Below, in pieces: positions 1 through 64,000 of a stretch of DNA of 64,000 nucleotides. The notes under the pieces are model-generated. The model was not told the DNA's origin. It ran no database searches and saw nothing but the letters and a program-made list of their open reading frames with translations. The translations under genes and the position numbers were made by a program. This DNA comes from Rhizomicrobium electricum (GTDB taxonomy: Bacteria > Pseudomonadota > Alphaproteobacteria > Micropepsales > Micropepsaceae), in contig NZ_JAASQS010000003.1 in assembly GCF_011762045.1 (NCBI RefSeq), forward strand, positions 124,001-188,000. The letters run 5' to 3'. How positions within the stretch are numbered: the first letter of the stretch is position 1; each line of letters opens with the position of its first letter.

Positions 1-432
1 CCCACCGGCTTTCGCAATGAACAATCCAAAGGTCAGGATTCCGAAGGCCAATGTCCATGCCAGTGCAGCATCGCGAAGGCGGTCATAGCTGTTCGTGATA
101 GCGGCGCTCCGCTCTGCTGTGACGGACCGGATCAGAAGTGTGAACGCGAGAGCGATCACCAAGCCGATATTAACCGGCATTTGGAATGGAACGCTCTTTC
201 CGGAATAGGCGATCATTTGATAGGCGATGTCGGTAAGAACACTCAGCGAGACAATGAAAGCGATGTCGGCCAAGTGCTGACACAAGCAATTCACATCTCG
301 AGCAGAGATCAGAAAGCCAGAACGGTGCGAAGGAGACGCACTCCTGAGGCCCTGTACATTCGTCGGTGCGATTGAAGACGCATCCTTCCACGTCGTGCGC
401 CGCCTAGAAGCGCCACCGAGTACAAATGGCAC
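1..432 (-). CDS. Partial membrane glycosylphosphotransferase (EPS priming type), N-terminal part
   Basis: Reading leftward, the frame is open from about 432 to the window edge and encodes several hydrophobic segments followed by a YDRLRDAALAWTLAFGILTF stretch and then FIAKAGG. This arrangement (membrane helices, then R-L-R...W...F...K) is what I know from the N-terminal half of WcaJ/ExoY-like polyprenyl glycosylphosphotransferases, which place the first sugar phosphate on undecaprenyl phosphate. The catalytic C-terminus lies outside the window. The start is uncertain: GTG at 432 or GTG at 294; neither has a clear ribosome binding site. It is the last gene of the leftward EPS block, downstream of the ligase-like gene. 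Confidence 0.55.
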   Translation of the reverse strand, partial: MPFVLGGASRRRTTWKDASSIAPTNVQGLRSASPSHRSGFLISARDVNCLCQHLADIAFIVSLSVLTDIAYQMIAYSGKSVPFQMPVNIGLVIALAFTLLIRSVTAERSAAITNSYDRLRDAALAWTLAFGILTFGLFIAKAGG

Positions 433-609
433 TGCACTTTTTGTTGGCTTAAAAAGATGTGTTTCCGTCACCCTCGACACCCCCCAGCGGTATCGACCTC
501 AAAGACGAAGTCTCAACTTCACGATTACTCTTTTACTTCTTGTTCAGCATCGAAGCGACAGTACCGGAAAGAATATCTATCGTAGAGGGAAATAATGACA
601 CATAGTTAG

Positions 610-631
610 CAGGCAGGAGTGCCTGTTTTTT
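610..631 (+). terminator. Intrinsic terminator without an upstream gene
   Basis: CAGGCA-GGAG-TGCCTG forms a perfect 6-bp stem with a 4-base loop and is followed directly by seven Ts on the + strand. Both flanking genes are on the - strand, so it ends no annotated gene. It may end a short unannotated + strand RNA starting somewhere after 430. Confidence 0.6.
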
Positions 632-678
632 CAGCGCACTTTCCTTTCGATGATGCGTTTCCGCTTTAGTTCGTAAAA

Positions 679-2094
679 CTAACGTTTCACCTCAGACAGA
701 GACTGTGCAGCACCGATAGCAAGCAATGTTGCGAAAGACAGTGACACCGAAGGCAATTGCAAACTGAAATCAACACAGGAATGTACAGCTACTAGTACAG
801 TTGCGCCGATTGCAGCAGACGAGAACACGCGATGCCGGTGACGAACGAACAGCGCGCGGGCATTCCAGCCCGACAGCCATAACAGAGCCCCCCACCAAGC
901 AACGGCAGCAGGAAGTCCGACTCCAGCTGCGAATTCGAGGTAATCGCAGTGTGCCTTGTCCATGACATGTGGAAAAACCTGAACGGCATAAAGCGGATAG
1001 GCGTCTTCGAAGGTCCCCAGCCCGAGTCCCAACAGCGGAGCGTCGGCGATCATTCGGCGTGCGCTATCCCACAACGCAAAGCGGACCACATCGACTGTAT
1101 CGCTGGGCAACAAATGGTCGAGCCGGTTCGCAAGCGTGTCGCCATTGAATATTAGGATGATTATAATCGGCATCACGGTGGCAAGCGCTCCAAGCCCGGC
1201 CCACATCCGGCCCGCTCGGCCGCGCGATAGCACGATGGCGATGAGCGCCAGCGTGATCATCCCGGCCATGGTCGCGACAAAGCCGGCGCGCGAAGCCGAT
1301 GCCACGACGCCTGCAAAGCAGAGGATCAAAGCGATCAAAACAAAGGCACCCCGGCCGAAACAATATTGCAAGGTCGTCTCGGCCAACCGGCGCAGTCCCC
1401 GCCCGGCCAAAATGGAATGCGTACCGTCGCTGCAGAGCTTGGCGACGGCAGCCAGCGCACCCAGCCCGCAATAGGTAGCGAAAGAGTTATGCAGCATGAA
1501 CGACCCGGACATCAGCCGGTTCGAATACGGCACCGTGTAAAACACGTTGACCTGCTGGACGTCGATAAACAGAAGGACGAAAGCGTAAAGGGCATAAAGC
1601 GCTGTGATCGCAATCACCGCATTAAGCAGCAGTTTGGCAGTCTCCACCCTCCTTGCCATGTGGAAAGCCAACCACCCGGCCATGATATAGCCAGCGAGAT
1701 TGACGACCTCGCTTTCGGTCCGCCACGGATTGAGGGAAATCGCACCTTGGAGGCTTTTTCCGAGAGCGTCGGCTGCCAACCCCCAAACCGGATGCACCCA
1801 AGCGGATGGGACGCCCGGAAGGGTCTGCACAACAGCCCATCCGAGCGTCAGCCCAAACAGCACGAAAGGTACGATGAGCACGCGACGGTAACGCCGCTCG
1901 AGTACCGCCCCATGGATCGTACCGAGAACCCACAGCACCCAACTAACTGCGATCAGAATGTGCTGTACGCCAGGAGCCCAGCGGATCGCGCCCCCAAGCG
2001 GAAATGGCGCCCAAAGAAGTGTGGCGATATAGACCGTTATAGCGGCTCCGCGCAGCAATCTGGCGACATCGAACTCCGGACGTCCATCGCTCAT
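679..2094 (-). CDS. O-antigen ligase/polymerase-like membrane protein
   Basis: A 471-residue protein with about ten or more hydrophobic helices. Near residues 195-215 it has an [14 protein letters not shown] motif typical of the Wzy_C/O-antigen ligase family (usually F-x-N-x-N-x-F-A-x-Y), and a large periplasmic loop with [15 protein letters not shown] near residue 350, where this family carries its G-x-G-x-G/F...P signature. It would polymerise or ligate lipid-linked glycan at the periplasmic face of the inner membrane. Its ATG overlaps the stop of the upstream gene by 4 bases (ATGA), so the two are translationally coupled. Which polymer it acts on cannot be told from the sequence. Confidence 0.85.
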
Positions 2095-2813
2095 CGAGGT
2101 GCCGCCTTCTGCCGTTCGCGCGCAAGCCAGCGATTAATCTGACGGATTTCATCCGGCGCAAAAGCGCGGGTCACGAGAGCGGCACCTTCGGCCGACTGGC
2201 ACAAGACAACCAGCTGATCCTGCAAAATTGGCGTTTCCCACAACAACCTGACCTGGGCGATGCTGGCAGCCTGTGTGTCGGGGTCGAGAATTGCCCACTG
2301 TTTTGCGGCGGCGTTCAAACGAGGCGTTATCAGCCAATACTCGCGCGGTGCCAGCGCGATCGATTGCGACAACGCCCTTGTGGAGAGCGCCTTGTTGGAT
2401 GAAGTGGTCGCTTCGCTCAACAACCACCAACCGCGGGCTGAGGCAGGAATCCGGGAGAGCCCCTCTTCCAGGACGGGAACGAGGTTTGCGGGATTTTCCC
2501 CCGCATGCATCCGAGCTTCCGTTCGCTGCAAAGTCGGTTCGCCATTGCGCGCACTCGCCTTTGCCAGGCTTTCAGCGGCGTGGACATATGCCACCGTCGG
2601 AAGCGGCCGTTGCGCGACCATATAGACGGGAACCGGGACGGCTCCATCCTGTGCAACACCATCGCGAAAATGCGAATAGGAAAATGCTGCCAGGACGACC
2701 GCTGGCAGCAGAAGAGCCGCCGTGCGGAGCGCTCTAGTCGGCGTAATATTTGCTGTAGTGGTGATAGCTTTGGTAGCCATAGCTGTAATAGCGGAAGCGT
2801 TCGTTATCGGCAC
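2091..2813 (-). CDS. EPS-locus hypothetical protein with one membrane anchor
   Basis: Up to 240 residues: an N-terminal hydrophobic segment (about residues 28-46, [16 protein letters not shown]), then a soluble, alanine-rich helical part with repeat-like spacing of residues such as [13 protein letters not shown] and [23 protein letters not shown], suggestive of TPR-like helices. The annotated start overlaps the 3' end of the tyrosine kinase gene by about 80 bp; a second ATG at 2780 would reduce this. It lies between the chain-length kinase and the ligase, with a 4-base overlap with the ligase gene, so it is probably an accessory assembly protein of the same pathway. No firm family is recognised. 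Confidence 0.7.
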
Positions 2814-4965
2814 GGGTCAGCGAAACGCCGGCTACCGGAGCCCGAACGTCCATCAGGATACGGGCGGCATTGGCAGCCGCATCGCGCGGTGTTTTCTCCC
2901 AACGAATGACCATCAGCACGGCGTCCGCCAAAAGGCTCAGGATCTTCGTGTCGTTGACCGGGAGAAGCGGCGCGGAATCGATAATCACCAAATCGAAGCG
3001 TTCCCGCAGATCGGCCACCAGCTTGCGCATCGCATTGGACGCAAGCACGTCCGTCGGACTGGCTGGCGTACTCAGACACGGCAAGATCTTGGCGTCGGAA
3101 ATCGGATCCTTATGAAGGACCTCCTCCAGCCCAGCCTTGTCGGTCAAGTATTCGATTAGCCCTTTGTCGCGCGCGCCGAGCTCGGCCGTGTTTGCCACAT
3201 TGGGACGGCGCATATCACCATCGACGATGACGGCATTCATCCCGCCGCGCGCCGCAATGCGCGCCAGACTCAGCGCAACCGTTGTTTTGCCTTCGCTCGG
3301 CACGGACGAAGTTATCACAACGACTTTCGGCTGCTTATCGACGTTGGATAGCTGCAAGCCGAGCTGCAAGCCTCGCAAAGACTCGGCAAACGACGACATC
3401 GGCTTCTTGATGACAAGTTCGGCGGCGTTGATGGGGCTGCCCTCTTTGGGCTGCGCCACTTCCGGCACAGTCGCCAAAACGGGCAAGCCAAGTGCGCGCT
3501 CAACTTCTGCCGTCGTGCGGAAGCCCGAATCCAGCCGTTCCGCCATGAAGGCCAGCATCAGCCCGAGAATGAGGCCGGCTGGTATTGAAATACCTATGGC
3601 CAGCGTCTTCTTCGGATAGCTGGCCGATGTCGGTATCTCGGGATTGGAAATGATGCGGGCATCCGGCGTCTGGATGCCTTCCTGGCCCTGGGTCTGGTTC
3701 AAACGCCCCAGGAATGCCTCGTACATGGCACGGGCCGACGTCGCGGCTGACTGCAACGCCGTAAGCTGGACGTTGGCTTGGTTCTGGCCGGCACCCTGAT
3801 TCTCCGCGTCTCTCAAGCTCCCCTGCAGCGAAGCTACATGGGACGCAGCGACATCGACATCGTTCCTGGCGGAATCGACGAAGCGCTGAATTTCTTCGTC
3901 GATCTTGCCCTGCAGCATTTGTTTCTGGGCCATCAGATCCAGCATCTTGGGATGACGGGCCCCGTATTTCGATTCCAGGTTCGCAATCTGGCTCGTCAGC
4001 TGGCTTTCCTGCGCGCGGAGCGCTGCTACAACCGGAGACGCGAGCACCTGGGAAGATGCGGCCGCGTGCCCTGTCCTTGCCAACGCCGCCAGCCGGCCGT
4101 AGTTGGCCTGCTTTTCTGCGAGATCCGTTTTTGCCGCCGTAAGCTGGGCACTTATCTGAGCTATCTGCTGCTCAACCACCGACCCGCCCGTGGTCGTGGT
4201 GGTGATGTTATGCTCGGCTTTGTATTGCTGCACGGCAGCGTCGGCCAGTTGGGCCTTTTGCGATAATTCGCTGATGCGTCCCGAAAGCCACTGCGTTGCT
4301 TTTTGCGTAGCAGAGAACTTGGCCTCGAGCTGGTCCTCGACATACGCATTGGCAACCGCCCCGGCCAGCCGAGCCGCCTTTTGCGGACTTTCCGACTGGA
4401 AGGAAACCTTCATCGCCGTCGACAGGCCAATCGGGCTTACCGAGATTCGATCGAGAAAACGATGAATAACGGCGCTGCGCTCGAGATCGACTTCTTGGGC
4501 ATCGGCTTCGGTTTTGCGGGTTCCGAACCAATTCACCGGGTTGATCGCCCCGAGCAATGCCGACAGCCCGCTGAGCTTGGGATTGAATTCGGGATCCTCG
4601 CGGAGCTTTTCCTTGTCAACGACCCGGCCGGCAAGTTCCAGCGATGTCAATATCTGCACTTGGTTCTGGATCGTCGCCTGATCCGATGGTAGACCCGACA
4701 ATACCGCCGCAGTATCTTCCAGATTGTGCTTGCGCTGGTCCAGCATCACCACGGCGGTGGCAGAATAGAGCGGCGTCATCTCCAGAACAATGACAGTAAC
4801 CAGCGCTACCACGATGGCGGCCGTGCCAACGATGATCTTGCGCCGCACCCGGATGATGCGCAGCAAGTCTAGAAGGCTAAAGCCACGCTCCTCACCGAAT
4901 TGCGTCTCAGTCTGAGGGTCCTGGGCAAAGCTCTCCGCAATCGGGATGCTCTTTTCAATTGTCAT
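2734..4965 (-). CDS. Polysaccharide co-polymerase with BY-type tyrosine autokinase
   Basis: 743 residues. An N-terminal Wzz domain follows a first membrane helix (about residues 47-67), then a long coiled-coil periplasmic part, a second helix (about 450-470), and a cytoplasmic kinase with Walker [11 protein letters not shown], Walker A' [12 protein letters not shown] and Walker [12 protein letters not shown]. The C-terminus ends in a tyrosine cluster ([16 protein letters not shown]), the autophosphorylation tail of Wzc/ExoP proteins. It sets chain length and links polymerisation to export. It heads the leftward operon that continues to the ligase and the glycosylphosphotransferase. All catalytic motifs are intact, unlike the paralogue at 13957-15981. 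Confidence 0.95.
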
Positions 4966-5030
4966 TATCCATTACCACCAGACGACAGTTTCTGTGGCTC
5001 CACGTAGTACTCTTGCCTGCCAAACTCTCG

Positions 5031-6311
5031 TCAGATGTGCAGTGCGAGGCCTATGCTCACCGTATTATCGGTATACGCGAGCGCTGGCGTATCCGTCGAA
5101 CGTTCACTGTAATTGTAGTTGACGTTCAAGCTGACATACCGATTGACGAGGTACATCACGCCGATACCCACACTTGGGTAATCGTCTGTCCGGCCGGATC
5201 CGACATAACGGGTATTGGTGTAGGCTACCCGACCTTGAACAATGACATTTGGCCGGAATTCATAGTCGGCGCTAAAAGTGACATTCTTGTTGTCGGCGAC
5301 GGAAACGCCCGACAAAACCACGTTATCGAGACTACGGCTGCCGCTGAGGTGGGCGGTGAGTACCGGCGACACATACCAATCGAGCTGGGCGCCGAAGTCG
5401 ATTCCGGAAACATCCGCAAGCGACGCAGCAAAATTCTGCTGCATATAGCCAACATAGACCTCGCCACTGATCAGATGCGAAATCTGGAGGTTCACGCCGG
5501 CATCAACACGATAGCCATGCGATGAGCGGTGGAGACCAGACCTGTCGGTGTACAAATTGAAGTCGCGTTCGTCGTAACTGACCTTCAGATAGCCGGAATA
5601 GCCCGGCGAAAAATCGTAATAGGCCTTTGCATAAGCCTGGAATTCGTTGTTATCGCGGTCGTCGTTGTAAAAGACGCCGCCGCCCGAGACCGGCGTAGTG
5701 GTCCAATTGTAGTTGTCGAACACGCCGCCCAGCCCGAAGCCCAGCCGGTTGGGCTGGTAGACCGACGAAACGTCGACATGCGTCTGAAAATAGCGGTTTG
5801 GTGCAGCCTGATATCCGGCAACATTGTTCGGTGCCGACCACAACTCATGCATCTGTCCATAGAAGACGTTGGCGGACATGTTGGCCGAGCGCGAAATGTC
5901 GAGCTTTCCGTCGGTGCCAATGTTCCAATCAGTCAGGTTTTCTTTCGTATAGGTCTGGTAGTTGTAGTAGTTGAGACCGGAATAGAGCTCAAGAAAATGC
6001 CGGCCCCATTGCGATTTCAAGCGCGCGGCCGGGGAGATCGTGAAAAACCAATCGGAAAGTGCATCCGCCGTCTTGAAAACATTATCGTCGAAGCTCGCGC
6101 TGGTATTGAGCGCGGGGAACAGACGGAAGCCTCCGAGCGGAATACCCTTGGCGTCATACGCCGGACGGGCGCGATCCATCACGCCAACATCCTGCTCGGT
6201 CATACCGACATAGGACGGCGTCGTGCCTTCTGCCTTCGCCGCCCCAGGTGCGATCAGTGCCACAACCAAAGGAACCGCAGCCGTTCTGACTGCGAGCGTC
6301 GCGTATTTCAT
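5031..6311 (-). CDS. Outer-membrane beta-barrel protein of the EPS locus
   Basis: 426 residues with an N-terminal signal peptide (AAVPLVVALIAPGAAKA, cleavage about residue 27) and the remainder made of alternating aromatic/polar strands (for example NVSADYEFRP-type and YVSLNVNYNYSERS strands), ending in a hydrophobic strand with terminal H-I. This matches the BBP2/VpsM-like outer-membrane beta-barrels often found next to Wzz/BY-kinase genes. It is probably a secretion or anchoring component for the polymer. It lies 65 bp upstream of the kinase gene in the same direction. Confidence 0.8.
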   Translation of the reverse strand: MKYATLAVRTAAVPLVVALIAPGAAKAEGTTPSYVGMTEQDVGVMDRARPAYDAKGIPLGGFRLFPALNTSASFDDNVFKTADALSDWFFTISPAARLKSQWGRHFLELYSGLNYYNYQTYTKENLTDWNIGTDGKLDISRSANMSANVFYGQMHELWSAPNNVAGYQAAPNRYFQTHVDVSSVYQPNRLGFGLGGVFDNYNWTTTPVSGGGVFYNDDRDNNEFQAYAKAYYDFSPGYSGYLKVSYDERDFNLYTDRSGLHRSSHGYRVDAGVNLQISHLISGEVYVGYMQQNFAASLADVSGIDFGAQLDWYVSPVLTAHLSGSRSLDNVVLSGVSVADNKNVTFSADYEFRPNVIVQGRVAYTNTRYVGSGRTDDYPSVGIGVMYLVNRYVSLNVNYNYSERSTDTPALAYTDNTVSIGLALHI

Positions 6312-6348
6312 CGGCTCCCCTCAACCTACCAAATCCAACGGTACTGCA

Positions 6349-6972
6349 TCACAGCTTGGTGCAGGACGGATTCAGGCAACCACCACCGCCGCCACCCGCG
6401 GCTCCGCCACCGATCGCGCCGCCACCGATACCACCCGCACCGATGCCACCAACACCGACGCCACCCGTCGCCGTCGGACCTTGCGCCGCAATGGAAGCAA
6501 GGTTGGCGAATCCGAGACTGATGGAAGCGGTCTGGTAAGACGACCGCATCGCGGCATCGCCTTCGTTGGCGATCGTTGTGGCAATCGAGTTAGCAGCCGC
6601 CACATTGGTCGTTGCAACCCTGGCCGAAGCCTGCGCGATACCGGTCCCGATGACGCCCGTCGGAACGCCTGCGAGCTCGGCGGTCTGCATGACCACCGAA
6701 GTCACGGTCGCCGCTGTGTCGCCGCCGTAAAGGCCGAGTGCGCTTTGGATGGCCTGAGCGATAGCGGCTTCCTTCGCCGCGTCAGTCGTGGCGGCCCGCA
6801 ACGCGGCCTGCAGCGACGATTGAATGGCGGCGATCTGGGTGGCAGACAAGGTAGCTTGGGCATAGGCCGGCGTAGCCGTCACCAAAACCCCTACGGTCGC
6901 GCCACCGAAGCCAAGCCCAATGGCAAAGGCTCCAGCTGCGATGCTCCTGGCGAAACTAAACGGCTTTTGCAT
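6349..6972 (-). CDS. Secreted alanine/glycine-rich protein of unknown function
   Basis: 207 residues. A signal peptide (AAGAFAIGLGFGG...ATPAYA, cleavage after about residue 38) is followed by an alanine/threonine-rich helical region and then a glycine-rich tail built from GG-I-G-A-G-G repeats (about residues 168-198), ending CLNPSCTKL with two cysteines. No known family is recognised. It sits 37 bp upstream of the barrel gene in the same direction and may be a surface or periplasmic partner of the EPS machinery. The repeat tail resembles glycine-rich surface proteins, but that is only a compositional likeness. Confidence 0.75.
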   Translation of the reverse strand: MQKPFSFARSIAAGAFAIGLGFGGATVGVLVTATPAYAQATLSATQIAAIQSSLQAALRAATTDAAKEAAIAQAIQSALGLYGGDTAATVTSVVMQTAELAGVPTGVIGTGIAQASARVATTNVAAANSIATTIANEGDAAMRSSYQTASISLGFANLASIAAQGPTATGGVGVGGIGAGGIGGGAIGGGAAGGGGGGCLNPSCTKL

Positions 6973-7453
6973 AGTACCCCCTACCAGTTACGTCTGGCGG
7001 TGAGATGCTCGACGATCACAACCGCGCATAATTCTATCTCTGCGCTATTGCCACTGACAATAGAAGACCCGCGCATCTTTATTGTTGAATTATTATGCAG
7101 TTTGCCCCGAAAGGATGTTGCGCTTCATCCATCACTGCATTGGCGAATACAGGGATAGGAGACCGCCAATTGAATCCATTGGATTCTTCCATCAACTGCT
7201 ACTTAATCTCATGTTAATAAGCATGAGTTGGACGCCTAAGTCTTGATCTAGCGACTATTGGCTGCACGACACACGAGCGAGAAATGTTCTGGGGAAATTT
7301 ATCTGAGCGCCCGTTGATCAGAACACTACAAGCACCATTCGTCCCAATGGCGAGTCGCCGCGCATGTAAGTCCTCAACACAAGACTTGGGAGGACGTGCA
7401 CCCCCGATGGACCGAATCTCGTATATATGGGCCGCCCTATCGGAGCTTGATAC
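6973..7453. other. 481-bp intergenic region between divergent genes
   Basis: The left gene reads leftward and the SseB-like gene reads rightward, so both promoters should lie here. The centre (about 7060-7250) is clearly more AT-rich than its surroundings. Two inverted repeats stand out: 7172-7186 and CTCATG/CATGAG at 7208-7213 and 7222-7227. I see no convincing reading frame. Confidence 0.5.
7172..7186. promoter_or_regulatory. Perfect 7-bp palindrome, possible operator
   Basis: GAATCCA-T-TGGATTC is a perfect inverted repeat with a one-base centre in the AT-rich divergent intergenic region. It has the size of a dimeric repressor site. No regulator is identified. Confidence 0.3.
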
Positions 7454-8143
7454 GTGTTCGCGTCTGAGAACGAGCTTGAACGAACGATGTTGTGTGCGGC
7501 GTCGGACTCATCAGCTGCGCGGGACTTCTATCGGTGTCTTTTGGAGAGCGAACTCATCGTCTTGGGAACCCGAGGCGAGCGGCTCGCCATTGACGTGGTA
7601 AAAAGCGGGGCGGGATTTTTCCATACGATCTTCACATCGCCAGCGCGGCTAACGACCTTTTCGTCCGAGGTCTTGTCGACATTTTCCATAAAGGGACGGG
7701 CCTTGTTCGAGGCTACGGGAGGTGCCCGCTTCATCGTCAACCCGCGCTCGTCGCCGGCCAAAATCCTGAACCCGGATGAAATCGCCTGGTGCCTTGAGAA
7801 CTTCAGACCGGCCGCCTTTTCCGTCCTGAAACCGGAAATCTACCCGGCCCGGCTCGTCAAAGCGCTATGCGTTCTCTTTATGAACCGTTCGCAATTACAG
7901 TCTGCCAGGCTCACTTACGTGGCTCCTCCAGGCAAAGAAGACGGAGCCCGCATCGTTATCGGCATAGAAGCGGATGGCGATATTCCGCGTTTGGTCGAAG
8001 AAATCTTCACTGCCGCGGCCGTGACCGAGCCGGACTTTCCGGTAGACGTCGCCAGTCTCGACACGAATATTGCGAACCACCCTCTGCACAAACACTTGCT
8101 GACGGTCGAGCCGTTCTACAGACGTGAGGCTTGCTACGCCTAA
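7454..8143 (+). CDS. SseB family protein
   Basis: 229 residues from a GTG start. The N-terminal half (NELERTMLCAASDSSAARDFYRCLLESELIVLG) followed by a beta-rich segment and FIVNPRSSPAKILNPDEIAWCLEN, then a second half with ARLTYVAPPGKEDGARIVIGIEADGD, fits the two-domain SseB fold (N-terminal domain plus C-terminal domain) known from enhanced serine sensitivity proteins. The biochemical function of SseB is not well defined; related proteins occur with secretion and stress functions. It is not obviously part of the EPS operons and is followed by a small unknown gene. Confidence 0.75.
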   Translation: MFASENELERTMLCAASDSSAARDFYRCLLESELIVLGTRGERLAIDVVKSGAGFFHTIFTSPARLTTFSSEVLSTFSIKGRALFEATGGARFIVNPRSSPAKILNPDEIAWCLENFRPAAFSVLKPEIYPARLVKALCVLFMNRSQLQSARLTYVAPPGKEDGARIVIGIEADGDIPRLVEEIFTAAAVTEPDFPVDVASLDTNIANHPLHKHLLTVEPFYRREACYA

Positions 8144-8233
8144 TGGATCGCGTGACTTCGCGTATACCTGCGGCCTGCCAATGGTTAGCAAAGCATGCTA
8201 TTGAAGACCGGAAGCTCCTCAACCGAGCATGAC

Positions 8234-8599
8234 ATGAAGGCTGAACCACGCGCGTTACGCGTCCTGGCTTACGATAGTCAACCAAGCCTGACATTCCTTT
8301 ATCTCGATCAAAGGCGGGATCGCGCGTTGTTATTAAGTCTCGAAATCCCTGCACCGATCAGTCGAACCGTGCCGTCGCTCTCAGCAATTACCGACGTGCA
8401 AGTAACCAAACACGAGCGCATTGAGGACAAGCCGGAATACGGCATAGTGCTTCGCATTCACGGCTGCGACCCGATCAGGTTTGGCTGTGCATCTCGCGAT
8501 CGCGCTATGTATATCATGCGCAAAATTGCACATTATCTGAAACTTCACCGCCATCCCGATGAGATAACGCCAGTTATCGACGCAGAAACAGCGTCTTGA
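8234..8599 (+). CDS. Hypothetical protein
   Basis: About 121 residues from ATG 8234 (an in-frame ATG at 8195 would add 13). The protein is mixed alpha/beta with no signal peptide or membrane helix; the central part (LTFLYLDQRRDRALLLSLEIPAP) suggests beta strands. Family not recognised. It lies 90 bp after the SseB-like gene in the same direction and converges on the Wzx gene, with 12 bp between the stops. Confidence 0.55.
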   Translation: MKAEPRALRVLAYDSQPSLTFLYLDQRRDRALLLSLEIPAPISRTVPSLSAITDVQVTKHERIEDKPEYGIVLRIHGCDPIRFGCASRDRAMYIMRKIAHYLKLHRHPDEITPVIDAETAS

Positions 8600-8611
8600 G
8601 CGAAAGGATGC

Positions 8612-9928
8612 TCAAAGCAGACGAAGAATTTTCAATCCCAGCCTGCGATGCACGTAGTGGAGCAGCAGACCGTTGGTGATCAACTGGCAGGCCGTGGTGG
8701 CCGCTGCCGCGCCCAAAAGACCGAAGGTCGGCACCAAAGCGAAGTTCGCCGCCAGATTGGCGATCGCCGATACTGCGAATACCCGTAACACATCGCGTTC
8801 GTTGCCGGACATGTTCAGGAGTACTGAGTTGGTTCCCGCCATCACGGTGATGAACTGTCCTGCCGCCAAAATCGCCAAGGCTGCGGCACCGCCGGCGTAG
8901 GCCGATCCAAACACGAAGGTGAGAATCTCTCGGTCGGCCAGAATGCAGATTCCGGCCAGCACCAGACCGCTGAGGGCCAGCCAGCCCTGCGCTTGGCGCA
9001 CCAAGGATTGCAGCCCCGCGCGGTCACCGGCCTGATGCAGGCGGGCGATGTGCGGTGCCAGTACTTCGTTGGCAACCGTCAGGCCGATGGTGACCTGGGA
9101 GGCCACCAACACCGCCGCGCGGTAAATGCCGACGTCGGCTGCATCGCGAAACAAACCCAGGACAAGAAGGTCGGCTTGCAGGTTGACGATGAGGAGTGCG
9201 TCCGTGAGCGTCAGCGGAACGATGGCCGTAACCCAGCTGCGGGTCTCGAAAGCCGCAGCGCTGGTATGCACCGGACGCGGCAAGTGGCGCATCAACAGGA
9301 CCGCACCGGACAGGAAGGCAATCGCAGTCGCCGCAACCTGCAATGCCATGGCGACGGCCGAATTGAACGGCCACAGCCAATACCACAGAGCGATGAAGGC
9401 CATGAACAGCACGGCCCGAATGCCGTTGTCGGGAAGCATGCCAAGCACGACCTTGCGCAATCCGATCAACGCACCGCCACGCACGCGGTTGAGCGCAATC
9501 AGCGGCAACAGAACGATGGCCCAAATGAATGTCGGCCGGTCCACGGCAAGCACGTGCTCTTTGAGAACCGGCAATGCGAGCGCAAGACCGGTGACCATAA
9601 TGAAACCAAGCACGACCACCAACTGATTGGCCCGCAGAAGCAGTCCCCGAATGTGCCCCCACCTCTCTTCCAATTGGTATTTGGCGATCTCGCGCGTCAT
9701 CAGCTGAGGTAAGCCGCACTGCACCGGCAGAGCCAGGAGCGTGACGACCGTCGAAGCAAAGGCGTAATAGCCGTATTGTGTCGGCATCAGCACCCGGCCG
9801 AGAAAGGCGGTAGCCAATACCCCAAACAGAAGCGCAACGCCCTTGAGAACGGCCGAACCCGCAGCACCTTTCAAGATCACCGAAAATGGCGTTCGGATGG
9901 CTGCATGTCTTTCGATCGCCTTGCTCAT
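8612..9928 (-). CDS. Wzx-type oligosaccharide flippase
   Basis: 438 residues and about twelve hydrophobic helices spread over the whole length, opening with LKGAAGSAVLKGVALLFGVLATAFLGRVLMP and TQYGYYAFASTVVTLLALPVQCGLPQLMTREIA. This beginning is typical of the polysaccharide-synthesis MOP family, which moves lipid-linked repeat units across the inner membrane. Its start overlaps the stop of the polymerase-like gene by 4 bases (ATGA), giving translational coupling. It is the last gene of the second EPS operon. Confidence 0.9.
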   Translation of the reverse strand: MSKAIERHAAIRTPFSVILKGAAGSAVLKGVALLFGVLATAFLGRVLMPTQYGYYAFASTVVTLLALPVQCGLPQLMTREIAKYQLEERWGHIRGLLLRANQLVVVLGFIMVTGLALALPVLKEHVLAVDRPTFIWAIVLLPLIALNRVRGGALIGLRKVVLGMLPDNGIRAVLFMAFIALWYWLWPFNSAVAMALQVAATAIAFLSGAVLLMRHLPRPVHTSAAAFETRSWVTAIVPLTLTDALLIVNLQADLLVLGLFRDAADVGIYRAAVLVASQVTIGLTVANEVLAPHIARLHQAGDRAGLQSLVRQAQGWLALSGLVLAGICILADREILTFVFGSAYAGGAAALAILAAGQFITVMAGTNSVLLNMSGNERDVLRVFAVSAIANLAANFALVPTFGLLGAAAATTACQLITNGLLLHYVHRRLGLKILRLL

Positions 9929-11157
9929 GGAGCGCTACCGGCCGGCATCACGGCACCTGGGGCATATGCCTCAGCCTCCCCGCGTACGCGGGCCAGCGTT
10001 GCAACGCCATATCCCAGAACGCACGCGGTCTTGATCGACATCGGCGCATAGCCGAAGACCAATGCTACCATGAGATACAAGAAGATCGAGACGGCGACCG
10101 GCGACTGGTCACCCTCCCCCGAGAACAGACCTGCGGCCAGGAGCGGGTACAAACAAAATCCGATCAAGCCAGCATTGGCTATCAAATAGACGATACCGCT
10201 GTCGGCGACCTTGGTGTCGTCGACACCGCCGAGCAGCACATTAAGCGGAAGTGCATTCATCAGCGGCTCGGCCGTCACACCTAAACGCAAGCCGAGATCG
10301 CCAGGCATCGCCTGGACCACGAAATAGAGCACCATCACGGCCATCAGCAGGCCGTAGGGCACGGCGATCAGCCAGCGCAATCGTGCCCGCCCTGCAATGT
10401 TGCGCAGAGCGACGGCGGCAAGGATCAGGAATACGGCGACACGGGTGTCGGACAACAGTGCCAAGCCCAGACAGCACAGGATCATGATGACCCGATGGCG
10501 GGTAGCGATCCGCGGTGCGTGCAGAAACAGGATCGCACAGATGATGCCGAAATAGCCGAGCGACAGCGGCTCCAGGAACAACGATCCGGCGCGATGCGCC
10601 ACGCCAAAAAAGCTGCCGGTATAGCGCGTGGCACCAAGATAGATGTCGGTCGACGCCGCAATCGACGCATCGGGTGCGGTGACCGCCGCCACCCAATCGC
10701 GGGTGAAGTAGAAGTACTTCCGCGGATTGAGGACGTCCGCATAGAGATCGGGGAATACCAACTCGACCACGGCCGTTATCAGCAAGGCGATAACGAGAAT
10801 GGCCACGAAGTGGGGCGAAAAGCGTCTGGCAGATGCCCCCAACACCAAGAACAGCGGCAGCATGGCGGAATCATAGAGAAAACGCGCGTTGAAACTGCCC
10901 GTCACAACGAACTTCAAGAGCGTACAACAGAGGAACAGACAGCCTGCCACTACGAACGTGCGCGAAAGAGACGGACGACGGACGGCAATGATTGCTATGG
11001 CCGCGAGCGTGATCACGAGCTGGACGGCCGCCACCACCTGGGCATTGAGCGTGAACAGGAAGTTGTTCGCCAGCGCCAGAACGGGGTTTTCCAGGATCGC
11101 AGCAACGATCACGGCATGGATCGCACCGTCGCCCTGAGGGGCGCGGTTGTCCGCCAT
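9925..11157 (-). CDS. Wzy-like EPS polymerase (multi-pass membrane protein)
   Basis: About 410 residues from ATG 11157, preceded by AGGACGAG at good spacing (a GTG at 11181 would add eight residues). The protein has some ten to twelve membrane helices, with a large hydrophilic loop near residues 130-190 (YTGSFFGVAHRAGSLFLEPLSLG), as in polymerases of the Wzy class where sequence identity between members is very low. The assignment rests on topology and on its place between the flippase and glycosyltransferase genes. An O-antigen ligase role is less likely because no ligase signature is visible. Confidence 0.7.
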   Translation of the reverse strand: MADNRAPQGDGAIHAVIVAAILENPVLALANNFLFTLNAQVVAAVQLVITLAAIAIIAVRRPSLSRTFVVAGCLFLCCTLLKFVVTGSFNARFLYDSAMLPLFLVLGASARRFSPHFVAILVIALLITAVVELVFPDLYADVLNPRKYFYFTRDWVAAVTAPDASIAASTDIYLGATRYTGSFFGVAHRAGSLFLEPLSLGYFGIICAILFLHAPRIATRHRVIMILCCLGLALLSDTRVAVFLILAAVALRNIAGRARLRWLIAVPYGLLMAVMVLYFVVQAMPGDLGLRLGVTAEPLMNALPLNVLLGGVDDTKVADSGIVYLIANAGLIGFCLYPLLAAGLFSGEGDQSPVAVSIFLYLMVALVFGYAPMSIKTACVLGYGVATLARVRGEAEAYAPGAVMPAGSAP

Positions 11158-11247
11158 CGTCTCGTCCTGCCAGCCGGTCACCGCAAATGCCTATAGGAAC
11201 CCGCGGGACGGTCGCACGGCGCGCCTTAACGCCCGTTTACCAAGAGG

Positions 11248-11871
11248 CTAAACCCGGACGGCTATGAGGGACTTGGTGAAGCCGAAAAACCGTTCCTTAA
11301 TGATTTGGGCATCGGGGAACAGCGCCCGCATCTCCGCTTCGGTCAGAAGATCGATTTCCGCAATCAGTGCGTCCACTTTGTCCTGGCTCGGACGGTCGAT
11401 CAGACCCCACGGCGTACACCAGCGGATCAGGCGCCGCTGCCAACGCTTGGGCAGCCAATGCACGAAGGCTCCAACCGTGTGGGGATCGAAGAAGAACCAC
11501 TTGTACGGGGTCTGGACGTAATAGCGCGGCGCAACGCGGCGGATTTCGGCGGCAAACTTCTTGCGGGCGTTCGCGTCGCCGACATGCTCGATCACCGAGT
11601 TCGAATAACACACCGCAAAACTGTTGTCGTCATACGGCAGCCGCTCGCCGTTAGTCCGCACATAGTGGAAGCGGCCATCCTCGTAGCTGTCGAATTCGAT
11701 GTTGGTAATGGTGACGTCGGGCCGCTTGTCGATCAAAGTCCAGTTGCACTTGCGCCCACCGACATCGATGATCCGCATCTCATTGCCCACGCCGAACATT
11801 TTGGCGAAACGGCGCATCCGGCTGCCGCGGAACAGAACCTGAAGCGGAATGATGATCTGATAGATGGTCAT
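11248..11871 (-). CDS. Class I SAM-dependent methyltransferase
   Basis: 207 residues. MRIIDVGGRKCNW is the glycine-rich SAM-binding loop (motif I), followed by an acidic end of strand two (NIEFDSYEDGRF), a motif with ERLPYDDNSFAVCYSNSVIEHV (motif II and III of methyltransferase 11 type) and a C-terminal helical part. It probably methylates a sugar or lipid intermediate of the EPS pathway; the substrate is not evident. The gene overlaps the upstream glycosyltransferase stop by 4 bases, so it belongs to the same leftward operon. Confidence 0.85.
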   Translation of the reverse strand: MTIYQIIIPLQVLFRGSRMRRFAKMFGVGNEMRIIDVGGRKCNWTLIDKRPDVTITNIEFDSYEDGRFHYVRTNGERLPYDDNSFAVCYSNSVIEHVGDANARKKFAAEIRRVAPRYYVQTPYKWFFFDPHTVGAFVHWLPKRWQRRLIRWCTPWGLIDRPSQDKVDALIAEIDLLTEAEMRALFPDAQIIKERFFGFTKSLIAVRV

Positions 11872-12962
11872 GATACGCTGGCCTGGACGGACGGATGAGT
11901 GGACACGGAAGACCCGTGGGCTGACAGGGCGGCGAAGCGCTCACGATAGCGGCGCTCCAGACCCGCCCAGTGAAATTTCTGCCGCATGACGGCGCCACCG
12001 CGCGGAAGTGCGGACCAGTCGATCGAGGCGATCCTGTCGGCAGCCGCTTCGGCATCCTGACCTTCGACCAACGAAATCACCGGCGCATCGGCCGCGAGTT
12101 CGCGCGTCCCCGGCAAAGCCGAACATACAGGCGCCACACCGCACAAAAGCGCTTCGATCACCGTCAAAGGATAGGCGTCCTGCAAAGAGAGGTTCACGAG
12201 CACATCCTGCCGCCGGAACAGATCGAGAAAGGCGTCTTGCGGCAATGCATCTATCAATACGACGGGCAACTTCCGCTGCTCGACGATCGCGGTGAGTTGA
12301 GCGCGAACCTCTGTGCTCGCCTGCCCGATGATGGTGCCTTCGATGGCAATGCCGCGACGGCGCAGCGTCTCGCAAACCTCAAGGAACGCGAAGCTGCCCT
12401 TTTCGACCGAAAGGCGGGCGACATGGACGAGCTTCAACGGCATTCCTGGCGCGTGTGCAGCGCTTTCGTGTTCCAGAAGGGATTTCGGCAGAAAAGTCCC
12501 CATCGCAGTACAGCGCCGGGTCACAGACGCGGGAAACTGCAGCACCTGCGGCTGGGTCTCGTGCAGCGTGAAAATCGCATCGGCCAAGCACAGGATGCGA
12601 TTGGTCAGCGTCCGCAACACCGTCGAACGCATTGCCCGCCAAGTCGTCCCCAGGTGAGGGGTTACGACCGCGGTCTTGCCCAGCACTTTCGCCAAGACGA
12701 GATAGGCGAGATCGAACGCACTGCCGTAATGGATCCAGATCACATCGTGCGATCGCGCCTGCCGCACGAACCGCCCCATCGCCCGGAGCCAGTCCCGTAC
12801 TCCGACGCCCTCATAGCCTGGCGTATCGGTAAAGACGTGAGAGTCGATGTGCAGGCAGTCGCGGGCCCGCGAAATGAAGGCCTCGAGGCCGCCGCAGGCG
12901 CGGGAATGGCCCCCCGCGATGAGGATCCGATGGTTTTGAACGGAAACGGGAGCGGTCGACAT
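11868..12962 (-). CDS. GT4-family glycosyltransferase
   Basis: 364 residues from ATG 12962, one base after the stop of the upstream gene. The longer frame beginning at 13334 runs antisense-like through the WecG gene and is not used. The N-terminal domain starts RILIAGGHSRACGGLEAFI, and the C-terminal domain has LKLVHVARLSVEKGSFAFLEV, the nucleotide-binding loop, and YPLTVIEALLCGVAPVCSALPGTRE, the E-x7-E motif of GT-B retaining enzymes. It transfers a sugar from a nucleotide donor to the lipid-linked repeat unit in the cytoplasm. The donor is unknown. Confidence 0.9.
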   Translation of the reverse strand: MSTAPVSVQNHRILIAGGHSRACGGLEAFISRARDCLHIDSHVFTDTPGYEGVGVRDWLRAMGRFVRQARSHDVIWIHYGSAFDLAYLVLAKVLGKTAVVTPHLGTTWRAMRSTVLRTLTNRILCLADAIFTLHETQPQVLQFPASVTRRCTAMGTFLPKSLLEHESAAHAPGMPLKLVHVARLSVEKGSFAFLEVCETLRRRGIAIEGTIIGQASTEVRAQLTAIVEQRKLPVVLIDALPQDAFLDLFRRQDVLVNLSLQDAYPLTVIEALLCGVAPVCSALPGTRELAADAPVISLVEGQDAEAAADRIASIDWSALPRGGAVMRQKFHWAGLERRYRERFAALSAHGSSVSTHPSVQASVS

Positions 12963-12963
12963 G

Positions 12964-13797
12964 CTAGGCAGACAATCGATCTTCGTTGGTTTCCAAGGGT
13001 TCGGTGGGAAGTCTGACGACAAACAGATCGAGCATGACCGCCCAGATCGCATACCAGGATTCGACGAAATACCGGCGGAACAGGCGCACCGGTTCCGAAG
13101 CCACGCGCCAAGCCCATTCCAGGCCGCAGCGCTGCATCCACACCGGCGCACGCCGGCGCAGACCGACGTAGAAATCGAGGCTGGCGCCGATCGCCAGCGC
13201 ATAGACATCGCCCATGCAATTGCGATGTTCGTGAATCCAGGTTTCGGATTTGGGGGCGCCCAACCCGAATAGCACGTGGGTCGCACGATGATCGCGGATC
13301 GCTTTGGCGAGCGCTGCGGAGGCCGCGGGATCACTTTCGAATCCGAACGCCGGACATGCCGCGCCGATCGCGTCGCCGCGGAATCCGTTGCTCGTCAGCT
13401 TGTCGCGCAACCGTTCCGCCGTTTCGAGACTGCCGACCACGAAGAATGGGCGGCACCAGGGCGGCAAGCGCCCCAGCAGAGCAACCGTCAGATCGGCGCC
13501 GGTGACGCGCTCCGGCACACAGCCATCGCGCAGCCGGGTATAGAGGTAAACAGGCATTCCATCCGCCGTGGCCACCCAGGCATGTTCGTATGCAGCCCGG
13601 AAGCGGGCGTTACGGACCAAGTTCGAGATGTGGTCGACGTTTGCGGTCACCAGGAGCCGCGCCCCCTCGCCCGCCGGAATGCGCTCGAACATCATGCGCT
13701 GGACGATCTGCTCGCCGGTCATTGGCGAAAAAAGAATGCCGAAGACAGCGTTCCCCTCTGGGACAACGGATCTGGGTAAGACGAACTGATCAACCAT
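12964..13797 (-). CDS. WecG/TagA/CpsF-family glycosyltransferase
   Basis: 277 residues containing the family signatures LVTANVDHISNLVRNARFRAAYE, ATADGMPVYLY, RVTGADLTVALLG, PFFVVGSLETAERL, HVLFGLGAPKSETWI and ALAIGASLDFYVGLRRRAPVWMQRCGLEWAWR. The family transfers N-acetylmannosamine-type residues to lipid-linked GlcNAc, usually as second step of glycan assembly. Length is normal for the family. It is followed immediately by the GT4 gene and forms the start of the second EPS operon in this direction, after a 159-bp gap behind the Wzz-like gene. Confidence 0.92.
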   Translation of the reverse strand: MVDQFVLPRSVVPEGNAVFGILFSPMTGEQIVQRMMFERIPAGEGARLLVTANVDHISNLVRNARFRAAYEHAWVATADGMPVYLYTRLRDGCVPERVTGADLTVALLGRLPPWCRPFFVVGSLETAERLRDKLTSNGFRGDAIGAACPAFGFESDPAASAALAKAIRDHRATHVLFGLGAPKSETWIHEHRNCMGDVYALAIGASLDFYVGLRRRAPVWMQRCGLEWAWRVASEPVRLFRRYFVESWYAIWAVMLDLFVVRLPTEPLETNEDRLSA

Positions 13798-13956
13798 ATA
13801 TGCCTCGACGCCTGCACCAATGCGGAACAGCGATCGAGGAAGAATGACCGTTGGTGCCGCTTAAACGGCCGGATTCATTCCAAAATGGAACGTTCCGGAC
13901 GCCTTACGCGGGTACGGTGCAAATAGTCTGCTAGGTTTGCCGGGATGACCGAATGG

Positions 13957-15981
13957 TCATGGAGCGTGGGTGAGGACGGTTAAGGCCGCCCCAGGAAGCT
14001 GCGGCGCCAGCGCCGGCCGGCGTGCATCGACTGCGACAAGCACGACATCTCCCATGGCGAGAACGGCGCGAGCCGAGAGATCGGACAGCGGCGGCGCGGC
14101 GATCACAACCAGCTCCATGCTCGTTTTGAGGTTAGCCACGAGACGGTTCAGGACGTCCGGAGACAGTGCGGTGGTGTAGCCGGGCATCGGTGATGCCATG
14201 ACCAGCGCCGTCGACAGGGAATCCGGATTGATGAACTCTTCGATGGCGCCATGCCCTGCCGAAGCACCGGACCAGCCTGCAACGCCGACCGCGCCCGCCA
14301 GATGGCTGTGGGGCCGGTTGGCGTCGATCACGATGACCTTAATGCCGGAACGCGCCGCCGTACGCGCCAGGGCCAGTGCAAGGGTGGTCCTGCCGGAGCC
14401 GGGGGCCGCTGCGGTGACGACAATCGTGGCTGGAGGGGAAACGCGTGCGAGGATGCCGGAAAGTAGCCGTGATGTGGCCGCCGCGAAGGGCGACTGGGGA
14501 TTGGTCATCACCAGATCGGCAGCCCGGAGCCTCGCCCCCATCTCCGGCAGCACGGCGGCCGCTTGAGGCGCGAAATCACCAGCACCGGATGGATAGCGCT
14601 GTGTACCGGTCTCGGACGTCTGGGCGCCGCGTTCGGCCATAAGCGCCAGGGCCAAGCCAAGCAGAAGCCCCGCGGGAATGGCGCTGAGAACCGCAAGCAG
14701 CTTGGTCTGTGGCCCGAACGTCTCGTTCACTTCCGAGGCGGAAATGACAAAAGCATCCGGTCTCAGGATGCCCTGCTGGTTTTCGGTCTGGCTGTATTGC
14801 ATCAGGAACGCCTGATACAGCGACCGGGCCGATGCCGCTGCCGATTGCAGCGCGGTCAACTCCACAGCCTCCTGGTTCTTCCTGGCGTTCTGATCTTCGA
14901 TCTGGCGGATCGTGCTTTCGAGCGAGGCGACATGGGCGCGCGAGGTTTCCGCCTCATTGCGAACGGACTCGGCGATCCGCGACGCTTCTTCCGAAATCTT
15001 GGTATCGATGTCGGCGCGCTGGGCCGTGAGTTCCTTCATTTTGGGATGGTTGGGACCATACCGGGTCGCCAAATCCGCCATTTCGTGGTTGATCTCGGAC
15101 TGGCGGGTCCGCAGGCTGGAGATCAGCGGCGAGGCCACGACTTGCGGCGCCGTCGCAAGCTGACGGCCGGCAATCAGATCTTCCGTGCGCTTGGCCTTCG
15201 AAGACTTGTCGCCATACTCCGCGCGCGCCAGAGCGAGCTGACTGTTCAGATCCGCGATCTGCTTTTCGAGCGCCGAAGTTCCGTCGGCGGCGATGGTGAT
15301 GTTGTGCTCGGCCTTGTATTTCTGGACAGCCGCTTCGGCTTCCTTGACCTGCCGGGCCAAATCCGTGACGCGCTGGGTAAGCCATCGCCTCGCCTGATCG
15401 GAGGCCGCGGACTTCGTACTGAGCTGATCGACGACGTACAATTCCGCAATTCCGGCCGAAATCGCCGTTGCCTTTCGCCGATCCGCCGACGTCAAGGTAA
15501 TGCGGATAGAGCTTGAAAATCCGGCTTGCGCCACTTTCAAGCGCTTCCGCAGCCGGTCGATCGCGACTTCGCGCGGGTCGCCGTCGGTGCCGAACAACCG
15601 GCCGGCCAATCCGGGATTGGCAAATTCCGGATCTCTCTCGAGGTGGAAGCGATCCACCACCTTCCCGGCAAAACGGTGCGAGGTGAGGATCTCGATCTGA
15701 TTCAGGATCGAGGGCTGATCTGCCGGCAGGTTGGACAAAACCCCTGTCGCATTCTCGACGGTCGACTTGCGCGGGTCGAGCATCACCTCCGAGGTGGCGG
15801 CGAATTGCGGCCGCACCTGCAAGACGTAAAGCACCGCCAGGAGAGCGACGATCAGTGTGGTTACGGTGATGAGGTGCGCGCGGCGCCGCGCAATGTCCCA
15901 AATCTCACGCAGCCGGAATTCGCGGCTGGGCCGCGAGCGGGCGTTAGGCTGAGAACTGTAAGCGGGCGCGCGGGCGTTCAT
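13957..15981 (-). CDS. Wzz/BY-kinase-like protein with a degenerate ATP site
   Basis: 674 residues with the same plan as the kinase at 2734: N-terminal Wzz domain, coiled coils, second membrane helix (about 450-470) and a P-loop domain. However the Walker A reads TAAAPGSGRTT, with arginine in place of the catalytic lysine, Walker A' reads VIVIDANRPHS without the second aspartate and arginines, and Walker B is LVVIAAPPLS without the aspartate. There is no C-terminal tyrosine cluster. I infer a chain-length co-polymerase without kinase activity. It is transcribed divergently from the acetyltransferase gene with 98 bp between. Confidence 0.88.
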   Translation of the reverse strand: MNARAPAYSSQPNARSRPSREFRLREIWDIARRRAHLITVTTLIVALLAVLYVLQVRPQFAATSEVMLDPRKSTVENATGVLSNLPADQPSILNQIEILTSHRFAGKVVDRFHLERDPEFANPGLAGRLFGTDGDPREVAIDRLRKRLKVAQAGFSSSIRITLTSADRRKATAISAGIAELYVVDQLSTKSAASDQARRWLTQRVTDLARQVKEAEAAVQKYKAEHNITIAADGTSALEKQIADLNSQLALARAEYGDKSSKAKRTEDLIAGRQLATAPQVVASPLISSLRTRQSEINHEMADLATRYGPNHPKMKELTAQRADIDTKISEEASRIAESVRNEAETSRAHVASLESTIRQIEDQNARKNQEAVELTALQSAAASARSLYQAFLMQYSQTENQQGILRPDAFVISASEVNETFGPQTKLLAVLSAIPAGLLLGLALALMAERGAQTSETGTQRYPSGAGDFAPQAAAVLPEMGARLRAADLVMTNPQSPFAAATSRLLSGILARVSPPATIVVTAAAPGSGRTTLALALARTAARSGIKVIVIDANRPHSHLAGAVGVAGWSGASAGHGAIEEFINPDSLSTALVMASPMPGYTTALSPDVLNRLVANLKTSMELVVIAAPPLSDLSARAVLAMGDVVLVAVDARRPALAPQLPGAALTVLTHAP

Positions 15982-16079
15982 GTTTCCGACTTGGCACAGT
16001 CCGCTCCCCGCCTCTTCGGGAATACGGCCGTCGCATTCTGTCCGGCCCGCCTCACTATTGGGTTAATTACGCGAAAAGG

Positions 16080-17159
16080 TTGATGAAATCCCGTGAGACA
16101 CCGATTGGTGAAGGACCGTTAACGACTTCCCCCGCTCTGGCCGGCCAATTGCACTACCGGGAATACGTATCAATCGTGGACAGGGCGGCTCCCGAGGTCA
16201 TGAACTTCTTTGCGTCATCCGGATTTCTCGATGCGACAGCAGCGGTCTATTTCAAGGACCGACCGGCGACCATCGAGAACGTGCGCATCGGCGACGACGT
16301 GCTCCGGCTCTTGGTCGTCGACGGCAAGAAGATCATTACCCGCCTGTTATTCCTCGATTATCACGAACCATTGGCGGCCGGTGAAATCGCCGGACCGGTG
16401 CGGTCAGGCCTGTTTGCCGACCGCGTCAGCCGCGGCGTCATCGACGTCGACGACAGGAGCGATCAGGAGTTGGCGCCGTTCGTCGATTGGAGCCGGTTCA
16501 ACGGCTTCGATCACTATTACGACCGGCTGCTGCAGCGCCATCATGGGCTGATGCGCGATCGCGAGCGCCGCGGACGGGCGCTTGTGTCCCGTTTTGGCAA
16601 TCTCACCTTTACGCTGGACGACCGGTCGGAAGACGTACTGCCGCTGGTTCGGCAGTGGAAAGGCGGCCAGCTTCGTTCAATCGGCCTACCCGACTTCTTC
16701 ACCGACCCGCGGACCTTGGCGTTTTTCGATCACCTGCAGCAGCGCGGGCTCCTGACGACCTCGACCCTGCGGGCGGGCGGACGCCTGGTATCGGCATGGA
16801 TCGGCTTCATCCACCAGGGTGCTTGGTCCGGCTGGATCTTCACCTACGACCCGGCTCTGAAGAAATACTCTCCGGGGCACCAACTCCTGGTCCGCATGCT
16901 CGATGCCAGTTACCAGCTTGGACATCGCGAATTCGATTTTTCCATCGGCGCTCAAGACTACAAACTTCTGTACGCATCGCATGGGCGGGTGCTTGCCAAA
17001 ATCGGTAACCCCTCGGCCGTTCGCGCCACCATGATGTTCGCGCGGGATGCGCTGCTGCAACGTAGGCCAGACTTGTTCGCCGCGGCGTTGCGCGGGAAAT
17101 GGGCGCTGCAAGCCGCAAAACGACGTCTGTCCTTAGCCATCGCGATGAGGCAATCGTGA
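16080..17159 (+). CDS. CelD/BcsL-type GNAT acetyltransferase
   Basis: 359 residues resembling the Acetyltransf_6 (CelD) family: an N-terminal half ending in a tandem GNAT fold, then ...GRLVSAWIGFIHQGAWSGWIFTYDPALKKYSPGHQLLVRMLDASYQLGHREFDFSIGAQDYKLLYA (positions about 255-320), where the A-W-I-G...Y-D...S-P-G...FDFS-G...YK pattern is diagnostic. Such proteins often occur in EPS and cellulose loci and probably acylate the glycan or a precursor. Its stop overlaps the GTG of the next gene (GTGA), so both are coupled. Confidence 0.82.
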   Translation: MMKSRETPIGEGPLTTSPALAGQLHYREYVSIVDRAAPEVMNFFASSGFLDATAAVYFKDRPATIENVRIGDDVLRLLVVDGKKIITRLLFLDYHEPLAAGEIAGPVRSGLFADRVSRGVIDVDDRSDQELAPFVDWSRFNGFDHYYDRLLQRHHGLMRDRERRGRALVSRFGNLTFTLDDRSEDVLPLVRQWKGGQLRSIGLPDFFTDPRTLAFFDHLQQRGLLTTSTLRAGGRLVSAWIGFIHQGAWSGWIFTYDPALKKYSPGHQLLVRMLDASYQLGHREFDFSIGAQDYKLLYASHGRVLAKIGNPSAVRATMMFARDALLQRRPDLFAAALRGKWALQAAKRRLSLAIAMRQS

Positions 17160-18085
17160 CCGACACCACCGCATCCTACTCGACGGAACCACCGAATGTC
17201 GCCTCACGGACCCTGAAGCGGCGCATCGGCGAAATCGCATCATCCGCTCTGATGCCGATCATCCGCACGGCCGCACGCCCATTTCTTGGCGGGGAAACCG
17301 TTGAAGATGCATTGTGCGCGGCCACGCGACTGAATGCCGAAGGTGCAGCGACCGCGTTCAGCTATTGGGATGGCGGCTGCGAAACCCTCGCCCAGATCGA
17401 AGATCTCGGGCAGGTAGCAATCGCCGCGTTGGCCGATAAAGCTCCCGCCAGCTATTTGTCTCTCAAGCCGCCGGCGTTGCGGTTCTCCAAGGACGCCGCT
17501 CGCAGACTGGCATCGGTGGCAGCGGCACATCGAGTACGCCTGCACTTCGACTCTCATGGCGCCGCTGTGGCCGACCGGCATAACGCCATGCTGGACGCGA
17601 TGTTGGAGGTGCTGGAGCCGGAATACCTCGGTACCACGCTACCCGGACGGCTGGCGCGTACGCGCGACGATGCCGAATGGGCGATTGCGCGCGGTCTCAA
17701 CGTGCGCGTGGTCAAAGGCGAGTGGCCCGATCCGGCCAATCCCAATTGCGATCTCAATCCCGCGTTCCTGGATGTGATCGACCGCTTGGCCGGGCGCGCG
17801 CGTCATGTCGCCGTCGCCACACACAATCCGGCCCTCAGTCGTGAGGCAATTGAGAAGCTGCGGGCCGCCGGTACGTCTTGCGAAATCGAGGTTCTGCTCG
17901 GCTTGGCGCCGCGCCGCCTGCTCGATTGGGCAAAGGCCAACGGCGTCCGCGTGCGGGTCTACGTTCCGTACGGCAGCGGGTTCGTCATGAATGCCATTGC
18001 CGTCCTGCGCCGCAACCCGCGCATGATCTTGGCAATCACCCGCGCCCAGATCGGGCACCTTTCAAAGTCCCTTTCGCGCGGATAG
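17156..18085 (+). CDS. Proline-dehydrogenase-like TIM-barrel protein
   Basis: About 309 residues from GTG 17156, which overlaps the stop of the acetyltransferase gene. Motifs expected of the FAD-dependent PRODH barrel are present: VRVVKGEWPDP (usually R-L-V-K-G-x-Y), HVAVATHNP, EIEVLLGLAP and VRVYVPYG near the end. The enzyme family oxidises proline to pyrroline-5-carboxylate at the membrane side. The coupling to an EPS acetyltransferase is unusual and suggests that the substrate may not be free proline. The aldehyde dehydrogenase partner (PutA C-terminal part) is not in the window. Confidence 0.78.
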   Translation: MTDTTASYSTEPPNVASRTLKRRIGEIASSALMPIIRTAARPFLGGETVEDALCAATRLNAEGAATAFSYWDGGCETLAQIEDLGQVAIAALADKAPASYLSLKPPALRFSKDAARRLASVAAAHRVRLHFDSHGAAVADRHNAMLDAMLEVLEPEYLGTTLPGRLARTRDDAEWAIARGLNVRVVKGEWPDPANPNCDLNPAFLDVIDRLAGRARHVAVATHNPALSREAIEKLRAAGTSCEIEVLLGLAPRRLLDWAKANGVRVRVYVPYGSGFVMNAIAVLRRNPRMILAITRAQIGHLSKSLSRG

Positions 18086-18237
18086 CCGATTTTTGTCAGA
18101 TCGCAAACGATCCTCACGAGTAAGGGAAAGTACTCACGCGCCGCTAATACTGCAGGACGGTTGCACCATCCTTTTGGAACAACCACCAGCCTCGCCCAGG
18201 CGAGTAAATAGGTGCCGGGTTTTTCAGGACTGGCGGC

Positions 18238-19047
18238 ATGTATCGGCACCTCGGCGATAACTCCGGAACTTTCCACGACATCATCAAACTTGGTGAGAGC
18301 ACACGCGGCATCGCCGAGTCTGCCGCGACACCAGCGGTATGCGTGATCGGCTGTGATGACCGGACACGGAACCTCATCATGATCCTGCTCGAGAAAGAGA
18401 GGATCTCGGTGCAATCGTACGAGACGGTTGCCGAATTCCGGGCTCGAAGTGAAACCCAGCCGGATTGCCTGCTCGTCGACCTCGCCGGGCTAGGAGCGGC
18501 CATGGCGGACATTCTGCGCGTGCTGGAGAAACGTAACGGCCGCACGACGCCCGTGATCGTCATTGGACCGACCAGTGTCGGCGCCGCGGTGCAATACATG
18601 AAAGCCGGCGCCTCCGACTGTCTCCCCAAGCCTCTCAACGAGACGGCGCTGATAGAGTGCGTCCGCCGCATGAGCGCTATCGGGCAAGCCAACCGCAGGA
18701 AAGCGGCGCATATTGCGGCGGCAAAAGCCAAACTGGAGTTGCTGACTGAGCGCGAAAAGCAGGTCCTTGACCTGATGATCAGCGGCCGGACCAATCAGGC
18801 CGTGGGCGACGAACTGAAGATCTCCGGCCGAACCGCGGAACATTACCGGGAACGGATCAAAACCAAATTCGAGGCCAAACACCTCGTTGAGATTCTTTAC
18901 ACCGCCATGATTGCCATGCAATCCGTCACGCACGAAACGGGAAACCAGCGCGAACCCGTCGCCAAATCAAACAAGGCCCGCTTTCGACGCCATTACCGCG
19001 GCATCCGCACGGCTGCGTGCACTCATTTTCCGGAACAAGCTGCGTAA
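18238..19047 (+). CDS. FixJ/LuxR-type response regulator
   Basis: 269 residues. The receiver (about residues 33-150) keeps the phosphoacceptor aspartate in CLLVDLAG and the lysine in CLPKPLNE; the acidic pair near the start is CDD. A linker helix leads to a LuxR-type HTH, LTEREKQVLDLMISGRTNQAVGDELKISGRTAEHYRERI. The recognition helix (SGRTAEHYRERIKTKF) differs from FixJ. The 3' end overlaps the convergent regulator gene by 81 bp, so the last 27 codons are read on both strands. No kinase gene is adjacent in the same direction; the hybrid kinase at 19653 is a possible partner. Confidence 0.82.
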   Translation: MYRHLGDNSGTFHDIIKLGESTRGIAESAATPAVCVIGCDDRTRNLIMILLEKERISVQSYETVAEFRARSETQPDCLLVDLAGLGAAMADILRVLEKRNGRTTPVIVIGPTSVGAAVQYMKAGASDCLPKPLNETALIECVRRMSAIGQANRRKAAHIAAAKAKLELLTEREKQVLDLMISGRTNQAVGDELKISGRTAEHYRERIKTKFEAKHLVEILYTAMIAMQSVTHETGNQREPVAKSNKARFRRHYRGIRTAACTHFPEQAA

Positions 19048-19587
19048 GTGAAGCTTGATCGTGACCTCGGCAAGGTTGAGCTCCCGTCCGATCTCCTTGT
19101 TCGAAAGCCCCCGCCCCACTCCGCGCAGCACTTCCAGCTCGCGTTGGCTCAAAAGCGCAAACCAACCTGAATTCTCATCGGCCGGGCTGCCTTCGAACAG
19201 CAGTTCGGCCGGGACGCTGGTGCCGCCGGCTAGGATCAGCTTCAGAGCATGCGCCAACCGTTCGCCGGTCGCGGTCTTGGGAACATAACCACGCGCGCCG
19301 GCCTCGATCGCCGCCTTGATTTCGACAGGTTGGGCCGACCCGGAAATGATCGCGATGGGCGTGCCGGGCACCTTGCTGACAAGTTCGGAAACTGCAGCGA
19401 CCGACATGCCGGGCATCTTGTAGTCGATCAGGAAGAGGTCAAAGGGGGCCGCAGACTCGCGCAAGGCGGCGTACAATTCATCGACCGAGGCTACTTCAAC
19501 GATCTGCGCGTCCGCAAAAATGCGGGAGATCTGAATAGCCACCGCCTCACGATATAAGGGGTGATCGTCCGCGACGAGAATTTTCAT
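18967..19587 (-). CDS. NarL-family response regulator
   Basis: 206 residues. Receiver with ADDHPLYREA, phosphoacceptor in LFLIDYKMPG and lysine in YVPKTATG; C-terminal HTH LSQRELEVLRGVGRGLSNKEIGRELNLAEVTIKLHLRSLFRKMSARSRADAAVMA. It follows the hybrid histidine kinase gene in the same direction (65 bp gap) and is likely its output regulator. The gap contains a hairpin, and a 20-base sequence in it recurs upstream of the Wza-like gene (see findings). Its 3' end overlaps the convergent regulator gene. Confidence 0.9.
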   Translation of the reverse strand: MKILVADDHPLYREAVAIQISRIFADAQIVEVASVDELYAALRESAAPFDLFLIDYKMPGMSVAAVSELVSKVPGTPIAIISGSAQPVEIKAAIEAGARGYVPKTATGERLAHALKLILAGGTSVPAELLFEGSPADENSGWFALLSQRELEVLRGVGRGLSNKEIGRELNLAEVTIKLHLRSLFRKMSARSRADAAVMASKAGLV

Positions 19588-19652
19588 GTGATTGCATTAA
19601 CCCTAGCCTGTACCGTACCTGATTTGAACAGATCAGGCGAGCCCCCTCGCAA

Positions 19653-22070
19653 TCACTTGGTCCGGGCCAAAACCTGCCTCAACCGTGCACTGATTTCTGC
19701 CGCACTGACGGGCTTGTAAAAAAACAGGTCGGCACCGGCCAATTGGGCCGTGTATTTGTTGGTATTAGCGCTATGGCCTGTGCAGAGCACCGTCTTGAGA
19801 TCCGGCTTGATGCGCTTTGTCGCGGGGATGAGTTCCATGCCGCGCATCCCCGGCATCAGCTCGTCGGTAATCAATACATCGAACGCCTCCGGATCCTCGG
19901 TGATCGCCGCCAGGGCCTCGACCGGATCATTGACGCTCACCGCCCGATAGCCGAGCCGCTCCAACCCGATCGTGAGGGCGTCCGCGACATCGGGTTCATC
20001 ATCGACCACCAGCACGCGCTCGCTCCCCTTGAGGTTCTGGTCGTCCGTGACAGACGCCGGAGCGGCCGCCTGCAAGCCCAGCGCCAGCGGAAAATAGATC
20101 GTGAAGACAGCACCCTTTCCAACCGGTGCCCGGACATGCATCACGGCCCGGTGCGATTTCACGACGCCATGCACCACCGCCAGCCCGAGCCCCGTGCCGC
20201 GATGACGGCCTTTGGTCGTAAAGAAGGGCTCGAAGATGCGGTCGAGAAGGCCGGCCTCGATGCCCGGACCATCATCAGCGACGCGCAACAGGCAATATTG
20301 GCGATCATGCTCAAAATCGCCGACCAACCGCTCGTCCGGCCCCGGCGGACCTTTGTGCAAGCGCTCAATTTCGGCGCTATCGGCGAGTGCAGCAGAGATG
20401 ACCACGTGCCCGCCCATCCCCTCAAGGGCGTCACGGGCGTTCTTGCCCAGATTGGTGATGAGCTGCCCGATCTGCACGGCATTGCCCTTCACTATCAGAG
20501 GACACGGCGGCTTGTGCATGACGAATTGCACGTCTGTGCTCGCCAGATCGCCAAGAGCCTCTTGCCCCTGCTCCAACAAATCGTTGAGATTTATATTTGT
20601 AAAATCGACAGCCTGCGTATTGGCGAAGGCCAGCGTCTGCTCGACAAGCTGGCTACCGCGCCGGGCTGCCCGCAGAATGCGCAAAGCATGGTTTTGGCTT
20701 GGCGACCCCGCAGGCAGGTCTTCCGCTAAAAATCCTGCAAATCCCAGGATCGAGCCGAGGATGTTATTGAAATCGTGCGCCACGCCCCCGGCGAGTTGGC
20801 CGATGGCTTCCATCTTGCTGGCTTGCTGCAACCGGGCTTCAAGGCGCCGGCGTTCGGCCAAGGCGGAATTGCGCTCGGTAACGTCGCTCATGCTGGTCAG
20901 GATTTCTCCGCCCGGAACACGAAGCCGGCTGATTTCGAGTTCACGGCCAGCCCGCGCGAGGGTGTGGACGTCTTGGTCGGCGAGAAGGGGCTCGTCGGGC
21001 GCCGGGAATTCCGCGCCGTCATTGCTGCCAAATTCGCGCGCCAGATCGACGGCGGCACGGTTGGAATAGCGGATCTCGCCAATTGGACTGGAAACGTAGA
21101 CGCCGATCCCAATCAGATCGAGGGTCCTAAGCATCTGGTCGGCCCGTATCGCGGTGGACTGGATAGCCACAACATTGGCCAGACTACGCCCAAAAGCGAT
21201 CTCGTCCTCCGTCCAGTGGTGAACCCCGCCGTACGCAAAGACGAGCATGGGAAGTCCGCGGTCATATCCCATCGGCGCGGCCGTCAGCGCGGCACAGATA
21301 CCGAGGCGACGATGCAATTCCTGCCGCGCCACATGGAGCGGCGACTTGGCGACATCCTCGCTGCAGACATACTGCTGCCGTTCCAGCAGTTCTTTGTAAC
21401 CGGGCGATGTATCCATCTGGATGTCGGGCACCGAGAAATGCACACCCTTGCGGATATCCCAGACATCGATCACCTTGACGGTAGCCAATCCGTTAACTGC
21501 TGACGCCTTGATAACGGCGCACATATCAGCTTGGAGTGCCTCGGCCCCCAATTCCGTCACCCGGTGGATCCGCTCCACGATCGGCTTTTCGGATTGCAGC
21601 CCTTCGCGCACGGCGTCGGTCAGCGCGTTTTGGAACTTCCGCGCGTCGCGATTGCGGGCTTCGATGTACTGCGTCAGTTCCAGGCGATGCAGCAAGACAC
21701 CCGTGACGACGGCGATCTCTAGGATCGCAAATGCCCGGTTTATCCACGTTCCAAGGACGGTGATCCCTGCATCAATCCCAACTATCGCGCCGGACAAGAC
21801 TAGGATGCTGGCCAGCGCCGCGCTGGCAATGACAGCACGCGTGCCAAATCGCGAAGACAGAGCGATCACGGCGCCGTAGCCGAGTCCGTCCATGTACCCG
21901 CGCGGCAGGGACGTATCGCACACAAACATGGCAATGAAGCCGGCGGCCAGAAATGCGCCGACCGCGATGTCCATCGCACGCACTCGTGTGGCGCTTCCTT
22001 GCCGGCTTGCGATCATGGACCAGCCTCCTGGCGCGCGACTCATATCCCGTCCGTCGCCTAATAGTGCCAT
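19653..22070 (-). CDS. Hybrid sensor histidine kinase with C-terminal receiver
   Basis: About 805 residues from ATG 22070, chosen because GGAGGGCGGAT precedes it; the longer frame to 22292 has no such support. Order: about four membrane helices (residues 35-125), a GAF-like region (about 170-330), a PAS-like segment (YVSSPIGEIRYSNRAAVDL), HisKA with IGQLAGGVAHDFNNILGSILGFA, HATPase with NLGKNARDAL, DDGPGIEAGLLDRIFEPFFTT and GTGLGLAVVHG, then a receiver with VVDDEPDVAD, LITDELMPGM and FYKPVSAA. The architecture is CckA-like. It is followed by the NarL regulator gene. The input signal is unknown. Confidence 0.9.
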   Translation of the reverse strand: MALLGDGRDMSRAPGGWSMIASRQGSATRVRAMDIAVGAFLAAGFIAMFVCDTSLPRGYMDGLGYGAVIALSSRFGTRAVIASAALASILVLSGAIVGIDAGITVLGTWINRAFAILEIAVVTGVLLHRLELTQYIEARNRDARKFQNALTDAVREGLQSEKPIVERIHRVTELGAEALQADMCAVIKASAVNGLATVKVIDVWDIRKGVHFSVPDIQMDTSPGYKELLERQQYVCSEDVAKSPLHVARQELHRRLGICAALTAAPMGYDRGLPMLVFAYGGVHHWTEDEIAFGRSLANVVAIQSTAIRADQMLRTLDLIGIGVYVSSPIGEIRYSNRAAVDLAREFGSNDGAEFPAPDEPLLADQDVHTLARAGRELEISRLRVPGGEILTSMSDVTERNSALAERRRLEARLQQASKMEAIGQLAGGVAHDFNNILGSILGFAGFLAEDLPAGSPSQNHALRILRAARRGSQLVEQTLAFANTQAVDFTNINLNDLLEQGQEALGDLASTDVQFVMHKPPCPLIVKGNAVQIGQLITNLGKNARDALEGMGGHVVISAALADSAEIERLHKGPPGPDERLVGDFEHDRQYCLLRVADDGPGIEAGLLDRIFEPFFTTKGRHRGTGLGLAVVHGVVKSHRAVMHVRAPVGKGAVFTIYFPLALGLQAAAPASVTDDQNLKGSERVLVVDDEPDVADALTIGLERLGYRAVSVNDPVEALAAITEDPEAFDVLITDELMPGMRGMELIPATKRIKPDLKTVLCTGHSANTNKYTAQLAGADLFFYKPVSAAEISARLRQVLARTK

Positions 22071-22437
22071 GATCCGCCCTCCGCGCCACCGGTGCGTGTA
22101 CCGCCTCGGAAGCCGAAGCTCCCGCGGAAAGCCAGCAACGCACCGCCTCGCTGCAAACGGTCGAGACCTTCTGCCAAAGGTCGACCGCTGCCCCCGACAG
22201 GTTGGCACACAACTGGGCCTAGAACTCCATCTCGCCCGACGCCGAACATACGAAAGTATGTAGCGCGATATACGACTGAACAGAGGCGCCATACGACAGC
22301 ACGGCTATATCCGCGGGTTCCTTTACTCAAGCTTGAGGCGCCTACCGCACCCTGCCAGCACGCAACAGATGGTGATCGCTGACGCCGAATGGTCCTGTAT
22401 ATCGGACGGCGGACGGAGCGGTCGGAGGAGCAATCGC
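22071..22437. other. 367-bp region between the divergent kinase and chemoreceptor genes
   Basis: It should hold both promoters and the leaders of the two genes. I see no further gene, hairpin terminator or repeat. The ribosome binding site GGAGGA for the chemoreceptor lies at 22424-22429. Confidence 0.5.
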
Positions 22438-24321
22438 GTGTTTGTCGGAATCAAAGACCTGTCCGTCAGTAAGAAAGTAATCGGCGCATTTGCGCTCGTT
22501 CTCATCGCAACGATCGGGCTTGGATTCTTCTCGGTCGGGCGACTGAGCCTGGTCAACCAAAAAGCGGCCGATATTCGCGACAACTGGCTTCCGGCCACGC
22601 GCGAACTCGGAGAAATAAAATACATCACCATGCGATATCGTCAGCGCCAGGCGGTCTACTTGATGCTCACTTCCGACACGGAGCGGGAGAAGGAACGCTC
22701 CAATATGGCTGCCCTTAGAACCGAGTTCGACGAAGCCTACAAGAAATACGAAGCCACGATCGACACCGATGAGGAGCGCGAGATCGCAAAAGCGATCAAT
22801 GCCGCCTGGCAAAGCTATCTCGCACGGGAAACATCCTTGTTCGGAGACCAGCAGAGCAAGGGATCGGCCGCAGCGTTCGAAGACTACAAGACGACATCCA
22901 AGGATCTCTTCGACGTAGTCCGCAATGCCATTGCAACCGACATAAAATTCAACGCCGAGCATGGCGCTACGGCAGCCGCCGACGCGCAAAAGACCTTCAA
23001 GCAAGCGCAGGTTCTGATCTACGGCGCTCTTGCAATCGCCCTGGCGCTTGGTCTCGGTTGCGGTTTTGCTCTGATCCGGTCGGTTTCCAAGCCGCTATCC
23101 AATATGACCGATGCTATGGGCGAATTGGCGAACGGCAATCTCGATGCCCATGTCCCGCATGCCGACCAGCACGACGAAATCGGTCAACTTGCCGGCGCAA
23201 TGACCGCGTTCAAAAACCAGCTGGCAGCCGCCGAACGGTCCAAGGCCGAACAGACCAAGGTTATCGTCTCGAGCATCGGCAAAGGACTTGACCAGCTCGC
23301 CCAAGGCGACTTGACCCACCGCATCTCGACCGATCTCACCGGCCCCTTCGCGAAGCTAAAGGAAGACTTCAATAACGCGATGGAGCACCTCGAACATACG
23401 ATGCAGAACGTGTTGTCGAGCACGTCGCAGATTGCAACGGGCGCCGGCGAGGTTTCGCAGGCCGCGGACGATCTGGCGCATCGCACCGAGAAGCAGGCAG
23501 CGAGTCTGGAAGAGACCGCCGCAGCCCTTGAGGAGATCACTGCGACCGTGAAAAAAACGGCGCAGAACGCGCGCGACGCCAGCGCTACCGTAGCCGAAGC
23601 GAAAAAGGCCGCGGAGGAAGGCGGCCGCGTCGTCGATACGGCGGTGAAGGCGATGGATGCGATAGCCGACTCCTCCAAGCAGATCACGGACATCATCAGC
23701 GTCATCGACGAAATCGCCTTCCAGACCAATCTCCTGGCGCTCAATGCCGGCGTAGAAGCGGCGCGCGCCGGTGAAGCAGGCCGAGGGTTTGCCGTCGTTG
23801 CCAGCGAAGTGCGTGCACTGGCGCAGCGATCAAGCGAAGCGGCAAAGCAAATCAAGATGCTGATAGGAACCTCCGGCGAGCACGTCGGAACCGGCGTGAA
23901 GCTGGTGGGCGAATCCGGCCGGGCATTGCGGCACATCATCGACCAAGTGCTGCACATCAACGCACTCGTCACCGAAATGACAAACGCGAGCGAACAGCAA
24001 TCCGCAGGTCTGGAGCAGGTCAATAGCGCGGTGGGGCAGATGGACCAAGTTACGCAGCAGAACGCGGCCATGGTCGAGGAAAGTACTGCAGCCTCGCGCA
24101 GTCTTGCGGGAGAAACCCATAAGCTGAATGAAATTGTCTCCTTCTTTGAAGTGCGGCAAGCCGACCATTCCAACAAATCCGTACACCCCGTCGAACGCTT
24201 TGTGACGAAAGCGAACGCTCGCAATCCTTTACCACAGAGGACCTCCTCCCCTCGTCCGGCGCCCCGCGCAACCGCGATGGCTGCCGTGCAGACCGCCGAC
24301 GAAGATTGGGCTGAGTTCTGA
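22438..24321 (+). CDS. Methyl-accepting chemotaxis protein
   Basis: About 627 residues from GTG 22438, preceded by GGAGGA at eight bases. An N-terminal helix ([22 protein letters not shown]), a four-helix-bundle ligand domain (about 35-185), a second helix, two HAMP-like segments, and the signalling hairpin with [42 protein letters not shown]. The C-terminus DWAEF looks like the xWxxF pentapeptide that tethers CheR or CheB. It is followed by cheW and a PAS gene, with no CheA in the window, so the operon may feed a kinase encoded elsewhere. Confidence 0.95.
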
Positions 24322-24413
24322 TAGCCCAATGCAGCGCATCCGGTTCCCCCCCCTACTCAGCCGGGTGCGCTGCCCCTTCTTCGTCTCGGACGCACAACAC
24401 AATGGAGCGAGCC

Positions 24414-24869
24414 ATGAGCGCACCAATGCAAACAACAACCAAAGGTGTCGGACAGTACATCATGCTCCGTGCCTACGATCAGGACTTCGCCACGGATATT
24501 ATGATGGTTCGGGAAATCCGCGGCTGGAGCAACACCACTGCAATGCCCGATACGGTCGACTACGTCCGCGGCGTCGTCAATCTGCGCGGACAGGTCCTGC
24601 CGGTCATTGATCTCAGAGCGCGGATGGGCGGCGGCCTGACGGACGTGAAAACGTCGACCGTCATTGTCGTCGTGGATACGCCGGCGCGCACCATCGGCCT
24701 CGTCGCGGATGCCGTGCTCGATATTCTCACAATCAGCGAGGACCAGATTCAGGAGGTGCCCGATGTCCTGCACCGCAATGAAAATGCGTACATCAATGGT
24801 GTCGCCGTCATCGACGGAAAGATGGTGACAATGCTCGATATCGGACAACTGGTTTCGTCGCTCCATTAG
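24414..24869 (+). CDS. cheW: Chemotaxis adaptor CheW
   Basis: About 151 residues from ATG 24414 (GGAGCGAG upstream). It contains the CheW core: YIMLRAYDQDFATDIMMVREI, VDYVRGVVNLRGQVLPVIDLRARMG and IGLVADAVLDILTISEDQI...YINGVAVIDGKMVTMLDIG. It would join the chemoreceptor just upstream to a CheA kinase. Gap to the receptor gene is 92 bp; the PAS gene follows after 41 bp. Confidence 0.95.
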   Translation: MSAPMQTTTKGVGQYIMLRAYDQDFATDIMMVREIRGWSNTTAMPDTVDYVRGVVNLRGQVLPVIDLRARMGGGLTDVKTSTVIVVVDTPARTIGLVADAVLDILTISEDQIQEVPDVLHRNENAYINGVAVIDGKMVTMLDIGQLVSSLH

Positions 24870-24910
24870 GCGCAACCGGTCACTGACACCCCTTCCAGAG
24901 GAACCGGAGA

Positions 24911-25399
24911 ATGCCAAACGCGACCTCGCACGGTCTTCTGGAACGCATGCCGCCGTCCCAGCTCGAACATCCCGTCGTTCGGGCCGGCTGGGACTGCTGG
25001 ACGCGCCTTCAAGGTGGCCGGGCGTTTCTCGCCAGAAGTGAGATCACTCCGCGCGCACTCGGCCACCTCCTGGCCAACACAACTCTGGTGAAGGTCATCC
25101 CTGAAAAAGACGATTTCGAACTCCGATTTGCCGGAGATGCAATCACGCGCGCATTCCGGGCACCGGTGCATGGCCATCGCTTGAGCGATCTGTCGCGTAC
25201 GATGCCGATCATGACCGAACCGCTTCGCGGGCAGTATCGCGAGGTCGTCGATACGCGCAATCCGCAAGGCTGGCGCTACACGGCCGAAGACGATCTGGAC
25301 GAAATCACCTATTCGGTTGCGGAATCCCTCGTGCTGCCGCTGAGCGGTGACGGAGACGCGGTAGACCACATTCTCGGCTTCACCGGCTTTCCCGCCTAG
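24911..25399 (+). CDS. PAS_5-type PAS domain protein
   Basis: 162 residues forming a single PAS-like domain without output: LEHPVVRAGWDCWTRLQGGRAFLARSEITPRALGHLLANTTLVKV, then FELRFAGDAITRAF...GHRLSDL. This is the PAS_5 family, common in alphaproteobacteria as stand-alone proteins of unknown role. It is the last gene of the chemoreceptor operon, with 41 bp behind cheW, and is followed closely by the convergent Wza-like gene (8 bp between stops). Confidence 0.82.
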   Translation: MPNATSHGLLERMPPSQLEHPVVRAGWDCWTRLQGGRAFLARSEITPRALGHLLANTTLVKVIPEKDDFELRFAGDAITRAFRAPVHGHRLSDLSRTMPIMTEPLRGQYREVVDTRNPQGWRYTAEDDLDEITYSVAESLVLPLSGDGDAVDHILGFTGFPA

Positions 25400-25407
25400 G
25401 GAGGTCT

Positions 25408-26043
25408 CTAGAACAGCCGTTCGGCAATGCGGATGATGTCGCCGGGATAGACCTTTGTGTTGGCGCTGGCGGGCAACTCTTCTTCTTTGTCGTGTCCGGC
25501 TCGCCTCACATAAACATCATTATCGTTGGCCCGGTAGGTATATCCGCCCGCCAGGGCAATGGCACCGAGCACGTTCAATCCGCTCTCGAAGGGATACTCG
25601 CCCGGCTTGTTCACTTCACCGATGATGTAGAATGGACGATAATTCAGCACTTCCACGCTGACCTTCGGGTCCTTGAGGTAGCCGTCCTGCAAGGACTTGG
25701 TGACCTCGGCGACGAACTCGTGAATGGTCAGAGTGGCAGCCTTGACCTGTCCCACCAGCGGCAGCTGCACCTGGCCGGAACCGTCGACCAGAAACTCGCC
25801 GCTCAGATCCTCTTCGCCGTAAACGGTGATCTTGAGCTTGTCGCCGGTACCCAGGCGATAATGCTCGTCCGTAATGCCCGCCGTCCCCGCAGGCATGTAG
25901 TTCGCAGGTGCAGGACTTGTGGCCGTTGGCTGAGATACCGGCTTACTCGGTCCAGGCAGATCTTGCGCAATAGCGGACTGTGAAACGCCCCACACCAAGG
26001 CCAACAAAATCAGTGCCAACCGAACAGCCAAGAACCGGCGCAT
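25408..26043 (-). CDS. Wza/GumB-type polysaccharide export protein
   Basis: About 211 residues from ATG 26043 (upstream in-frame starts would add up to 23 residues before the signal peptide MRRFLAVRLALILLALVWGVSQSAIAQ). A Poly_export domain follows: YRLGTGDKLKITVYGEEDLSGEFLVDGSGQVQLPLVGQVKAATLT and a SLBB domain FYIIGEVNKPGEYPFESGLNVLGAIALAGGYTYRANDNDVYVRR. No lipobox cysteine is seen. It forms or contributes to the outer-membrane export channel for the EPS made by the two blocks to the left. It lies apart from them. A shared 20-base sequence occurs just before its start (see findings). Confidence 0.9.
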   Translation of the reverse strand: MRRFLAVRLALILLALVWGVSQSAIAQDLPGPSKPVSQPTATSPAPANYMPAGTAGITDEHYRLGTGDKLKITVYGEEDLSGEFLVDGSGQVQLPLVGQVKAATLTIHEFVAEVTKSLQDGYLKDPKVSVEVLNYRPFYIIGEVNKPGEYPFESGLNVLGAIALAGGYTYRANDNDVYVRRAGHDKEEELPASANTKVYPGDIIRIAERLF

Positions 26044-26112
26044 AGCTCTACCGTACCTGAATTGAACAACCCACTCGCACATCGCAAATACCTTGCCACT
26101 TATTGGCGACAC

Positions 26113-26868
26113 CTATTTGTCATCAGTAGACAGGAAGGTGCAACGATCAGAGACAAATTTGACTGCGGTGAGCGTGCCTGTCGCATAGGCCCCCGTATCA
26201 ATGCCAATGCGATTGGGTCTCAATATTGGCTTTTCGCTGGGCGAATGCCCATGCACGACGACTTTGCCAAACGAGGCATCGCAGCTGAGAAATTCGTCTC
26301 GGATCCAGAGAGTGTCTTCCGGCATCTGGCGATCGAGTGCCACGCCCGGCCGCACGCCGGCGTGGACGAAGAAGTAATCGCCAATGCTGTGACTGAACGA
26401 TAGTCCATTCAGAAGAGCCAGATGCGCGCGTGGCAGGGCCTCCATAAATTCGGCATGGACGCGGCGAAGCTCCTCGGCGTCCGAAAACATCGGTGGCCGA
26501 ACCCCATAACTCAGCAGCGTTTCGGCACCGCCGAAACTTCGCCAAGCCTGATAAACATCGGGATTTTTGAGGTATTCGAGCAAAATCTCTTCGTGATTTC
26601 CCCGCAACCTTACGATGTCCCAGCCCGGCCGCTCGAGCTGAACCAGACATTCCATTACGCTCTTGGCAGACGGGCCGCGATCGACGTAATCGCCCAAGAA
26701 AATAAGTGTATTTGCTGACTGAGGCGCATCGCCCCAGATCCGATCGAGAAGCTTTTCGAGTAAATCGCTGCGGCCGTGAATATCGCCAATGGCGTAGACA
26801 CAACATCCGTCGGGAACGCGCGGCGGATTACGCCGCGTCCCAATCAATCGCCTCAGCAAGCGCGACAT
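26113..26868 (-). CDS. Serine/threonine-type metallophosphatase
   Basis: About 251 residues from ATG 26868. The calcineurin-type metal motifs are all present: YAIGDIHGRSDLL (GDxHG), LIFLGDYVDRGP (GDxxDRG), LRGNHE (GNHE), VHAGVRPG and VVHGHSP (GHTP-like). The family includes bacterial protein phosphatases of the PrpA/B and Wzb-replacing kinds; here, next to a Wza-like gene, it could dephosphorylate EPS kinases, but tyrosine specificity cannot be read from the sequence. Gap to the export gene is 69 bp. Confidence 0.9.
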   Translation of the reverse strand: MSRLLRRLIGTRRNPPRVPDGCCVYAIGDIHGRSDLLEKLLDRIWGDAPQSANTLIFLGDYVDRGPSAKSVMECLVQLERPGWDIVRLRGNHEEILLEYLKNPDVYQAWRSFGGAETLLSYGVRPPMFSDAEELRRVHAEFMEALPRAHLALLNGLSFSHSIGDYFFVHAGVRPGVALDRQMPEDTLWIRDEFLSCDASFGKVVVHGHSPSEKPILRPNRIGIDTGAYATGTLTAVKFVSDRCTFLSTDDK

Positions 26869-27017
26869 TATTTCCACTGCAGCCAATGGTCAAACCCCAC
26901 CCGAGACATAACGCAACTCCGAAACAGAAACCAAACCTGTCTTCGATATCCGGGGAAATCTGTCCGTTTGCGGCCATCATAGTTGAAACGATCTCTCGCA
27001 TTTTAAACAAAGAAACC

Positions 27018-27036
27018 GAGATTTCTCTTAAATCTC
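27018..27036. promoter_or_regulatory. Inverted repeat in divergent promoter region
   Basis: GAGATTT-CTCTT-AAATCTC is a perfect 7-bp inverted repeat between the phosphatase gene and the first peptidase gene. It could be an operator or a weak hairpin in the leader; there is no T-run. Confidence 0.3.
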
Positions 27037-27096
27037 AGAGGCATAACCTAACTCGCTCGAAAATGCCTCGGCCGTACGCTCCTCGCAAGGAGTTGC

Positions 27097-27801
27097 GTGG
27101 GTCGGGTCATGAACAGAGTAATTGTGGGCGCCGCTATAATGGCGGCGGGCCTTCTAGGAGGATGCGCCTCCCAAAGACCGGAGCTTATCCCGGTCGCCTG
27201 CGATATGCCGGAGAGTACGGCATACGCGCAGACGCCTGCGGGATTTGCTGGCTTCTGCCTTCGCTTTGCCTCGCAGTGCATCTCCACGCCGGGCAACGCC
27301 ACCGTCGTCCAACTGACGGACCAGAGCTGGCAAAGCCTCTCGCGAATAAATCGCAAAGTGAATTCCGACATCTGGCCGGAAGAAGATGAAAAACATTATG
27401 GGCGCAACGAATACTGGACCATCCCGACCGATGGCCTGGGCGATTGCGACGACTACGCCCTCACCAAGCGCAAGGATCTGATCGACGCCGGCTTCCCCAT
27501 GCCGGCCCTGCGCCTGGCCGTGGTGTATTCTCCCCAATCGGGACGGCACGCGGTTCTGACCGTCAAAACGGACAAGGGCGACCTTGTCCTCGACAACCTG
27601 CGGGACGATATCCTGCCCTGGAATGCTACTGGCTTCACTTGGATCGAGCGGCAAGCCGCATCGGATCCAATGCGGTGGACATCGCTTCAGCCGGTCATGA
27701 CCGCCGATCTCCGAACCGCCGCCAATGCTACCCAAGGAACACCTCAAGCGAGCACCGGACAGCAGATCCCCGCCGTTTCAAGCGCCAAAAACGGCCTCTA
27801 A
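27097..27801 (+). CDS. Transglutaminase-like cysteine peptidase, lipoprotein
   Basis: 234 residues from GTG 27097, with AAGGAG four to five bases upstream. Lipobox LLGGC near residue 23 indicates outer-membrane anchoring. The BTLCP domain shows the catalytic cysteine in GLGDCDDYALTKR, the histidine in SGRHAVLTV and the aspartate in LVLDNLRDDI. Members such as LapG cleave surface adhesins near the membrane; the target here is unknown. A paralogue follows 429 bp downstream. Confidence 0.88.
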   Translation: MGRVMNRVIVGAAIMAAGLLGGCASQRPELIPVACDMPESTAYAQTPAGFAGFCLRFASQCISTPGNATVVQLTDQSWQSLSRINRKVNSDIWPEEDEKHYGRNEYWTIPTDGLGDCDDYALTKRKDLIDAGFPMPALRLAVVYSPQSGRHAVLTVKTDKGDLVLDNLRDDILPWNATGFTWIERQAASDPMRWTSLQPVMTADLRTAANATQGTPQASTGQQIPAVSSAKNGL

Positions 27802-28230
27802 GCGACGAGTCTCTGTATCGTATGCTACTGCAACGCATGTGCTTTTTTGTGTCGCGTGTTTGAGGCATTGAGTTCACAATTCGGCGGAATCCTCGGCTTT
27901 CGCCTGAATATTATCATGCACGTCTAAGACGCATTTCTAATTCTAGCCATGACGCCGAGTGCACCACAGAACAAGCTCAGACGGCACCCCGCTCCGCTAC
28001 AGCGACGCATGTACAACTAGCTCGCCGGTACGGTCTTGTTCGGTATCCGGCGATTGCCTTCTTGACGCAGCGCCGAATTGGCGATTGGCCCGATTTCTGG
28101 CTGCTCGCCTTATCTTTATTGCTACTAATTATCATTTTTAGTTTCATTTCCCCGGTGGGCGTGCTTCCAGGGGAAATCCATAACCGCGCCAGATCGGAAC
28201 CGGCCTTCTCGACGGGCATCAAAATCGGTT
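27802..28230. other. 429-bp spacer between two peptidase genes
   Basis: Near the left end (27830-27848) there is a weak hairpin followed by six Ts, a possible terminator of the first peptidase gene. The rest has no convincing gene; a frame around 28062-28298 encodes one hydrophobic stretch but lacks a clear ribosome binding site and overlaps the next gene. Confidence 0.4.
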
Positions 28231-28818
28231 TTGCCTTTGCTGCTCACGCTCGTGCTTCTCTGCCCACATCGGGCGGAAGGCAGTTCGGCACCCGATGAGA
28301 CCCGCTACGTGCCACCGCCCGCGGGATTCGTCAGCTTCTGCGTCCGGTTTCCAGACCAGTGCGCCACGGATGGAGCAACCGAAGTCATCCTGACCGATGA
28401 GCGCTGGCAGGTGCTTGACCACATCAATACGGATGTGAACTGGGCGATCCGGCCGGAGGACGATGAAGCGCACTATGGCCGCCCCGAATACTGGACGATT
28501 CCGTCCGACGGCTTTGGCGATTGTGAAGATTATGCGCTCACCAAGCGTCGCGCCCTGCTGGAAGCCGGCTTCCCCTTGCGGGCTCTGCGCATTGCCATCG
28601 TGATTTCCGCCCAAAGCGGCCGGCACGCGGTGCTCACCCTCGTCAGCGACAGGGGCGAGTTCGTTCTCGACAATCTCACCGATGAAATACGGGAACGACG
28701 CCAAACCGCCTATCTTTGGATCGAGCGGCAAGACGGCGCCAATCCGCGCGCGTGGGTTGCGCTTGAAGCAGGCGGCGGCACCTTCTCACCGTCAACCGTC
28801 GGAACCACAAATCATTAG
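28231..28818 (+). CDS. Second transglutaminase-like cysteine peptidase
   Basis: 195 residues from TTG 28231; the true start is uncertain because no ATG is present in a sensible place. A short hydrophobic signal-like segment (LPLLLTLVLLCPHRAEG) precedes the BTLCP domain. The catalytic residues are retained: FGDCEDYALTKRR, SGRHAVLTL and FVLDNLTDEI. It shares the YVPPPAGFVSFCVRFPDQC beginning with its paralogue upstream and lacks a lipobox. Both are probably periplasmic proteases. Confidence 0.8.
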   Translation: MPLLLTLVLLCPHRAEGSSAPDETRYVPPPAGFVSFCVRFPDQCATDGATEVILTDERWQVLDHINTDVNWAIRPEDDEAHYGRPEYWTIPSDGFGDCEDYALTKRRALLEAGFPLRALRIAIVISAQSGRHAVLTLVSDRGEFVLDNLTDEIRERRQTAYLWIERQDGANPRAWVALEAGGGTFSPSTVGTTNH

Positions 28819-28936
28819 GCAAACGCAATTTTGCAGTTCACCCGTGTTGCCGCCACTAAAGCGACAATGCGTATGCTTCCTCCCGTCTGCTCCTACACGT
28901 ACGGTCTCGCTTCAGATTCTGCGGGGATAAGACGAT

Positions 28937-30550
28937 ATGGAACCGACGACACGGCGAAACGCCTTGAAAGCCACATTGGTCGGCGCCGCCGCAACCGTCC
29001 TTCCTACCGCAGACGCGGCACCCAAAGGGAAAGCCGCGCCGATAACGAACCCCCAATGGGCGAGCGGAGTGGAAGGCCAGCGCAAGGCCGATCTCGGCAA
29101 CGGCTCTTATCGCAACCCGATCGTGCCCGGCGATCATCCCGACCCTACTGTCCTGAAAGACGGCGACGATTACTACATGACGTTTTCGTCGTTCCAGGCC
29201 TACCCCGGCGTGGTCATCTGGCACTCGAAAGATCTGGTGAATTGGACACCGATCGGGCCGGCCTTGAAGAAGCCGATCGGTGCGGTGTGGGCTACCGACA
29301 TCGCCAAGCACAACGGCCGTTATTATATCTACATTCCAGCCGTCACCGATGCGGGTAATGCCATCTACGTGATCCACGCGGACAACATCCGCGGTCCCTG
29401 GAGCGATCCTATCGACCTCAAGATTTCGGACTGCATCGATCCCGGACACGCGGTGGGTGAGGACGGGAAGCGCTACCTGTTTCTCAACGGCGTGCGCCGC
29501 ATCCGTCTCACCGACGACGGCCTCACCACCGACGGACCACTCGAACAGGTCTATAAGCCGTGGGAATATCCTAAGGACTGGGTGGTGGAGATGTTCGCCC
29601 CCGAGGGACCGAAAATTCTCCGCCGCGGCGAATGGTTCTACATGATCGCCGCAGTGGGCGGCACCAGCGGCCCGCCGACCAGCCATATGGTCACTGTCGC
29701 GCGGTCGAAATCTATCCATGGTCCTTGGGAGAACTGCCCGCACAACCCCATCGTACACACCCAATCGACCGACGAGCCGTGGTGGTCCCGCGGCCACGCC
29801 ACGATCGTCGAAGGCCCCGGCGGCGACTGGTGGATGATCTATCACGGATACGAGAACGGCTATCGCACGCTGGGACGGCAGCCTTTGCTCGAGCCCATCG
29901 AGTGGACCAAAGACGGCTGGCCGCGCGCCAAAGGAGGTATTCTGGCGACACCCCTCGCCAAGCCGAAGGGCGGCCGCACCAGCACCGCCGGATTTGCACT
30001 GTCGGACGACTTTTCGACCAACAAACTCGGCATGCAGTGGGGATTCTATGCGCCGGCGGCGGATGAAACGGAGCGAGCCCGCTATGAGAACGGCAGCTTG
30101 ATTGTCCGGGCGAAAGGATCATCTCCGGCCGATTGCTCGCCGCTCACATGCGTTGTCGGCGATCACAGCTACGAAGCCACCGTTACGCTCGAAATGACCG
30201 AGGGAGCGCAAGGCGGGCTGGCATTGTTCTACGACCATCGCGGCTTTGTCGGCATCGGGTTCGGTGACGGCAAGATGTTCACGTACAACAATGGGCAAGA
30301 GCAAGCCTGGATGCGGCAGCCGCTCGCGGCCAATCCGGTCCGCATCAAGGTGACCAACCGGGAAAACATCGTCACCTTCCACTACTCCATTGACGGAAAG
30401 ACCTGGATCCAGCATCCGTGGCAGATGGAAGTCTCTGGCTATCACCACAACGTCTTCAACGGCTTCATGAGCTTGCGCATAGCACTGTTCAGTGCCGGAA
30501 AAGGCGAGGTGCGCACGCGCGACTTCACCTATCGCGGCCTGGGTGGGTGA
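28937..30550 (+). CDS. GH43-family glycoside hydrolase with a beta-sandwich C-domain
   Basis: 537 residues with a Tat-like N-terminus (TTRRNALKATLVGAAATVLPTADA). The five-bladed propeller shows NPIVPGDHPDPTVLKDGDDYYMTFSS, with the base aspartate in HPDP, further AVWATDIAKHNGRYYIY and WVVEMFAPEGPKIL with a candidate acid glutamate. From about residue 350 a C-terminal lectin-like sandwich (LSDDFSTNKLGMQWGFYAP) as in beta-xylosidases. It would cleave xylosidic or arabinosidic bonds in the periplasm. It is separate from the neighbours and might act on plant or on own polysaccharide. Confidence 0.9.
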   Translation: MEPTTRRNALKATLVGAAATVLPTADAAPKGKAAPITNPQWASGVEGQRKADLGNGSYRNPIVPGDHPDPTVLKDGDDYYMTFSSFQAYPGVVIWHSKDLVNWTPIGPALKKPIGAVWATDIAKHNGRYYIYIPAVTDAGNAIYVIHADNIRGPWSDPIDLKISDCIDPGHAVGEDGKRYLFLNGVRRIRLTDDGLTTDGPLEQVYKPWEYPKDWVVEMFAPEGPKILRRGEWFYMIAAVGGTSGPPTSHMVTVARSKSIHGPWENCPHNPIVHTQSTDEPWWSRGHATIVEGPGGDWWMIYHGYENGYRTLGRQPLLEPIEWTKDGWPRAKGGILATPLAKPKGGRTSTAGFALSDDFSTNKLGMQWGFYAPAADETERARYENGSLIVRAKGSSPADCSPLTCVVGDHSYEATVTLEMTEGAQGGLALFYDHRGFVGIGFGDGKMFTYNNGQEQAWMRQPLAANPVRIKVTNRENIVTFHYSIDGKTWIQHPWQMEVSGYHHNVFNGFMSLRIALFSAGKGEVRTRDFTYRGLGG

Positions 30551-30807
30551 GGTCCCGGGTGCAAACCTGAAAGCCCTCCTTGCGATAGAGCGGAGGCGTT
30601 CTTCGGGATTTCCTTTTTAATGCGATAAGGAGCCCGGCTCTTGCTGTGCTCGCATCGGCGACAAAGGCGCGGAACCTGCCTCCGCGTTTAAGAACATCAC
30701 TGCAACTATCTCGCGACAGGTACCAATAGCATTCCAACGCTAAATGGCAGAAGTGTGAGATGCGCTCGGCCCATCGGGAGCGCGCGATGATTGGCGACTG
30801 GACGTAT

Positions 30808-31638
30808 TTATGCGAGATGTGAGACGTTCCCGGCGACTGGCAAGCGCGTGTCTCCATTGACGCCGGTGCCCTTGCCCGCGGTGTCGAGAAGATCGAGGAA
30901 CGGCTTGACGAGGTCGATCGGCATCGGAAAAATCACCGTCGAATTCTGTTCGGCACCGATCTCCGCCAGGGTCTGAAGGTAGCGCAGCTGCATCGCGGCC
31001 GGAATGCTTCCAAGAATCTTGGCGGCGTTGACAAGAGTCTGCGATGCCTGGAACTCAGCTTCGGCGTGAATGACCTTGGCGCGCCGGTCACGTTCGGCCT
31101 CGGCCTGTTTGGCGATGGCGCGCACCATGTTCTCGGTGAGTTCGACGGTCCGGATCTCGACATTGCTCACCTTGATGCCCCAGGTTTCGGTCTGCGCATC
31201 CAGGATGCCTTGGACATCGACGCTGAGCTTCTTGCGCTCCGAAAGCATTTCATCGAGCTCGTGCTGCCCGAGCACGGCGCGCAGCGTGGTTTGCGCGAGC
31301 ATATCCGTCGCGGGAAGAAAGTGTTGGACTTGGATGATCGCTCGTTCCGGATCGACGACGCGGAAGTAGAGCACTGCGTCGACCTTCATCGACACGTTAT
31401 CGCGCGAGATCACATCCTGGCTCGGTATCTCGATCACCTGCACCCGCAGGTCCACGCGTACCATTTCCTGGATGAAAGGAATGAGGATTACCAGACCGGG
31501 GCCCTTGACCTTTTCAAAACGCCCAAGCGTGAAGACCACCGCGCGCTCATATTCACGCAGGATCTTTATGCTCGTCGTGGCCAATATGATCACGATGACC
31601 ACGACTGCCGGGATCAAGAACGCACTTGATAAAAGCAT
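30808..31638 (-). CDS. Slipin (SPFH/stomatin-like membrane protein)
   Basis: 276 residues. One N-terminal membrane helix (AFLIPAVVVIVIILATTSI) and then the SPFH domain: IKILREYERAVVFTLGRFEKVKGPGLVILIPFIQEMVRVDLR, ISRDNVSMKVDAVLYFRV and TLRAVLGQHELDEMLSERKKL, followed by a coiled coil with AIAKQAEAERDRRAKVIHAEAE. It would form membrane scaffolds. An NfeD partner is not adjacent. The gene opens the stress region; only a poor version of the common box lies upstream (see rejected). Confidence 0.93.
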   Translation of the reverse strand: MLLSSAFLIPAVVVIVIILATTSIKILREYERAVVFTLGRFEKVKGPGLVILIPFIQEMVRVDLRVQVIEIPSQDVISRDNVSMKVDAVLYFRVVDPERAIIQVQHFLPATDMLAQTTLRAVLGQHELDEMLSERKKLSVDVQGILDAQTETWGIKVSNVEIRTVELTENMVRAIAKQAEAERDRRAKVIHAEAEFQASQTLVNAAKILGSIPAAMQLRYLQTLAEIGAEQNSTVIFPMPIDLVKPFLDLLDTAGKGTGVNGDTRLPVAGNVSHLA

Positions 31639-31833
31639 GGTGTTGCTCCCTTCAGAGCGCGAAATTGTAGAAGGCCTCTTCGGCCGCTAGCTGTCGCACA
31701 CTGAGACAAGAAAATACTCGGCGCGGGCGCCGTCATTTACCTCAACGGGTCCGCGCCGATCGGTGGCGAATTCCGATCGGCGGAGGACCTGGACGCTAAG
31801 CCACATTTTCCGCTTAGCGCCACCCAGCCGAGG

Positions 31834-33615
31834 CTAGTTCGGCGGGTTCTGCTCGCCCTTGGTCTCGTGCTTGGTCTTTTTGGCCTCGTCAGTGCCTGCT
31901 GGCGGGGAACCGCTTTCGGTCGCCGCAGGCCGTGTGTGGGTGACCGGCACCGGGCGTTCCATTTTGTGTTCCGTTGGATGTACCACCGGCGCTGCTGCCG
32001 GCGCGCTAACCGGCGCGGTAACCGGCGGAGGTGCCTTATGCTCCAGCAGCGGCTTCTGCACTGGTTCGACTGCCGGCCTTACCACGGGCTGGGTTACCGG
32101 ATGCGCCGGCGGTGCAATACCGTCACCAACCGCATGAGCGCGTGCCTTTCCCGTGATGTCAGTGGGCGCGCCGGTCGCGCCCGTCATATGGTCCGGCATA
32201 CGTCTGTCATGCATGTTGCCGGTCTCGGATGCCCTGCCTCCGTCCATGGTCGATGGCGTGGGACCCTTGCCTGGTCCCGTCGTTTTGACCGGGCTCGGCA
32301 TTGTGGCCGGACTCGCGGTGGCGGCCGGACCCGTGACAGGTTGAGTCTTGCCGGCGTGCCCACCAATCTGGCTACCGGCCTCGGGTGCGTGACCGCCAAC
32401 TACCGGGTGACCAGCATTCGGCCCCATCATTGTACCGGACCCCGTTGGGGTTGTGACGGGAGCAGCGCTTGCCGGCTTTGGCGGCAATCCTTTTGGTCCG
32501 CTCGTTGGTGTAACGGCCGTTCCGCCCGGTGTTGCACCGGCTGGACCCGCACGCAATTGCCCGTGAAATTGCGTGGTTGCCGCGGGAGTCGCGATCGTTG
32601 CCTTTGTGAAGACATGCGGCGTAAGCCTGCCGGCACCTGCACCCGGCTTGTCGGCCAAACCGGGCGTGCCGCCCGCATGGCGTGCGGGCGCATGATCGGA
32701 AAGCTTGTCGATCACGGCCGGCGGAGGTGGCGGTGCCGAGTTCGCTACGCCGGTTCCGTGCGGTGCGCGGTTGAATTCCCGCACGCGGTATTTCTGTCCG
32801 TCATCGACCGTCGCCACCGAATTGGAACGCTTGAATACCGCCGCAGCCGCAACCGGAACGATGGCTTGCCCCCTCGCCCGTTCGACCGCGTGAACATCGA
32901 CGCTGCGGTTCACCATGTAGTTGTTGACCACGGTATAGTTCGTGATGTTCGTGGTCTGCCGAATGCTGGTGACGGCGCGGTCCCGAGTATAGGCGACATG
33001 CCGATAGTCGCGATCGGCCATATGACCGGTATCGACAAAGGTCCAGTTCGCTGCAAAACGCCGCTGATCATAATCCCGACCATACCAGCGCGAATAACCG
33101 TAGTAGTCCGACGTGTTGTTCCAACTGGCGGATATTCCACCAAACGAAATGCCGACGAAGGCTTCGCCTCGTCCACCAAGGAATCCATCGTCAGGAGGCA
33201 TCGGCATCCAGCCCACCGACTGCCGGTTCGAACGCCACACCACCCAACCGGGGCTCCAGGAATAGCCGGGGATCCACATCCAGCCGTCGTAGGGATCGTC
33301 GACCCAGCGACCATAGTGGAACGCTATGTCACCCCAATCGTAGTCCGAAGCCCATGTCCAGCCATAAGCGCCGGTATAGACCCAACGGCCGCCGCTATAG
33401 TAGGGGCGAAAATCGTCGCTCACATCTGCAGGCTGCCAAACCAGCCCCCAGCGGTCGCTATAAACCCAGTCGCCATATCGCGCCAACTGATGGTGAAAGC
33501 TGTCGAAGCTGACATCCCAGCGCTCCTGCGCTTGGGCAGGAACAGCGGCAGCAAATGGAAAAACGCCAACCGTGAGAACGCTTGCCAGTAGCCTGGCCCG
33601 CAGGATTCGGCGCAT
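31834..33615 (-). CDS. DUF6600-type secreted protein with a long low-complexity tail
   Basis: About 593 residues from ATG 33615, preceded by GGGAG at eight bases. Signal peptide to about residue 28, then W/Y-rich repeats such as YGDWVYSDRWGLVWQPADV, GRWVYTGAYGWTWASDYDWGDIAFHYGRWVDDPYDGWMWIPG typical of DUF6600 proteins. From about residue 290 onward the sequence is proline/alanine/threonine-rich and without structure. It is likely a periplasmic or surface protein. A good box lies at 33855-33875, about 220 bp before the start. Confidence 0.85.
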   Translation of the reverse strand: MRRILRARLLASVLTVGVFPFAAAVPAQAQERWDVSFDSFHHQLARYGDWVYSDRWGLVWQPADVSDDFRPYYSGGRWVYTGAYGWTWASDYDWGDIAFHYGRWVDDPYDGWMWIPGYSWSPGWVVWRSNRQSVGWMPMPPDDGFLGGRGEAFVGISFGGISASWNNTSDYYGYSRWYGRDYDQRRFAANWTFVDTGHMADRDYRHVAYTRDRAVTSIRQTTNITNYTVVNNYMVNRSVDVHAVERARGQAIVPVAAAAVFKRSNSVATVDDGQKYRVREFNRAPHGTGVANSAPPPPPAVIDKLSDHAPARHAGGTPGLADKPGAGAGRLTPHVFTKATIATPAATTQFHGQLRAGPAGATPGGTAVTPTSGPKGLPPKPASAAPVTTPTGSGTMMGPNAGHPVVGGHAPEAGSQIGGHAGKTQPVTGPAATASPATMPSPVKTTGPGKGPTPSTMDGGRASETGNMHDRRMPDHMTGATGAPTDITGKARAHAVGDGIAPPAHPVTQPVVRPAVEPVQKPLLEHKAPPPVTAPVSAPAAAPVVHPTEHKMERPVPVTHTRPAATESGSPPAGTDEAKKTKHETKGEQNPPN

Positions 33616-33828
33616 ATCTTTGTCTCCCAAAAGCTCGCGTGTTCAATGCGAGCGGATGCAACATATCTCCAGCGATATCGGAACCGTGACTGCATGGACG
33701 CAAACGCCGCTGCGCATCGCAAAGTCTTGATGAATGTATCGCCATGAAGCCGCCACGACGTGGACTGCTCATCGCCGATACCGTCAATCCAGACAGCAAA
33801 ATCGGTTCGGACTCCGTGTTGCGGCAAC

Positions 33829-33875
33829 ATCGTAGCAAGCCGCGAAACAGCTAAGGTAGGGTCGGAATCTACTCA
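33829..33875 (-). promoter_or_regulatory. Regulon box with -10 hexamer, for the DUF6600 gene
   Basis: On the - strand TGAGTAGATTCCG followed by ACCCTACC, and TACGAT at box position 42 (33829-33834). Downstream gene starts at 33615. Confidence 0.8.
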
Positions 33876-33921
33876 GCATTCGCACGCCAGCGGCGTCCAC
33901 ACCCGGTGCTGCGCCGTTGCG

Positions 33922-33962
33922 GAAAAAGGCCGCCGACCGGGGGGTATGAAGGCCGGCGGCCT
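33922..33962 (-). terminator. Intrinsic terminator of the candidate small RNA
   Basis: On the - strand AGGCCGCCGGCC and GGTCGGCGGCCT pair over 11 of 12 positions around a 12-base C-rich loop and are followed by TTTTT. It lies about 110 bases after the predicted start from the box at 34066-34086. Confidence 0.75.
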
Positions 33963-34035
33963 ACGTGGCCCGATCAACGAGCGCATTGAGGGAGTTCCGC
34001 GCAGGGATCACCAGATAATTGGCTGATGGCCAGTA
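33922..34035 (-). ncRNA. Candidate box-controlled small RNA
   Basis: A box (34066-34086) and TAGAGT -10 (34040-34045) predict a leftward transcript from about 34033 which meets a strong intrinsic terminator at 33922-33962, giving about 112 nt. No convincing protein frame fits; a 37-codon frame lacks a ribosome binding site and runs through the terminator. Two pyrimidine-rich stretches, ACTCCCTC and the ACCCCCC terminator loop, are single-stranded candidates that could pair with Shine-Dalgarno sequences. Function is inferred only from this layout. Confidence 0.5.
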
Positions 34036-34039
34036 TTGC

Positions 34040-34086
34040 ACTCTAGCCCAACGGCCACTTCACCGGGCAGGCTCGGAATATACTCA
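34040..34086 (-). promoter_or_regulatory. Regulon box with -10 hexamer, for the candidate small RNA
   Basis: On the - strand TGAGTATATTCCG, then AGCCTGCC, and TAGAGT at box position 42. The next protein gene on this strand has its own box, so this copy serves the small RNA at 33922-34035. Confidence 0.75.
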
Positions 34087-34215
34087 AGTGAACGTGCCCG
34101 GCAGTCAGCGGCGTTACCGCCAAGCCCCAGCCCGATCGACAGCGTGGCCGTGTCGAGCGTCTCTCCCAGTCGTGCGCTGCCCCAATTCGCGATTGGCGCA
34201 AAGCCGCCGCCGGCA

Positions 34216-34261
34216 TGAGTACATTCCGGTCCTGCCGTGCTGCAAACAGCGAGGCTATAGA
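34216..34261 (+). promoter_or_regulatory. Regulon box with -10 hexamer, for the CsbD gene
   Basis: TGAGTACATTCCG then GTCCTGCC; TATAGA at box position 41 (34256-34261), the best -10 of the set. Downstream ATG at 34346. Confidence 0.85.
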
Positions 34262-34345
34262 TATCGTTCAGTGCCTCATGTTTACGCGGCGGCGCCAGAA
34301 CCGACGCCCGCTTCGGCGAGCACCGCAACCACAAAGGAACATACG

Positions 34346-34546
34346 ATGAATTGGGATCAAGTCGAAGGCAGCTGGAAAATGCAAAAGGGCAAGATCATGT
34401 CGAAGTGGGGCAAGCTGACCGACGACGACATCGAATCCATCAAAGGCAAGCGAACCGAACTGCTCGGTCTCATTCAGTCTCGATACGGCCGCGCCAAGAA
34501 TGAGGCCGAACTCGAAATCGACAAGTGGGTCGAGCTGCTCAGCTAA
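34346..34546 (+). CDS. CsbD-family stress protein
   Basis: 66 residues with the complete CsbD pattern: MNWDQVEGSWKMQKGKIMSK, WGKLTDDDIESIKGKRTELLG, QSRYGRAKNEAELEIDKW. The family is induced in general stress responses of many bacteria; its molecular role is unknown. It has its own box 110-130 bp upstream and stands alone. Confidence 0.95.
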   Translation: MNWDQVEGSWKMQKGKIMSKWGKLTDDDIESIKGKRTELLGLIQSRYGRAKNEAELEIDKWVELLS

Positions 34547-34617
34547 CAACTTGCCCGGAGCCACTATTTCCGATCAAGAGAACGAACGCATGGTCATCGA
34601 GGCGCGGCCCGAACGGC

Positions 34618-34663
34618 TGAGTAGATTCCGGTCCTTTCCGACTGAATCCAGCGATGGCAGTGT
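34618..34663 (+). promoter_or_regulatory. Regulon box with weak -10, for the YRDGYWD-repeat gene
   Basis: TGAGTAGATTCCG then GTCCTTTCC; CAGTGT at box position 41. Downstream ATG at 34726. Confidence 0.75.
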
Positions 34664-34725
34664 CTTCAAACCGCTGTCGTATCGCGCTTGCTTGGCGCAG
34701 GTGGCAGCTAGCTGAGGATTCCAAC

Positions 34726-35235
34726 ATGCGTAGACTCTTGAAAGGCGCGGCAATTGCGCTCGTTCTGGCCGGCGCGACGTTTGCAACCACCGGCACATCA
34801 AATGCCGAGGGCTTTGCTATCACCACATCCGACCACGGCCGCGATCATCGCAATACCAGCGTTTCGGTCGATTTTGGTAATGTCGCTTACGGGTATCGGG
34901 ACGGGTATTGGGACAATAGCCATCGCTGGCACAACTGGCGCAACAGCCGCGAGCACCGTGACTATCGCGATCACCATCGTGACAGCTATCGAAGCGGGTA
35001 TCACGATCGCTACAGCGGTCAAGGCTGGATGGGCGACGATCGTTCCGTCACGAGCGTTTCCTTCGATTTTGGTGACGTCGCTTACGGGTATCGGGATGGA
35101 TATTGGGACAATAGCCATCGCTGGCACAACTGGCGCAACCGTAACGACCACGACAATTATCGCAACCATCAGGGCAACCATTACCGCAACGGGAACCACG
35201 ATCGCTACCGCGGCCACGGTTGGCAGAGAAACTAG
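34726..35235 (+). CDS. Secreted YRDGYWD-repeat protein
   Basis: 169 residues with a signal peptide (LLKGAAIALVLAGATFATTGTSNA). The mature part contains two copies of DFG-x-VAYGYRDGYWDNSH followed by RWHNWRN (about residues 50-75 and 115-140), separated by a histidine/arginine/aspartate-rich stretch. The two copies also match at DNA level. A paralogue at 39484 has the same motif twice. The protein is very polar and may bind metal or interact with the envelope; no family function is known to me. Confidence 0.85.
   Translation: MRRLLKGAAIALVLAGATFATTGTSNAEGFAITTSDHGRDHRNTSVSVDFGNVAYGYRDGYWDNSHRWHNWRNSREHRDYRDHHRDSYRSGYHDRYSGQGWMGDDRSVTSVSFDFGDVAYGYRDGYWDNSHRWHNWRNRNDHDNYRNHQGNHYRNGNHDRYRGHGWQRN
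34869..35139 (+). repeat. Two 76-bp direct repeats inside the YRDGYWD gene
   Basis: 34869-34944 and 35064-35139 differ at four positions of 76, a sign of recent internal duplication or gene conversion. They are 195 bp apart, a multiple of three, so the frame is kept. Confidence 0.85.
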
Positions 35236-35351
35236 GCCCGTCACATGGTGTCCAACGTCATGGCGATGTTTCCCTTGATGGGCCGCAGCACCATCGACCG
35301 GCACGCACCGAGATCAGAGGCAGGACGTCCCCTGCCCCTGTCCCGGTCGGA

Positions 35352-35420
35352 TTACTTCGCGGGCGGCGCAACAACAACGATTGCGCCCGGTAGGCCGGAC
35401 CCAGCAGGCAGCGAGCCCAC
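35352..35420 (-). pseudogene. 3' relic of a collagen-like gene
   Basis: Between two convergent genes the - strand encodes GSGLPGAIVVVAPPAK and a stop. It resembles the C-terminus of the collagen-like lipoprotein at 39013 ([15 protein letters not shown]). The downstream sequence also matches: ATTACTTCG...CGGCGG and the inverted repeat with AGGCAG. Upstream a TGA interrupts the frame after about 20 codons. I read it as the remains of a second collagen-like gene. Confidence 0.55.
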
Positions 35421-35457
35421 GCGTGGCCATCAGCCATCGCCCTGTCGTCCGAACAGC

Positions 35458-36081
35458 CTAATCGGTGTACCAGTTGCCATCGTTGTGGCGGCAGGCCGTG
35501 CCGGTGCGATTATAGGATTGTCCGTTGCTATATCCCGCTTCCCTGAAATCACGACAGACATTGCCGTTGCGCGAATACTCACGGGTCGGCGTGAAGCTGC
35601 CGTAGCTCTGTCCATCGGGGGCGCGCCAGCGATGACGCTGACCGACTCGACCGTTGAAGCCCTGACCGTAGGAGGCCATGGCGACGCGCCGATCGTCGCA
35701 ATTCATATTGCTCGCAATCGTGTTGCCAACAAGACCGCCGAGAATAACGCCTCCGACAACGGCACCGCCGTTGCCGCGCCCGGCAGAATTGCCGATCAAA
35801 CCACCGACAACGGCGCCTAATAAGGCACCCGCGGCGGCATTGTTGCTGCAATCCCGACCGTAATAGTATGCCCCTTGCTTATAGCCGACGTCGCGACGAT
35901 AGGGATCGGGCCGATAACGATCATTGCGGTCGCGGCGGGCATAACCGTCGTCGTAACCGTAGTTGTAGCCGTTACCATAACTGGGTTGATTTCGATCCCC
36001 GCGACCATCTTGCGCCGTTGCCGTGCCGGCGCACACTACGATTGCCACCGTGGCGAGCAGCAAGCCCATCCTTTTCGACAT
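35458..36081 (-). CDS. 17-kDa-antigen-like glycine-zipper protein (copy A)
   Basis: 207 residues, signal peptide (LLLATVAIVVCAGTATA), a tyrosine/arginine/aspartate-rich region with YGNGYNYGYDDGYARRDRND, then a glycine zipper GALLGAVVGGLIGNSAGRGNGGAVVGGVILGGLVGNTIA (about residues 85-125) and a C-terminal globular segment with four cysteines in all (CSNN, MNCDD, VCRD, ACRH). This is the plan of Rickettsia 17-kDa surface antigen-like proteins that sit in the outer membrane. Strongly similar to the gene at 40257. A box is found upstream at 36193-36213. Confidence 0.87.
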   Translation of the reverse strand: MSKRMGLLLATVAIVVCAGTATAQDGRGDRNQPSYGNGYNYGYDDGYARRDRNDRYRPDPYRRDVGYKQGAYYYGRDCSNNAAAGALLGAVVGGLIGNSAGRGNGGAVVGGVILGGLVGNTIASNMNCDDRRVAMASYGQGFNGRVGQRHRWRAPDGQSYGSFTPTREYSRNGNVCRDFREAGYSNGQSYNRTGTACRHNDGNWYTD

Positions 36082-36168
36082 CGTTTTGTCCTCAACAGAT
36101 GCCCGCGTGAGGTTCCAACGGGGAATGGCGCGGGATAGGGGGAGCGCCCAACGTGCTCACTCCCCGCG

Positions 36169-36213
36169 ATAGTATTCGATCGCGCAAACTCCGGTAGCAT
36201 CGGAAACTACGCA
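36169..36213 (-). promoter_or_regulatory. Regulon box with -10, for the glycine-zipper gene copy A
   Basis: On the - strand TGCGTAGTTTCCG then ATGCTACC; TACTAT at box position 40. It lies back to back with the box at 36260, the two first bases being 47 bp apart. Confidence 0.8.
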
Positions 36214-36259
36214 AAGGCGCGCGCAACGCACCTCACGATGACCGATTTCCGAGGCCGTC

Positions 36260-36304
36260 TGAGTAGATTCCGAATCTCCCATTCCGGCCGTACTCCTCTA
36301 GGCT
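36260..36304 (+). promoter_or_regulatory. Regulon box with -10, for the lpxR-like gene
   Basis: TGAGTAGATTCCG then AATCTCCC; TAGGCT at box position 40. Downstream ATG at 36450, preceded by GGGGGAG. Confidence 0.8.
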
Positions 36305-36449
36305 GACTGAAAATTCGGCTGACGGAACGCACGGGTTCAACCTCGCTGCGGTGCATTGATTTTGCCGCAGAGAACAGCGTGGCAAATCGGGATCGAGCAG
36401 CCTCGCCCGGCCTGGCCACGATCGATACTTCCGAAGAGGGGGAGAAATC

Positions 36450-37445
36450 ATGAAAACGACCACGTTCGCCTATCTTGCACTGCTCGCTGCGCTCGGTACC
36501 TCCGGCGCACAGGCGGCGGACGAACCCAGGCCCGAAAAAGGCACTCTGGGCATCCTTTTCGAGAACGACTGGTTCAACAATGCCGACCACAACTATACCA
36601 ACGGCATCGAGATCACCTACACAACGGCGCCACAAGACACGCCTGAGTGGCTCGTCGACACGGCACACTGGCTGCCATTCTTCACCGCGACAAGCGACGT
36701 ACGCACGCGTTATGCGCTGGGCCAGACGATGTTCACGCCGCTCGACACAACCCTGGCCAACCCGTCCCTGACGGATCGCCCTTATGCCGGTTTCCTGTTC
36801 GGCACCTTCGGCCTTGCCGGCGACAGCGGCACCCATCTGGACCAATTTCAGATCACGATCGGCGTGGTCGGACCGATGTCGATCGCCGGCGATACGCAAA
36901 GTTGGCTGCACGGCGCCATCGGCGATGCGAAATCGAAGGGCTGGCACTATCAACTGCGCAACGAACCCGGCCTCATCCTTCAGTATGAGCGCTCCATCAA
37001 GCTCATCCCGCCAAAATCGATTCTGGGTCTGATCTTCGATTTTGAACCGCACTACGGCGCAGCGGTCGGCAACGTCTACGACTTCGCTAATATCGGCGCG
37101 ATGGCGCGTCTGGGCTTCAACCTGCCGGGCGACTACGGCCCAATGCGGATCGATCCGAGCCTGCCGGGGTCGAACTTCTTCGAACCCACGGGAGGAATCA
37201 GCGCCTACATCTTTGCCGGCGTCGACGGCCGCGCGATCGGGCGCAACATTTTCCTCGACGGCAACACGTTTGAACACAGCCGCAGCGTGAGCAAGATGAA
37301 TCTCGTTTACGACTACGATCTCGGCGCTGCGGTCACCTTCCATGCCGTCCGGCTTTCCTATACCTACGTCATCCGCAGCCGCGAGTTCAAAACGCAGCCC
37401 GCCATGAGTAAATTCGGCGCGATGGCGCTTTCATTCCGGTTCTAG
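36450..37445 (+). CDS. lpxR: LpxR-family lipid A 3'-O-deacylase
   Basis: 331 residues, signal peptide (FAYLALLAALGTSGAQA), mature start with GILFENDWFNNADHNYTNGIEITYT: the E-N-D...D-x-x-Y-T-N-G motif carries the Asn/Asp of the LpxR active site. Further SWLHGAIGDAKSKGWHYQLRNEPGL, containing the expected histidine region, and many beta strands ending in F-R-F at the C-terminus, typical of outer-membrane barrels. It removes the acyloxyacyl group from lipid A on the cell surface, a change made under host or stress conditions. It has its own box. Confidence 0.88.
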   Translation: MKTTTFAYLALLAALGTSGAQAADEPRPEKGTLGILFENDWFNNADHNYTNGIEITYTTAPQDTPEWLVDTAHWLPFFTATSDVRTRYALGQTMFTPLDTTLANPSLTDRPYAGFLFGTFGLAGDSGTHLDQFQITIGVVGPMSIAGDTQSWLHGAIGDAKSKGWHYQLRNEPGLILQYERSIKLIPPKSILGLIFDFEPHYGAAVGNVYDFANIGAMARLGFNLPGDYGPMRIDPSLPGSNFFEPTGGISAYIFAGVDGRAIGRNIFLDGNTFEHSRSVSKMNLVYDYDLGAAVTFHAVRLSYTYVIRSREFKTQPAMSKFGAMALSFRF

Positions 37446-37603
37446 TGTTTCCGTCGCGTCGATCCCCCTACTGCATTCGGCTCTGCCGAATGAGATTCCG
37501 TGGCTCGGCCTCGATCAGGCGCGCCCAACGCCAAGCATCAACCTCACGGCGCACTTCGCGGCCGAGCAACGTCGAAGGCATCAGGGCGGTCTCACATACT
37601 TTC

Positions 37604-37649
37604 TGAGTAGATTCCGTCACTCGCTGTTGCGACTGACATGGCGCATAAA
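37604..37649 (+). promoter_or_regulatory. Regulon box with -10, for the small membrane protein gene
   Basis: TGAGTAGATTCCG then TCACTCGC; CATAAA at box position 41. Downstream ATG at 37694. Confidence 0.78.
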
Positions 37650-37693
37650 TCTATGCCTCAGGCGGACAGCTATTGTCCGCCGTGGGGATCTAG

Positions 37694-38059
37694 ATGAAAC
37701 AATCGTCGCCACAGAGAACGATCAAACGGCGGACTATCGCGCTCTACGACGTGAGCTATCGCGTCAAATCCTGGGGCCGCCGCGGAATGCTTGTGGGCTG
37801 TATCCTCGGCTTTGCCGCCGGGTTGATTTTTCTGGCCACGTCTTTCGCGCCCGGCATTCTCGCATCCCGTATCATCGGCACATTGATCATCACCACGATA
37901 GAGGGCGCCGTCATCGCCGGGGCGCTGAGCGCCTGTGCCGCCGCACTTTATGGCAAGGGCGTTCTTCGCGGCAGAGCCGCGCGAATCGATTGCACGCATT
38001 CGACCGCCTACAGGACACCGCAGGCCGACTGGCAGAAACGAGATATCCCCCGCATCTGA
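37694..38059 (+). CDS. Small two-helix membrane protein, paralogue of 51962
   Basis: 121 residues. After a basic start comes VKSWGRRGMLVGCILGFAAGLIFLATSFAPGILASRIIGTLIITTIEGAVIAGALSACAAALYGKGV: two membrane segments with glycines. The same W-G-R-R-G...G-T-L...E-x-A-V-I-x-G plan occurs in 51962-52393, so the pair is a small family of its own. No function known. Preceded by a box. Confidence 0.78.
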   Translation: MKQSSPQRTIKRRTIALYDVSYRVKSWGRRGMLVGCILGFAAGLIFLATSFAPGILASRIIGTLIITTIEGAVIAGALSACAAALYGKGVLRGRAARIDCTHSTAYRTPQADWQKRDIPRI

Positions 38060-38231
38060 GTTGCCGGCCAAATAGGTATGTCCCATTGCGCTTTCCGTGT
38101 GCGCTCCGCCTGAGATCGCCAACCCAACGATCACTGCGGAGCTGGCTCCCCTCGCCTTCCGTCAGAAATTGGCCACCGTGCGATGGGGCGGTCGGTCAGC
38201 GTTGGTTACGAGCGCGCCAGTGGCGTTTCGA

Positions 38232-38501
38232 TCATGGAGACGGCGGGTCTGTCCTCGGCGCCGCGTCATTCGCTAAAGCGCGGTCCAGTTCGCCGGGGTC
38301 GACCGGCATGTACTCCGTCAAGCCGTTGTAGGTGAGCGGCATCGTGGTCGAAACACGCTTCCAGGCCGAGAACGACACAGCCTCGATCAACTCCTCCAGA
38401 GTGTCGATACGATAGACGCCTGGCGGTTGCACATGGTCAAATCCGCTCAATCGGAATGACCGGAAAAAGGTGACCTGCTTACTGCTGGTGCGCGATAGCA
38501 T
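38232..38501 (-). CDS. Small hypothetical protein
   Basis: 89 residues with GGAGGAA five bases before ATG 38501. Sequence VTFFRSFRLSGFDHVQPPGVYRIDTLEELIEAVSFSAWKRVSTTMPL resembles short uncharacterised proteins often found in Rhizobiales, which have V-T-F...F-x-L...P-x-G-x-Y-x-V-x-T-x-E-E-L-I-E. No function known. No box is seen upstream. It lies between two boxed operons. Confidence 0.7.
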   Translation of the reverse strand: MLSRTSSKQVTFFRSFRLSGFDHVQPPGVYRIDTLEELIEAVSFSAWKRVSTTMPLTYNGLTEYMPVDPGELDRALANDAAPRTDPPSP

Positions 38502-38750
38502 GTATTCCTCCGTCCGTTAGGCCTGATAACAGGATGGGATGGGCGGCGAAGCAGGCGAAATTCGCCGCTCCGCCACCGCTCTCCACTCCGGCGCTTCATT
38601 TGCCCAAGTCACACACACGTGGCGCGGTTGGCGCCATGGCGCGTGAGGGCCCGCGCCGGAATACTCTTCCGTCGGATTCCGACGGGACCACCAACTTCTA
38701 TCTCACGACCTGTTCCTTCGTGGTCCGGACGAGGCGCCATTACCAAGGCA

Positions 38751-39372
<622 letters not shown>

Positions 39373-39422
39373 AACGGTATCCTTTTCGAGTGATGCACGG
39401 CAAAGAATGCCGGATCACCGTC

Positions 39423-39468
39423 AGTCTATTGATGGCGTAGTGGTCCCGGCAGCCTCGGAATCTACTCA
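39423..39468 (-). promoter_or_regulatory. Regulon box with -10, for the collagen-like gene
   Basis: On the - strand TGAGTAGATTCCG then AGGCTGCC; TAGACT at box position 41, the same hexamer as at 52608 and 55943. Downstream ATG at 39372. Confidence 0.85.
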
Positions 39469-39483
39469 AACTCCGCAGCCGGA

Positions 39484-39945
39484 CTAATCCTGTCGCCAGC
39501 CGTCGCCACCGTCGCGGTCATGGTTCCAGTCGCGATACTTAGCGGCTTTCAAGGCTCGGTAATTGCGGTGTTCGCGATCATCGTTCCAACGATGCCAGCG
39601 ACGCATGCGATCCCAGTATCCATCGCGATAGGCATAGGCGACGCCGCCGACGCTGGACACACGTCTGCCGGCCGGCCAGCCATCGACTACCGTCACGGTG
39701 GCGTGATCCCAGTCCCGGAATGTGCCGGCATGGTTGTCGTGGTAGTTACGGATGTCGCGTTCGTTGTCCCAGCGGCGCCATTGGCCGGCGGTGTCCCAGT
39801 ATCCGTCGCGATATCCGGATCTGATGTCACTCGATACGGCGTAACCATGACGGCCGGAACCTTGCGCGCCGACCGCCATAGCAGAAGCCAGCGTCACGCC
39901 GACAAGCGACAGAATAGTCGTAAAGCTCTTCAAAAATGCTCTCAC
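39484..39945 (-). CDS. Secreted YRDGYWD-repeat protein (paralogue)
   Basis: About 153 residues from GTG 39945 with AGAGGT at nine bases. Signal MRAFLKSFTTILSLVGVTLASAMAVGA, then GYRDGYWDTAGQWRRWDNERDIRNYHDNH and later YAYRDGYWDRMRRWHRWNDDREHRNYRALK. It shares the repeated YRDGYWD...W...R-x-Y plan with 34726. The product is polar, secreted and of unknown function. Only a degenerate box is upstream (40047-40067). Confidence 0.8.
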   Translation of the reverse strand: MRAFLKSFTTILSLVGVTLASAMAVGAQGSGRHGYAVSSDIRSGYRDGYWDTAGQWRRWDNERDIRNYHDNHAGTFRDWDHATVTVVDGWPAGRRVSSVGGVAYAYRDGYWDRMRRWHRWNDDREHRNYRALKAAKYRDWNHDRDGGDGWRQD

Positions 39946-40021
39946 AAAAAAACCTCTGGTGTAGCCGCAGCTTACGAAAGGACACACGGCAGTTTGCAGG
40001 ACCGAGGCTCTCCAGCCCCGC

Positions 40022-40067
40022 ACATAATGCGAGGATTTCAAGTCCGGTCGTTGGCGGAATGACTTGA
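40022..40067 (-). promoter_or_regulatory. Degenerate regulon box with good -10
   Basis: On the - strand TCAAGTCATTCCG then CCAACG: only the CATTCCG part and the leading T match the consensus, but TTATGT sits exactly at position 41 (40022-40027), and the site is about 80 bp before GTG 39945. Evidence is weaker than for the other copies. Confidence 0.45.
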
Positions 40068-40256
40068 GATGGTGATGGAAATGAAAATTGCAATAGCCGA
40101 TCTCGTACTGGGGCCGAGATCCGCCTTGCATATGACCGTCAGCAGCGCCGACGATCGCGATTATCGAACGGGGATGTCCGCACGGACCGCGACGATCCGT
40201 GCGGCAGTCCCGGCAATCTCGTAGTCATGCCCGGTTGGAGCATGGCCGATCGTTGC

Positions 40257-40949
40257 CTAATCCGTGTACCAGTTGCCGTCGTTGTGGCGGCAGGCCGTTC
40301 CAGTGCGATTGTAGGAACGCCTGTTGCTGTATCCCGACTCTCTGAAATCGCGGCAAGTGTTGCCATCGCGCCTGAACTCGCGTGTTGGCGTGAAATAGCC
40401 GTAGCCGCCGCTCCGGTTGCGCCAGTTGTGGCGTTCGCCAACGCGGCCTTCAAATCCCACGCTATAGGAGTTCATGGCCATGCGGCGGTCGTCGCAGTTC
40501 ATGTTGCTTGAGATCGCGTTACCCGCGAGACCGCCGAGGATGACGCCGCCGACGACAGCGCCGCCGTCGCCGTGGCTCACTCCGCTGCCGATCAATCCGC
40601 CGGCAACGGCACCCATGATCGTGCCGGCGGCAGTATTGCCGGAACAGTCCTTGCCGTAATAGTAGGTCCCGCGCTCATAGCGGGTTTCGTGCCGATAGGG
40701 GTCGGACCTGTAGCGGTCGTTGCGGTCGCGGCGGGCATAGCCGTCGTCGTAACCGTAGTTGTAGCCGTTGCCGTAGTAGGGCTGGTTGGGATCGGCGCGG
40801 TCGTTCTGGCGGCCGTTGTCGCGGTCATTCCAGCCGGAATTATTCCGACCACTATTCTGCTGGTCGTGGTCGTAAGGGTCTGCGTTTGCCGCGCCGGTAC
40901 CAAACACGATCGCCGCCGTGGCGAGCAACATGCTCATCCTGTTCAACAT
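40257..40949 (-). CDS. 17-kDa-antigen-like glycine-zipper protein (copy B)
   Basis: 230 residues; signal (MLLATAAIVFGTGAANA), YGNGYNYGYDDGYARRDRND as in copy A, glycine zipper GTIMGAVAGGLIGSGVSHGDGGAVVGGVILGGLAGNAIS (about 100-140) and the same cysteine-bearing C-terminus with NRTGTACRHNDGNWYTD. DNA similarity to copy A extends over most of the gene, so this is a recent duplication. It is boxed at 41062-41082. Confidence 0.9.
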   Translation of the reverse strand: MLNRMSMLLATAAIVFGTGAANADPYDHDQQNSGRNNSGWNDRDNGRQNDRADPNQPYYGNGYNYGYDDGYARRDRNDRYRSDPYRHETRYERGTYYYGKDCSGNTAAGTIMGAVAGGLIGSGVSHGDGGAVVGGVILGGLAGNAISSNMNCDDRRMAMNSYSVGFEGRVGERHNWRNRSGGYGYFTPTREFRRDGNTCRDFRESGYSNRRSYNRTGTACRHNDGNWYTD

Positions 40950-41036
40950 CGAATTATCCTCGAGAAATGCCTGCGCAAGGTTCCGAAGGGAAATAGCGCC
41001 GGATAGGGAAAGCGCCCGAAGCGCTCACTCGCGAAG

Positions 41037-41082
41037 ACAATACCCCGAAGAGGCGGGCGGCAGCAGCGCCGGAAACTACTCA
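41037..41082 (-). promoter_or_regulatory. Regulon box with -10, for the glycine-zipper gene copy B
   Basis: On the - strand TGAGTAGTTTCCG then GCGCTGCT; TATTGT at box position 41. Downstream ATG at 40949. Confidence 0.85.
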
Positions 41083-41133
41083 ATCGCGTTCCCGCACGCG
41101 AGAATGCGCCGCCCCCGTTTGCCGCGACGAAAA

Positions 41134-41322
41134 TCAGTTTGGGGAGGTCAGCGTAACGTATATGGCGACAGGCCGGCCGGGATTGCGCTGCGCGATCGCA
41201 TTCAAGGTCGAAGCGATATCTCCGAGGGTTACCGAGCCCGAAAGACGAAATGATGACGTCTTGTCGGGGTAGAGAATCTTGATGCGCGTGCCGCCCAACC
41301 GTTCCACCGGATATTGTTGCAT
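41134..41322 (-). CDS. Small hypothetical protein after the hybrid kinase gene
   Basis: 62 residues from ATG 41322 (GGAGGATTCG precedes it). MQQYPVERLGGTRIKILYPDKTSSFRLSGSVTLGDIASTLNAIAQRNPGRPVAIYVTLTSPN: no signal or membrane helix; beta-alpha-beta character. No family recognised. It has its own box (41449-41469), whose first bases overlap the stop codon of the large kinase gene. Confidence 0.7.
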   Translation of the reverse strand: MQQYPVERLGGTRIKILYPDKTSSFRLSGSVTLGDIASTLNAIAQRNPGRPVAIYVTLTSPN

Positions 41323-41423
41323 CGAATCCTCCGCCATTTGTTCGTCGGTCTGCCGCGCGATCACCGATCAAAGGGAGTGCTTGCTGCAGCGGACCGATCG
41401 GGTGGCCCGAAGGCCACGCGCGA

Positions 41424-41469
41424 ACATAACGGCATACGGGCCCGACCGACGAGGTTCGGAATTTACCTA
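41424..41469 (-). promoter_or_regulatory. Regulon box with -10, overlapping the kinase stop codon
   Basis: On the - strand TAGGTAAATTCCG then AACCTCGT; TTATGT at box position 41. The first three bases are the TAG stop of the hybrid kinase gene. Confidence 0.65.
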
Positions 41470-44400
41470 GATCTCTTTGCGTCCCTGCCGGCTTCCGCCC
41501 GAAGGCTCATTGTCGGCAGACTGCGAGGCCGCGGCTACCGCCAGCCGTGCCAGCGCCGGGAGCGATTTCGCGCCGGTCTTCTTCATGATCGCGGCGCGAT
41601 GGTTCTCGACTGTGCGCTGGCTGACGCCGAGATCCGCGGCAATGTTCTTGCTGGGATGGCCTGCAAGAACCATCTCCATGATCTGGATCTGACGCGGTGT
41701 GAGACCCTCCAGGTGATGCGCGGCTTCCTCTCGCCAGGCGGACAGCTTCGACGTATCCTTGGAGTGCTCCAATGCGCGCTTAACGCTGGCGATCAGGTCG
41801 CCGGCGCTGATCGGCTTTTCGAGGAAGTCCAGCGCACCCGCCTTCATGGCCTTCACCGCGATCGGTACGTCGCTGTTGCCGGTGATCATGATGGCCGGAA
41901 GGCTATGGCCCGCGCCGTGGAGCCGGTCCAGCAATTCAAGCCCGCTAAGTCCGGGCAGGTAGGCGTCTATCAGAAGGCAACCTTCGCGGGCAGGACGATA
42001 GGCCCGGAGAAATTCCTCCGCATCGGCATAATCCTCGACGGTCATGCCCTCCCCCTCGAAGGCGGTGCGGACCCCGTCGCGAATGTTGGCGTCGTCGTCG
42101 ACAATGTAGACGACAGGTTTTCCAGGAGCACTCGGCGCTGCCACCTGATGCGCGATATGCGCTGGCATTTCCGCCGCCGGCAGCCTGCGCCGGATGGCCG
42201 CCGTCAGCTCCATGAGTTTCACCGGCTTGTTGAGCTGCAGGTATTTCCGCTTTGCGATGTCCCGCAATGTGCTCGTCGAAATGTCGCCGGTAAGAATAAT
42301 GACGGCAATCTCGCGCTGAAGATTTTCCTGCAGTTTCGCCGCCACCTGGAGACCGTTCATGCCATTGGGAAGATTGAAGTCGGCCAGGACGAGGTCAGGC
42401 TTGGCCGCCCCGCATGCGACAAGATCGAGCGCCGCGACTCCGTCGGGAGCCGCCGTCGTGACGAAGCCCTCGTCCTTGAGCGTCAGCTCAAGCAGCTCGC
42501 GCACCTCGGGATCGTCCTCGATCACCAAGATCGAGCCGGAGCGGCGTGCGCCCTCGGCCGCCAAACTCTGTATCGCCGGCTGTGAGAGATCGGGCGGCGC
42601 GATCTTCTTGCCCAGCGGAAGCGTGATTTCGATGGAAAACATGGAGCCCTTGCCCGGCCACGACTGGACGCGCACCGGATGCCCCAGCAGGTTTCCCAGC
42701 CGCTGCACGATGGAAAGACCGAGGCCGAGGCCGCGGCTGCGCTCGCGGGCGTCGTTGTCGAGCTGATGATACTCCGCGAAGATCGCCTGCAGTTCGTCAT
42801 CGGGAATGCCGATGCCGGTATCCCAAATCTCGATGCAGAGCTTGCCTCCACACCGGCGGCAGCCGAGCAGCACCTTGCCGCGGGGGGTGAATTTCATCGC
42901 GTTGGACAGCAGGTTACGGATCATCTGCTCGAGCAGGCGCGGATCGGTGTAAATCGACAGATCACATGGAACGACGCGCAGCGACACACCCTTGGCCTGT
43001 GCGAGGTAGGAGAATTCGTCCCTCAACCGCTCGAACAGATCATTGACCGGAAACGTGGTGGGCTCGGCGCGAACCGTTCCGGCGTCGATCTGGTTGATGT
43101 CCAGCAGCGTGTTCAGCATGCTCGACACGGCCGTCAGGACCTGGTCGAACCTGGCAACCAGCTTCTGCGCCACAGGCCCTTCCGCCGTTTTCGCCAATTG
43201 TCCCTGAAGCAATGCCAGCGTCTGAAGCGGTTGGCGCAAATCGTGGCTCGCGACGGCCAGGAAGCGAGACTTGGCGATGCTGGCCTGTTCCGCTTGTGCC
43301 TTGGCGGCCTGGAGCGCCTCCGCTACCCGCCGGCGCTCGGTCGAGTCGACAAACGTGATGATGACGCCTTCGACCACATTGTCCTTGGTGCGGTAAGGCA
43401 ATACGCGGCGAACGTACCAGGCGCCGCTCTGCGCTTCGATCTCCCGCTCGATCGGTTCGAACGTCTTCAGGACGGTTTGCGCATCGCTCAGCAGCGCACT
43501 ATCGGCGGCCAACGAACTCAAGTCGGCCAACGGCCGCCCGACGTCGCCGGGAAGAACGCGAAACAGGAGCTTGGTGGCTGGCGTGAAAAACCGAATGGCG
43601 AGTTTGGTATCGAGGAAAAGCGTCGCCACATTCGTGCTGTAGAGAACGTTCTGCAGGTCGTCCGATGTCCGGCGCTGCAGTTCCAGTGTTTCCTGAAGCT
43701 GGGTATTGAGCGCCGTCAGTTCCTCGTTGAGCGACTGCAGCTCCTCCTTGGACGCCAGCAACTCCTCGTTGGTCGATTGGAATTCCTCGTTGACCGACAA
43801 GGCTTCTTCATTGATGGCGTTCTGTTCCTGAACCGAGAGCTCCAGGTTGCGAGCGGCGCCGTCGAGTTCCTTTCGCACCGCCTGCAGTTCGTGCTCCAGT
43901 TCGGCAACGCGTGAAACCTCTCTGGTCGGAACCCGCGCGCCCGGTTTGCGTTTGTCTTTGGGTTCGTCGACGAAACAGATGAGCAGCAGCTTCTCGGTCT
44001 CATACGTGACCGACTGCACGACGATGTTGAAAGGTGTCACGCCGGCGCGCAGCGAACCGCCGGGAACCACAATCCGGCTGTTTTCCTGGGCGGCCAGCTT
44101 GATGGCAGACCGCAGCTTGGTGCGCAGGTCGGCGCGTGTCATGGTGAGAAGATCGAGCGTGGGGAAACCGGGCGCCAGGTGCAGGTACTTGTCGACAGGC
44201 CCCAGCGAGTAGAGGCACTCGAACTTCTCGTTAATCAACACCGCTGCCGGGGCGTAGGCCTCCATCACCAGCCGGCGGCACAATTCCGCGATCGCGGTTT
44301 GACGCGACATCACCGGTTTCTGTCTCGGGGCTGAGGGAAGAATCGTGTGAGGACTGAAAGTCTGCGCCAAAACGGGATCGTCCGGCTGGCTCAGACCGAC

Positions 44401-45885
44401 GTGTCGATAAACGCGCTCCGTCTTCGAGACGATCGCAAAATGGCTGCTGTCACCCGCGACGGATTCCGAATTACCGAGCAGGAGAATGCCGCCGTCGCGC
44501 AATGCGAAATGGAAGCGCGCCAAGGCTCGCTTCTGGGCATCCGGTCCCAGATAGATCAAAAGATTGCGGCACGAAACCATGTCCAGACGCGAAAACGGCG
44601 GATCGGCGAGGACGTCCTGTACGGTGAAAACGACGGCCGCGCGCAAATCGGGCGACACTCTGTAGCTGCGACCCTCCTTCACAAAAAAGCGGGCAAGCCG
44701 CTCCGGCGAGATTTCGGCGGCAATCGTTCCAGGATAGAGCGCGTCCCGTGCCGTAGCGATTGCGTCGGGATCGATGTCGGACGCGAAGACCTGAAGCCTG
44801 ATCTCCCGCTTGGCCGCGGCGATCTGCTCGCGAAACAGGATGGCGAGCGAATAGGCTTCTTCGCCCGAACTGCATCCCGCGATCCAGATGCGCAAAGGCC
44901 GATCTTCGGGGTGGTTTCGGATCAGGCCGGGGATGACTTTCTCGGCCAGGAGATCGAAGACCTTGGGATCACGGAAAAAACTCGTGACGTTGATGAGCAG
45001 ATCCTTGGCGAGAAGGTCGAGTTCTTTGGCATCCTTGTGCAGCAGCTTGAGATAGTTGCCGATGCCGCCTGTTCCGCCGCCCGTCATCGCCATGCGGCGT
45101 TCGATCCGGCGCTGCAATGTACCGGTCTTGTACAATGAGAAGTCGTGTGCGGTTTTGGTCCGCAGAAGGTCGATGATCTCGGGCAACCTGTCGGCGGTGC
45201 CTTCCTGCGCGCTCGCCTCCCCATGCGGTCCGGGCCCGATCTGCTTGGCGTTTTTGATCAGCGCACCGGGAATTTGCTCCACCGCCAGTACGACGTCCAC
45301 GGCGCCGGTGGCAATGGCGCTGCTCGGCATTCCGTCGTAACCCGCATCACTCGGGTCTTGGGCGATGACGAATCCGCCTTTTTCCTTGACGGACTTCAGC
45401 CCAAGGCTGCCGTCGGCTCCCGTTCCCGACAGAACCACGCACACCGCGCGCTTGCCGCAATCCCGAGCCAACGAATGCAGCAAGTAATCGAACGGCAGCC
45501 GCGCCCCGTGCCGTGCCCTGGGTGGCGTGAGGAGCAAAGTGCCGTTGGCGACCGAGAGATACACGCCTGGCGGAATGACATAGACGTGATCGCGCTCGAT
45601 CCGCATTCCAGTCACCGCCTGCTGCACGAACATGGGAGTGCTGGCGGTCAGCAGATCCACCATCATGCTTTCGTGGTTCGGATCGAGGTGCTGGACGAGG
45701 ATAAAGGCCATGCCTGAGCCGGCCGGCAGCGCACCGAGGAACTTCCGGAACGCGTCAAGGCCACCCGCAGAGGCGCCAATCGCCACCACCGGAAAATCGC
45801 CGGAGGTAGGGCGAACACGCCGCGTCGGTCGTGATTTCGACCGCGCACGGGCCACTTTGGCCTTTTGCGGACGGCGCTTGGGCAT
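41467..45885 (-). CDS. CheB-CheR-PAS-histidine kinase-two-receiver-FixJ HTH fusion protein
   Basis: About 1472 residues from ATG 45885 (the frame extends to 46080 without support). Order: CheB methylesterase with IGASAGG, VQHLDPNHESMM and VVLSGTGADGSLG (catalytic Ser, His, Asp); CheR with RIWIAGCSSGEEAYSLAI and SCRNLLIYLGPDA; coiled coil (about 700-790); PAS; HisKA with VASHDLRQPLQTL; HATPase with NLLSNAMKF, DTGIGIPDDEL, GLGLGLS; receiver 1 with IEDDPEV, VLADFNLP, QLNKPVKL; receiver 2 with IVDDDANIR, CLLIDAYLP, FLEKPI; and an HTH ending SQRTVENHRAAIMKKTGAKSLPALARLA, strikingly FixJ-like. All phosphotransfer residues are present. Soluble. It could sense, relay and bind DNA alone. It lies in the middle of the boxed region. 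Confidence 0.93.
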   Translation of the reverse strand: MPKRRPQKAKVARARSKSRPTRRVRPTSGDFPVVAIGASAGGLDAFRKFLGALPAGSGMAFILVQHLDPNHESMMVDLLTASTPMFVQQAVTGMRIERDHVYVIPPGVYLSVANGTLLLTPPRARHGARLPFDYLLHSLARDCGKRAVCVVLSGTGADGSLGLKSVKEKGGFVIAQDPSDAGYDGMPSSAIATGAVDVVLAVEQIPGALIKNAKQIGPGPHGEASAQEGTADRLPEIIDLLRTKTAHDFSLYKTGTLQRRIERRMAMTGGGTGGIGNYLKLLHKDAKELDLLAKDLLINVTSFFRDPKVFDLLAEKVIPGLIRNHPEDRPLRIWIAGCSSGEEAYSLAILFREQIAAAKREIRLQVFASDIDPDAIATARDALYPGTIAAEISPERLARFFVKEGRSYRVSPDLRAAVVFTVQDVLADPPFSRLDMVSCRNLLIYLGPDAQKRALARFHFALRDGGILLLGNSESVAGDSSHFAIVSKTERVYRHVGLSQPDDPVLAQTFSPHTILPSAPRQKPVMSRQTAIAELCRRLVMEAYAPAAVLINEKFECLYSLGPVDKYLHLAPGFPTLDLLTMTRADLRTKLRSAIKLAAQENSRIVVPGGSLRAGVTPFNIVVQSVTYETEKLLLICFVDEPKDKRKPGARVPTREVSRVAELEHELQAVRKELDGAARNLELSVQEQNAINEEALSVNEEFQSTNEELLASKEELQSLNEELTALNTQLQETLELQRRTSDDLQNVLYSTNVATLFLDTKLAIRFFTPATKLLFRVLPGDVGRPLADLSSLAADSALLSDAQTVLKTFEPIEREIEAQSGAWYVRRVLPYRTKDNVVEGVIITFVDSTERRRVAEALQAAKAQAEQASIAKSRFLAVASHDLRQPLQTLALLQGQLAKTAEGPVAQKLVARFDQVLTAVSSMLNTLLDINQIDAGTVRAEPTTFPVNDLFERLRDEFSYLAQAKGVSLRVVPCDLSIYTDPRLLEQMIRNLLSNAMKFTPRGKVLLGCRRCGGKLCIEIWDTGIGIPDDELQAIFAEYHQLDNDARERSRGLGLGLSIVQRLGNLLGHPVRVQSWPGKGSMFSIEITLPLGKKIAPPDLSQPAIQSLAAEGARRSGSILVIEDDPEVRELLELTLKDEGFVTTAAPDGVAALDLVACGAAKPDLVLADFNLPNGMNGLQVAAKLQENLQREIAVIILTGDISTSTLRDIAKRKYLQLNKPVKLMELTAAIRRRLPAAEMPAHIAHQVAAPSAPGKPVVYIVDDDANIRDGVRTAFEGEGMTVEDYADAEEFLRAYRPAREGCLLIDAYLPGLSGLELLDRLHGAGHSLPAIMITGNSDVPIAVKAMKAGALDFLEKPISAGDLIASVKRALEHSKDTSKLSAWREEAAHHLEGLTPRQIQIMEMVLAGHPSKNIAADLGVSQRTVENHRAAIMKKTGAKSLPALARLAVAAASQSADNEPSGGSRQGRKEI

Positions 45886-46178
45886 TTGGTGATTTCTCAA
45901 AACCCTGCTTCGAAGCGCGAAGCAATGTTCCACAATAGCATGCCTTTCTGCCGCGGCGATACTGGCGGGCCCTCTGAAACCGGCCATCCGAGCCGATTTT
46001 GGCGCCATCCCGTCGCACTCGCATCTCCAGGGTGCAGTCGGCAAACGCTTGATTAGGGTCACTAACTTTGCAGCGCTCAAGAGACGCGGCCAGACATTCG
46101 AGAGACAACATGGCGGCCGGCGAAGCGCCGTTCGAAGCGGATACGGCGTAGAGGCGGATTACTCCAATCCAACCCGCC
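45886..46178. other. 293-bp region between hybrid kinase and boxed gene
   Basis: It must contain the kinase promoter. I see no box in leftward orientation here, so the kinase seems not to be under its own presumed site. No further gene is evident. Confidence 0.45.
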
Positions 46179-46224
46179 TGAGTAGTTTCCGAACCTTCCC
46201 GCGCCTTACCACGCCGTGCAGCTT
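46179..46224 (+). promoter_or_regulatory. Regulon box with poor -10
   Basis: TGAGTAGTTTCCG then AACCTTCC; CAGCTT at box position 41. Downstream TTG start at 46286. Confidence 0.7.
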
Positions 46225-46285
46225 GTCGGTGCATACTAACCAACCCACCGTTACGGCACGTTCGCTGCATCAGAGGAGAACACCA

Positions 46286-46600
46286 TTGATTGGAGCCCCA
46301 TTCCAACTTGCCGCCGAACGTGCCTGGAAGCACCGCTTTGCACAAACCCTCTATGAGGCCTTCTGCGAGAGCGGGCTGGACCGGGCGGCAGCACTTGCAG
46401 ACGCCTACGCGCATGCCGACGCACAGTACCTGGTTCGCGGAGAGCTAAGCCCCGAAAACGAGGCAAGATCGTCGTTACTCTGGATACAGAGCGATGAGGT
46501 ACAACCGCGCGCCGCCAACACGGACGATGCCACGCCCGCGAACAACCCGCACAACGGCGCCCATCACATCGAAATCGCTAAGACCGATACAACGGACTAG
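46286..46600 (+). CDS. Small hypothetical protein
   Basis: 104 residues from TTG 46286 with GAGGAG ten bases upstream. GAPFQLAAERAWKHRFAQTLYEAFCESGLDRAAALADAYAHADAQYLVRGELSPENEA: helical, no signal, no membrane segment, acidic polar tail. Family not recognised. Boxed. Confidence 0.65.
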   Translation: MIGAPFQLAAERAWKHRFAQTLYEAFCESGLDRAAALADAYAHADAQYLVRGELSPENEARSSLLWIQSDEVQPRAANTDDATPANNPHNGAHHIEIAKTDTTD

Positions 46601-46686
46601 CACGGGTCCCGGACGTTGCGACATCGACCACCAGCTTTGGCTCGTCGAGTCCCACGCCGAACCGAGGTGAGTTGCGCCTCACGCCC

Positions 46687-46732
46687 TGAGTAGATTCCGA
46701 CCCTGAGCGGCCGACCCGTGCAGGACTACATT
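46687..46732 (+). promoter_or_regulatory. Regulon box with -10, for the SYLF gene
   Basis: TGAGTAGATTCCG then ACCCTGAG; TACATT at box position 41 (46727-46732). Downstream ATG at 46794. Confidence 0.83.
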
Positions 46733-46793
46733 CGTCATTTGCAGGTGGCCAAGCCGCTCGCGGCCCCATTTCCTTCAAAACAGGATCAGAAAA

Positions 46794-47369
46794 ATGATGA
46801 ACCTCCGAACCGTTCTTCTTGCCACATCGCTCGCCACGGCGTCGCTGATGACCGTGGGCATGACAGCCCCCGCCTCCGCAGCGTCGGAAACCGATCTCAA
46901 CAAGGACTCCGATCAGGCGCTGGCGACGCTCTACAAACTGCATCCGTTTGCGGAAACGCTTTCGCACAAAGCCAAGGCCATCCTGGTCTTCCCGAATGTC
47001 GTCAAGGCCGGCCTGATCTTCGGCGGCGCGTATGGCGAAGGCGAACTGCTGCAGGGATCGAAGGTCGACAGCTACTACAACACCGTCACCGGATCCTGGG
47101 GTCTCCAGGCGGGCGCGCAGTCGTACTCGTACGTCGTGTTTTTGACGAGCAACAAGGCGCTGCGCTACATCCACAAGTCGCATGGCTGGGAAATCGGCGT
47201 CGGACCGACCGTGGTCATCGTCGACGAAGGCGTGGCCAAGAACCTTTCCTCGTCGACGCTGAAGGACGATGCCTATGCCTTCATCTTCGGCCAGCAGGGC
47301 CTGATGGCCGGCGTCAGCCTCGAAGGCACGAAGATCTCCCGGATCAAACAGAAGACTGCCGGAAATTGA
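46794..47369 (+). CDS. YSC84/SYLF lipid-binding-domain protein
   Basis: 191 residues. Signal MLLATSLATASLMTVGMTAPASA-like; then the SYLF domain KAILVFPNVVKAGLIFGGAYGEGELLQGSKVDSYYNTVTGSWGLQAGAQSYSYVVFLTSNKALRYIHKSHGWEIGVGPTVVIVDEG. Such secreted proteins occur in many stress regulons and bind lipids in other organisms. Boxed. Confidence 0.93.
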   Translation: MMNLRTVLLATSLATASLMTVGMTAPASAASETDLNKDSDQALATLYKLHPFAETLSHKAKAILVFPNVVKAGLIFGGAYGEGELLQGSKVDSYYNTVTGSWGLQAGAQSYSYVVFLTSNKALRYIHKSHGWEIGVGPTVVIVDEGVAKNLSSSTLKDDAYAFIFGQQGLMAGVSLEGTKISRIKQKTAGN

Positions 47370-47507
47370 AATCCTGCGGCGCCGTCCTCACAGGGTGGCG
47401 CCGCCCGGTTGCCTGCCATGAACGGATGAACGCGGCCCGCCGAAGGCGATGTGGACGCGCGGTGTTCCTTGCTTCCCGAACCGTGCAGATACGGGCGAAG
47501 GTGTTCC

Positions 47508-48026
47508 ATGACTGAAACGACGTTTGCTGCCAAGGTCCCCGACAAAGGAACGGAATTTAACACCTTTCTGTACGCAGGCATCGGAGCCGAGGCGAATGGA
47601 ACCGTACTCAGTGTGCTGTCTGCCATGGCACGGATGAACCTCGACCCCTGGCGAGAGGCCGCGACTTTGGCCGGGCTGCCCGGCAGGGCGGCCGTCAAGA
47701 GGCTCACCACCCTGATCGCCGCATTGCCTGGCAGATCGTCAACTCCCGACGAGCGGGAATCGACTGCCGAGCGCTTGGTCAAACTCCTGCCCCAACCCGG
47801 CCATCCCGTTCCTGCTCCCCAGCAAAGGAGCTGCGCCAGTCTCCCGCCGTACCTGCTTGGCGTCACCAAAATGTTGTCGGCAAAGGCCGCGATATACATC
47901 GTGATGGGGTTGATCGTTCTGGTACTCGGCACCCGGTGGCTCATTGCGGACAAGCCATCGCCCAGCAACACCCAGTCCACGGTATCCGAAGCGGCCGCGA
48001 GACCGAATGTGCCGTTGAACCACTGA
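47508..48026 (+). CDS. Hypothetical protein with one C-terminal membrane segment
   Basis: 172 residues from ATG 47508. The N-terminal 100 residues are soluble (DKGTEFNTFLYAGIGAEANGTVLSVLSAMARMNLDPWREAATLAGLPGRAAVKRLTTLI); a membrane helix follows near 125-145 (AAIYIVMGLIVLVLGTRWLIA) and a short tail. Family unknown. It follows the SYLF gene by 138 bp and has no box of its own, so it may be read from the same promoter. Confidence 0.65.
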   Translation: MTETTFAAKVPDKGTEFNTFLYAGIGAEANGTVLSVLSAMARMNLDPWREAATLAGLPGRAAVKRLTTLIAALPGRSSTPDERESTAERLVKLLPQPGHPVPAPQQRSCASLPPYLLGVTKMLSAKAAIYIVMGLIVLVLGTRWLIADKPSPSNTQSTVSEAAARPNVPLNH

Positions 48027-48060
48027 CGATCGGGCCGGGACCACAAGCGGAGCGCATTTC

Positions 48061-48106
48061 TGAGTAGTTTCCGAAGCTACCGGGCCCGGCGGCTCAGGTT
48101 CACACC
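48061..48106 (+). promoter_or_regulatory. Regulon box with poor -10, for the alcohol dehydrogenase gene
   Basis: TGAGTAGTTTCCG then AAGCTACC; CACACC at box position 41. Downstream ATG at 48181. Confidence 0.75.
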
Positions 48107-48180
48107 ACGGCGCGCCAATGCTGACGCGGCGCCGACCAAGCCGTCTCGTGTATCGGGCCACTTCAAAAGGACAACCGACC

Positions 48181-49218
48181 ATGAAAGCACTCGTCTATCT
48201 CGGGCCGGGAAGGAAGTCTCTCGATGAGCGGCCGAAGCCCGATGTGATGGCGTCTACCGACGCCGTCGTGAAAATCACGAAGACGACCATATGCGGCACC
48301 GATCTTCACATCCTGAAAGGTGACGTCGCCAGCTGCTTGCCGGGACGCATCCTTGGGCACGAAGGTGTCGGCATCGTCGACAAGACGGGGCCGGGCGTCA
48401 CCGCGTTCAAACCGGGCGATCATGTCCTGATCTCCTGCATCAGCGCTTGCGGGCGGTGTGTCTATTGCCGAAAGCAGATGTATTCGCACTGCACGACCGG
48501 CGGCTGGATCCTCGGCAACACCATCGACGGAACGCAGGCCGAATTCGTCCGCATTCCGCACGCCGATACGAGCCTCTATCATATTCCCGCCGGCGCGGAC
48601 GAAGAGGCGTTGGTCATGCTGAGCGACATCCTTCCGACCGGCTTCGAATGCGGCGTGCTCAACGGCATGGTCCAGCCGGGAAACACGGTCGCCATCGTCG
48701 GCGCGGGGCCGATCGGGCTTGCTGCGCTGCTCACGGCGCAGTTCTTTTCGCCGGCCCAGATCATCATGATCGACCTTGACGACAATCGGCTGGAAGTCGC
48801 CAAGCGGCTGGGCGCCACCGGAACCGTCAACAGCTCCAATGGAAAAGCCTCCGAAACCATCAAGGAGATGACCGGCGGGCTTGGAGTCGACACTGCGATC
48901 GAAGCAGTCGGCATTCCCGCCACCTTCCAGTTGTGCCAGGAGATCATCGCGCCCGGTGGCACAATCGCCAATGTCGGCGTTCATGGCAAGAAAGTGGGCC
49001 TCCATCTGGAGACACTGTGGGACCGCAACATCACCATCACGACACGGCTGGTGGACACGATCAGCACGCCGATGCTGCTCAAAACCGTCGGGTCTCACAA
49101 AATAGACCCAAAACTCCTGATCACCCATCGTTTCAAGCTTGGTCACATTCTCGACGCCTACGAGACGTTCGCGCATGCCGCGGACAACCATGCGCTAAAG
49201 GTCGTCATAGAGGCCTGA
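48181..49218 (+). CDS. Zinc-dependent alcohol dehydrogenase
   Basis: 345 residues. Catalytic zinc site TICGTDLHILKGD and GHEGVGIVDKTG, structural zinc site CISACGRCVYCRKQMYSHC with four cysteines, cofactor site VAIVGAGPIGLAALL, and LWDRNITITTRLVDT near the end. MDR superfamily, threonine or alcohol dehydrogenase-like; the true alcohol is unknown. Within a stress regulon it may detoxify aldehydes. The iron-permease-like gene follows with two bases between. Confidence 0.92.
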   Translation: MKALVYLGPGRKSLDERPKPDVMASTDAVVKITKTTICGTDLHILKGDVASCLPGRILGHEGVGIVDKTGPGVTAFKPGDHVLISCISACGRCVYCRKQMYSHCTTGGWILGNTIDGTQAEFVRIPHADTSLYHIPAGADEEALVMLSDILPTGFECGVLNGMVQPGNTVAIVGAGPIGLAALLTAQFFSPAQIIMIDLDDNRLEVAKRLGATGTVNSSNGKASETIKEMTGGLGVDTAIEAVGIPATFQLCQEIIAPGGTIANVGVHGKKVGLHLETLWDRNITITTRLVDTISTPMLLKTVGSHKIDPKLLITHRFKLGHILDAYETFAHAADNHALKVVIEA

Positions 49219-49220
49219 CG

Positions 49221-49655
49221 ATGCGCACGAAGCCCTTGAGCGACACCATACATCCCGCTCCGAATGTGATGCGGCGCCAATTCGCCAGGGTTGCCTGGCA
49301 TGTCGTGGGCGTGACGGAACATCCCCTCACCTTCATTCTCGCGTGCATCGTTGTGGCGATCTGGGCGATTTCGTCGTTTATCTTTCGCCTGGACGATACA
49401 TGGCAGACAATGATCGGCACGGCGACGACCATGGGCACGTTCCTGATGGTGTTCCTGGTTCAGAGCACACAGAACCGAAACAGCGCCGCCGTGCAAGCCA
49501 AGCTCGACGAACTGATCCGCGCACTCGAGCCAGCCAACAACAAGTTCATCGGGCTTGAACACCGCACCATCCAACACGCGCACGAATTGCATTTGGAAAC
49601 GGTCGCGGAAGAAATCGCGTCGAAGGCGGCAGGCCTTAACGGCAATCGCGGTTAA
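49221..49655 (+). CDS. Low-affinity iron permease-like membrane protein
   Basis: 144 residues. Two membrane segments (FILACIVVAIWAISSFIF and TTMGTFLMVFLVQSTQNRNSAAVQAKLDELIRAL), the latter forming the conserved F-L-x-V-F-L-I-Q-x-x-Q-N-R-D/N-x-x-A-x-Q-x-K-L-D-E-L-I motif of the iron permease family that also includes many small stress proteins. Iron transport is only the family name. Two bases after the dehydrogenase gene, so same operon. Confidence 0.85.
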   Translation: MRTKPLSDTIHPAPNVMRRQFARVAWHVVGVTEHPLTFILACIVVAIWAISSFIFRLDDTWQTMIGTATTMGTFLMVFLVQSTQNRNSAAVQAKLDELIRALEPANNKFIGLEHRTIQHAHELHLETVAEEIASKAAGLNGNRG

Positions 49656-49827
49656 CCTTCACCGAAGCACACCGCGCCCAGCGACACGGACATGTCGTCG
49701 TCTCCCGGCTGCTCTTGCCGGTTCTCTGAACGCAGAAGCGGAAAAGCCGCCGGTCACATGATGCCGCTTTGGGCTGCGCAGAAGACGCAAGCCTTCACGT
49801 GTATACGCACACTCGCTCACTTGGCTG

Positions 49828-49873
49828 TGAGTACATTCCGATCCTGCCGCCATGGCTGCGAGACCCGTATATC
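49828..49873 (+). promoter_or_regulatory. Regulon box with -10, for the OmpA-like lipoprotein gene
   Basis: TGAGTACATTCCG then ATCCTGCC; TATATC at box position 41, one of the best. Downstream ATG at 49892, predicting a leader of only about 12 nt. Confidence 0.85.
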
Positions 49874-49891
49874 TGATGGCGAGGTAGAGAC

Positions 49892-50395
49892 ATGAAACGC
49901 ATCATCCTTCTTGCCGCCTCCGCGGTGTTTGTCGCGGCGTGCGCAGGCTCACAACAAAGCCCGACCGTGTTTGGCTCCAGCGGCACGGCGAAACCTGCCG
50001 CTTCTGCCTTTGTTCAGGTCTCTCACAACACACAAGCCGTTCCCGAGAACGCGCCTTGGGCCATCTATCGGGAGTTCAATTTCGACTCTTCGTCGAGTGA
50101 AGTCTCGCTTTTGGACACTCCAAAGCTCCGCGAAATCGTCGCTTACGTGGCAAGCAATTCCACTCTCGATATCGGAATCGACGGCACTTTGGGTCGCGAC
50201 GGGATTAGCCAAGCCGAACGCGACCTCAGTACCCGCCGCGCCGCATCCGTGCGCCGGGCTCTGATGAATACCGGCGCCGGCATAGCATCCTACAAGATCC
50301 AAATGGGACCGTTTGGCGACCCCGAGCACAGACGCCCCGGCCAGATCCAAGTCCTGATCGGACCCCGGACCGGATCACCCCAAAGCCCTCTGTAG
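49892..50395 (+). CDS. OmpA-like lipoprotein
   Basis: 167 residues. Lipobox VFVAAC near residue 17, then a linker and an OmpA-type peptidoglycan-binding part: REFNFDSSSSEVSLLDTPKLREIVAYVASNSTLDIGIDGTLGRDGISQAERDLSTRRAASVRRALMNTG (R-x2-V-x3-L as in OmpA C-domains). It is shorter than usual and lacks a standard N-G-x-x-D arginine/aspartate pair at the exact place, so peptidoglycan binding is probable rather than sure. Boxed, and followed by two small genes in the same direction. Confidence 0.75.
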   Translation: MKRIILLAASAVFVAACAGSQQSPTVFGSSGTAKPAASAFVQVSHNTQAVPENAPWAIYREFNFDSSSSEVSLLDTPKLREIVAYVASNSTLDIGIDGTLGRDGISQAERDLSTRRAASVRRALMNTGAGIASYKIQMGPFGDPEHRRPGQIQVLIGPRTGSPQSPL

Positions 50396-50463
50396 CGGTC
50401 TGGACGCGATAGATCGTTGGCAAGGCACACCCCGAACCGCACATCATTCGAAGGAGAGATGAC

Positions 50464-50673
50464 ATGAGACAGGAAACCAGCGAGCAAGCAGGCAGCGATG
50501 CACGGATCGAAGAAATGACGCGATTCGGCATCATCTGCGTTCCCGTCGACAACTTCTACTATCGGCAGTTTCACTACACAAATTTGAAAGACGCCGTTGC
50601 ACAGGCAACGCGCGACAAGGCGCAGATCGCCCACAGCTCTATCGCGGCCGGCCCCGACCGACCGGCCGGTTAA
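50464..50673 (+). CDS. Small hypothetical protein
   Basis: 69 residues: EMTRFGIICVPVDNFYYRQFHYTNLKDAVAQATRDKAQ. The N-x-F-Y-Y...F-x-Y-x-N-L-x-D-A-V-A-Q-A pattern is a mixed beta/alpha domain that I know from short conserved alphaproteobacterial proteins without function. It lies 68 bp after the lipoprotein gene, so likely the same transcript. Confidence 0.65.
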   Translation: MRQETSEQAGSDARIEEMTRFGIICVPVDNFYYRQFHYTNLKDAVAQATRDKAQIAHSSIAAGPDRPAG

Positions 50674-50753
50674 CGGGTTGGGATTCCGCTCGCCATGGAC
50701 ATCGGCTCAATCGTCGGCATTCGTCAGGCGCGCCTCGCCTTGTGGAGGTCTCC

Positions 50754-50987
50754 ATGAAACACGTCATCAGCTTCCGTCGCCCAGAACTGCGCCACGTGCT
50801 AGCCACGATGACGGTTCCGCCCGAAGGGGATGTGCCGGCGCAAATCCGCCACCTGGAAAGTCTCGGGTACACAATCGTTGCGGTGTCGCCGCCACTCGAG
50901 GCCTACGGCCCGCCGCAACCTTCCCGCAAGCCCGAATTGATCGCAGTCTCTGAACCAAGCACTTCGGCTCGGAACGACGCTGAGTAG
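50754..50987 (+). CDS. Small HxISFRRP-type protein (paralogue of 53398)
   Basis: 77 residues from ATG 50754 (GGAGG upstream). MKHVISFRRPELRHVLATMTVPPEGDVPAQIRHLESLGYTIVAVSPPLEAYGP; the same frame occurs in 53398. No signal, no membrane helix. The last codons (GAG TAG) are part of the next box. Confidence 0.68.
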   Translation: MKHVISFRRPELRHVLATMTVPPEGDVPAQIRHLESLGYTIVAVSPPLEAYGPPQPSRKPELIAVSEPSTSARNDAE

Positions 50988-51026
50988 TTTCCGAAACTGC
51001 CTAACGATCGGCGACGGTGACACTCT
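50981..51026 (+). promoter_or_regulatory. Regulon box with poor -10, overlapping a stop codon
   Basis: TGAGTAGTTTCCG then AAACTGCC; CACTCT at box position 41. The box begins within the last codons of the small gene at 50754. Downstream ATG at 51139. Confidence 0.75.
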
Positions 51027-51138
51027 TGCGCCCGTTTGATCGCAGGCCGGATCAGAACGGCCCGCGGCAATACACATACGCTCCTAAGCGGAAGCAACTC
51101 CGCTGTCATTCCGCACCTAGAGAAAAGGAAACTCAGCC

Positions 51139-51747
51139 ATGATCTCCGTCAGGACTCTTGCGCTTTCAAGCGCCTTTCCAGTCAGTTTCGCGTTTTTCCT
51201 GCTGACCGCGGGGCCCGCCGTGGCCTCGGAGCGGGATTCCTCCCCCGCCGAGCAGGCACAGACGCAGCAGCTCAATCAGAACATCACCGATGCCAATACG
51301 GCCGTCGACAAGCAGAACGCCGAGAACAACGCCGTGTATCAGGAGCAGCAGGCTCGCTATCAAGAGCAACTCGCGGTTTATAAGGCGGGCCAGAAAAACT
51401 ATCAGGAGCGTGCCGCGACCTACCTGGCGGCGCGCGATCGCTATATTGCCGGCCACGCAGGGTATCACCGTCTCGCGTGGCCTGCCCGCTACGAACAACG
51501 CCTCATCGTCGACACCAACGACCTGTTGGGCGCGCGCGTCCACACATCAAACGGCCGCACGGTAGGCCACGTGGCGGAAATCGCGTTGCTGTCCGGTCGC
51601 GTCGATGCGTTGCGCGTCACACTCGATAATGACAAAGGCGATGTATGGGTCGAAGCTGCCGATTTGCGTTTTGACGCGGACAAGAAGGTGGTTATGACCA
51701 ACCTCAACCGCCGGGATTTGTATGTCATGACCCGCGAATCTTATTGA
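51139..51747 (+). CDS. Secreted PRC-barrel protein
   Basis: 202 residues. Signal peptide (FPVSFAFFLLTAGPAVA), a glutamine/alanine coiled-coil stretch (about 30-95, NQNITDANTAVDKQNAENNAVYQEQQARYQEQ), and then a PRC-barrel: DTNDLLGARVHTSNGRTVGHVAEIALLSGRVDALRVTLDNDKGDVWVEAADLRFDADKKVVMTNL. PRC-barrel proteins of this kind are common in stress regulons; function unknown. Boxed. Confidence 0.88.
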   Translation: MISVRTLALSSAFPVSFAFFLLTAGPAVASERDSSPAEQAQTQQLNQNITDANTAVDKQNAENNAVYQEQQARYQEQLAVYKAGQKNYQERAATYLAARDRYIAGHAGYHRLAWPARYEQRLIVDTNDLLGARVHTSNGRTVGHVAEIALLSGRVDALRVTLDNDKGDVWVEAADLRFDADKKVVMTNLNRRDLYVMTRESY

Positions 51748-51841
51748 ACGAAAGACCTGTCATAACCGCTCGCGTGTACATCTGCGCATTCCTGTTGCAA
51801 CGGCAAAACCGGCTCGGCGCCTGCTTCGTATTACGTCGACG

Positions 51842-51887
51842 TGAGTAGATTCCGGGCCTGCCGTGCCTCGTAAGCCTGTCCTACAAA
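51842..51887 (+). promoter_or_regulatory. Regulon box with -10
   Basis: TGAGTAGATTCCG then GGCCTGCC; TACAAA at box position 41. Downstream GTG at 51962. Confidence 0.82.
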
Positions 51888-51961
51888 TATCATCCGATGC
51901 TTCATTCTCGCGCGACGCCATCAGGCGCCCGCCGCACCGGAAGTTATTGAGGAGGTACACC

Positions 51962-52393
51962 GTGAGCGTGATCTCTCTGCCCAGACGATATGCCCAACCG
52001 CGCAGCACGCCCACTCGTGACGTGACGAATAGCGTCAAACGTTGGGGCCGCCGCGGCATCTTCTTTGGCGGTACTTTTGGCATCGCTCTTGGCGCGATAT
52101 TCGTTGCAATCCCCTTCTCGACAGACGTTCTCGCCTTCGGAGTCCTGGGCACGCTGTTGGTCGGCGCGGTCGAGTGTGCGGTAATTGGCGGCGGGTTTGC
52201 CGCGTTAGGTGCGGCGCTTTTCGCCAACGGCGGTGTCTGGAGCAGAACTGCGCAATTCCAGCTCCCTCTGGCGGGGCGCCGCCCCGCAGGCGTCGGCCAC
52301 CAGGACAGTGACGTTCCCCTTGCTGAGTGGCCGCCTCGCTGGACGTATCCTGTCCAACCAGCCGGGCAGCCTCATCTGCGAGCCCCTGAATAG
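51962..52393 (+). CDS. Small two-helix membrane protein, paralogue of 37694
   Basis: 143 residues from GTG 51962 (GAGGAGG upstream). After a basic beginning: VKRWGRRGIFFGGTFGIALGAIFVAIPFSTDVLAFGVLGTLLVGAVECAVIGGGFAALGAALFANGGVW with two membrane helices; the plan is the same as in 37694. A proline-rich tail follows. No known function. Boxed. Confidence 0.75.
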   Translation: MSVISLPRRYAQPRSTPTRDVTNSVKRWGRRGIFFGGTFGIALGAIFVAIPFSTDVLAFGVLGTLLVGAVECAVIGGGFAALGAALFANGGVWSRTAQFQLPLAGRRPAGVGHQDSDVPLAEWPPRWTYPVQPAGQPHLRAPE

Positions 52394-52567
52394 GTCACGA
52401 GCAGGGCGATTTCGTCGACCGATGCCCAGGCGCGTCTCTGCGACTGCAACCGCGACCTCGTCGGAGCCGCCAGTGCGCTTTTACACGATCCGAACCGGCA
52501 CGATATAGCGTGGGGAACAGCGGCACTTCCCGGCGTCATCAATACCCACCGCCGTCCGCTTCGACTT
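52394..52567. other. Spacer before a boxed PAS gene
   Basis: No gene, hairpin with T-run or repeat seen. The box follows at 52568, so the whole gap to the PAS start (366 bp) is regulatory or leader. Confidence 0.4.
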
Positions 52568-52613
52568 TGAGTAGTTTCCGAAGGTCGTCGCCACCACATT
52601 CCCCCGCTAGACT
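52568..52613 (+). promoter_or_regulatory. Regulon box with -10, for the PAS protein gene
   Basis: TGAGTAGTTTCCG then AAGGTCGT; TAGACT at box position 41. Downstream ATG at 52760, so the leader is about 140 nt. Confidence 0.8.
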
Positions 52614-52759
52614 GCAGAGCATTCGCAGCAACAACGGACGGATGCTTCGTCGGCGGTTCTCGGTGCGAGCCTCCTCAACCGCCCCTGCATCGCGGCAAAA
52701 CTGACCTCACCGTCATGCGGAATAGGCCATACAGATCAATACACGGAAGCGAGAACTCA

Positions 52760-53368
52760 ATGCCGGCACCACCCGAAACACCCCTCCAAGTCGTCGAACG
52801 ACTCCGCGCCAAGTTGCGGGAAACGGAAGACATGCTCGTCGTGGCAGAAGAACTTCTGCGCGCGACCGGGCATTCCTGGGAAGACGTAGAACGCGACAAA
52901 GCCGCAGGGGACTTCGGCCAGTGCAGCGTGAGAAGCGCGGCGGGACCTTACCGGCTGCTGGTAGAGCAGATCAGCGAACCAGCCCTCACTGTCATGCACA
53001 ACGGCAGCATAGTATTCTGCAACAGCGCCTTTGCCGACCTTGTGGGTGTACCGCGTGAACGGCTGTCGGGAATCGCAATAGACGAGATTCTGTCCGGCAA
53101 CGCACCACAGAAATCCGTCGTCGACGAACTCACCAGCGCGGCCCAACGAGAACGGCAATGGAGCTTGCGTACTTCGACTGGAGCGAAATCCGTTTCGCTG
53201 TCGTGCCGGTCCGTCAGACTATTCGGCAAAGCCGTCCATAGCCTGGTGGTCAAGCTGGGCGATGTCCCGGCCGCGCATATGCTGGCGCGCACAGACGATC
53301 ATGCCGGCAGTAGCGGGCACAATGGAACGGGCCAACAGCACCTCCAGCAGTCCGACGGTCACGACTGA
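52760..53368 (+). CDS. Stand-alone PAS domain protein
   Basis: 202 residues. N-terminal coiled coil (LQVVERLRAKLRETEDMLVVAEELLRATG), then a PAS core ALTVMHNGSIVFCNSAFADLVGVPRERLSGIAIDEI. No output domain. The last 50 residues are polar. It might pass a signal to the large hybrid kinase, which itself has a PAS domain. Boxed; followed by the small HxISFRRP gene. Confidence 0.78.
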   Translation: MPAPPETPLQVVERLRAKLRETEDMLVVAEELLRATGHSWEDVERDKAAGDFGQCSVRSAAGPYRLLVEQISEPALTVMHNGSIVFCNSAFADLVGVPRERLSGIAIDEILSGNAPQKSVVDELTSAAQRERQWSLRTSTGAKSVSLSCRSVRLFGKAVHSLVVKLGDVPAAHMLARTDDHAGSSGHNGTGQQHLQQSDGHD

Positions 53369-53397
53369 ACGCGCAATCCTCAAACGACGGGTATACT

Positions 53398-53634
53398 GTG
53401 CCCCACATCATCAGCTTTCGCCGTCCCGGCCAAGTTCGCACAACCACCAAGATGACTATTCCGCAACAGGAAGATCCGCTGGCCTACATACGCCGCCTTG
53501 AAAACCTGGGATACAGCATCGTCGAGGTATCGCCGCCCATCGCACAATTCGTTCCGACGCAAAGCCGGGATAGCATCGGTCAGCGCTGCTTTTTCCGGAG
53601 CGGTGATGACACGTCGAAACCGAGTAGTCGCTGA
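53398..53634 (+). CDS. Small HxISFRRP-type protein (paralogue of 50754)
   Basis: 78 residues from GTG 53398. MPHIISFRRPGQVRTTTKMTIPQQEDPLAYIRRLENLGYSIVEVSPPIAQFVP: shares I-S-F-R-R-P, I-R-x-L-E-x-L-G-Y-x-I-V-x-V-S-P-P with 50754. In both places the gene follows a boxed gene. Family otherwise unknown. Confidence 0.66.
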   Translation: MPHIISFRRPGQVRTTTKMTIPQQEDPLAYIRRLENLGYSIVEVSPPIAQFVPTQSRDSIGQRCFFRSGDDTSKPSSR

Positions 53635-53774
53635 TCGCTCGTGGCACTTCACAAAATTCCAAGGCCTAGACCTTCCAATAACGCGCGTGCAGTGCGAACG
53701 TCATTTTCCCAGTGAGCCGCTCAAGATCGCGCCACATGGGAACGGTAGGTGCCGGCATACAGAATCCGAATGAC

Positions 53775-53990
53775 TCAGAGGTTTGGTAGTGAGGAACACG
53801 CCTTGGTGAATCCTTCCATCCACCGCGCCCGCTGAGGCTCGACGGCGTAAGGATTGAGCGTATCCGGGCCGGAGAGATCGACTTGGGCCCGTTCGTTTGC
53901 GGACAGATCACGCGCCTTGTTCCAGCCTTCCGCGTAAACGCGGCTAAGGCGATACGCCGAAAGGCTAGTCACGTGTGATTCCTGATCCAT
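53775..53990 (-). CDS. Ribosome-modulation-factor-like small protein
   Basis: 71 residues from ATG 53990 with GGAGGAATT nine bases upstream. SAYRLSRVYAEGWNKARDL, LNPYAVEPQRARWMEGFTKA match the A-Y-x-x-G-W-x-A...N-P-Y...R-x-x-W-x-x-G-F pattern of RMF-like proteins that dimerise ribosomes in stationary phase. Its neighbours point to a stress role; no box is seen upstream. Start chosen by the ribosome binding site, not the longer frame to 54233. Confidence 0.75.
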   Translation of the reverse strand: MDQESHVTSLSAYRLSRVYAEGWNKARDLSANERAQVDLSGPDTLNPYAVEPQRARWMEGFTKACSSLPNL

Positions 53991-54358
53991 AGTCGCAATT
54001 CCTCCAGTGACACGTTGACGAACGATGCGGCGAAGTTGCACTCCGCCGCAATTCAACGTTTTCGGCAAGTTGGAGTCTACAACACAACGGCAGGCTTCAT
54101 CCGACAAATATGCCGTCACCGGCGAGATATAACCATCGTATGTGCCGGTTACAAGCAAATGCCGGGAATCCTGTACTTCGAATGCCCCCGACAGAGTAAT
54201 GCGATCCTCATGCCGACTAGGGAACACCCCCATGCTTCAGCTAGGCGGACGTGAACTCGGCCTCCTATGAGGCGCCCTGCGCCAATAGTTTCGCTGCTGA
54301 CACGTCTTCGCTGCATGGAACCAGATACGCCCAAGCTGCAGTTCGGCGACATCGCGCC
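53991..54358. other. 368-bp region with no clear gene
   Basis: Should hold the promoter of the RMF-like gene. A box-like stretch near 54066 is too degenerate to count. No repeats or hairpins with T-runs seen. Confidence 0.4.
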
Positions 54359-54404
54359 TGAGTACATTCCGAGCCTGTCGTGCTTGCCCGCATGAGCCTA
54401 CCTC
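54359..54404 (+). promoter_or_regulatory. Regulon box with -10, for the OmpA gene
   Basis: TGAGTACATTCCG then AGCCTGTC; TACCTC at box position 41. Downstream ATG at 54506. Confidence 0.8.
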
Positions 54405-54505
54405 TCGCACCTCGTAAGTACCGCAAACACCCCGCCGGACAGCGCTGGCTTACCATCGGCAAGAACACAGCTTCCGATCGGTTCCAGAAAGATAGAAAGA
54501 CCAAC

Positions 54506-55558
54506 ATGAGAATCCGCACTTTGGCATTAGCGGGCGCAGCACTGCTCGGGCTCGCAAATTCGGCTTCAGCCGCCGATACCGGCTGGTATATCGGAATTGG
54601 CGGTGCTTACAGCATGCCGCAGGCCATTAAATTCCCCACCACGGCTTTCGTCACGGTCAACGGCCAGCCCATTCTTGCCGATCGAGCACAGCCGAAGAAC
54701 ACATGGCGCGGCATCGGCACAATCGGTTATGCTTGGAGCAATCACTTCCGGTTCGAAGTCGAAGGCGGCTACACCGATCCCGATCTCGGATCGCTGAAGC
54801 TCGCCGGCGTGAAGTTACCTTTGTCCGACGTCAACGTCCGGCAATTCACGGCCATGGGAAATCTGCTATACGACATGCCGATCTCGGACCGCTGGTACCT
54901 CACCGTGGGCGGCGGCGGCGGTTGGAACTGGACCAAGCTGGACCTTGGCGGCGCCGGGATCAAATCCGGGGGGCTCACGTGGCAAGGCATCGGCGGCGTT
55001 ACCTACAAGCTGAGCAGCGCGGTCGACCTGCAGATGGACTATCGCTATATCACAACCAGTGGGTTGGAAAACTTTGATCCCGGACACCGGGTGAACGTGG
55101 CGTCCCACAACGCGATGCTGAGCTTGCGCTGGTACATCGATCAGCCGACGTCCGCTCCTCCTCCGCCACCACCTCCACCGCCTCCGCCGCCCCCACCTCC
55201 GCCGATGCCGGTCGCACCACCGCCGGTCACGACCTACATTGTCTTCTTCGACTTCAATAAGGCGGACCTCACGGAAGCCGCCAGGAACATCGTTTCCGAT
55301 GCCGTCAGGGCAGCCAAGACGAACGGCTTTGTCAAAGTACAAATCGTCGGCCACACCGATACGGTCGGTTCGGACAAGTACAATATGTCGCTGTCTTTGC
55401 AGCGCGCCCAGTCGGTGAAGGATGAAATGGTGCGTGAAGGCCTTGACGGAACCGCGATCGGCCTAAGCGGCCGAGGCTTCCAGGACCCGCTCGTTCCGAC
55501 TGGTCCGGGCGTGCGGGAACCGCAGAACCGGCGTGCTGTCATCGATCTGGGCCGCTAA
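54506..55558 (+). CDS. OmpA-family outer-membrane protein with polyproline linker
   Basis: 350 residues. Signal (LALAGAALLGLANSASA), a beta-barrel domain (GWYIGIGGAYSMPQA to SLRWYIDQP, about 20-210), a linker of sixteen prolines, and the OmpA peptidoglycan-binding domain FFDFNKADLTEAARNIVSDAV...VQIVGHTDTVGSDKYNMSLSLQRAQSVKDEMV...GRGFQDPLVPTGPGVREPQNRRAVIDL with the diaminopimelate-binding Asp and Arg (TDTVGSD, NRRA). It ties the outer membrane to the wall. Boxed. Confidence 0.95.
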   Translation: MRIRTLALAGAALLGLANSASAADTGWYIGIGGAYSMPQAIKFPTTAFVTVNGQPILADRAQPKNTWRGIGTIGYAWSNHFRFEVEGGYTDPDLGSLKLAGVKLPLSDVNVRQFTAMGNLLYDMPISDRWYLTVGGGGGWNWTKLDLGGAGIKSGGLTWQGIGGVTYKLSSAVDLQMDYRYITTSGLENFDPGHRVNVASHNAMLSLRWYIDQPTSAPPPPPPPPPPPPPPPPMPVAPPPVTTYIVFFDFNKADLTEAARNIVSDAVRAAKTNGFVKVQIVGHTDTVGSDKYNMSLSLQRAQSVKDEMVREGLDGTAIGLSGRGFQDPLVPTGPGVREPQNRRAVIDLGR

Positions 55559-55592
55559 ACCCAGCCCGCGTCCGACGCAGCGGAATATGTAC

Positions 55593-55623
55593 GAGATCCG
55601 TGCACTTTTTGCACGGATCTCGG
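55593..55623. repeat. Perfect 13-bp inverted repeat after the OmpA gene
   Basis: CGAGATCCGTGCA-CTTTT-TGCACGGATCTCG makes a perfect 13-bp stem with a five-base loop. It has no T-run after it, so it is more probably a 3'-end stabilising or attenuating hairpin than a classic terminator. Confidence 0.65.
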
Positions 55624-55706
55624 CCGGAACGGGAAACATGCTTGCACTGAAGACGTTGTAGTCAGCCGGCACCCGTAGCAACTCCTGCAAGGACGGAAGT
55701 CATCCA

Positions 55707-55862
55707 ATGCGCATTCTAGAAATTGTCGCGGCGTTGATCGTCGCGCTGGTGGCTTTCGTCGTCTTCAAGCTGATCGGATTTGTGCTGCACATCGCACTTA
55801 TCGGCGCAGCGGCAGGACTGATTATCGGCTTCCTTATAGCCCGCATGGTACGACGGACGTAA
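55707..55862 (+). CDS. Small membrane protein, 51 residues
   Basis: MRILEIVAALIVALVAFVVFKLIG, then FVLHIALIGAAAGLIIGFLIARMVRRT: two glycine-containing hydrophobic segments with a basic end, GGACGGAAG upstream. Too short for default gene calls. Family unknown; similar tiny membrane proteins accompany other genes of this regulon (DUF3309). It lies between OmpA and the box for the hemerythrin gene. Confidence 0.72.
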   Translation: MRILEIVAALIVALVAFVVFKLIGFVLHIALIGAAAGLIIGFLIARMVRRT

Positions 55863-55902
55863 CGGCCCGCAATCGTTGCGCCGCAAGGAGGAACCGAACT
55901 CC

Positions 55903-55948
55903 TGAGTATATTCCGACGCTCCGAGGAAACTTGGCAAAGCCATAGACT
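55903..55948 (+). promoter_or_regulatory. Regulon box with -10, for the hemerythrin gene
   Basis: TGAGTATATTCCG then ACGCTCCG; TAGACT at box position 41. Downstream ATG at 56057. Confidence 0.82.
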
Positions 55949-56056
55949 AGGAATGCAGGAGCTCACACTTGCCAGCGTTAGTGTGTGCTGCACTGGTCAA
56001 ACCACATCGATATTCCCGCGCAAAATGCGCACTCGTTGATACTCGCAGGAGAACCC

Positions 56057-56560
56057 ATGACAACAAAATCCACCACAAAGACCGATACCTCGACAGATAA
56101 GCCGGAGAGCATCGACGCCATCGTTCTTCTCGAAAATGACCATGCCGAGGTCAAGACCCAGTTCGACGAGTACGAGGAGCTCGAATCAAAGAGCGAAAAG
56201 CAGGCGCTCGCAGACAAAATCTGCATGGCTCTCAAGATCCACGCTCAGATCGAAGAAGAAATTTTCTATCCCGCTGCACGTAAAGCCACAAAAGATACGG
56301 ATCTGCTGGACGAAGCCACCGTCGAACACGCAAGTGCAAAGATCCTGATCGCAGAAATCGAGGCCATGGAGCCTGACGAGCCGCTCTACGACGCCAAGGT
56401 CAAGGTTCTGGGCGAACAAATCAAGCATCACGTGAAGGAAGAAGAAGGAGAACTCTTCCCCGAGATTCGAAAGACTGACCTCGACCTGAAGAAGCTGGGC
56501 GCCCGGCTGTCAAAAAGGAAGGTCGAGCTTCTGAGCCAGATGACACCCGAACGCGAATAG
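56057..56560 (+). CDS. Hemerythrin HHE-domain protein
   Basis: 167 residues. The four-helix HHE pattern: LLENDHAEVKTQFDEYEEL, KIHAQIEEEIFYPAARKA, VEHASAKILIAEIE and IKHHVKEEEGELFPEIRK, with the expected His and Glu ligands for a di-iron centre. It may sense or bind oxygen, or store iron, in the cytoplasm. The N-terminus is threonine/aspartate-rich. Boxed, alone. Confidence 0.93.
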   Translation: MTTKSTTKTDTSTDKPESIDAIVLLENDHAEVKTQFDEYEELESKSEKQALADKICMALKIHAQIEEEIFYPAARKATKDTDLLDEATVEHASAKILIAEIEAMEPDEPLYDAKVKVLGEQIKHHVKEEEGELFPEIRKTDLDLKKLGARLSKRKVELLSQMTPERE

Positions 56561-56689
56561 TCGTACCGACGAGAACAGCGCCGCGGAACCACAACTGTCG
56601 TTGGTTGCCTGGAACGGTGGCGCTCCCTTCTGGAGTTCGCGATATGGGCACGGCAGTACAGCGGCCGTGCATCCTATCTTTTCTCCCCT

Positions 56690-58270
56690 TTAAGGTCGTG
56701 ACGACCTCTTCCTTTGCCGCGCGAACGGGATACTGAGAAGCGCAGCAAGGGTCAAAATAGCAACCACGGCCCAGGCGTCATTCATTGCAGCAACGAACGC
56801 GGCGCGGTTGACCATGGGTTCGAGGATGCTCTGGGTGACGGCATCGATCGGGCCAGGCGCCCGCTCGGCAAACAACCTCAGCGGAATACCGACAAACTTC
56901 GCTGTCGCGACATCGCCAGCCATCAGGCGATGGACAATGGCCTGTGCATGTCCCGGCGCGCGGCCGTAAATGATGCTATCGATCAGCGCAATGCCGATAG
57001 CGCCGCCGAGATTGCGCATGAGGTTGAAGAGACCGCTGGCATCCGGAACGGCAGCGGCGTCGAGGTGGCCAAGCGCCAGTCGCGTCGGCGGCAGCAGACA
57101 GAACATGATCGCTACGCCGCGGATGACCTGGGGCCAGAACATGCCTGCGAAGTCCGTCTCGGGCGTCTGGAATGCGCTCAGGCCTAATCCGATCGCGAAG
57201 AGCGCAAAGCCTGCCGTCGTCAGCAAGCGAGCCCCCATACGCCGTTCGAGAGCGACAGCGAGCGGCGCCGTCGCGAGTTGCGCGATACCCGTTACCAGCA
57301 TGATCTCGCCGATTTCGAGTGCCTCGTGACCCCGCGCAAAGCCGAGGAACACCGGCATCATATACACGGAACCGAACAAGCCGATACCCAGCACGAAGCT
57401 GAGCAAGCTGCCTACCGCGAACATCGGATCGGTCAATGTGCGAAGCTCGACGACCGGTCTGCGGCGGCCGAGCGTGCGGCGAGCAAATGCGACGCCGGCG
57501 ACGACCGAGACGATCAGCAGGCCGATAACCGTGGGAGACAGCCAGCCACGGTCGGGTGCCTCTTTCAGAGCGATTTCCAACGCCGCCAATGCGACGGCCA
57601 TGCCGGCGATCGACACGACGTCGAGCGAGCGTGCTTCGCCCAGCATCGGCTTTTCCACCGGCAACAACCACACGGCCCCCAACGCCGCTCCAATCCCCGG
57701 CACGACGTTGATGAGGAACAACCAATGCCACGTGTAGGTTTCGGTTATCCAACCGCCGACGATCGGCCCGACGGTGGGCGCCAGCACCGCCAGAACGCCG
57801 CCGATCGTCGTGGCGATCCCTTGCAGGCGCGGCGGAAACAGCAGAAACACGGCCGTAAACACTGCCGGGATCAGTGTTCCTCCCGAGAAGCCTTGCACCA
57901 CACGCCACACCATCAGCATGGAAAAGCTGGTACTGGCGGCACATCCGATGGACGCCGCGGTGAAAACCGAGATCGTGACGACGAACAGCCATCGCATCGT
58001 CAAGAGGCGCGTCAGGAAGCCCGTGAGCGGAATCGCGATGACTTCGGCTATAAGATAGGCAGTCTGTATCCAGCTGATCTTGTCGCGTGCAATGCCGAGG
58101 GCGCCCTGGATGGTCGGCAGCGAGGTGGCTACCACCTGCACATCGAGGATCGCCATGAACATGCCGACGCACATCATGGCAAAGCCGGCCCAGGTGGCGA
58201 GCGGAACCTTATCCTCGTCGCTGTGGAGTATTGGACGCTCCTTTGAGGGCGGCGCTTTCCGCGGTGACAC
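56690..58270 (-). CDS. DHA2-type MFS efflux transporter
   Basis: 526 residues with about fourteen membrane helices. MFS motifs: FMAILDVQVVATSLPTIQGALGIARDKISWIQTAYLIAEVIAIPLTGFLTRLLTMRW, MVWRVVQGFSGGTLIPAVFT, and PTVGPIVGGWITETYTWHWLFLINVVPGI (motif C), as in EmrB/QacA. It exports a lipophilic compound with proton exchange. The start overlaps the ICMT-like gene by 62 bp (a later start is possible). Last gene of the polyketide operon; it could export the polyketide. Confidence 0.92.
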   Translation of the reverse strand: MSPRKAPPSKERPILHSDEDKVPLATWAGFAMMCVGMFMAILDVQVVATSLPTIQGALGIARDKISWIQTAYLIAEVIAIPLTGFLTRLLTMRWLFVVTISVFTAASIGCAASTSFSMLMVWRVVQGFSGGTLIPAVFTAVFLLFPPRLQGIATTIGGVLAVLAPTVGPIVGGWITETYTWHWLFLINVVPGIGAALGAVWLLPVEKPMLGEARSLDVVSIAGMAVALAALEIALKEAPDRGWLSPTVIGLLIVSVVAGVAFARRTLGRRRPVVELRTLTDPMFAVGSLLSFVLGIGLFGSVYMMPVFLGFARGHEALEIGEIMLVTGIAQLATAPLAVALERRMGARLLTTAGFALFAIGLGLSAFQTPETDFAGMFWPQVIRGVAIMFCLLPPTRLALGHLDAAAVPDASGLFNLMRNLGGAIGIALIDSIIYGRAPGHAQAIVHRLMAGDVATAKFVGIPLRLFAERAPGPIDAVTQSILEPMVNRAAFVAAMNDAWAVVAILTLAALLSIPFARQRKRSSRP

Positions 58271-58721
58271 GGATAAAGAGGACTATGCCGTTCAAGATCG
58301 AAAACGCCAAGGCATACAACGGCAGATCGAAAACAAGCGGCAAAACTGCGATCTCGCCGATGACGACGACATAGTTGGGGTGCTTCAGGAAGCGGTAGGG
58401 ACCTCTGTTCACTAGCGAGACGCCCGGCAGGACGATGATGCGGGTGGTCCAGCGTTCGCCCAGAGTGGCCAGCACCCAGATGCGCAGAACCTGGAGCACA
58501 GCGAAAAACACCAGCCATGCCCATTGCAGCGGGCGATCCCAGGCGAGCAGCCATAACCCGGCGAGCCACACCGCATGAAACACGACGATGAGGGGATAAT
58601 GCGCCGCCGCGAATTCGATGGCGCCGCGACCGAGCAACTGGGTCGTATTACGTTTCGCGAGCAACAGCTCCGCCAGCCGTTCCACGGTGACGAAGCCAAG
58701 CAGGACGATTGCCGCGATCAA
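58209..58721 (-). CDS. ICMT-type membrane methyltransferase
   Basis: 170 residues with about four membrane helices and the motif RWTTRIIVLPGVSLVNRGPYRFLKHPNYVVVIGEIAVLPLVF: R-G-P-Y-R-x-x-x-H-P-N-Y is the SAM/carboxyl methyltransferase signature of isoprenylcysteine methyltransferases. Next to type III polyketide synthases such proteins are known as phenolic-lipid O-methyltransferases (as SrsB). It overlaps the synthase gene by 4 bases (ATGA) and the efflux gene by 62 bp. Confidence 0.9.
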   Translation of the reverse strand: MIAAIVLLGFVTVERLAELLLAKRNTTQLLGRGAIEFAAAHYPLIVVFHAVWLAGLWLLAWDRPLQWAWLVFFAVLQVLRIWVLATLGERWTTRIIVLPGVSLVNRGPYRFLKHPNYVVVIGEIAVLPLVFDLPLYALAFSILNGIVLFIRVTAESAALKGASNTPQRRG

Positions 58722-59770
58722 GCCGCTCTCTTCAGCGCGACGCAGCTCGCACTGAACCCCGGTCCCATGGCCGTCATTACGGAGCGCGACGGCAGGCCCG
58801 CACGCAAGGTGCGATCGAGCACAAACAGCGCCGTCGGCGCCGACATATTTCCGTACTCGCGAAGCACCTCGCGTTCGTGGTCAAGCCCACCCTGGGGGAT
58901 ATCCAATGCCCTTTCCAGTGCAACGATGACTTTCGTGCCGCCGGGGTGGCAAATAAAGCGGTCCACCTCGTCCATCCGTAACCCGGCGCGTTGGAGAATT
59001 CCTGCAACCGCCGGCCCCATATTGGCTTCGGCAAACGACGGGATCGCCTGGGCAAAAATGACTTCGAAGCCCTGCCCGTCCAGATCCCAGCCCATGATAT
59101 CAAGCGTGTTGGGCCAGGTGTGCTCGCCGGCGGCTTCCACTTCCGCGAGGCCACCTTCTCCGGCCCGCAAGACACAGGCCGCCGCTCCGTCCCCAAACAG
59201 GGCGCACGCAACGATGCCCGCCTTGCTGAGCTGGTCCAGGCGAAATGCGAGCGTGCAAAGCTCCACCACGACCAAGAGGACATTGGCCCCCGGCTGCGCC
59301 TTGGCAAGACGCGCCGCTATGGCGAAGCCGGAAACGCCGCCCGCACATCCCAGACCGAATATCGGGACACGCTGGATGTCGTCGCGAAATCCCATCTCCT
59401 GGGCGGCACGCGCTTCAAGGCTCGGAGTAGCGATACCGGTGGAGGACACCGTGACCACGACATCGACCTCGGCCGCCGTAAGCTGTGCCGCATCAAGCGC
59501 CTTGTTCGCGGCATCGACAAAAAGACCGCGCGCAACTTCGAGATAGGTCGCGGTTCTTTCCTTCCAACCATGCGGTTTGGAATACCAATCGATCGGGCGT
59601 GCGGCATGGCGCTTGCGAATTCCGGCTGTGAGAAATACCGGAGCCATACGGTCGAAAGCCTCATATCGCTTACCGAACATTTCCCGTGCGGCATCCGCAA
59701 CATCGTCCTGACGAAGGACGTGCTCCGGAACCGCGGTCGCAAGGGAAATCAGCTTTGCTGTTTGTCTCAA
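58718..59770 (-). CDS. Type III polyketide synthase
   Basis: 350 residues from TTG 59770. The chalcone-synthase-like triad is present: VPIFGLGCAGGVSGFAIA (Cys), DRFICHPGGTKVI (His) and EYGNMSAPTALFVL (Asn). Also GIRKRHAAR and DGAAACVL. It makes alkylresorcinol or pyrone-type products from a long-chain acyl starter and malonyl-CoA. It starts 9 bp after the stop of the boxed DUF883 gene and so is likely read from that promoter. The starter and the product are not evident. Confidence 0.95.
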   Translation of the reverse strand: MRQTAKLISLATAVPEHVLRQDDVADAAREMFGKRYEAFDRMAPVFLTAGIRKRHAARPIDWYSKPHGWKERTATYLEVARGLFVDAANKALDAAQLTAAEVDVVVTVSSTGIATPSLEARAAQEMGFRDDIQRVPIFGLGCAGGVSGFAIAARLAKAQPGANVLLVVVELCTLAFRLDQLSKAGIVACALFGDGAAACVLRAGEGGLAEVEAAGEHTWPNTLDIMGWDLDGQGFEVIFAQAIPSFAEANMGPAVAGILQRAGLRMDEVDRFICHPGGTKVIVALERALDIPQGGLDHEREVLREYGNMSAPTALFVLDRTLRAGLPSRSVMTAMGPGFSASCVALKRAA

Positions 59771-59779
59771 TGGACGGCC

Positions 59780-60148
59780 TCACAATGGAGTACGTGGCGA
59801 CCGCCGTCGGGCGATACTAAAAATCGCGCCAACCAGTGCTCCGGTGCCGAGCGACAGGGCGAGCAGCGAAAGCGGTCTGGCCCGTACCGACCTTCGTACT
59901 GTAGCGAGATTGCCGTCGGTCCAATCCTTCACGTCGTTGGCAACATGGGCTACGGATTCCTCCGCGAGACGATAAGCACCATGCGCAACATCTTCGGCCT
60001 TGCGGATCGCGTGGTGCACTCGACTATCTACGATACCTTCAACGTCACCGACAAGCACCTTCATGTCGGTCTCCAATGTTTCGAGCTCCGAACGCAGCGC
60101 CCCCAAGCGCCCATCCATGGTCCCATTCTCTCGTGCGTGGTCGGTCAT
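59780..60148 (-). CDS. DUF883/ElaB-type ribosome- or membrane-associated protein
   Basis: About 122 residues from ATG 60148 (an in-frame start at 60316 would add 56). Helical amphipathic body ALRSELETLETDMKVLVGDVEGIVDSRVHHAIRKAEDVAHGAYRLAEESVAHVANDVKD, then a membrane helix with glycine zipper LSLLALSLGTGALVGAIFSIARRR at the C-terminus, as in DUF883 proteins (ElaB, YqjD) that anchor ribosomes in stationary phase. Boxed at 60359-60379; upstream of the polyketide operon. Confidence 0.85.
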   Translation of the reverse strand: MTDHARENGTMDGRLGALRSELETLETDMKVLVGDVEGIVDSRVHHAIRKAEDVAHGAYRLAEESVAHVANDVKDWTDGNLATVRRSVRARPLSLLALSLGTGALVGAIFSIARRRSPRTPL

Positions 60149-60333
60149 TGCGGATTTCCAATCGTTGATGGTGAATTGACTCAGGTCGACATAGTGGGAA
60201 TGCACGTTCCCGTACGAGGGTCGGCGAAAACTTTTCCGCGTCACCTGTCCCGGCAAGGACAAAGCCTGTGCAGCCGACAAGACCGCACCGGGGCTTCGCG
60301 TATGCACTCGTGCCACAACGTCGGCGTCTTCAG

Positions 60334-60379
60334 AAATTGTTCCTTTTTACATCGGACGTGAAGCTTCGGAATCTACCCA
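60334..60379 (-). promoter_or_regulatory. Regulon box with weak -10, for the DUF883-polyketide operon
   Basis: On the - strand TGGGTAGATTCCG then AAGCTTCA; CAATTT at box position 41. It lies back to back with the box at 60440. Confidence 0.75.
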
Positions 60380-60439
60380 GTCATTACCGCCGTTCGCAGC
60401 TTGAGAGATGAAGATGTTTCCGCGCCGCTCTCGCAGCAA

Positions 60440-60485
60440 TAAGTATAATCCGGACCTGCCCGCCGGCCATACACAAGCATAGATG
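60440..60485 (+). promoter_or_regulatory. Regulon box with -10, for the truncated sensor gene
   Basis: TAAGTATAATCCG then GACCTGCC; TAGATG at box position 41. Two positions of the core differ from consensus but CCTGCC and the -10 place are exact. Downstream ATG at 60516. Confidence 0.7.
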
Positions 60486-60515
60486 TATTGTTGTAGGGGG
60501 CGAGAAGGTCTCGCC

Positions 60516-61217
60516 ATGCATACTCTGTTTGTCCTCATTACCACCATCGTCATCGCACTCAAAAGTCTATGCGCGATGCTGAACTCACAATTCGAGCAAC
60601 TTACCGGCCATCCTTTCGGCATGTTCGGCATTGCCGCAGCCGTGGTAACGTCGCTCGTGCTTGCCGTCGGGTGCAGTGTCTGGGCGATCATCGAACGGGC
60701 GCGCCGTGGCAATTATCGGGAGCGCGTACAGGCTGTGCTACGCCGATCGCAGACAGCACGTCATTTCCGGGATTCGATCCTGGAATCGCTTCCCGAATCC
60801 GTCGTCGTGCTTCGGTCCAGGTCGCAACAAGCGCTCAGCTATGGCGGCGGGAGCGCCCTCCTTCGACAATGTCTCAATGGACCCGACGCCATCCCGTTGG
60901 CCGTTGCTATAAACGATCTTTTGAAAAGCGCATCAGGCTTTTCCCTTTCGGTTCGGATATCAAGAAAGCAGCAGATCTTCATTCGCGGTTGTCGCATCGG
61001 CCACGGCGCGGCCCTGTTTCTTCGCGGTCAGGAACGCTACGACGCTAAGGAAACCATCGACCACGAAGAGCCGGACGTTATCCGGCTTCCTGTCGCCACG
61101 CGCTTGGGCGGCGAGCCCCGCGCTGCCGCTGGGGAAAACGCCGCCAACGTGCGACCGATCCGGGCTTCGCGCCAAAGCGAGATCCGCCCCTACGACAGAA
61201 TCGCGGGGGCTGCGTGA
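60516..61217 (+). CDS. Membrane-anchored PAS-like sensor without kinase
   Basis: 233 residues from ATG 60516 (GAAGG upstream). Two hydrophobic helices at the N-terminus (LFVLITTIVIALKSL and FGIAAAVVTSLVLAVGCSVWAII), then RDSILESLPESVVVLRSRSQQALSYGGGSALLRQCLNGPDAIPLAVAINDLLKSASGFSL, the beginning of a PAS-type sensor as in many alphaproteobacterial kinases, but the frame ends in a polar tail before any HisKA. Either a stand-alone sensor or a truncated kinase. Boxed; its stop overlaps the next gene. Confidence 0.7.
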   Translation: MHTLFVLITTIVIALKSLCAMLNSQFEQLTGHPFGMFGIAAAVVTSLVLAVGCSVWAIIERARRGNYRERVQAVLRRSQTARHFRDSILESLPESVVVLRSRSQQALSYGGGSALLRQCLNGPDAIPLAVAINDLLKSASGFSLSVRISRKQQIFIRGCRIGHGAALFLRGQERYDAKETIDHEEPDVIRLPVATRLGGEPRAAAGENAANVRPIRASRQSEIRPYDRIAGAA

Positions 61218-61858
61218 TGTTCGGCGACCGGTCATATCTCCGTTCGACTTGGCGCACGCCTCTTCTACCGGCGAAACGCATACTCGTCATAAACGGCCAC
61301 ACCGATCCAATGAGGGAGCGCTACTGTGCCGACCTTTGCGCGGCATATACCCAAGGTGCGCAATCGGGTGGCCACAAGACGCAGCATATCGATATCGCCG
61401 CGCTGCCGGCTCCAGGCGCTGCGAACGGTCACCAATCGTGGTTGCGCAACGAAGCAGCCGAAGTTCTGGAATACCTCTGGTCGACCGATCGCATTTTCAT
61501 CGCCTTTCCAATGCTGGCGGAGGGACCTCCAACCGCGCTCAAGCTCATCCTGGAAGAATTTCAGCGCTGGCAGGACCGTGAGACGGAGCAGATCGGAGAG
61601 CGGCCCCGGCCCAAAGAGACGGATATCGTTGTAACGGCGAATTTTCCGGGCCTTATCTATCGCAACAGTCACGGCGTTCCAGCCGGCGCGTGGTGGACGG
61701 TCCTGTCGGGCCTGGATGTTGTCAGAAACATTCTGATCGGAAGTATGGAGTCGATATCGCCGAAAGACAGAGATCGATGGTTACTCGAAGTAAGCCGACG
61801 CGGAGCGTCCTCCTGTCCGTACGTTCCAGAAAGAGTAGATCGCCAATGTTCAAATTGA
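61217..61858 (+). CDS. NAD(P)H oxidoreductase (flavodoxin-like fold)
   Basis: About 213 residues from ATG 61217. RILVINGHTDPMRERYCADLCAAY (phosphate loop after strand one) and STDRIFIAFPMLAEGPPTALKLILEEFQRW resemble NQO2/YwrO-like quinone or FMN oxidoreductases. The expected P-x-W-W-x-x-x-P motif is changed to AFPMLAEGPP, so the substrate side differs. The gene overlaps the sensor stop (TGATG). Confidence 0.72.
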   Translation: MFGDRSYLRSTWRTPLLPAKRILVINGHTDPMRERYCADLCAAYTQGAQSGGHKTQHIDIAALPAPGAANGHQSWLRNEAAEVLEYLWSTDRIFIAFPMLAEGPPTALKLILEEFQRWQDRETEQIGERPRPKETDIVVTANFPGLIYRNSHGVPAGAWWTVLSGLDVVRNILIGSMESISPKDRDRWLLEVSRRGASSCPYVPERVDRQCSN

Positions 61859-62097
61859 TATTCCGCGTAGCGCTCGCATTCGCCGCCGTTTGGATGCTCG
61901 CCCCTCATGGATCGGATCCGGGGCTTGCCCAACGGGGTTACGCGACCGTGCAACAATACATGGGCTGGCAAGACACTCCAGACAGCGCGGTCCGCGCGCC
62001 ACCAAAGCGGCGCGACGCAAATGGCAAGACGGCCAAGGTTACTACGACAGGAGCGCCGTCGAATCCCACGCCAGTGACGCCCGCCAGCCTCCCGTGA
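61846..62097 (+). CDS. Small secreted hypothetical protein
   Basis: 83 residues from ATG 61846. MFKLIFRVALAFAAVWMLAP is signal-like, then QRGYATVQQYMGWQDTPDS and a proline/threonine/basic tail. Similar short proteins with a signal are common in alphaproteobacteria without function. It overlaps the end of the oxidoreductase gene by 13 bp. Confidence 0.55.
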   Translation: MFKLIFRVALAFAAVWMLAPHGSDPGLAQRGYATVQQYMGWQDTPDSAVRAPPKRRDANGKTAKVTTTGAPSNPTPVTPASLP

Positions 62098-62294
62098 TGG
62101 GCGCCTCCGAAGCAACCGCTCGCCGTGATAACCGGATCATATTAATCGGTCATTTCAGAGCTAAGACAATCACACCTTCGGCCAACCCGAAGATGATCAA
62201 CGCGTTATGACCTCTTGGAAACCAACCCGAAAAACCGCCGCCGGCTCACCTTATAGCAAGCCTCGCTGATCCACGCGGGGCGAAAGGCGGTGAA

Positions 62295-62501
62295 TTATTC
62301 CCGCATCCATTTCGCGATAGCCAGGCGATTGCACAATTCCCACGCACAAAACAAACCAACGGGAAACGTCGCGATGAGGCTAATCCCATACCAGTGCGTA
62401 TTCACCGTCGCCTCGCCCCACATTTCGGTATGAAGCAGAATTGCGAGAAAATTCAGAACACCAACGCCTACGCCGACCTTGAGTAGACAGGTTGCGATCA
62501 T
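62295..62501 (-). CDS. Small two-helix membrane protein
   Basis: 68 residues: VGVGVGVLNFLAILLHTEMW, then WYGISLIATFPVGLFCAWELCNRLAIAKWMRE. No family recognised. A box on the same strand lies 120 bp upstream. Confidence 0.65.
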   Translation of the reverse strand: MIATCLLKVGVGVGVLNFLAILLHTEMWGEATVNTHWYGISLIATFPVGLFCAWELCNRLAIAKWMRE

Positions 62502-62594
62502 GCGATTGTTCCCATTGGCCCCAATCGACGCGGCACGCTGCGGCGGCCGTCGCCGGCGTGGTCAAGATCTCCGCTACAAAACTTGACAGTGTAC

Positions 62595-62640
62595 TAGAGG
62601 CTACTCAACGCCGGTCGGTGCAAGATTCGGAATCTACTCA
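62595..62640 (-). promoter_or_regulatory. Regulon box with doubtful -10, plus a second half-box
   Basis: On the - strand TGAGTAGATTCCG then AATCTTGC; the position-41 hexamer is CCTCTA. A second TGAGTAG half-site starts 33 bases further (62601-62607) and may matter instead. Downstream ATG at 62501. Confidence 0.65.
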
Positions 62641-62765
62641 GGCAGCCGATACATGCAGAAGTTTTGACTTGCCGTTTTCGCCCCAAACAAAATCCGACGG
62701 CTTGAGCCTATCCATACCAACAGCCAATTGCTGCGCACGGCTGCATGTCGATATCGTTTCTGCAC

Positions 62766-63187
62766 TTAACAAACGACGCCAATCGCGGCTACGCCTGGAA
62801 GAGGCACGTTGCGCAGTACGGCTAGCCAGGTGCCGATATAGTCGGCGTAGCGCACGGTGGATTTGATGGGTTGGCTGGCACAGAGAAAGGCACCTGCTAT
62901 TTCCGCCGTCAATTCTTCGCAGGCATAGCCTTCGCTTCCGCGGCGATTGGCAAAATAGCGGGCAAGACACGAACTATGGCCCATCCGGTGGCCAAGCTCG
63001 CAAAACATCGTGCGGTGATAGTTGATAGGATCGAAGAATGTGGTTTGCGGCGCACCTGGATATAATCCGCGGTGCGGTGATGGTAGGCTTCGCCTTCACC
63101 CGCGCGGATACCGGCCCCGCTTCCAGCAAATGGAGCAACAAACACGACGGCCTGGAAGAACATACCGCGAACCATTACGAGCGCCAA
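62766..63187 (-). pseudogene. Remnant of an ArdC-type antirestriction protein
   Basis: Two frames together read AGEGEAYHHRTADYIQVRRKP, then after a single-base frame change near 63040 TFFDPINYHRTMFCELGHRMGHSSCLARYFANRRGSEGYACEELTAEIAGAFLCASQPI...RYADYIGTWLAVLR. The ArdC C-terminal zinc peptidase domain normally has Y-H-x-T-L-x-H-E-L-x-H-W-T-G-H and Y-A-x-E-E-L-x-A-E. The first zinc histidine is a cysteine here (CELGH), the N-terminal domain is missing and the frame is broken, so the gene is dead. ArdC genes travel on conjugative elements. Confidence 0.72.
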
Positions 63188-63264
63188 CGGACATAAAAAT
63201 GAATGTCCTTCAAGGTCTTAATGACCTTGGGCAAGCTTCTGCGAATGATGGCGGGAAGAACTAA

Positions 63265-63340
63265 TGGTGCCCAGGGGCGGAATCGAACCACCGACACGCG
63301 GATTTTCAATCCGCTGCTCTACCATCTGAGCTACCTGGGC
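63265..63340 (-). tRNA. tRNA-Phe (GAA)
   Basis: Full cloverleaf on the - strand: acceptor GCCCAGG/CCTGGGC, D-arm GCTCAGATGGTAGAGC, anticodon stem GCGGA-TTGAAAA-TCCGC with GAA anticodon, T-arm with GGTTCGATTCC and an encoded CCA. The ArdC remnant lies on the 3' side, at lower coordinates. Confidence 0.97.
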
Positions 63341-63500
63341 ACAGTGGGGAGGCGTCTTTTAGGCAAGGAGCGCCGTCCTGTCCAGTCGAAGAAGCCAATT
63401 TGCCTAAGCACTTCGCCGCGCCCCCCTCCGGCAGGCCGGACAGCCGGGGCGGACCAAATCGGCGGATCAATAATGCAATAAGCGAATCCCCCAAAGCACT

Positions 63501-63562
63501 TCCGCCGCGGCTCCCGGGGGGCGGGGTCCGCGGCGGAGTGACCCTTCCGGCCCGAAGGCCGG
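63501..63562 (-). terminator. Two strong hairpins after the FadL-like gene
   Basis: TCCGCCGCGG...CCGCGGCGGA (63501-63537) and CCGGCC-CGAA-GGCCGG (63547-63562), which on the - strand has a TTCG tetraloop. They lie just past the FadL-like stop. There is no T-run, so termination is probable but unproven. Confidence 0.45.
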
Positions 63563-63618
63563 TCGGACCAAACTGGTTGTACTCCTACTTAGATAACCCC
63601 GCTGGCGGGATCAAGCGT

Positions 63619-64000
63619 CTAGAGGTGGTAGTTCAGCTCGAGACCAACCAGCGTCACGCGCATGTTGACGGTACCAGTAAGATTGCCGCGGTAGCTTGCG
63701 GCATTGGTCGGCTCAGACATGCTCAACTTGATATTGCCCTTCTCGGCGATCAGGCGCGCAACCGACAGGTCGAGATCTATGTTCTGCGTCACCCGATAGC
63801 CAACACCGGCACTCAGCCAGTAACGGCCGCCGTCCGGAATGCCGGGGGTGCGATACTCCGTATCGGTCGGAGTATCGTCGAAGCCCGTGCCGATGCTGAG
63901 CCGCCAATCCTCGGTCGGCTTGTATTGCAGGCCCACCGAACCGAACCAGCTGTCGTGATAATTGAACAGCGTGACATCGTCACCCTGCGCCGGATTACCC
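63619..64000 (-). CDS. Partial FadL/OmpP1-type outer-membrane transporter, C-terminal part
   Basis: The frame is open to the window edge. DSWFGSVGLQYKPTEDWRLSIGTGFDDTPTDTEYRTPGIPDGGRYWLSAGVGYRVTQNIDLDLSVARL, then VNMRVTLVGLELNYHL: alternating strands ending in a hydrophobic residue pattern with terminal L, as in FadL-family long-chain fatty acid and hydrocarbon porins (usual D-x-x-R-T-P-x-I-P-D motif is present). Only about the last 127 residues are inside the window. Confidence 0.88.
   Translation of the reverse strand, partial: GNPAQGDDVTLFNYHDSWFGSVGLQYKPTEDWRLSIGTGFDDTPTDTEYRTPGIPDGGRYWLSAGVGYRVTQNIDLDLSVARLIAEKGNIKLSMSEPTNAASYRGNLTGTVNMRVTLVGLELNYHL

Follow-up and report, generated by a model that had tools for sequence, protein, structure and literature searches.

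A single protein with sensing, signalling and DNA-binding parts is encoded in a 64,000-nucleotide stretch of the Rhizomicrobium electricum genome (the window), and fusions of this kind are real and fairly widespread. We found that the genes around it share a conserved DNA motif, CTGAGTAG(A/T)TTCCGA, a new element of the present analysis, and that the fusion probably reads this short tag, common to surrounding stress-type genes, to control them. Our preferred reading, which we hold at a probability of about 0.73, is that the fusion is a soluble one-chain two-component system governing its own island of stress genes.

The complement of 41467-45885 is one open frame on the minus strand, running from ATG to stop and encoding 1472 residues (P0001); it remains open 5' of the ATG as far as a TTG at 46080. 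Domain and open reading frame searches confirmed the multi-domain protein in one frame that the first-pass annotation had described, and add its strand. The Pfam domain matches are far beyond chance, and the gene is laid out as follows:

41467-45885, minus strand: gene for the CheB-CheR-PAS-helix-PAS-HisKA-HATPase-REC-REC-HTH protein P0001 (open reading frame, Pfam)
45259-45786, minus strand: CheB methylesterase domain, residues 34-209, with no receiver ahead of it (Pfam, E 8.5e-55)
45031-45180, minus strand: CheR_N all-alpha domain, residues 236-285 (Pfam)
44416-44991, minus strand: CheR methyltransferase domain, residues 299-490 (Pfam, 1.6e-53)
43966-44304, minus strand: first PAS-like domain, residues ~528-640 (predicted fold)
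43642-43917, minus strand: continuous predicted helix of 92 residues, 657-748, between the two PAS domains (predicted structure)
43720-43809, minus strand: glutamate ladder, residues 693-722, in which five EE pairs recur at intervals of exactly 7 residues (sequence)
43345-43656, minus strand: PAS_10 domain, residues 744-847 (Pfam)
43078-43275, minus strand: HisKA, residues 871-936, with H881 (Pfam)
42619-42945, minus strand: HATPase_c, residues 981-1089 (Pfam)
42196-42531, minus strand: receiver 1 (REC1), residues ~1119-1230, with D1169 (Pfam, alignment, predicted structure)
41782-42111, minus strand: FixJ-like receiver 2 (REC2), residues 1259-1368, with D1307 (Pfam, FixJ match)
41539-41703, minus strand: GerE/LuxR-type HTH, residues 1395-1449 (Pfam)

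The HisKA match scored 25.3 bits, slightly below the 26.9 cut-off, and REC2 was the better Pfam match of the two receivers. Structure comparison aligned the CheB domain to 3sft (Z 29.9, rmsd 1.5, 183 aligned) and the CheR domain to 5xlx (Z 25.6, rmsd 2.1, 195 aligned); models of the fusion had pTM values of 0.35 and 0.37 and are usable for domain folds only. We read residues ~528-640, absent from the earlier domain list, as PAS-type from their predicted secondary structure, and PF00989 matched the equivalent region in two relatives (L012 and L069). The maximum over 19-residue windows on the Kyte-Doolittle scale was 1.48, below 1.6, in agreement with the earlier description of the protein as soluble.

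In 44 of 54 loci, the same ones as in the training set, the conserved motif, which is not an obvious palindrome, has a site scoring over 9 bits upstream of the fusion. A matrix retrained on 47 loci, excluding the window and six same-genus loci, yielded 22 window sites of at least 14 bits, all within 33858-62641; chance predicts 0.3, and none of 50 Markov copies of the window gave more than 2. These matrix sites, together with a Ysc84/SYLF-domain gene, are:

33858-33876, plus strand: before the DUF6600 gene 31834-33630
34069-34087, plus strand: no gene assigned in reverse orientation
34215-34233, minus strand: before the CsbD gene in 34019-34546
34617-34635, minus strand: before ORF 34654-35235
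36196-36214, plus strand: before the 17-kDa-antigen-like gene 35458-36081
36259-36277, minus strand: before the LpxR gene 36450-37445
37603-37621, minus strand: before ORF 37694-38059
39451-39469, plus strand: before the collagen-like ORF 39013-39372
41065-41083, plus strand: before the 17-kDa-antigen-like gene 40257-40949
41452-41470, plus strand: at the fusion gene's 3' end; the count assigns no gene here
46178-46196, minus strand: in the region separating the fusion gene from the divergent genes
46686-46704, minus strand: 90 bp before the Ysc84/SYLF gene
46794-47369, plus strand: Ysc84/SYLF-domain gene, which adjoins the fusion in several relatives too (Pfam)
48060-48078, minus strand: before the zinc alcohol dehydrogenase gene 48118-49218
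49827-49845, minus strand: before the OmpA-family gene 49892-50395
50980-50998, minus strand: before ORF 51139-51747
51841-51859, minus strand: directly before ORF 51863-52393; the count assigns no start here
52567-52585, minus strand: before the PAS-domain gene 52715-53368
54358-54376, minus strand: before the beta-barrel/OmpA gene 54380-55558
55902-55920, minus strand: before the hemerythrin gene 55985-56560
60362-60380, plus strand: before ORF 59780-60316
60439-60457, minus strand: before ORF 60483-61217
62623-62641, plus strand: before ORF 62295-62501

With gene starts set by eye, 19 of the 22 sites share the reverse orientation to their downstream gene. The whole 4.7-Mb genome contains 13 exact sites, 11 of them in the 29-kb stretch 33858-62641, and none for a reversed-pattern control. 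Leaving aside the fusion's own upstream region, all 33 sites in the 13 distinct annotated plasmid loci (L134 has no annotation) were intergenic (P 7e-23 at an annotated coding fraction of 79%, from incomplete gene tables). A non-fusion gene lay within 350 bp of 28 of these sites in reverse orientation (median 126 bp), 19 of the 33 fitting that orientation only and 2 the other only, and the genes so preceded include CsbD, Usp, PRC-barrel, BON and oleate hydratase.

Across 61 related genomes, our own included, exact sites occurred in 10 of 11 with the fusion (85 sites) and 2 of 50 without it (2 sites), compared to 7 sites in total for the reversed pattern. The association gives a Fisher P of 7.8e-9 with kinship ignored, and the fusion-bearing genomes are mostly of one genus, hence not independent. 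One of them, G019, was counted from a 187-residue fragment at 63% identity; otherwise the tally is 9/10 versus 3/51. The exact site was absent from G003, whose kinase-REC-REC-HTH chain lacks CheB-CheR. In a sample of the class, 9 of 12 full-fusion genomes held an exact site, as did one of five in which the best match, a CheB-CheR protein, lacks the output half; G096, the sole genome whose listed match is kinase-REC-REC-HTH only, held three.

Several results count against our reading. Ten of the 54 loci have no site above 9 bits upstream of the fusion gene, the exact site is absent from some fusion genomes (three of the 12 in the class sample, and G005), and two relatives with 48-51% identity are located in polysaccharide clusters. 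The recognition helix of the HTH does not separate site-bearing from site-less loci: SQRTVENHR is the usual form in either group, each group also shows single changes, and L051 alone is suggestive (GQRMVENHR, no site). A DNA-binding domain tied to a dimeric kinase also needs a means of silencing, as argued for Bacteroides hybrid two-component systems (HTCS) in the available text of PMC11253607.

The motif may instead belong to another DNA-binding regulator that travels with the island, the fusion being a co-inherited sensor or one more member; the lack of exact sites in some fusion genomes would fit this. Site position and orientation suit the genes divergent from the fusion, not the fusion gene, and because sites face the divergent gene they do not imply control of the fusion gene itself; receiver-HTH regulators adjoin the fusion in 4 of 49 loci. 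We nevertheless consider this explanation unlikely, as sites track the presence of the fusion in the 61 genomes, do not track CheB-CheR proteins without the output half, and no neighbour family among those searched for occurs at all loci.

The fusion had been described as having no obvious partner, and this did not hold: of 49 unique loci with 2.5 kb or more upstream, 27 have a divergent gene for a stress-type or receiver protein no further than 3.5 kb away, and the shared motif ties the fusion to a stress-type island. Products in the 27 loci overlap and comprise stand-alone receivers (14), Dps (9), Ysc84/SYLF (6) and the receiver-HTH regulators (4). These are raw counts. The three loci whose fusion starts are identical entered as one, and the receiver gene next to the fusion in L123 was lost to a length filter; six of the 27 loci supplied a query, and 21 of 43 remain when these are removed.

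Separate searches for other regulatory signals gave little. EcfG-type general-stress promoters stood upstream of the fusion in 2 of 53 loci, compared to a shuffle mean of 1.6, and among palindromic dyads only GCTTC without a spacer beat the shuffle maximum, at 4 loci versus 3. The CrbR/ACTU sites printed in the portion of PMC5715377 at hand were, by eye, unlike the present motif. No title among the matches listed for the motif letters in both directions names such a regulon; a few of those matches are bacterial (e.g. PMC12310584 and PMC3968067).

We next consider the catalytic residues, which for all domains except CheB we take from family knowledge. The CheB Ser-His-Asp triad of a methylesterase (S39, H66, D158) was placed by alignment to solved CheB chains and is invariant in the 26 rows of alignment A1; D184, an alternative for the aspartate, varies (conserved in 20 of 28 chains). 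We aligned 28 near-full-length chains, our own included, with eleven broken or short pieces omitted and rows trimmed to the aligned start. CheR R305, D370, N441 and Y445, HisKA H881, HATPase N995 and D1022, REC1 D1124/D1169/T1199/K1220 and REC2 D1307/T1335/K1357 were kept in all 28, REC2 D1264 in 27 and CheR E342 in 26, bearing out the original statement that all catalytic and phosphotransfer residues are present. Judged from these residues, the CheB/CheR pair is taken as enzymatically competent.

Such a pair could instead belong to chemotaxis, with CheB and CheR adapting chemoreceptors in trans while the kinase couples taxis to expression. The active-site residues would allow it, the genome has 23 MCP-signal and 7 CheR matches, and one MCP gene lies in the window ~17 kb from the fusion. 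That role is improbable, in our view: the genome has five CheR matches outside its two CheB-CheR chains, most neighbours that Pfam or annotation could name are stress, envelope or transport genes and none is a che gene, and a Pfam scan found no receiver ahead of the fusion's CheB domain.

The phosphate path is probably simpler than first proposed. A His-Asp-His-Asp relay requires an HPt domain. The chain had been credited with a complete phosphorelay; our Pfam scan found no HPt domain or second phospho-histidine on it, and the two inter-domain linkers (1091-1115 and 1237-1254) are ~25-29 residues and predicted disordered. As judged from its domains, the chain appears able to carry out His-to-Asp transfer but not a four-step relay alone. 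The proposal that it senses, relays and regulates by itself stands for the sensor, kinase, receivers and DNA-binding output, a hybrid two-component system in the general sense, and fails for the relay.

In the one-chain system that we favor, the two PAS domains and long helix would receive a cytoplasmic cue, presumably a stress signal, and set the HisKA/HATPase kinase. H881 would hand phosphate to D1307 of the FixJ-like REC2, with D1169 of REC1 as a competing sink, brake or reverse path; lacking an HPt, the chain would not run a four-step relay. The C-terminal HTH would then bind the motif ~50-230 bp ahead of island genes, probably as an activator. Predicted targets here are SYLF, CsbD, hemerythrin, OmpA, LpxR, zinc alcohol dehydrogenase and others, and in relatives Dps, Usp, PRC-barrel, BON and oleate hydratase.

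A full relay might still be completed by an HPt borrowed from elsewhere in the cell, for which the ShkA-type hybrid kinase pathway is the model. The genome has 7 Hpt matches, and ShkA shows the same kinase-REC-REC order (6qrj: Z 20.2, though with an rmsd of 13.7 over 319 residues). This seems very improbable, since none of the seven lies in the window (five are in frames of at least 656 residues and two are short, at 191 and 131) and an output receiver on the same chain makes an HPt unnecessary.

The survey that the first-pass annotation called for sampled 385 genomes of the class, of which 14, our own included, carry a full-length match (E limit 1e-180 with two candidates scored per genome, so that shorter or weaker copies fall outside the count), and 18 plasmid records carry the match through to the HTH. 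Nineteen single-frame copies were present among 43 loci, and complete plasmids of named strains carry the fusion too; an artificial join of a kinase gene and a FixJ-like gene through faulty assembly or sequencing, as the two-gene form of Magnetospirillum fulvum might suggest, is therefore excluded by one frame in many independent assemblies. In M. fulvum a CheB-CheR-PAS gene is followed directly by a PAS-kinase-REC-REC-HTH gene. In a tree of 50 kinase-receiver rows, with unresolved backbone and midpoint root, the three forms without CheB-CheR on the frame (L011, L056, L061) made one clade (99/96). Twelve of the 20 best-covered plasmid records file the fusion as 'chemotaxis protein CheB'. We found no study of the full architecture among the titles and passages covered on CheB-CheR-PAS kinases or self-methylation, mostly outside subscription journals. 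A widespread family, sometimes plasmid-borne, gains a candidate job as a two-component system on one chain that has a DNA motif and stress regulon of its own, and in fusion-bearing genomes the motif allows targets to be predicted.

The novelty of the architecture had been overstated, as it is common in public records and a chain of kinase, receiver and DNA-binding domain has precedent in Bacteroides HTCS. HTCS outputs are AraC-type. In the available text of PMC11253607, HTCS likewise place these three parts on one chain and are transmembrane sensors; the fusion differs in having no hydrophobic segment (no 19-residue window above 1.6), a GerE output, two receivers and CheB-CheR, and is not an HTCS proper. 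FixJ and its kinase are two distinct proteins. REC2 and the HTH align over nearly the whole length of Bradyrhizobium FixJ (5xso; 2.8e-39 against full-length FixJ) and form a FixJ/NarL-type output of receiver plus GerE HTH, but at 218.1 bits fall below the NCBIfam equivalog cut-off of 255 for FixJ itself. NF041832, for NahK/ErcS-type hybrid kinases, matches the kinase and REC1 over 866-1232 at 364.1 bits, below its cut-off of 400, and covers neither the second receiver nor the HTH.

The front half is that of CheB-CheR-PAS proteins, including HWE-kinase forms, which share CheB-CheR-PAS_10 with the helix between; the fusion matches CheB, CheR_N, CheR and PAS_10, as do all 26 A1 members (E 0.01). 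A scan of six such relatives showed an HWE kinase at the end of five and no kinase in the sixth, whereas the fusion ends in HisKA-HATPase-REC-REC-HTH. A CheB-CheR pair outside che clusters is reported for the hybrid RC1_3878 of Rhodospirillum centenum (PMC2890560), and CheB/MeTRC is listed among sensing domains, that is, kinase input, in Azospirillum (PMC4618731); the available text of these papers describes no output domain, motif or regulon for either. The role and methylation substrate of CheB-CheR-PAS fusions outside chemotaxis become testable with one protein and one promoter.

One tentative extension, suggested by sequence and rather doubtful at present, is a self-adapting kinase in which CheR and CheB methylate and demethylate the EE-pair glutamates between the PAS domains, in cis or within a dimer. 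If true, it would place chemoreceptor-style memory inside a two-component system and tune the stress regulon to changes, not levels; against it, conservation of the ladder might serve coiled-coil signalling alone. The ten best-conserved of the chain's 1437 36-residue segments all begin in 692-705, inside the helix, and none of the paired glutamates E700-E722 varies across the 28 chains, although some likely core positions do (heptad assigned by us). At least three EE pairs at 7-residue spacing occur in 14 of 15 CheB-CheR relatives outside the full-length family, L015 being without them. A 69-residue helix query gave 14 matches in 41 genomes; the matched chain carries CheB-CheR in 13 cases, and in the other it begins within CheR and is probably split between two contigs. 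The methyl-accepting consensus has small residues at four positions flanking each glutamate pair. The five pairs score 2, 3, 3, 2 and 2 of 4, short of the full consensus of a chemoreceptor-like methyl-accepting helix, whereas pairs scoring 4/4 occur in four of this genome's MCPs, each of which has two such pairs 7 residues apart. Across the 28 chains, EE pairs of the helix average 2.27 flanking small residues, compared to 1.31 for other EE pairs.

The first-pass annotation's open frame proved sound: the minus strand at 41467-45885 encodes one 1472-residue chain. A Pfam search of the translation matched CheB, CheR_N, CheR, PAS_10, HATPase_c, two receivers and a GerE-type helix-turn-helix, with HisKA at 25.3 bits against a cut-off of 26.9. 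AlphaFold2 models of the protein's two halves predict an additional PAS-like domain at residues about 528-640 (PF00989 matches the corresponding first PAS region in two relatives, L012 and L069) and one uninterrupted helix over residues 657-748, with low confidence in the linkers 1091-1115 and 1237-1254. The predicted CheB fold aligned to solved CheB with a Z of 29.9 (rmsd 1.5, 183 residues) and the predicted CheR fold to solved CheR with a Z of 25.6 (rmsd 2.1, 195 residues). Little or no variation was seen across the compared chains in the CheB triad (S39/H66/D158) or in the phosphotransfer residues, and the catalytic and phosphotransfer set claimed earlier is present in the sequence.

The chain had also been described as a complete phosphorelay, a claim that fell: it has no space for an HPt domain, and none was found on it by Pfam search or in the linkers of the predicted model. 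The chain alone allows His-to-Asp steps only. A relay completed in trans, by an HPt from elsewhere in the cell, retains a slim chance because the genome holds seven Hpt matches off the chain.

The fusion is no artefact and is not rare; a sequencing or assembly error as its source is contradicted by the recurrence of the long match in many genomes and plasmids. Of eight further congeneric genomes with the long match, G005 has a copy that stops at residue 1388 with its contig; genome G050 also carries the long match. With two candidates scored per genome, 14 of 385 genomes sampled from the class, its own included, have a match covering at least 1427 of the 1472 residues. A scan of named genomes gave 43 loci, of which 25 match from residue 33 or earlier to 1438 or later, 19 as one uninterrupted frame; Parvibaculum, Skermanella, Acidisoma, Pararhizobium, Humitalea, Pseudokordiimonas and a Dongia MAG are among the carriers. 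Among 250 plasmid records matching at 1e-100, query coverage reaches at least 80% in 20, and 18 of these extend to residue 1436 or beyond while two stop at 1235; twelve of the 20 are labeled 'chemotaxis protein CheB' and another is entered as a pair of genes. The fusion also occurs in split form: Magnetospirillum fulvum (L056:9887-14845) carries adjacent CheB-CheR-PAS and PAS-kinase-REC-REC-HTH genes, and in Methylocapsa polymorpha CheB is annotated separately. Five metagenome-assembled copies (L032, L039, L049, L050 and L054) lie in two frames, through sequencing error or decay.

Our best reading is that the fusion forms a two-component system on a single chain and has a stress regulon of its own. 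It may work similarly to the hybrid two-component systems of Bacteroides, as portrayed in PMC11253607, but is not one of them, for it lacks a membrane segment and has a GerE output. CheB-CheR-PAS relatives share the front-half module, there ahead of HWE kinases or without any kinase. Identification as FixJ or NahK was rejected, as neither curated cut-off was reached. The architecture is already present in public sequence records, and we found no published study of its full form in the literature searched.

The 400 bp upstream of the fusion gene share TCGGAAA in 27 of 54 loci (maximum 12 in ten shuffles), and a matrix from these 54 regions finds sites above 9 bits in 44 of the same training regions. 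To limit circularity we rebuilt the matrix from 47 loci, leaving out the window and six same-genus loci; 39 were used, possibly still including other same-genus genomes among the named records. The resulting motif, AGCCTCGGAAACTACTCAG, has 22 window sites of at least 14 bits, every one within an island of stress-type genes at 33858-62641 (0.3 expected by chance; maximum 2 in 50 copies). Searching the 4.73-Mb genome for the exact core, TCGGAAWHTACTYA, gave 13 sites, of which 11 fall within this island; a reversed control pattern gave none. Near one of the two sites outside it (L147, G000:C7:275125), a hybrid kinase-receiver gene ends.

The motif travels with the fusion. Across 61 genomes, its own included, the exact core is found in 10 of 11 fusion-bearing genomes, at 85 sites, and in two of the 50 that lack the fusion, at one site each, against 7 control matches altogether (Fisher P 7.8e-9, ignoring kinship); G019 was scored as fusion-bearing from a fragment, and the alternative tally is 9/10 versus 3/51. 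In the class sample the core is present in 9 of 12 genomes with the full fusion, 1 of 2 with shortened matches (G217, G077), 1 of 5 with CheB-CheR matches lacking the output half and 0 of 2 same-genus genomes without the fusion; G096, with a kinase-REC-REC-HTH match without CheB-CheR, has three sites. Another class genome, G360, has 22 exact sites spread over numerous contigs; in some species, therefore, the regulon may be extensive. In Humitalea rosea (L051) the recognition helix reads GQRMVENHR instead of SQRTVENHR, and 24 kb of sequence contain no 15-bit site. Judged by titles, no published account of the motif was found in the literature searched.

With the full matrix, 13 annotated plasmid loci contain 43 sites of at least 17 bits (none in L120; one each in L129, L131, L132 and L133), 42 of them intergenic by the records' gene tables, where the annotated coding fraction is 79%. 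A non-fusion gene lies at most 350 bp away in the reverse orientation, with CTGAGTAG(A/T)TTCCGA read toward the gene, for 35 of the 43 sites, and in the other orientation for 11. Ten sites directly upstream of the fusion overlap training regions; with these set aside, all 33 remaining are intergenic; 28 have such a gene in reverse (median 126 bp, range 50-333) and 11 in forward orientation (19 reverse only, 2 forward only). The rule holds for 19 of 22 window sites, with gene starts placed by eye; four sites have genes in both orientations, and one has a gene solely in the opposite one.

Genes near the fusion and motif sites in the window
35458-36081 and 40257-40949, minus: two similar 17-kDa-antigen/glycine-zipper genes, motif site about 115 bp upstream of each
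39013-39372, minus: short, secreted-looking collagen-like Gly-x-x repeat protein, motif site 79 bp upstream
About 46286-46600, divergent from the fusion gene: small ORF, boundaries by eye
Divergent neighbor of the fusion gene: Ysc84/SYLF gene

From site positions, likely window targets are the SYLF, LpxR, OmpA, zinc alcohol dehydrogenase, 17-kDa-antigen-like (two), CsbD, hemerythrin, PAS protein, OmpA-type barrel and DUF6600 genes and unnamed ORFs. The site adjacent to the fusion gene faces the divergent neighbor and so does not imply that the fusion gene itself is under control, though it may be.

A SYLF gene also adjoins the fusion in two Parvibaculum loci, a Caulobacterales MAG and Pseudokordiimonas, and lies in its vicinity in three same-genus loci. 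Of 49 unique loci with 2.5 kb or more upstream, 27 (raw count) carry within 3.5 kb a divergent gene for a stand-alone receiver (14), Dps (9), Ysc84 (6) or a receiver-HTH protein (4). Six of these loci were themselves the source of the query, and without them the independent count is 21 of 43. Plasmid neighbors also include CsbD, Usp, DUF3096, DUF3309, slipin, BON, PRC-barrel, oleate hydratase, AdhP and phosphoketolase. This setting varies, since two relatives (48-51% identity) lie in polysaccharide clusters and one is flanked by insertion sequences.

Of all 36-residue windows in the chain, the ten most conserved begin within residues 692-705, on the helix between the PAS domains. A helix query gave 14 matches in 41 genomes, 13 in CheB-CheR-bearing chains; the other, G010:C43, begins within CheR, its front half probably being on contig C44. 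That the fusion methylates its own helix is a testable idea rather than a result, because its glutamate pairs, spaced by seven residues, fit the chemoreceptor consensus at only 2-3 of 4 positions; four MCPs of its genome have full-consensus pairs, two of them 7 residues apart in each. The genome has 23 MCP-signal matches, and the window contains an MCP gene at 22333-24321 on the plus strand (signal domain about 23590-24054).
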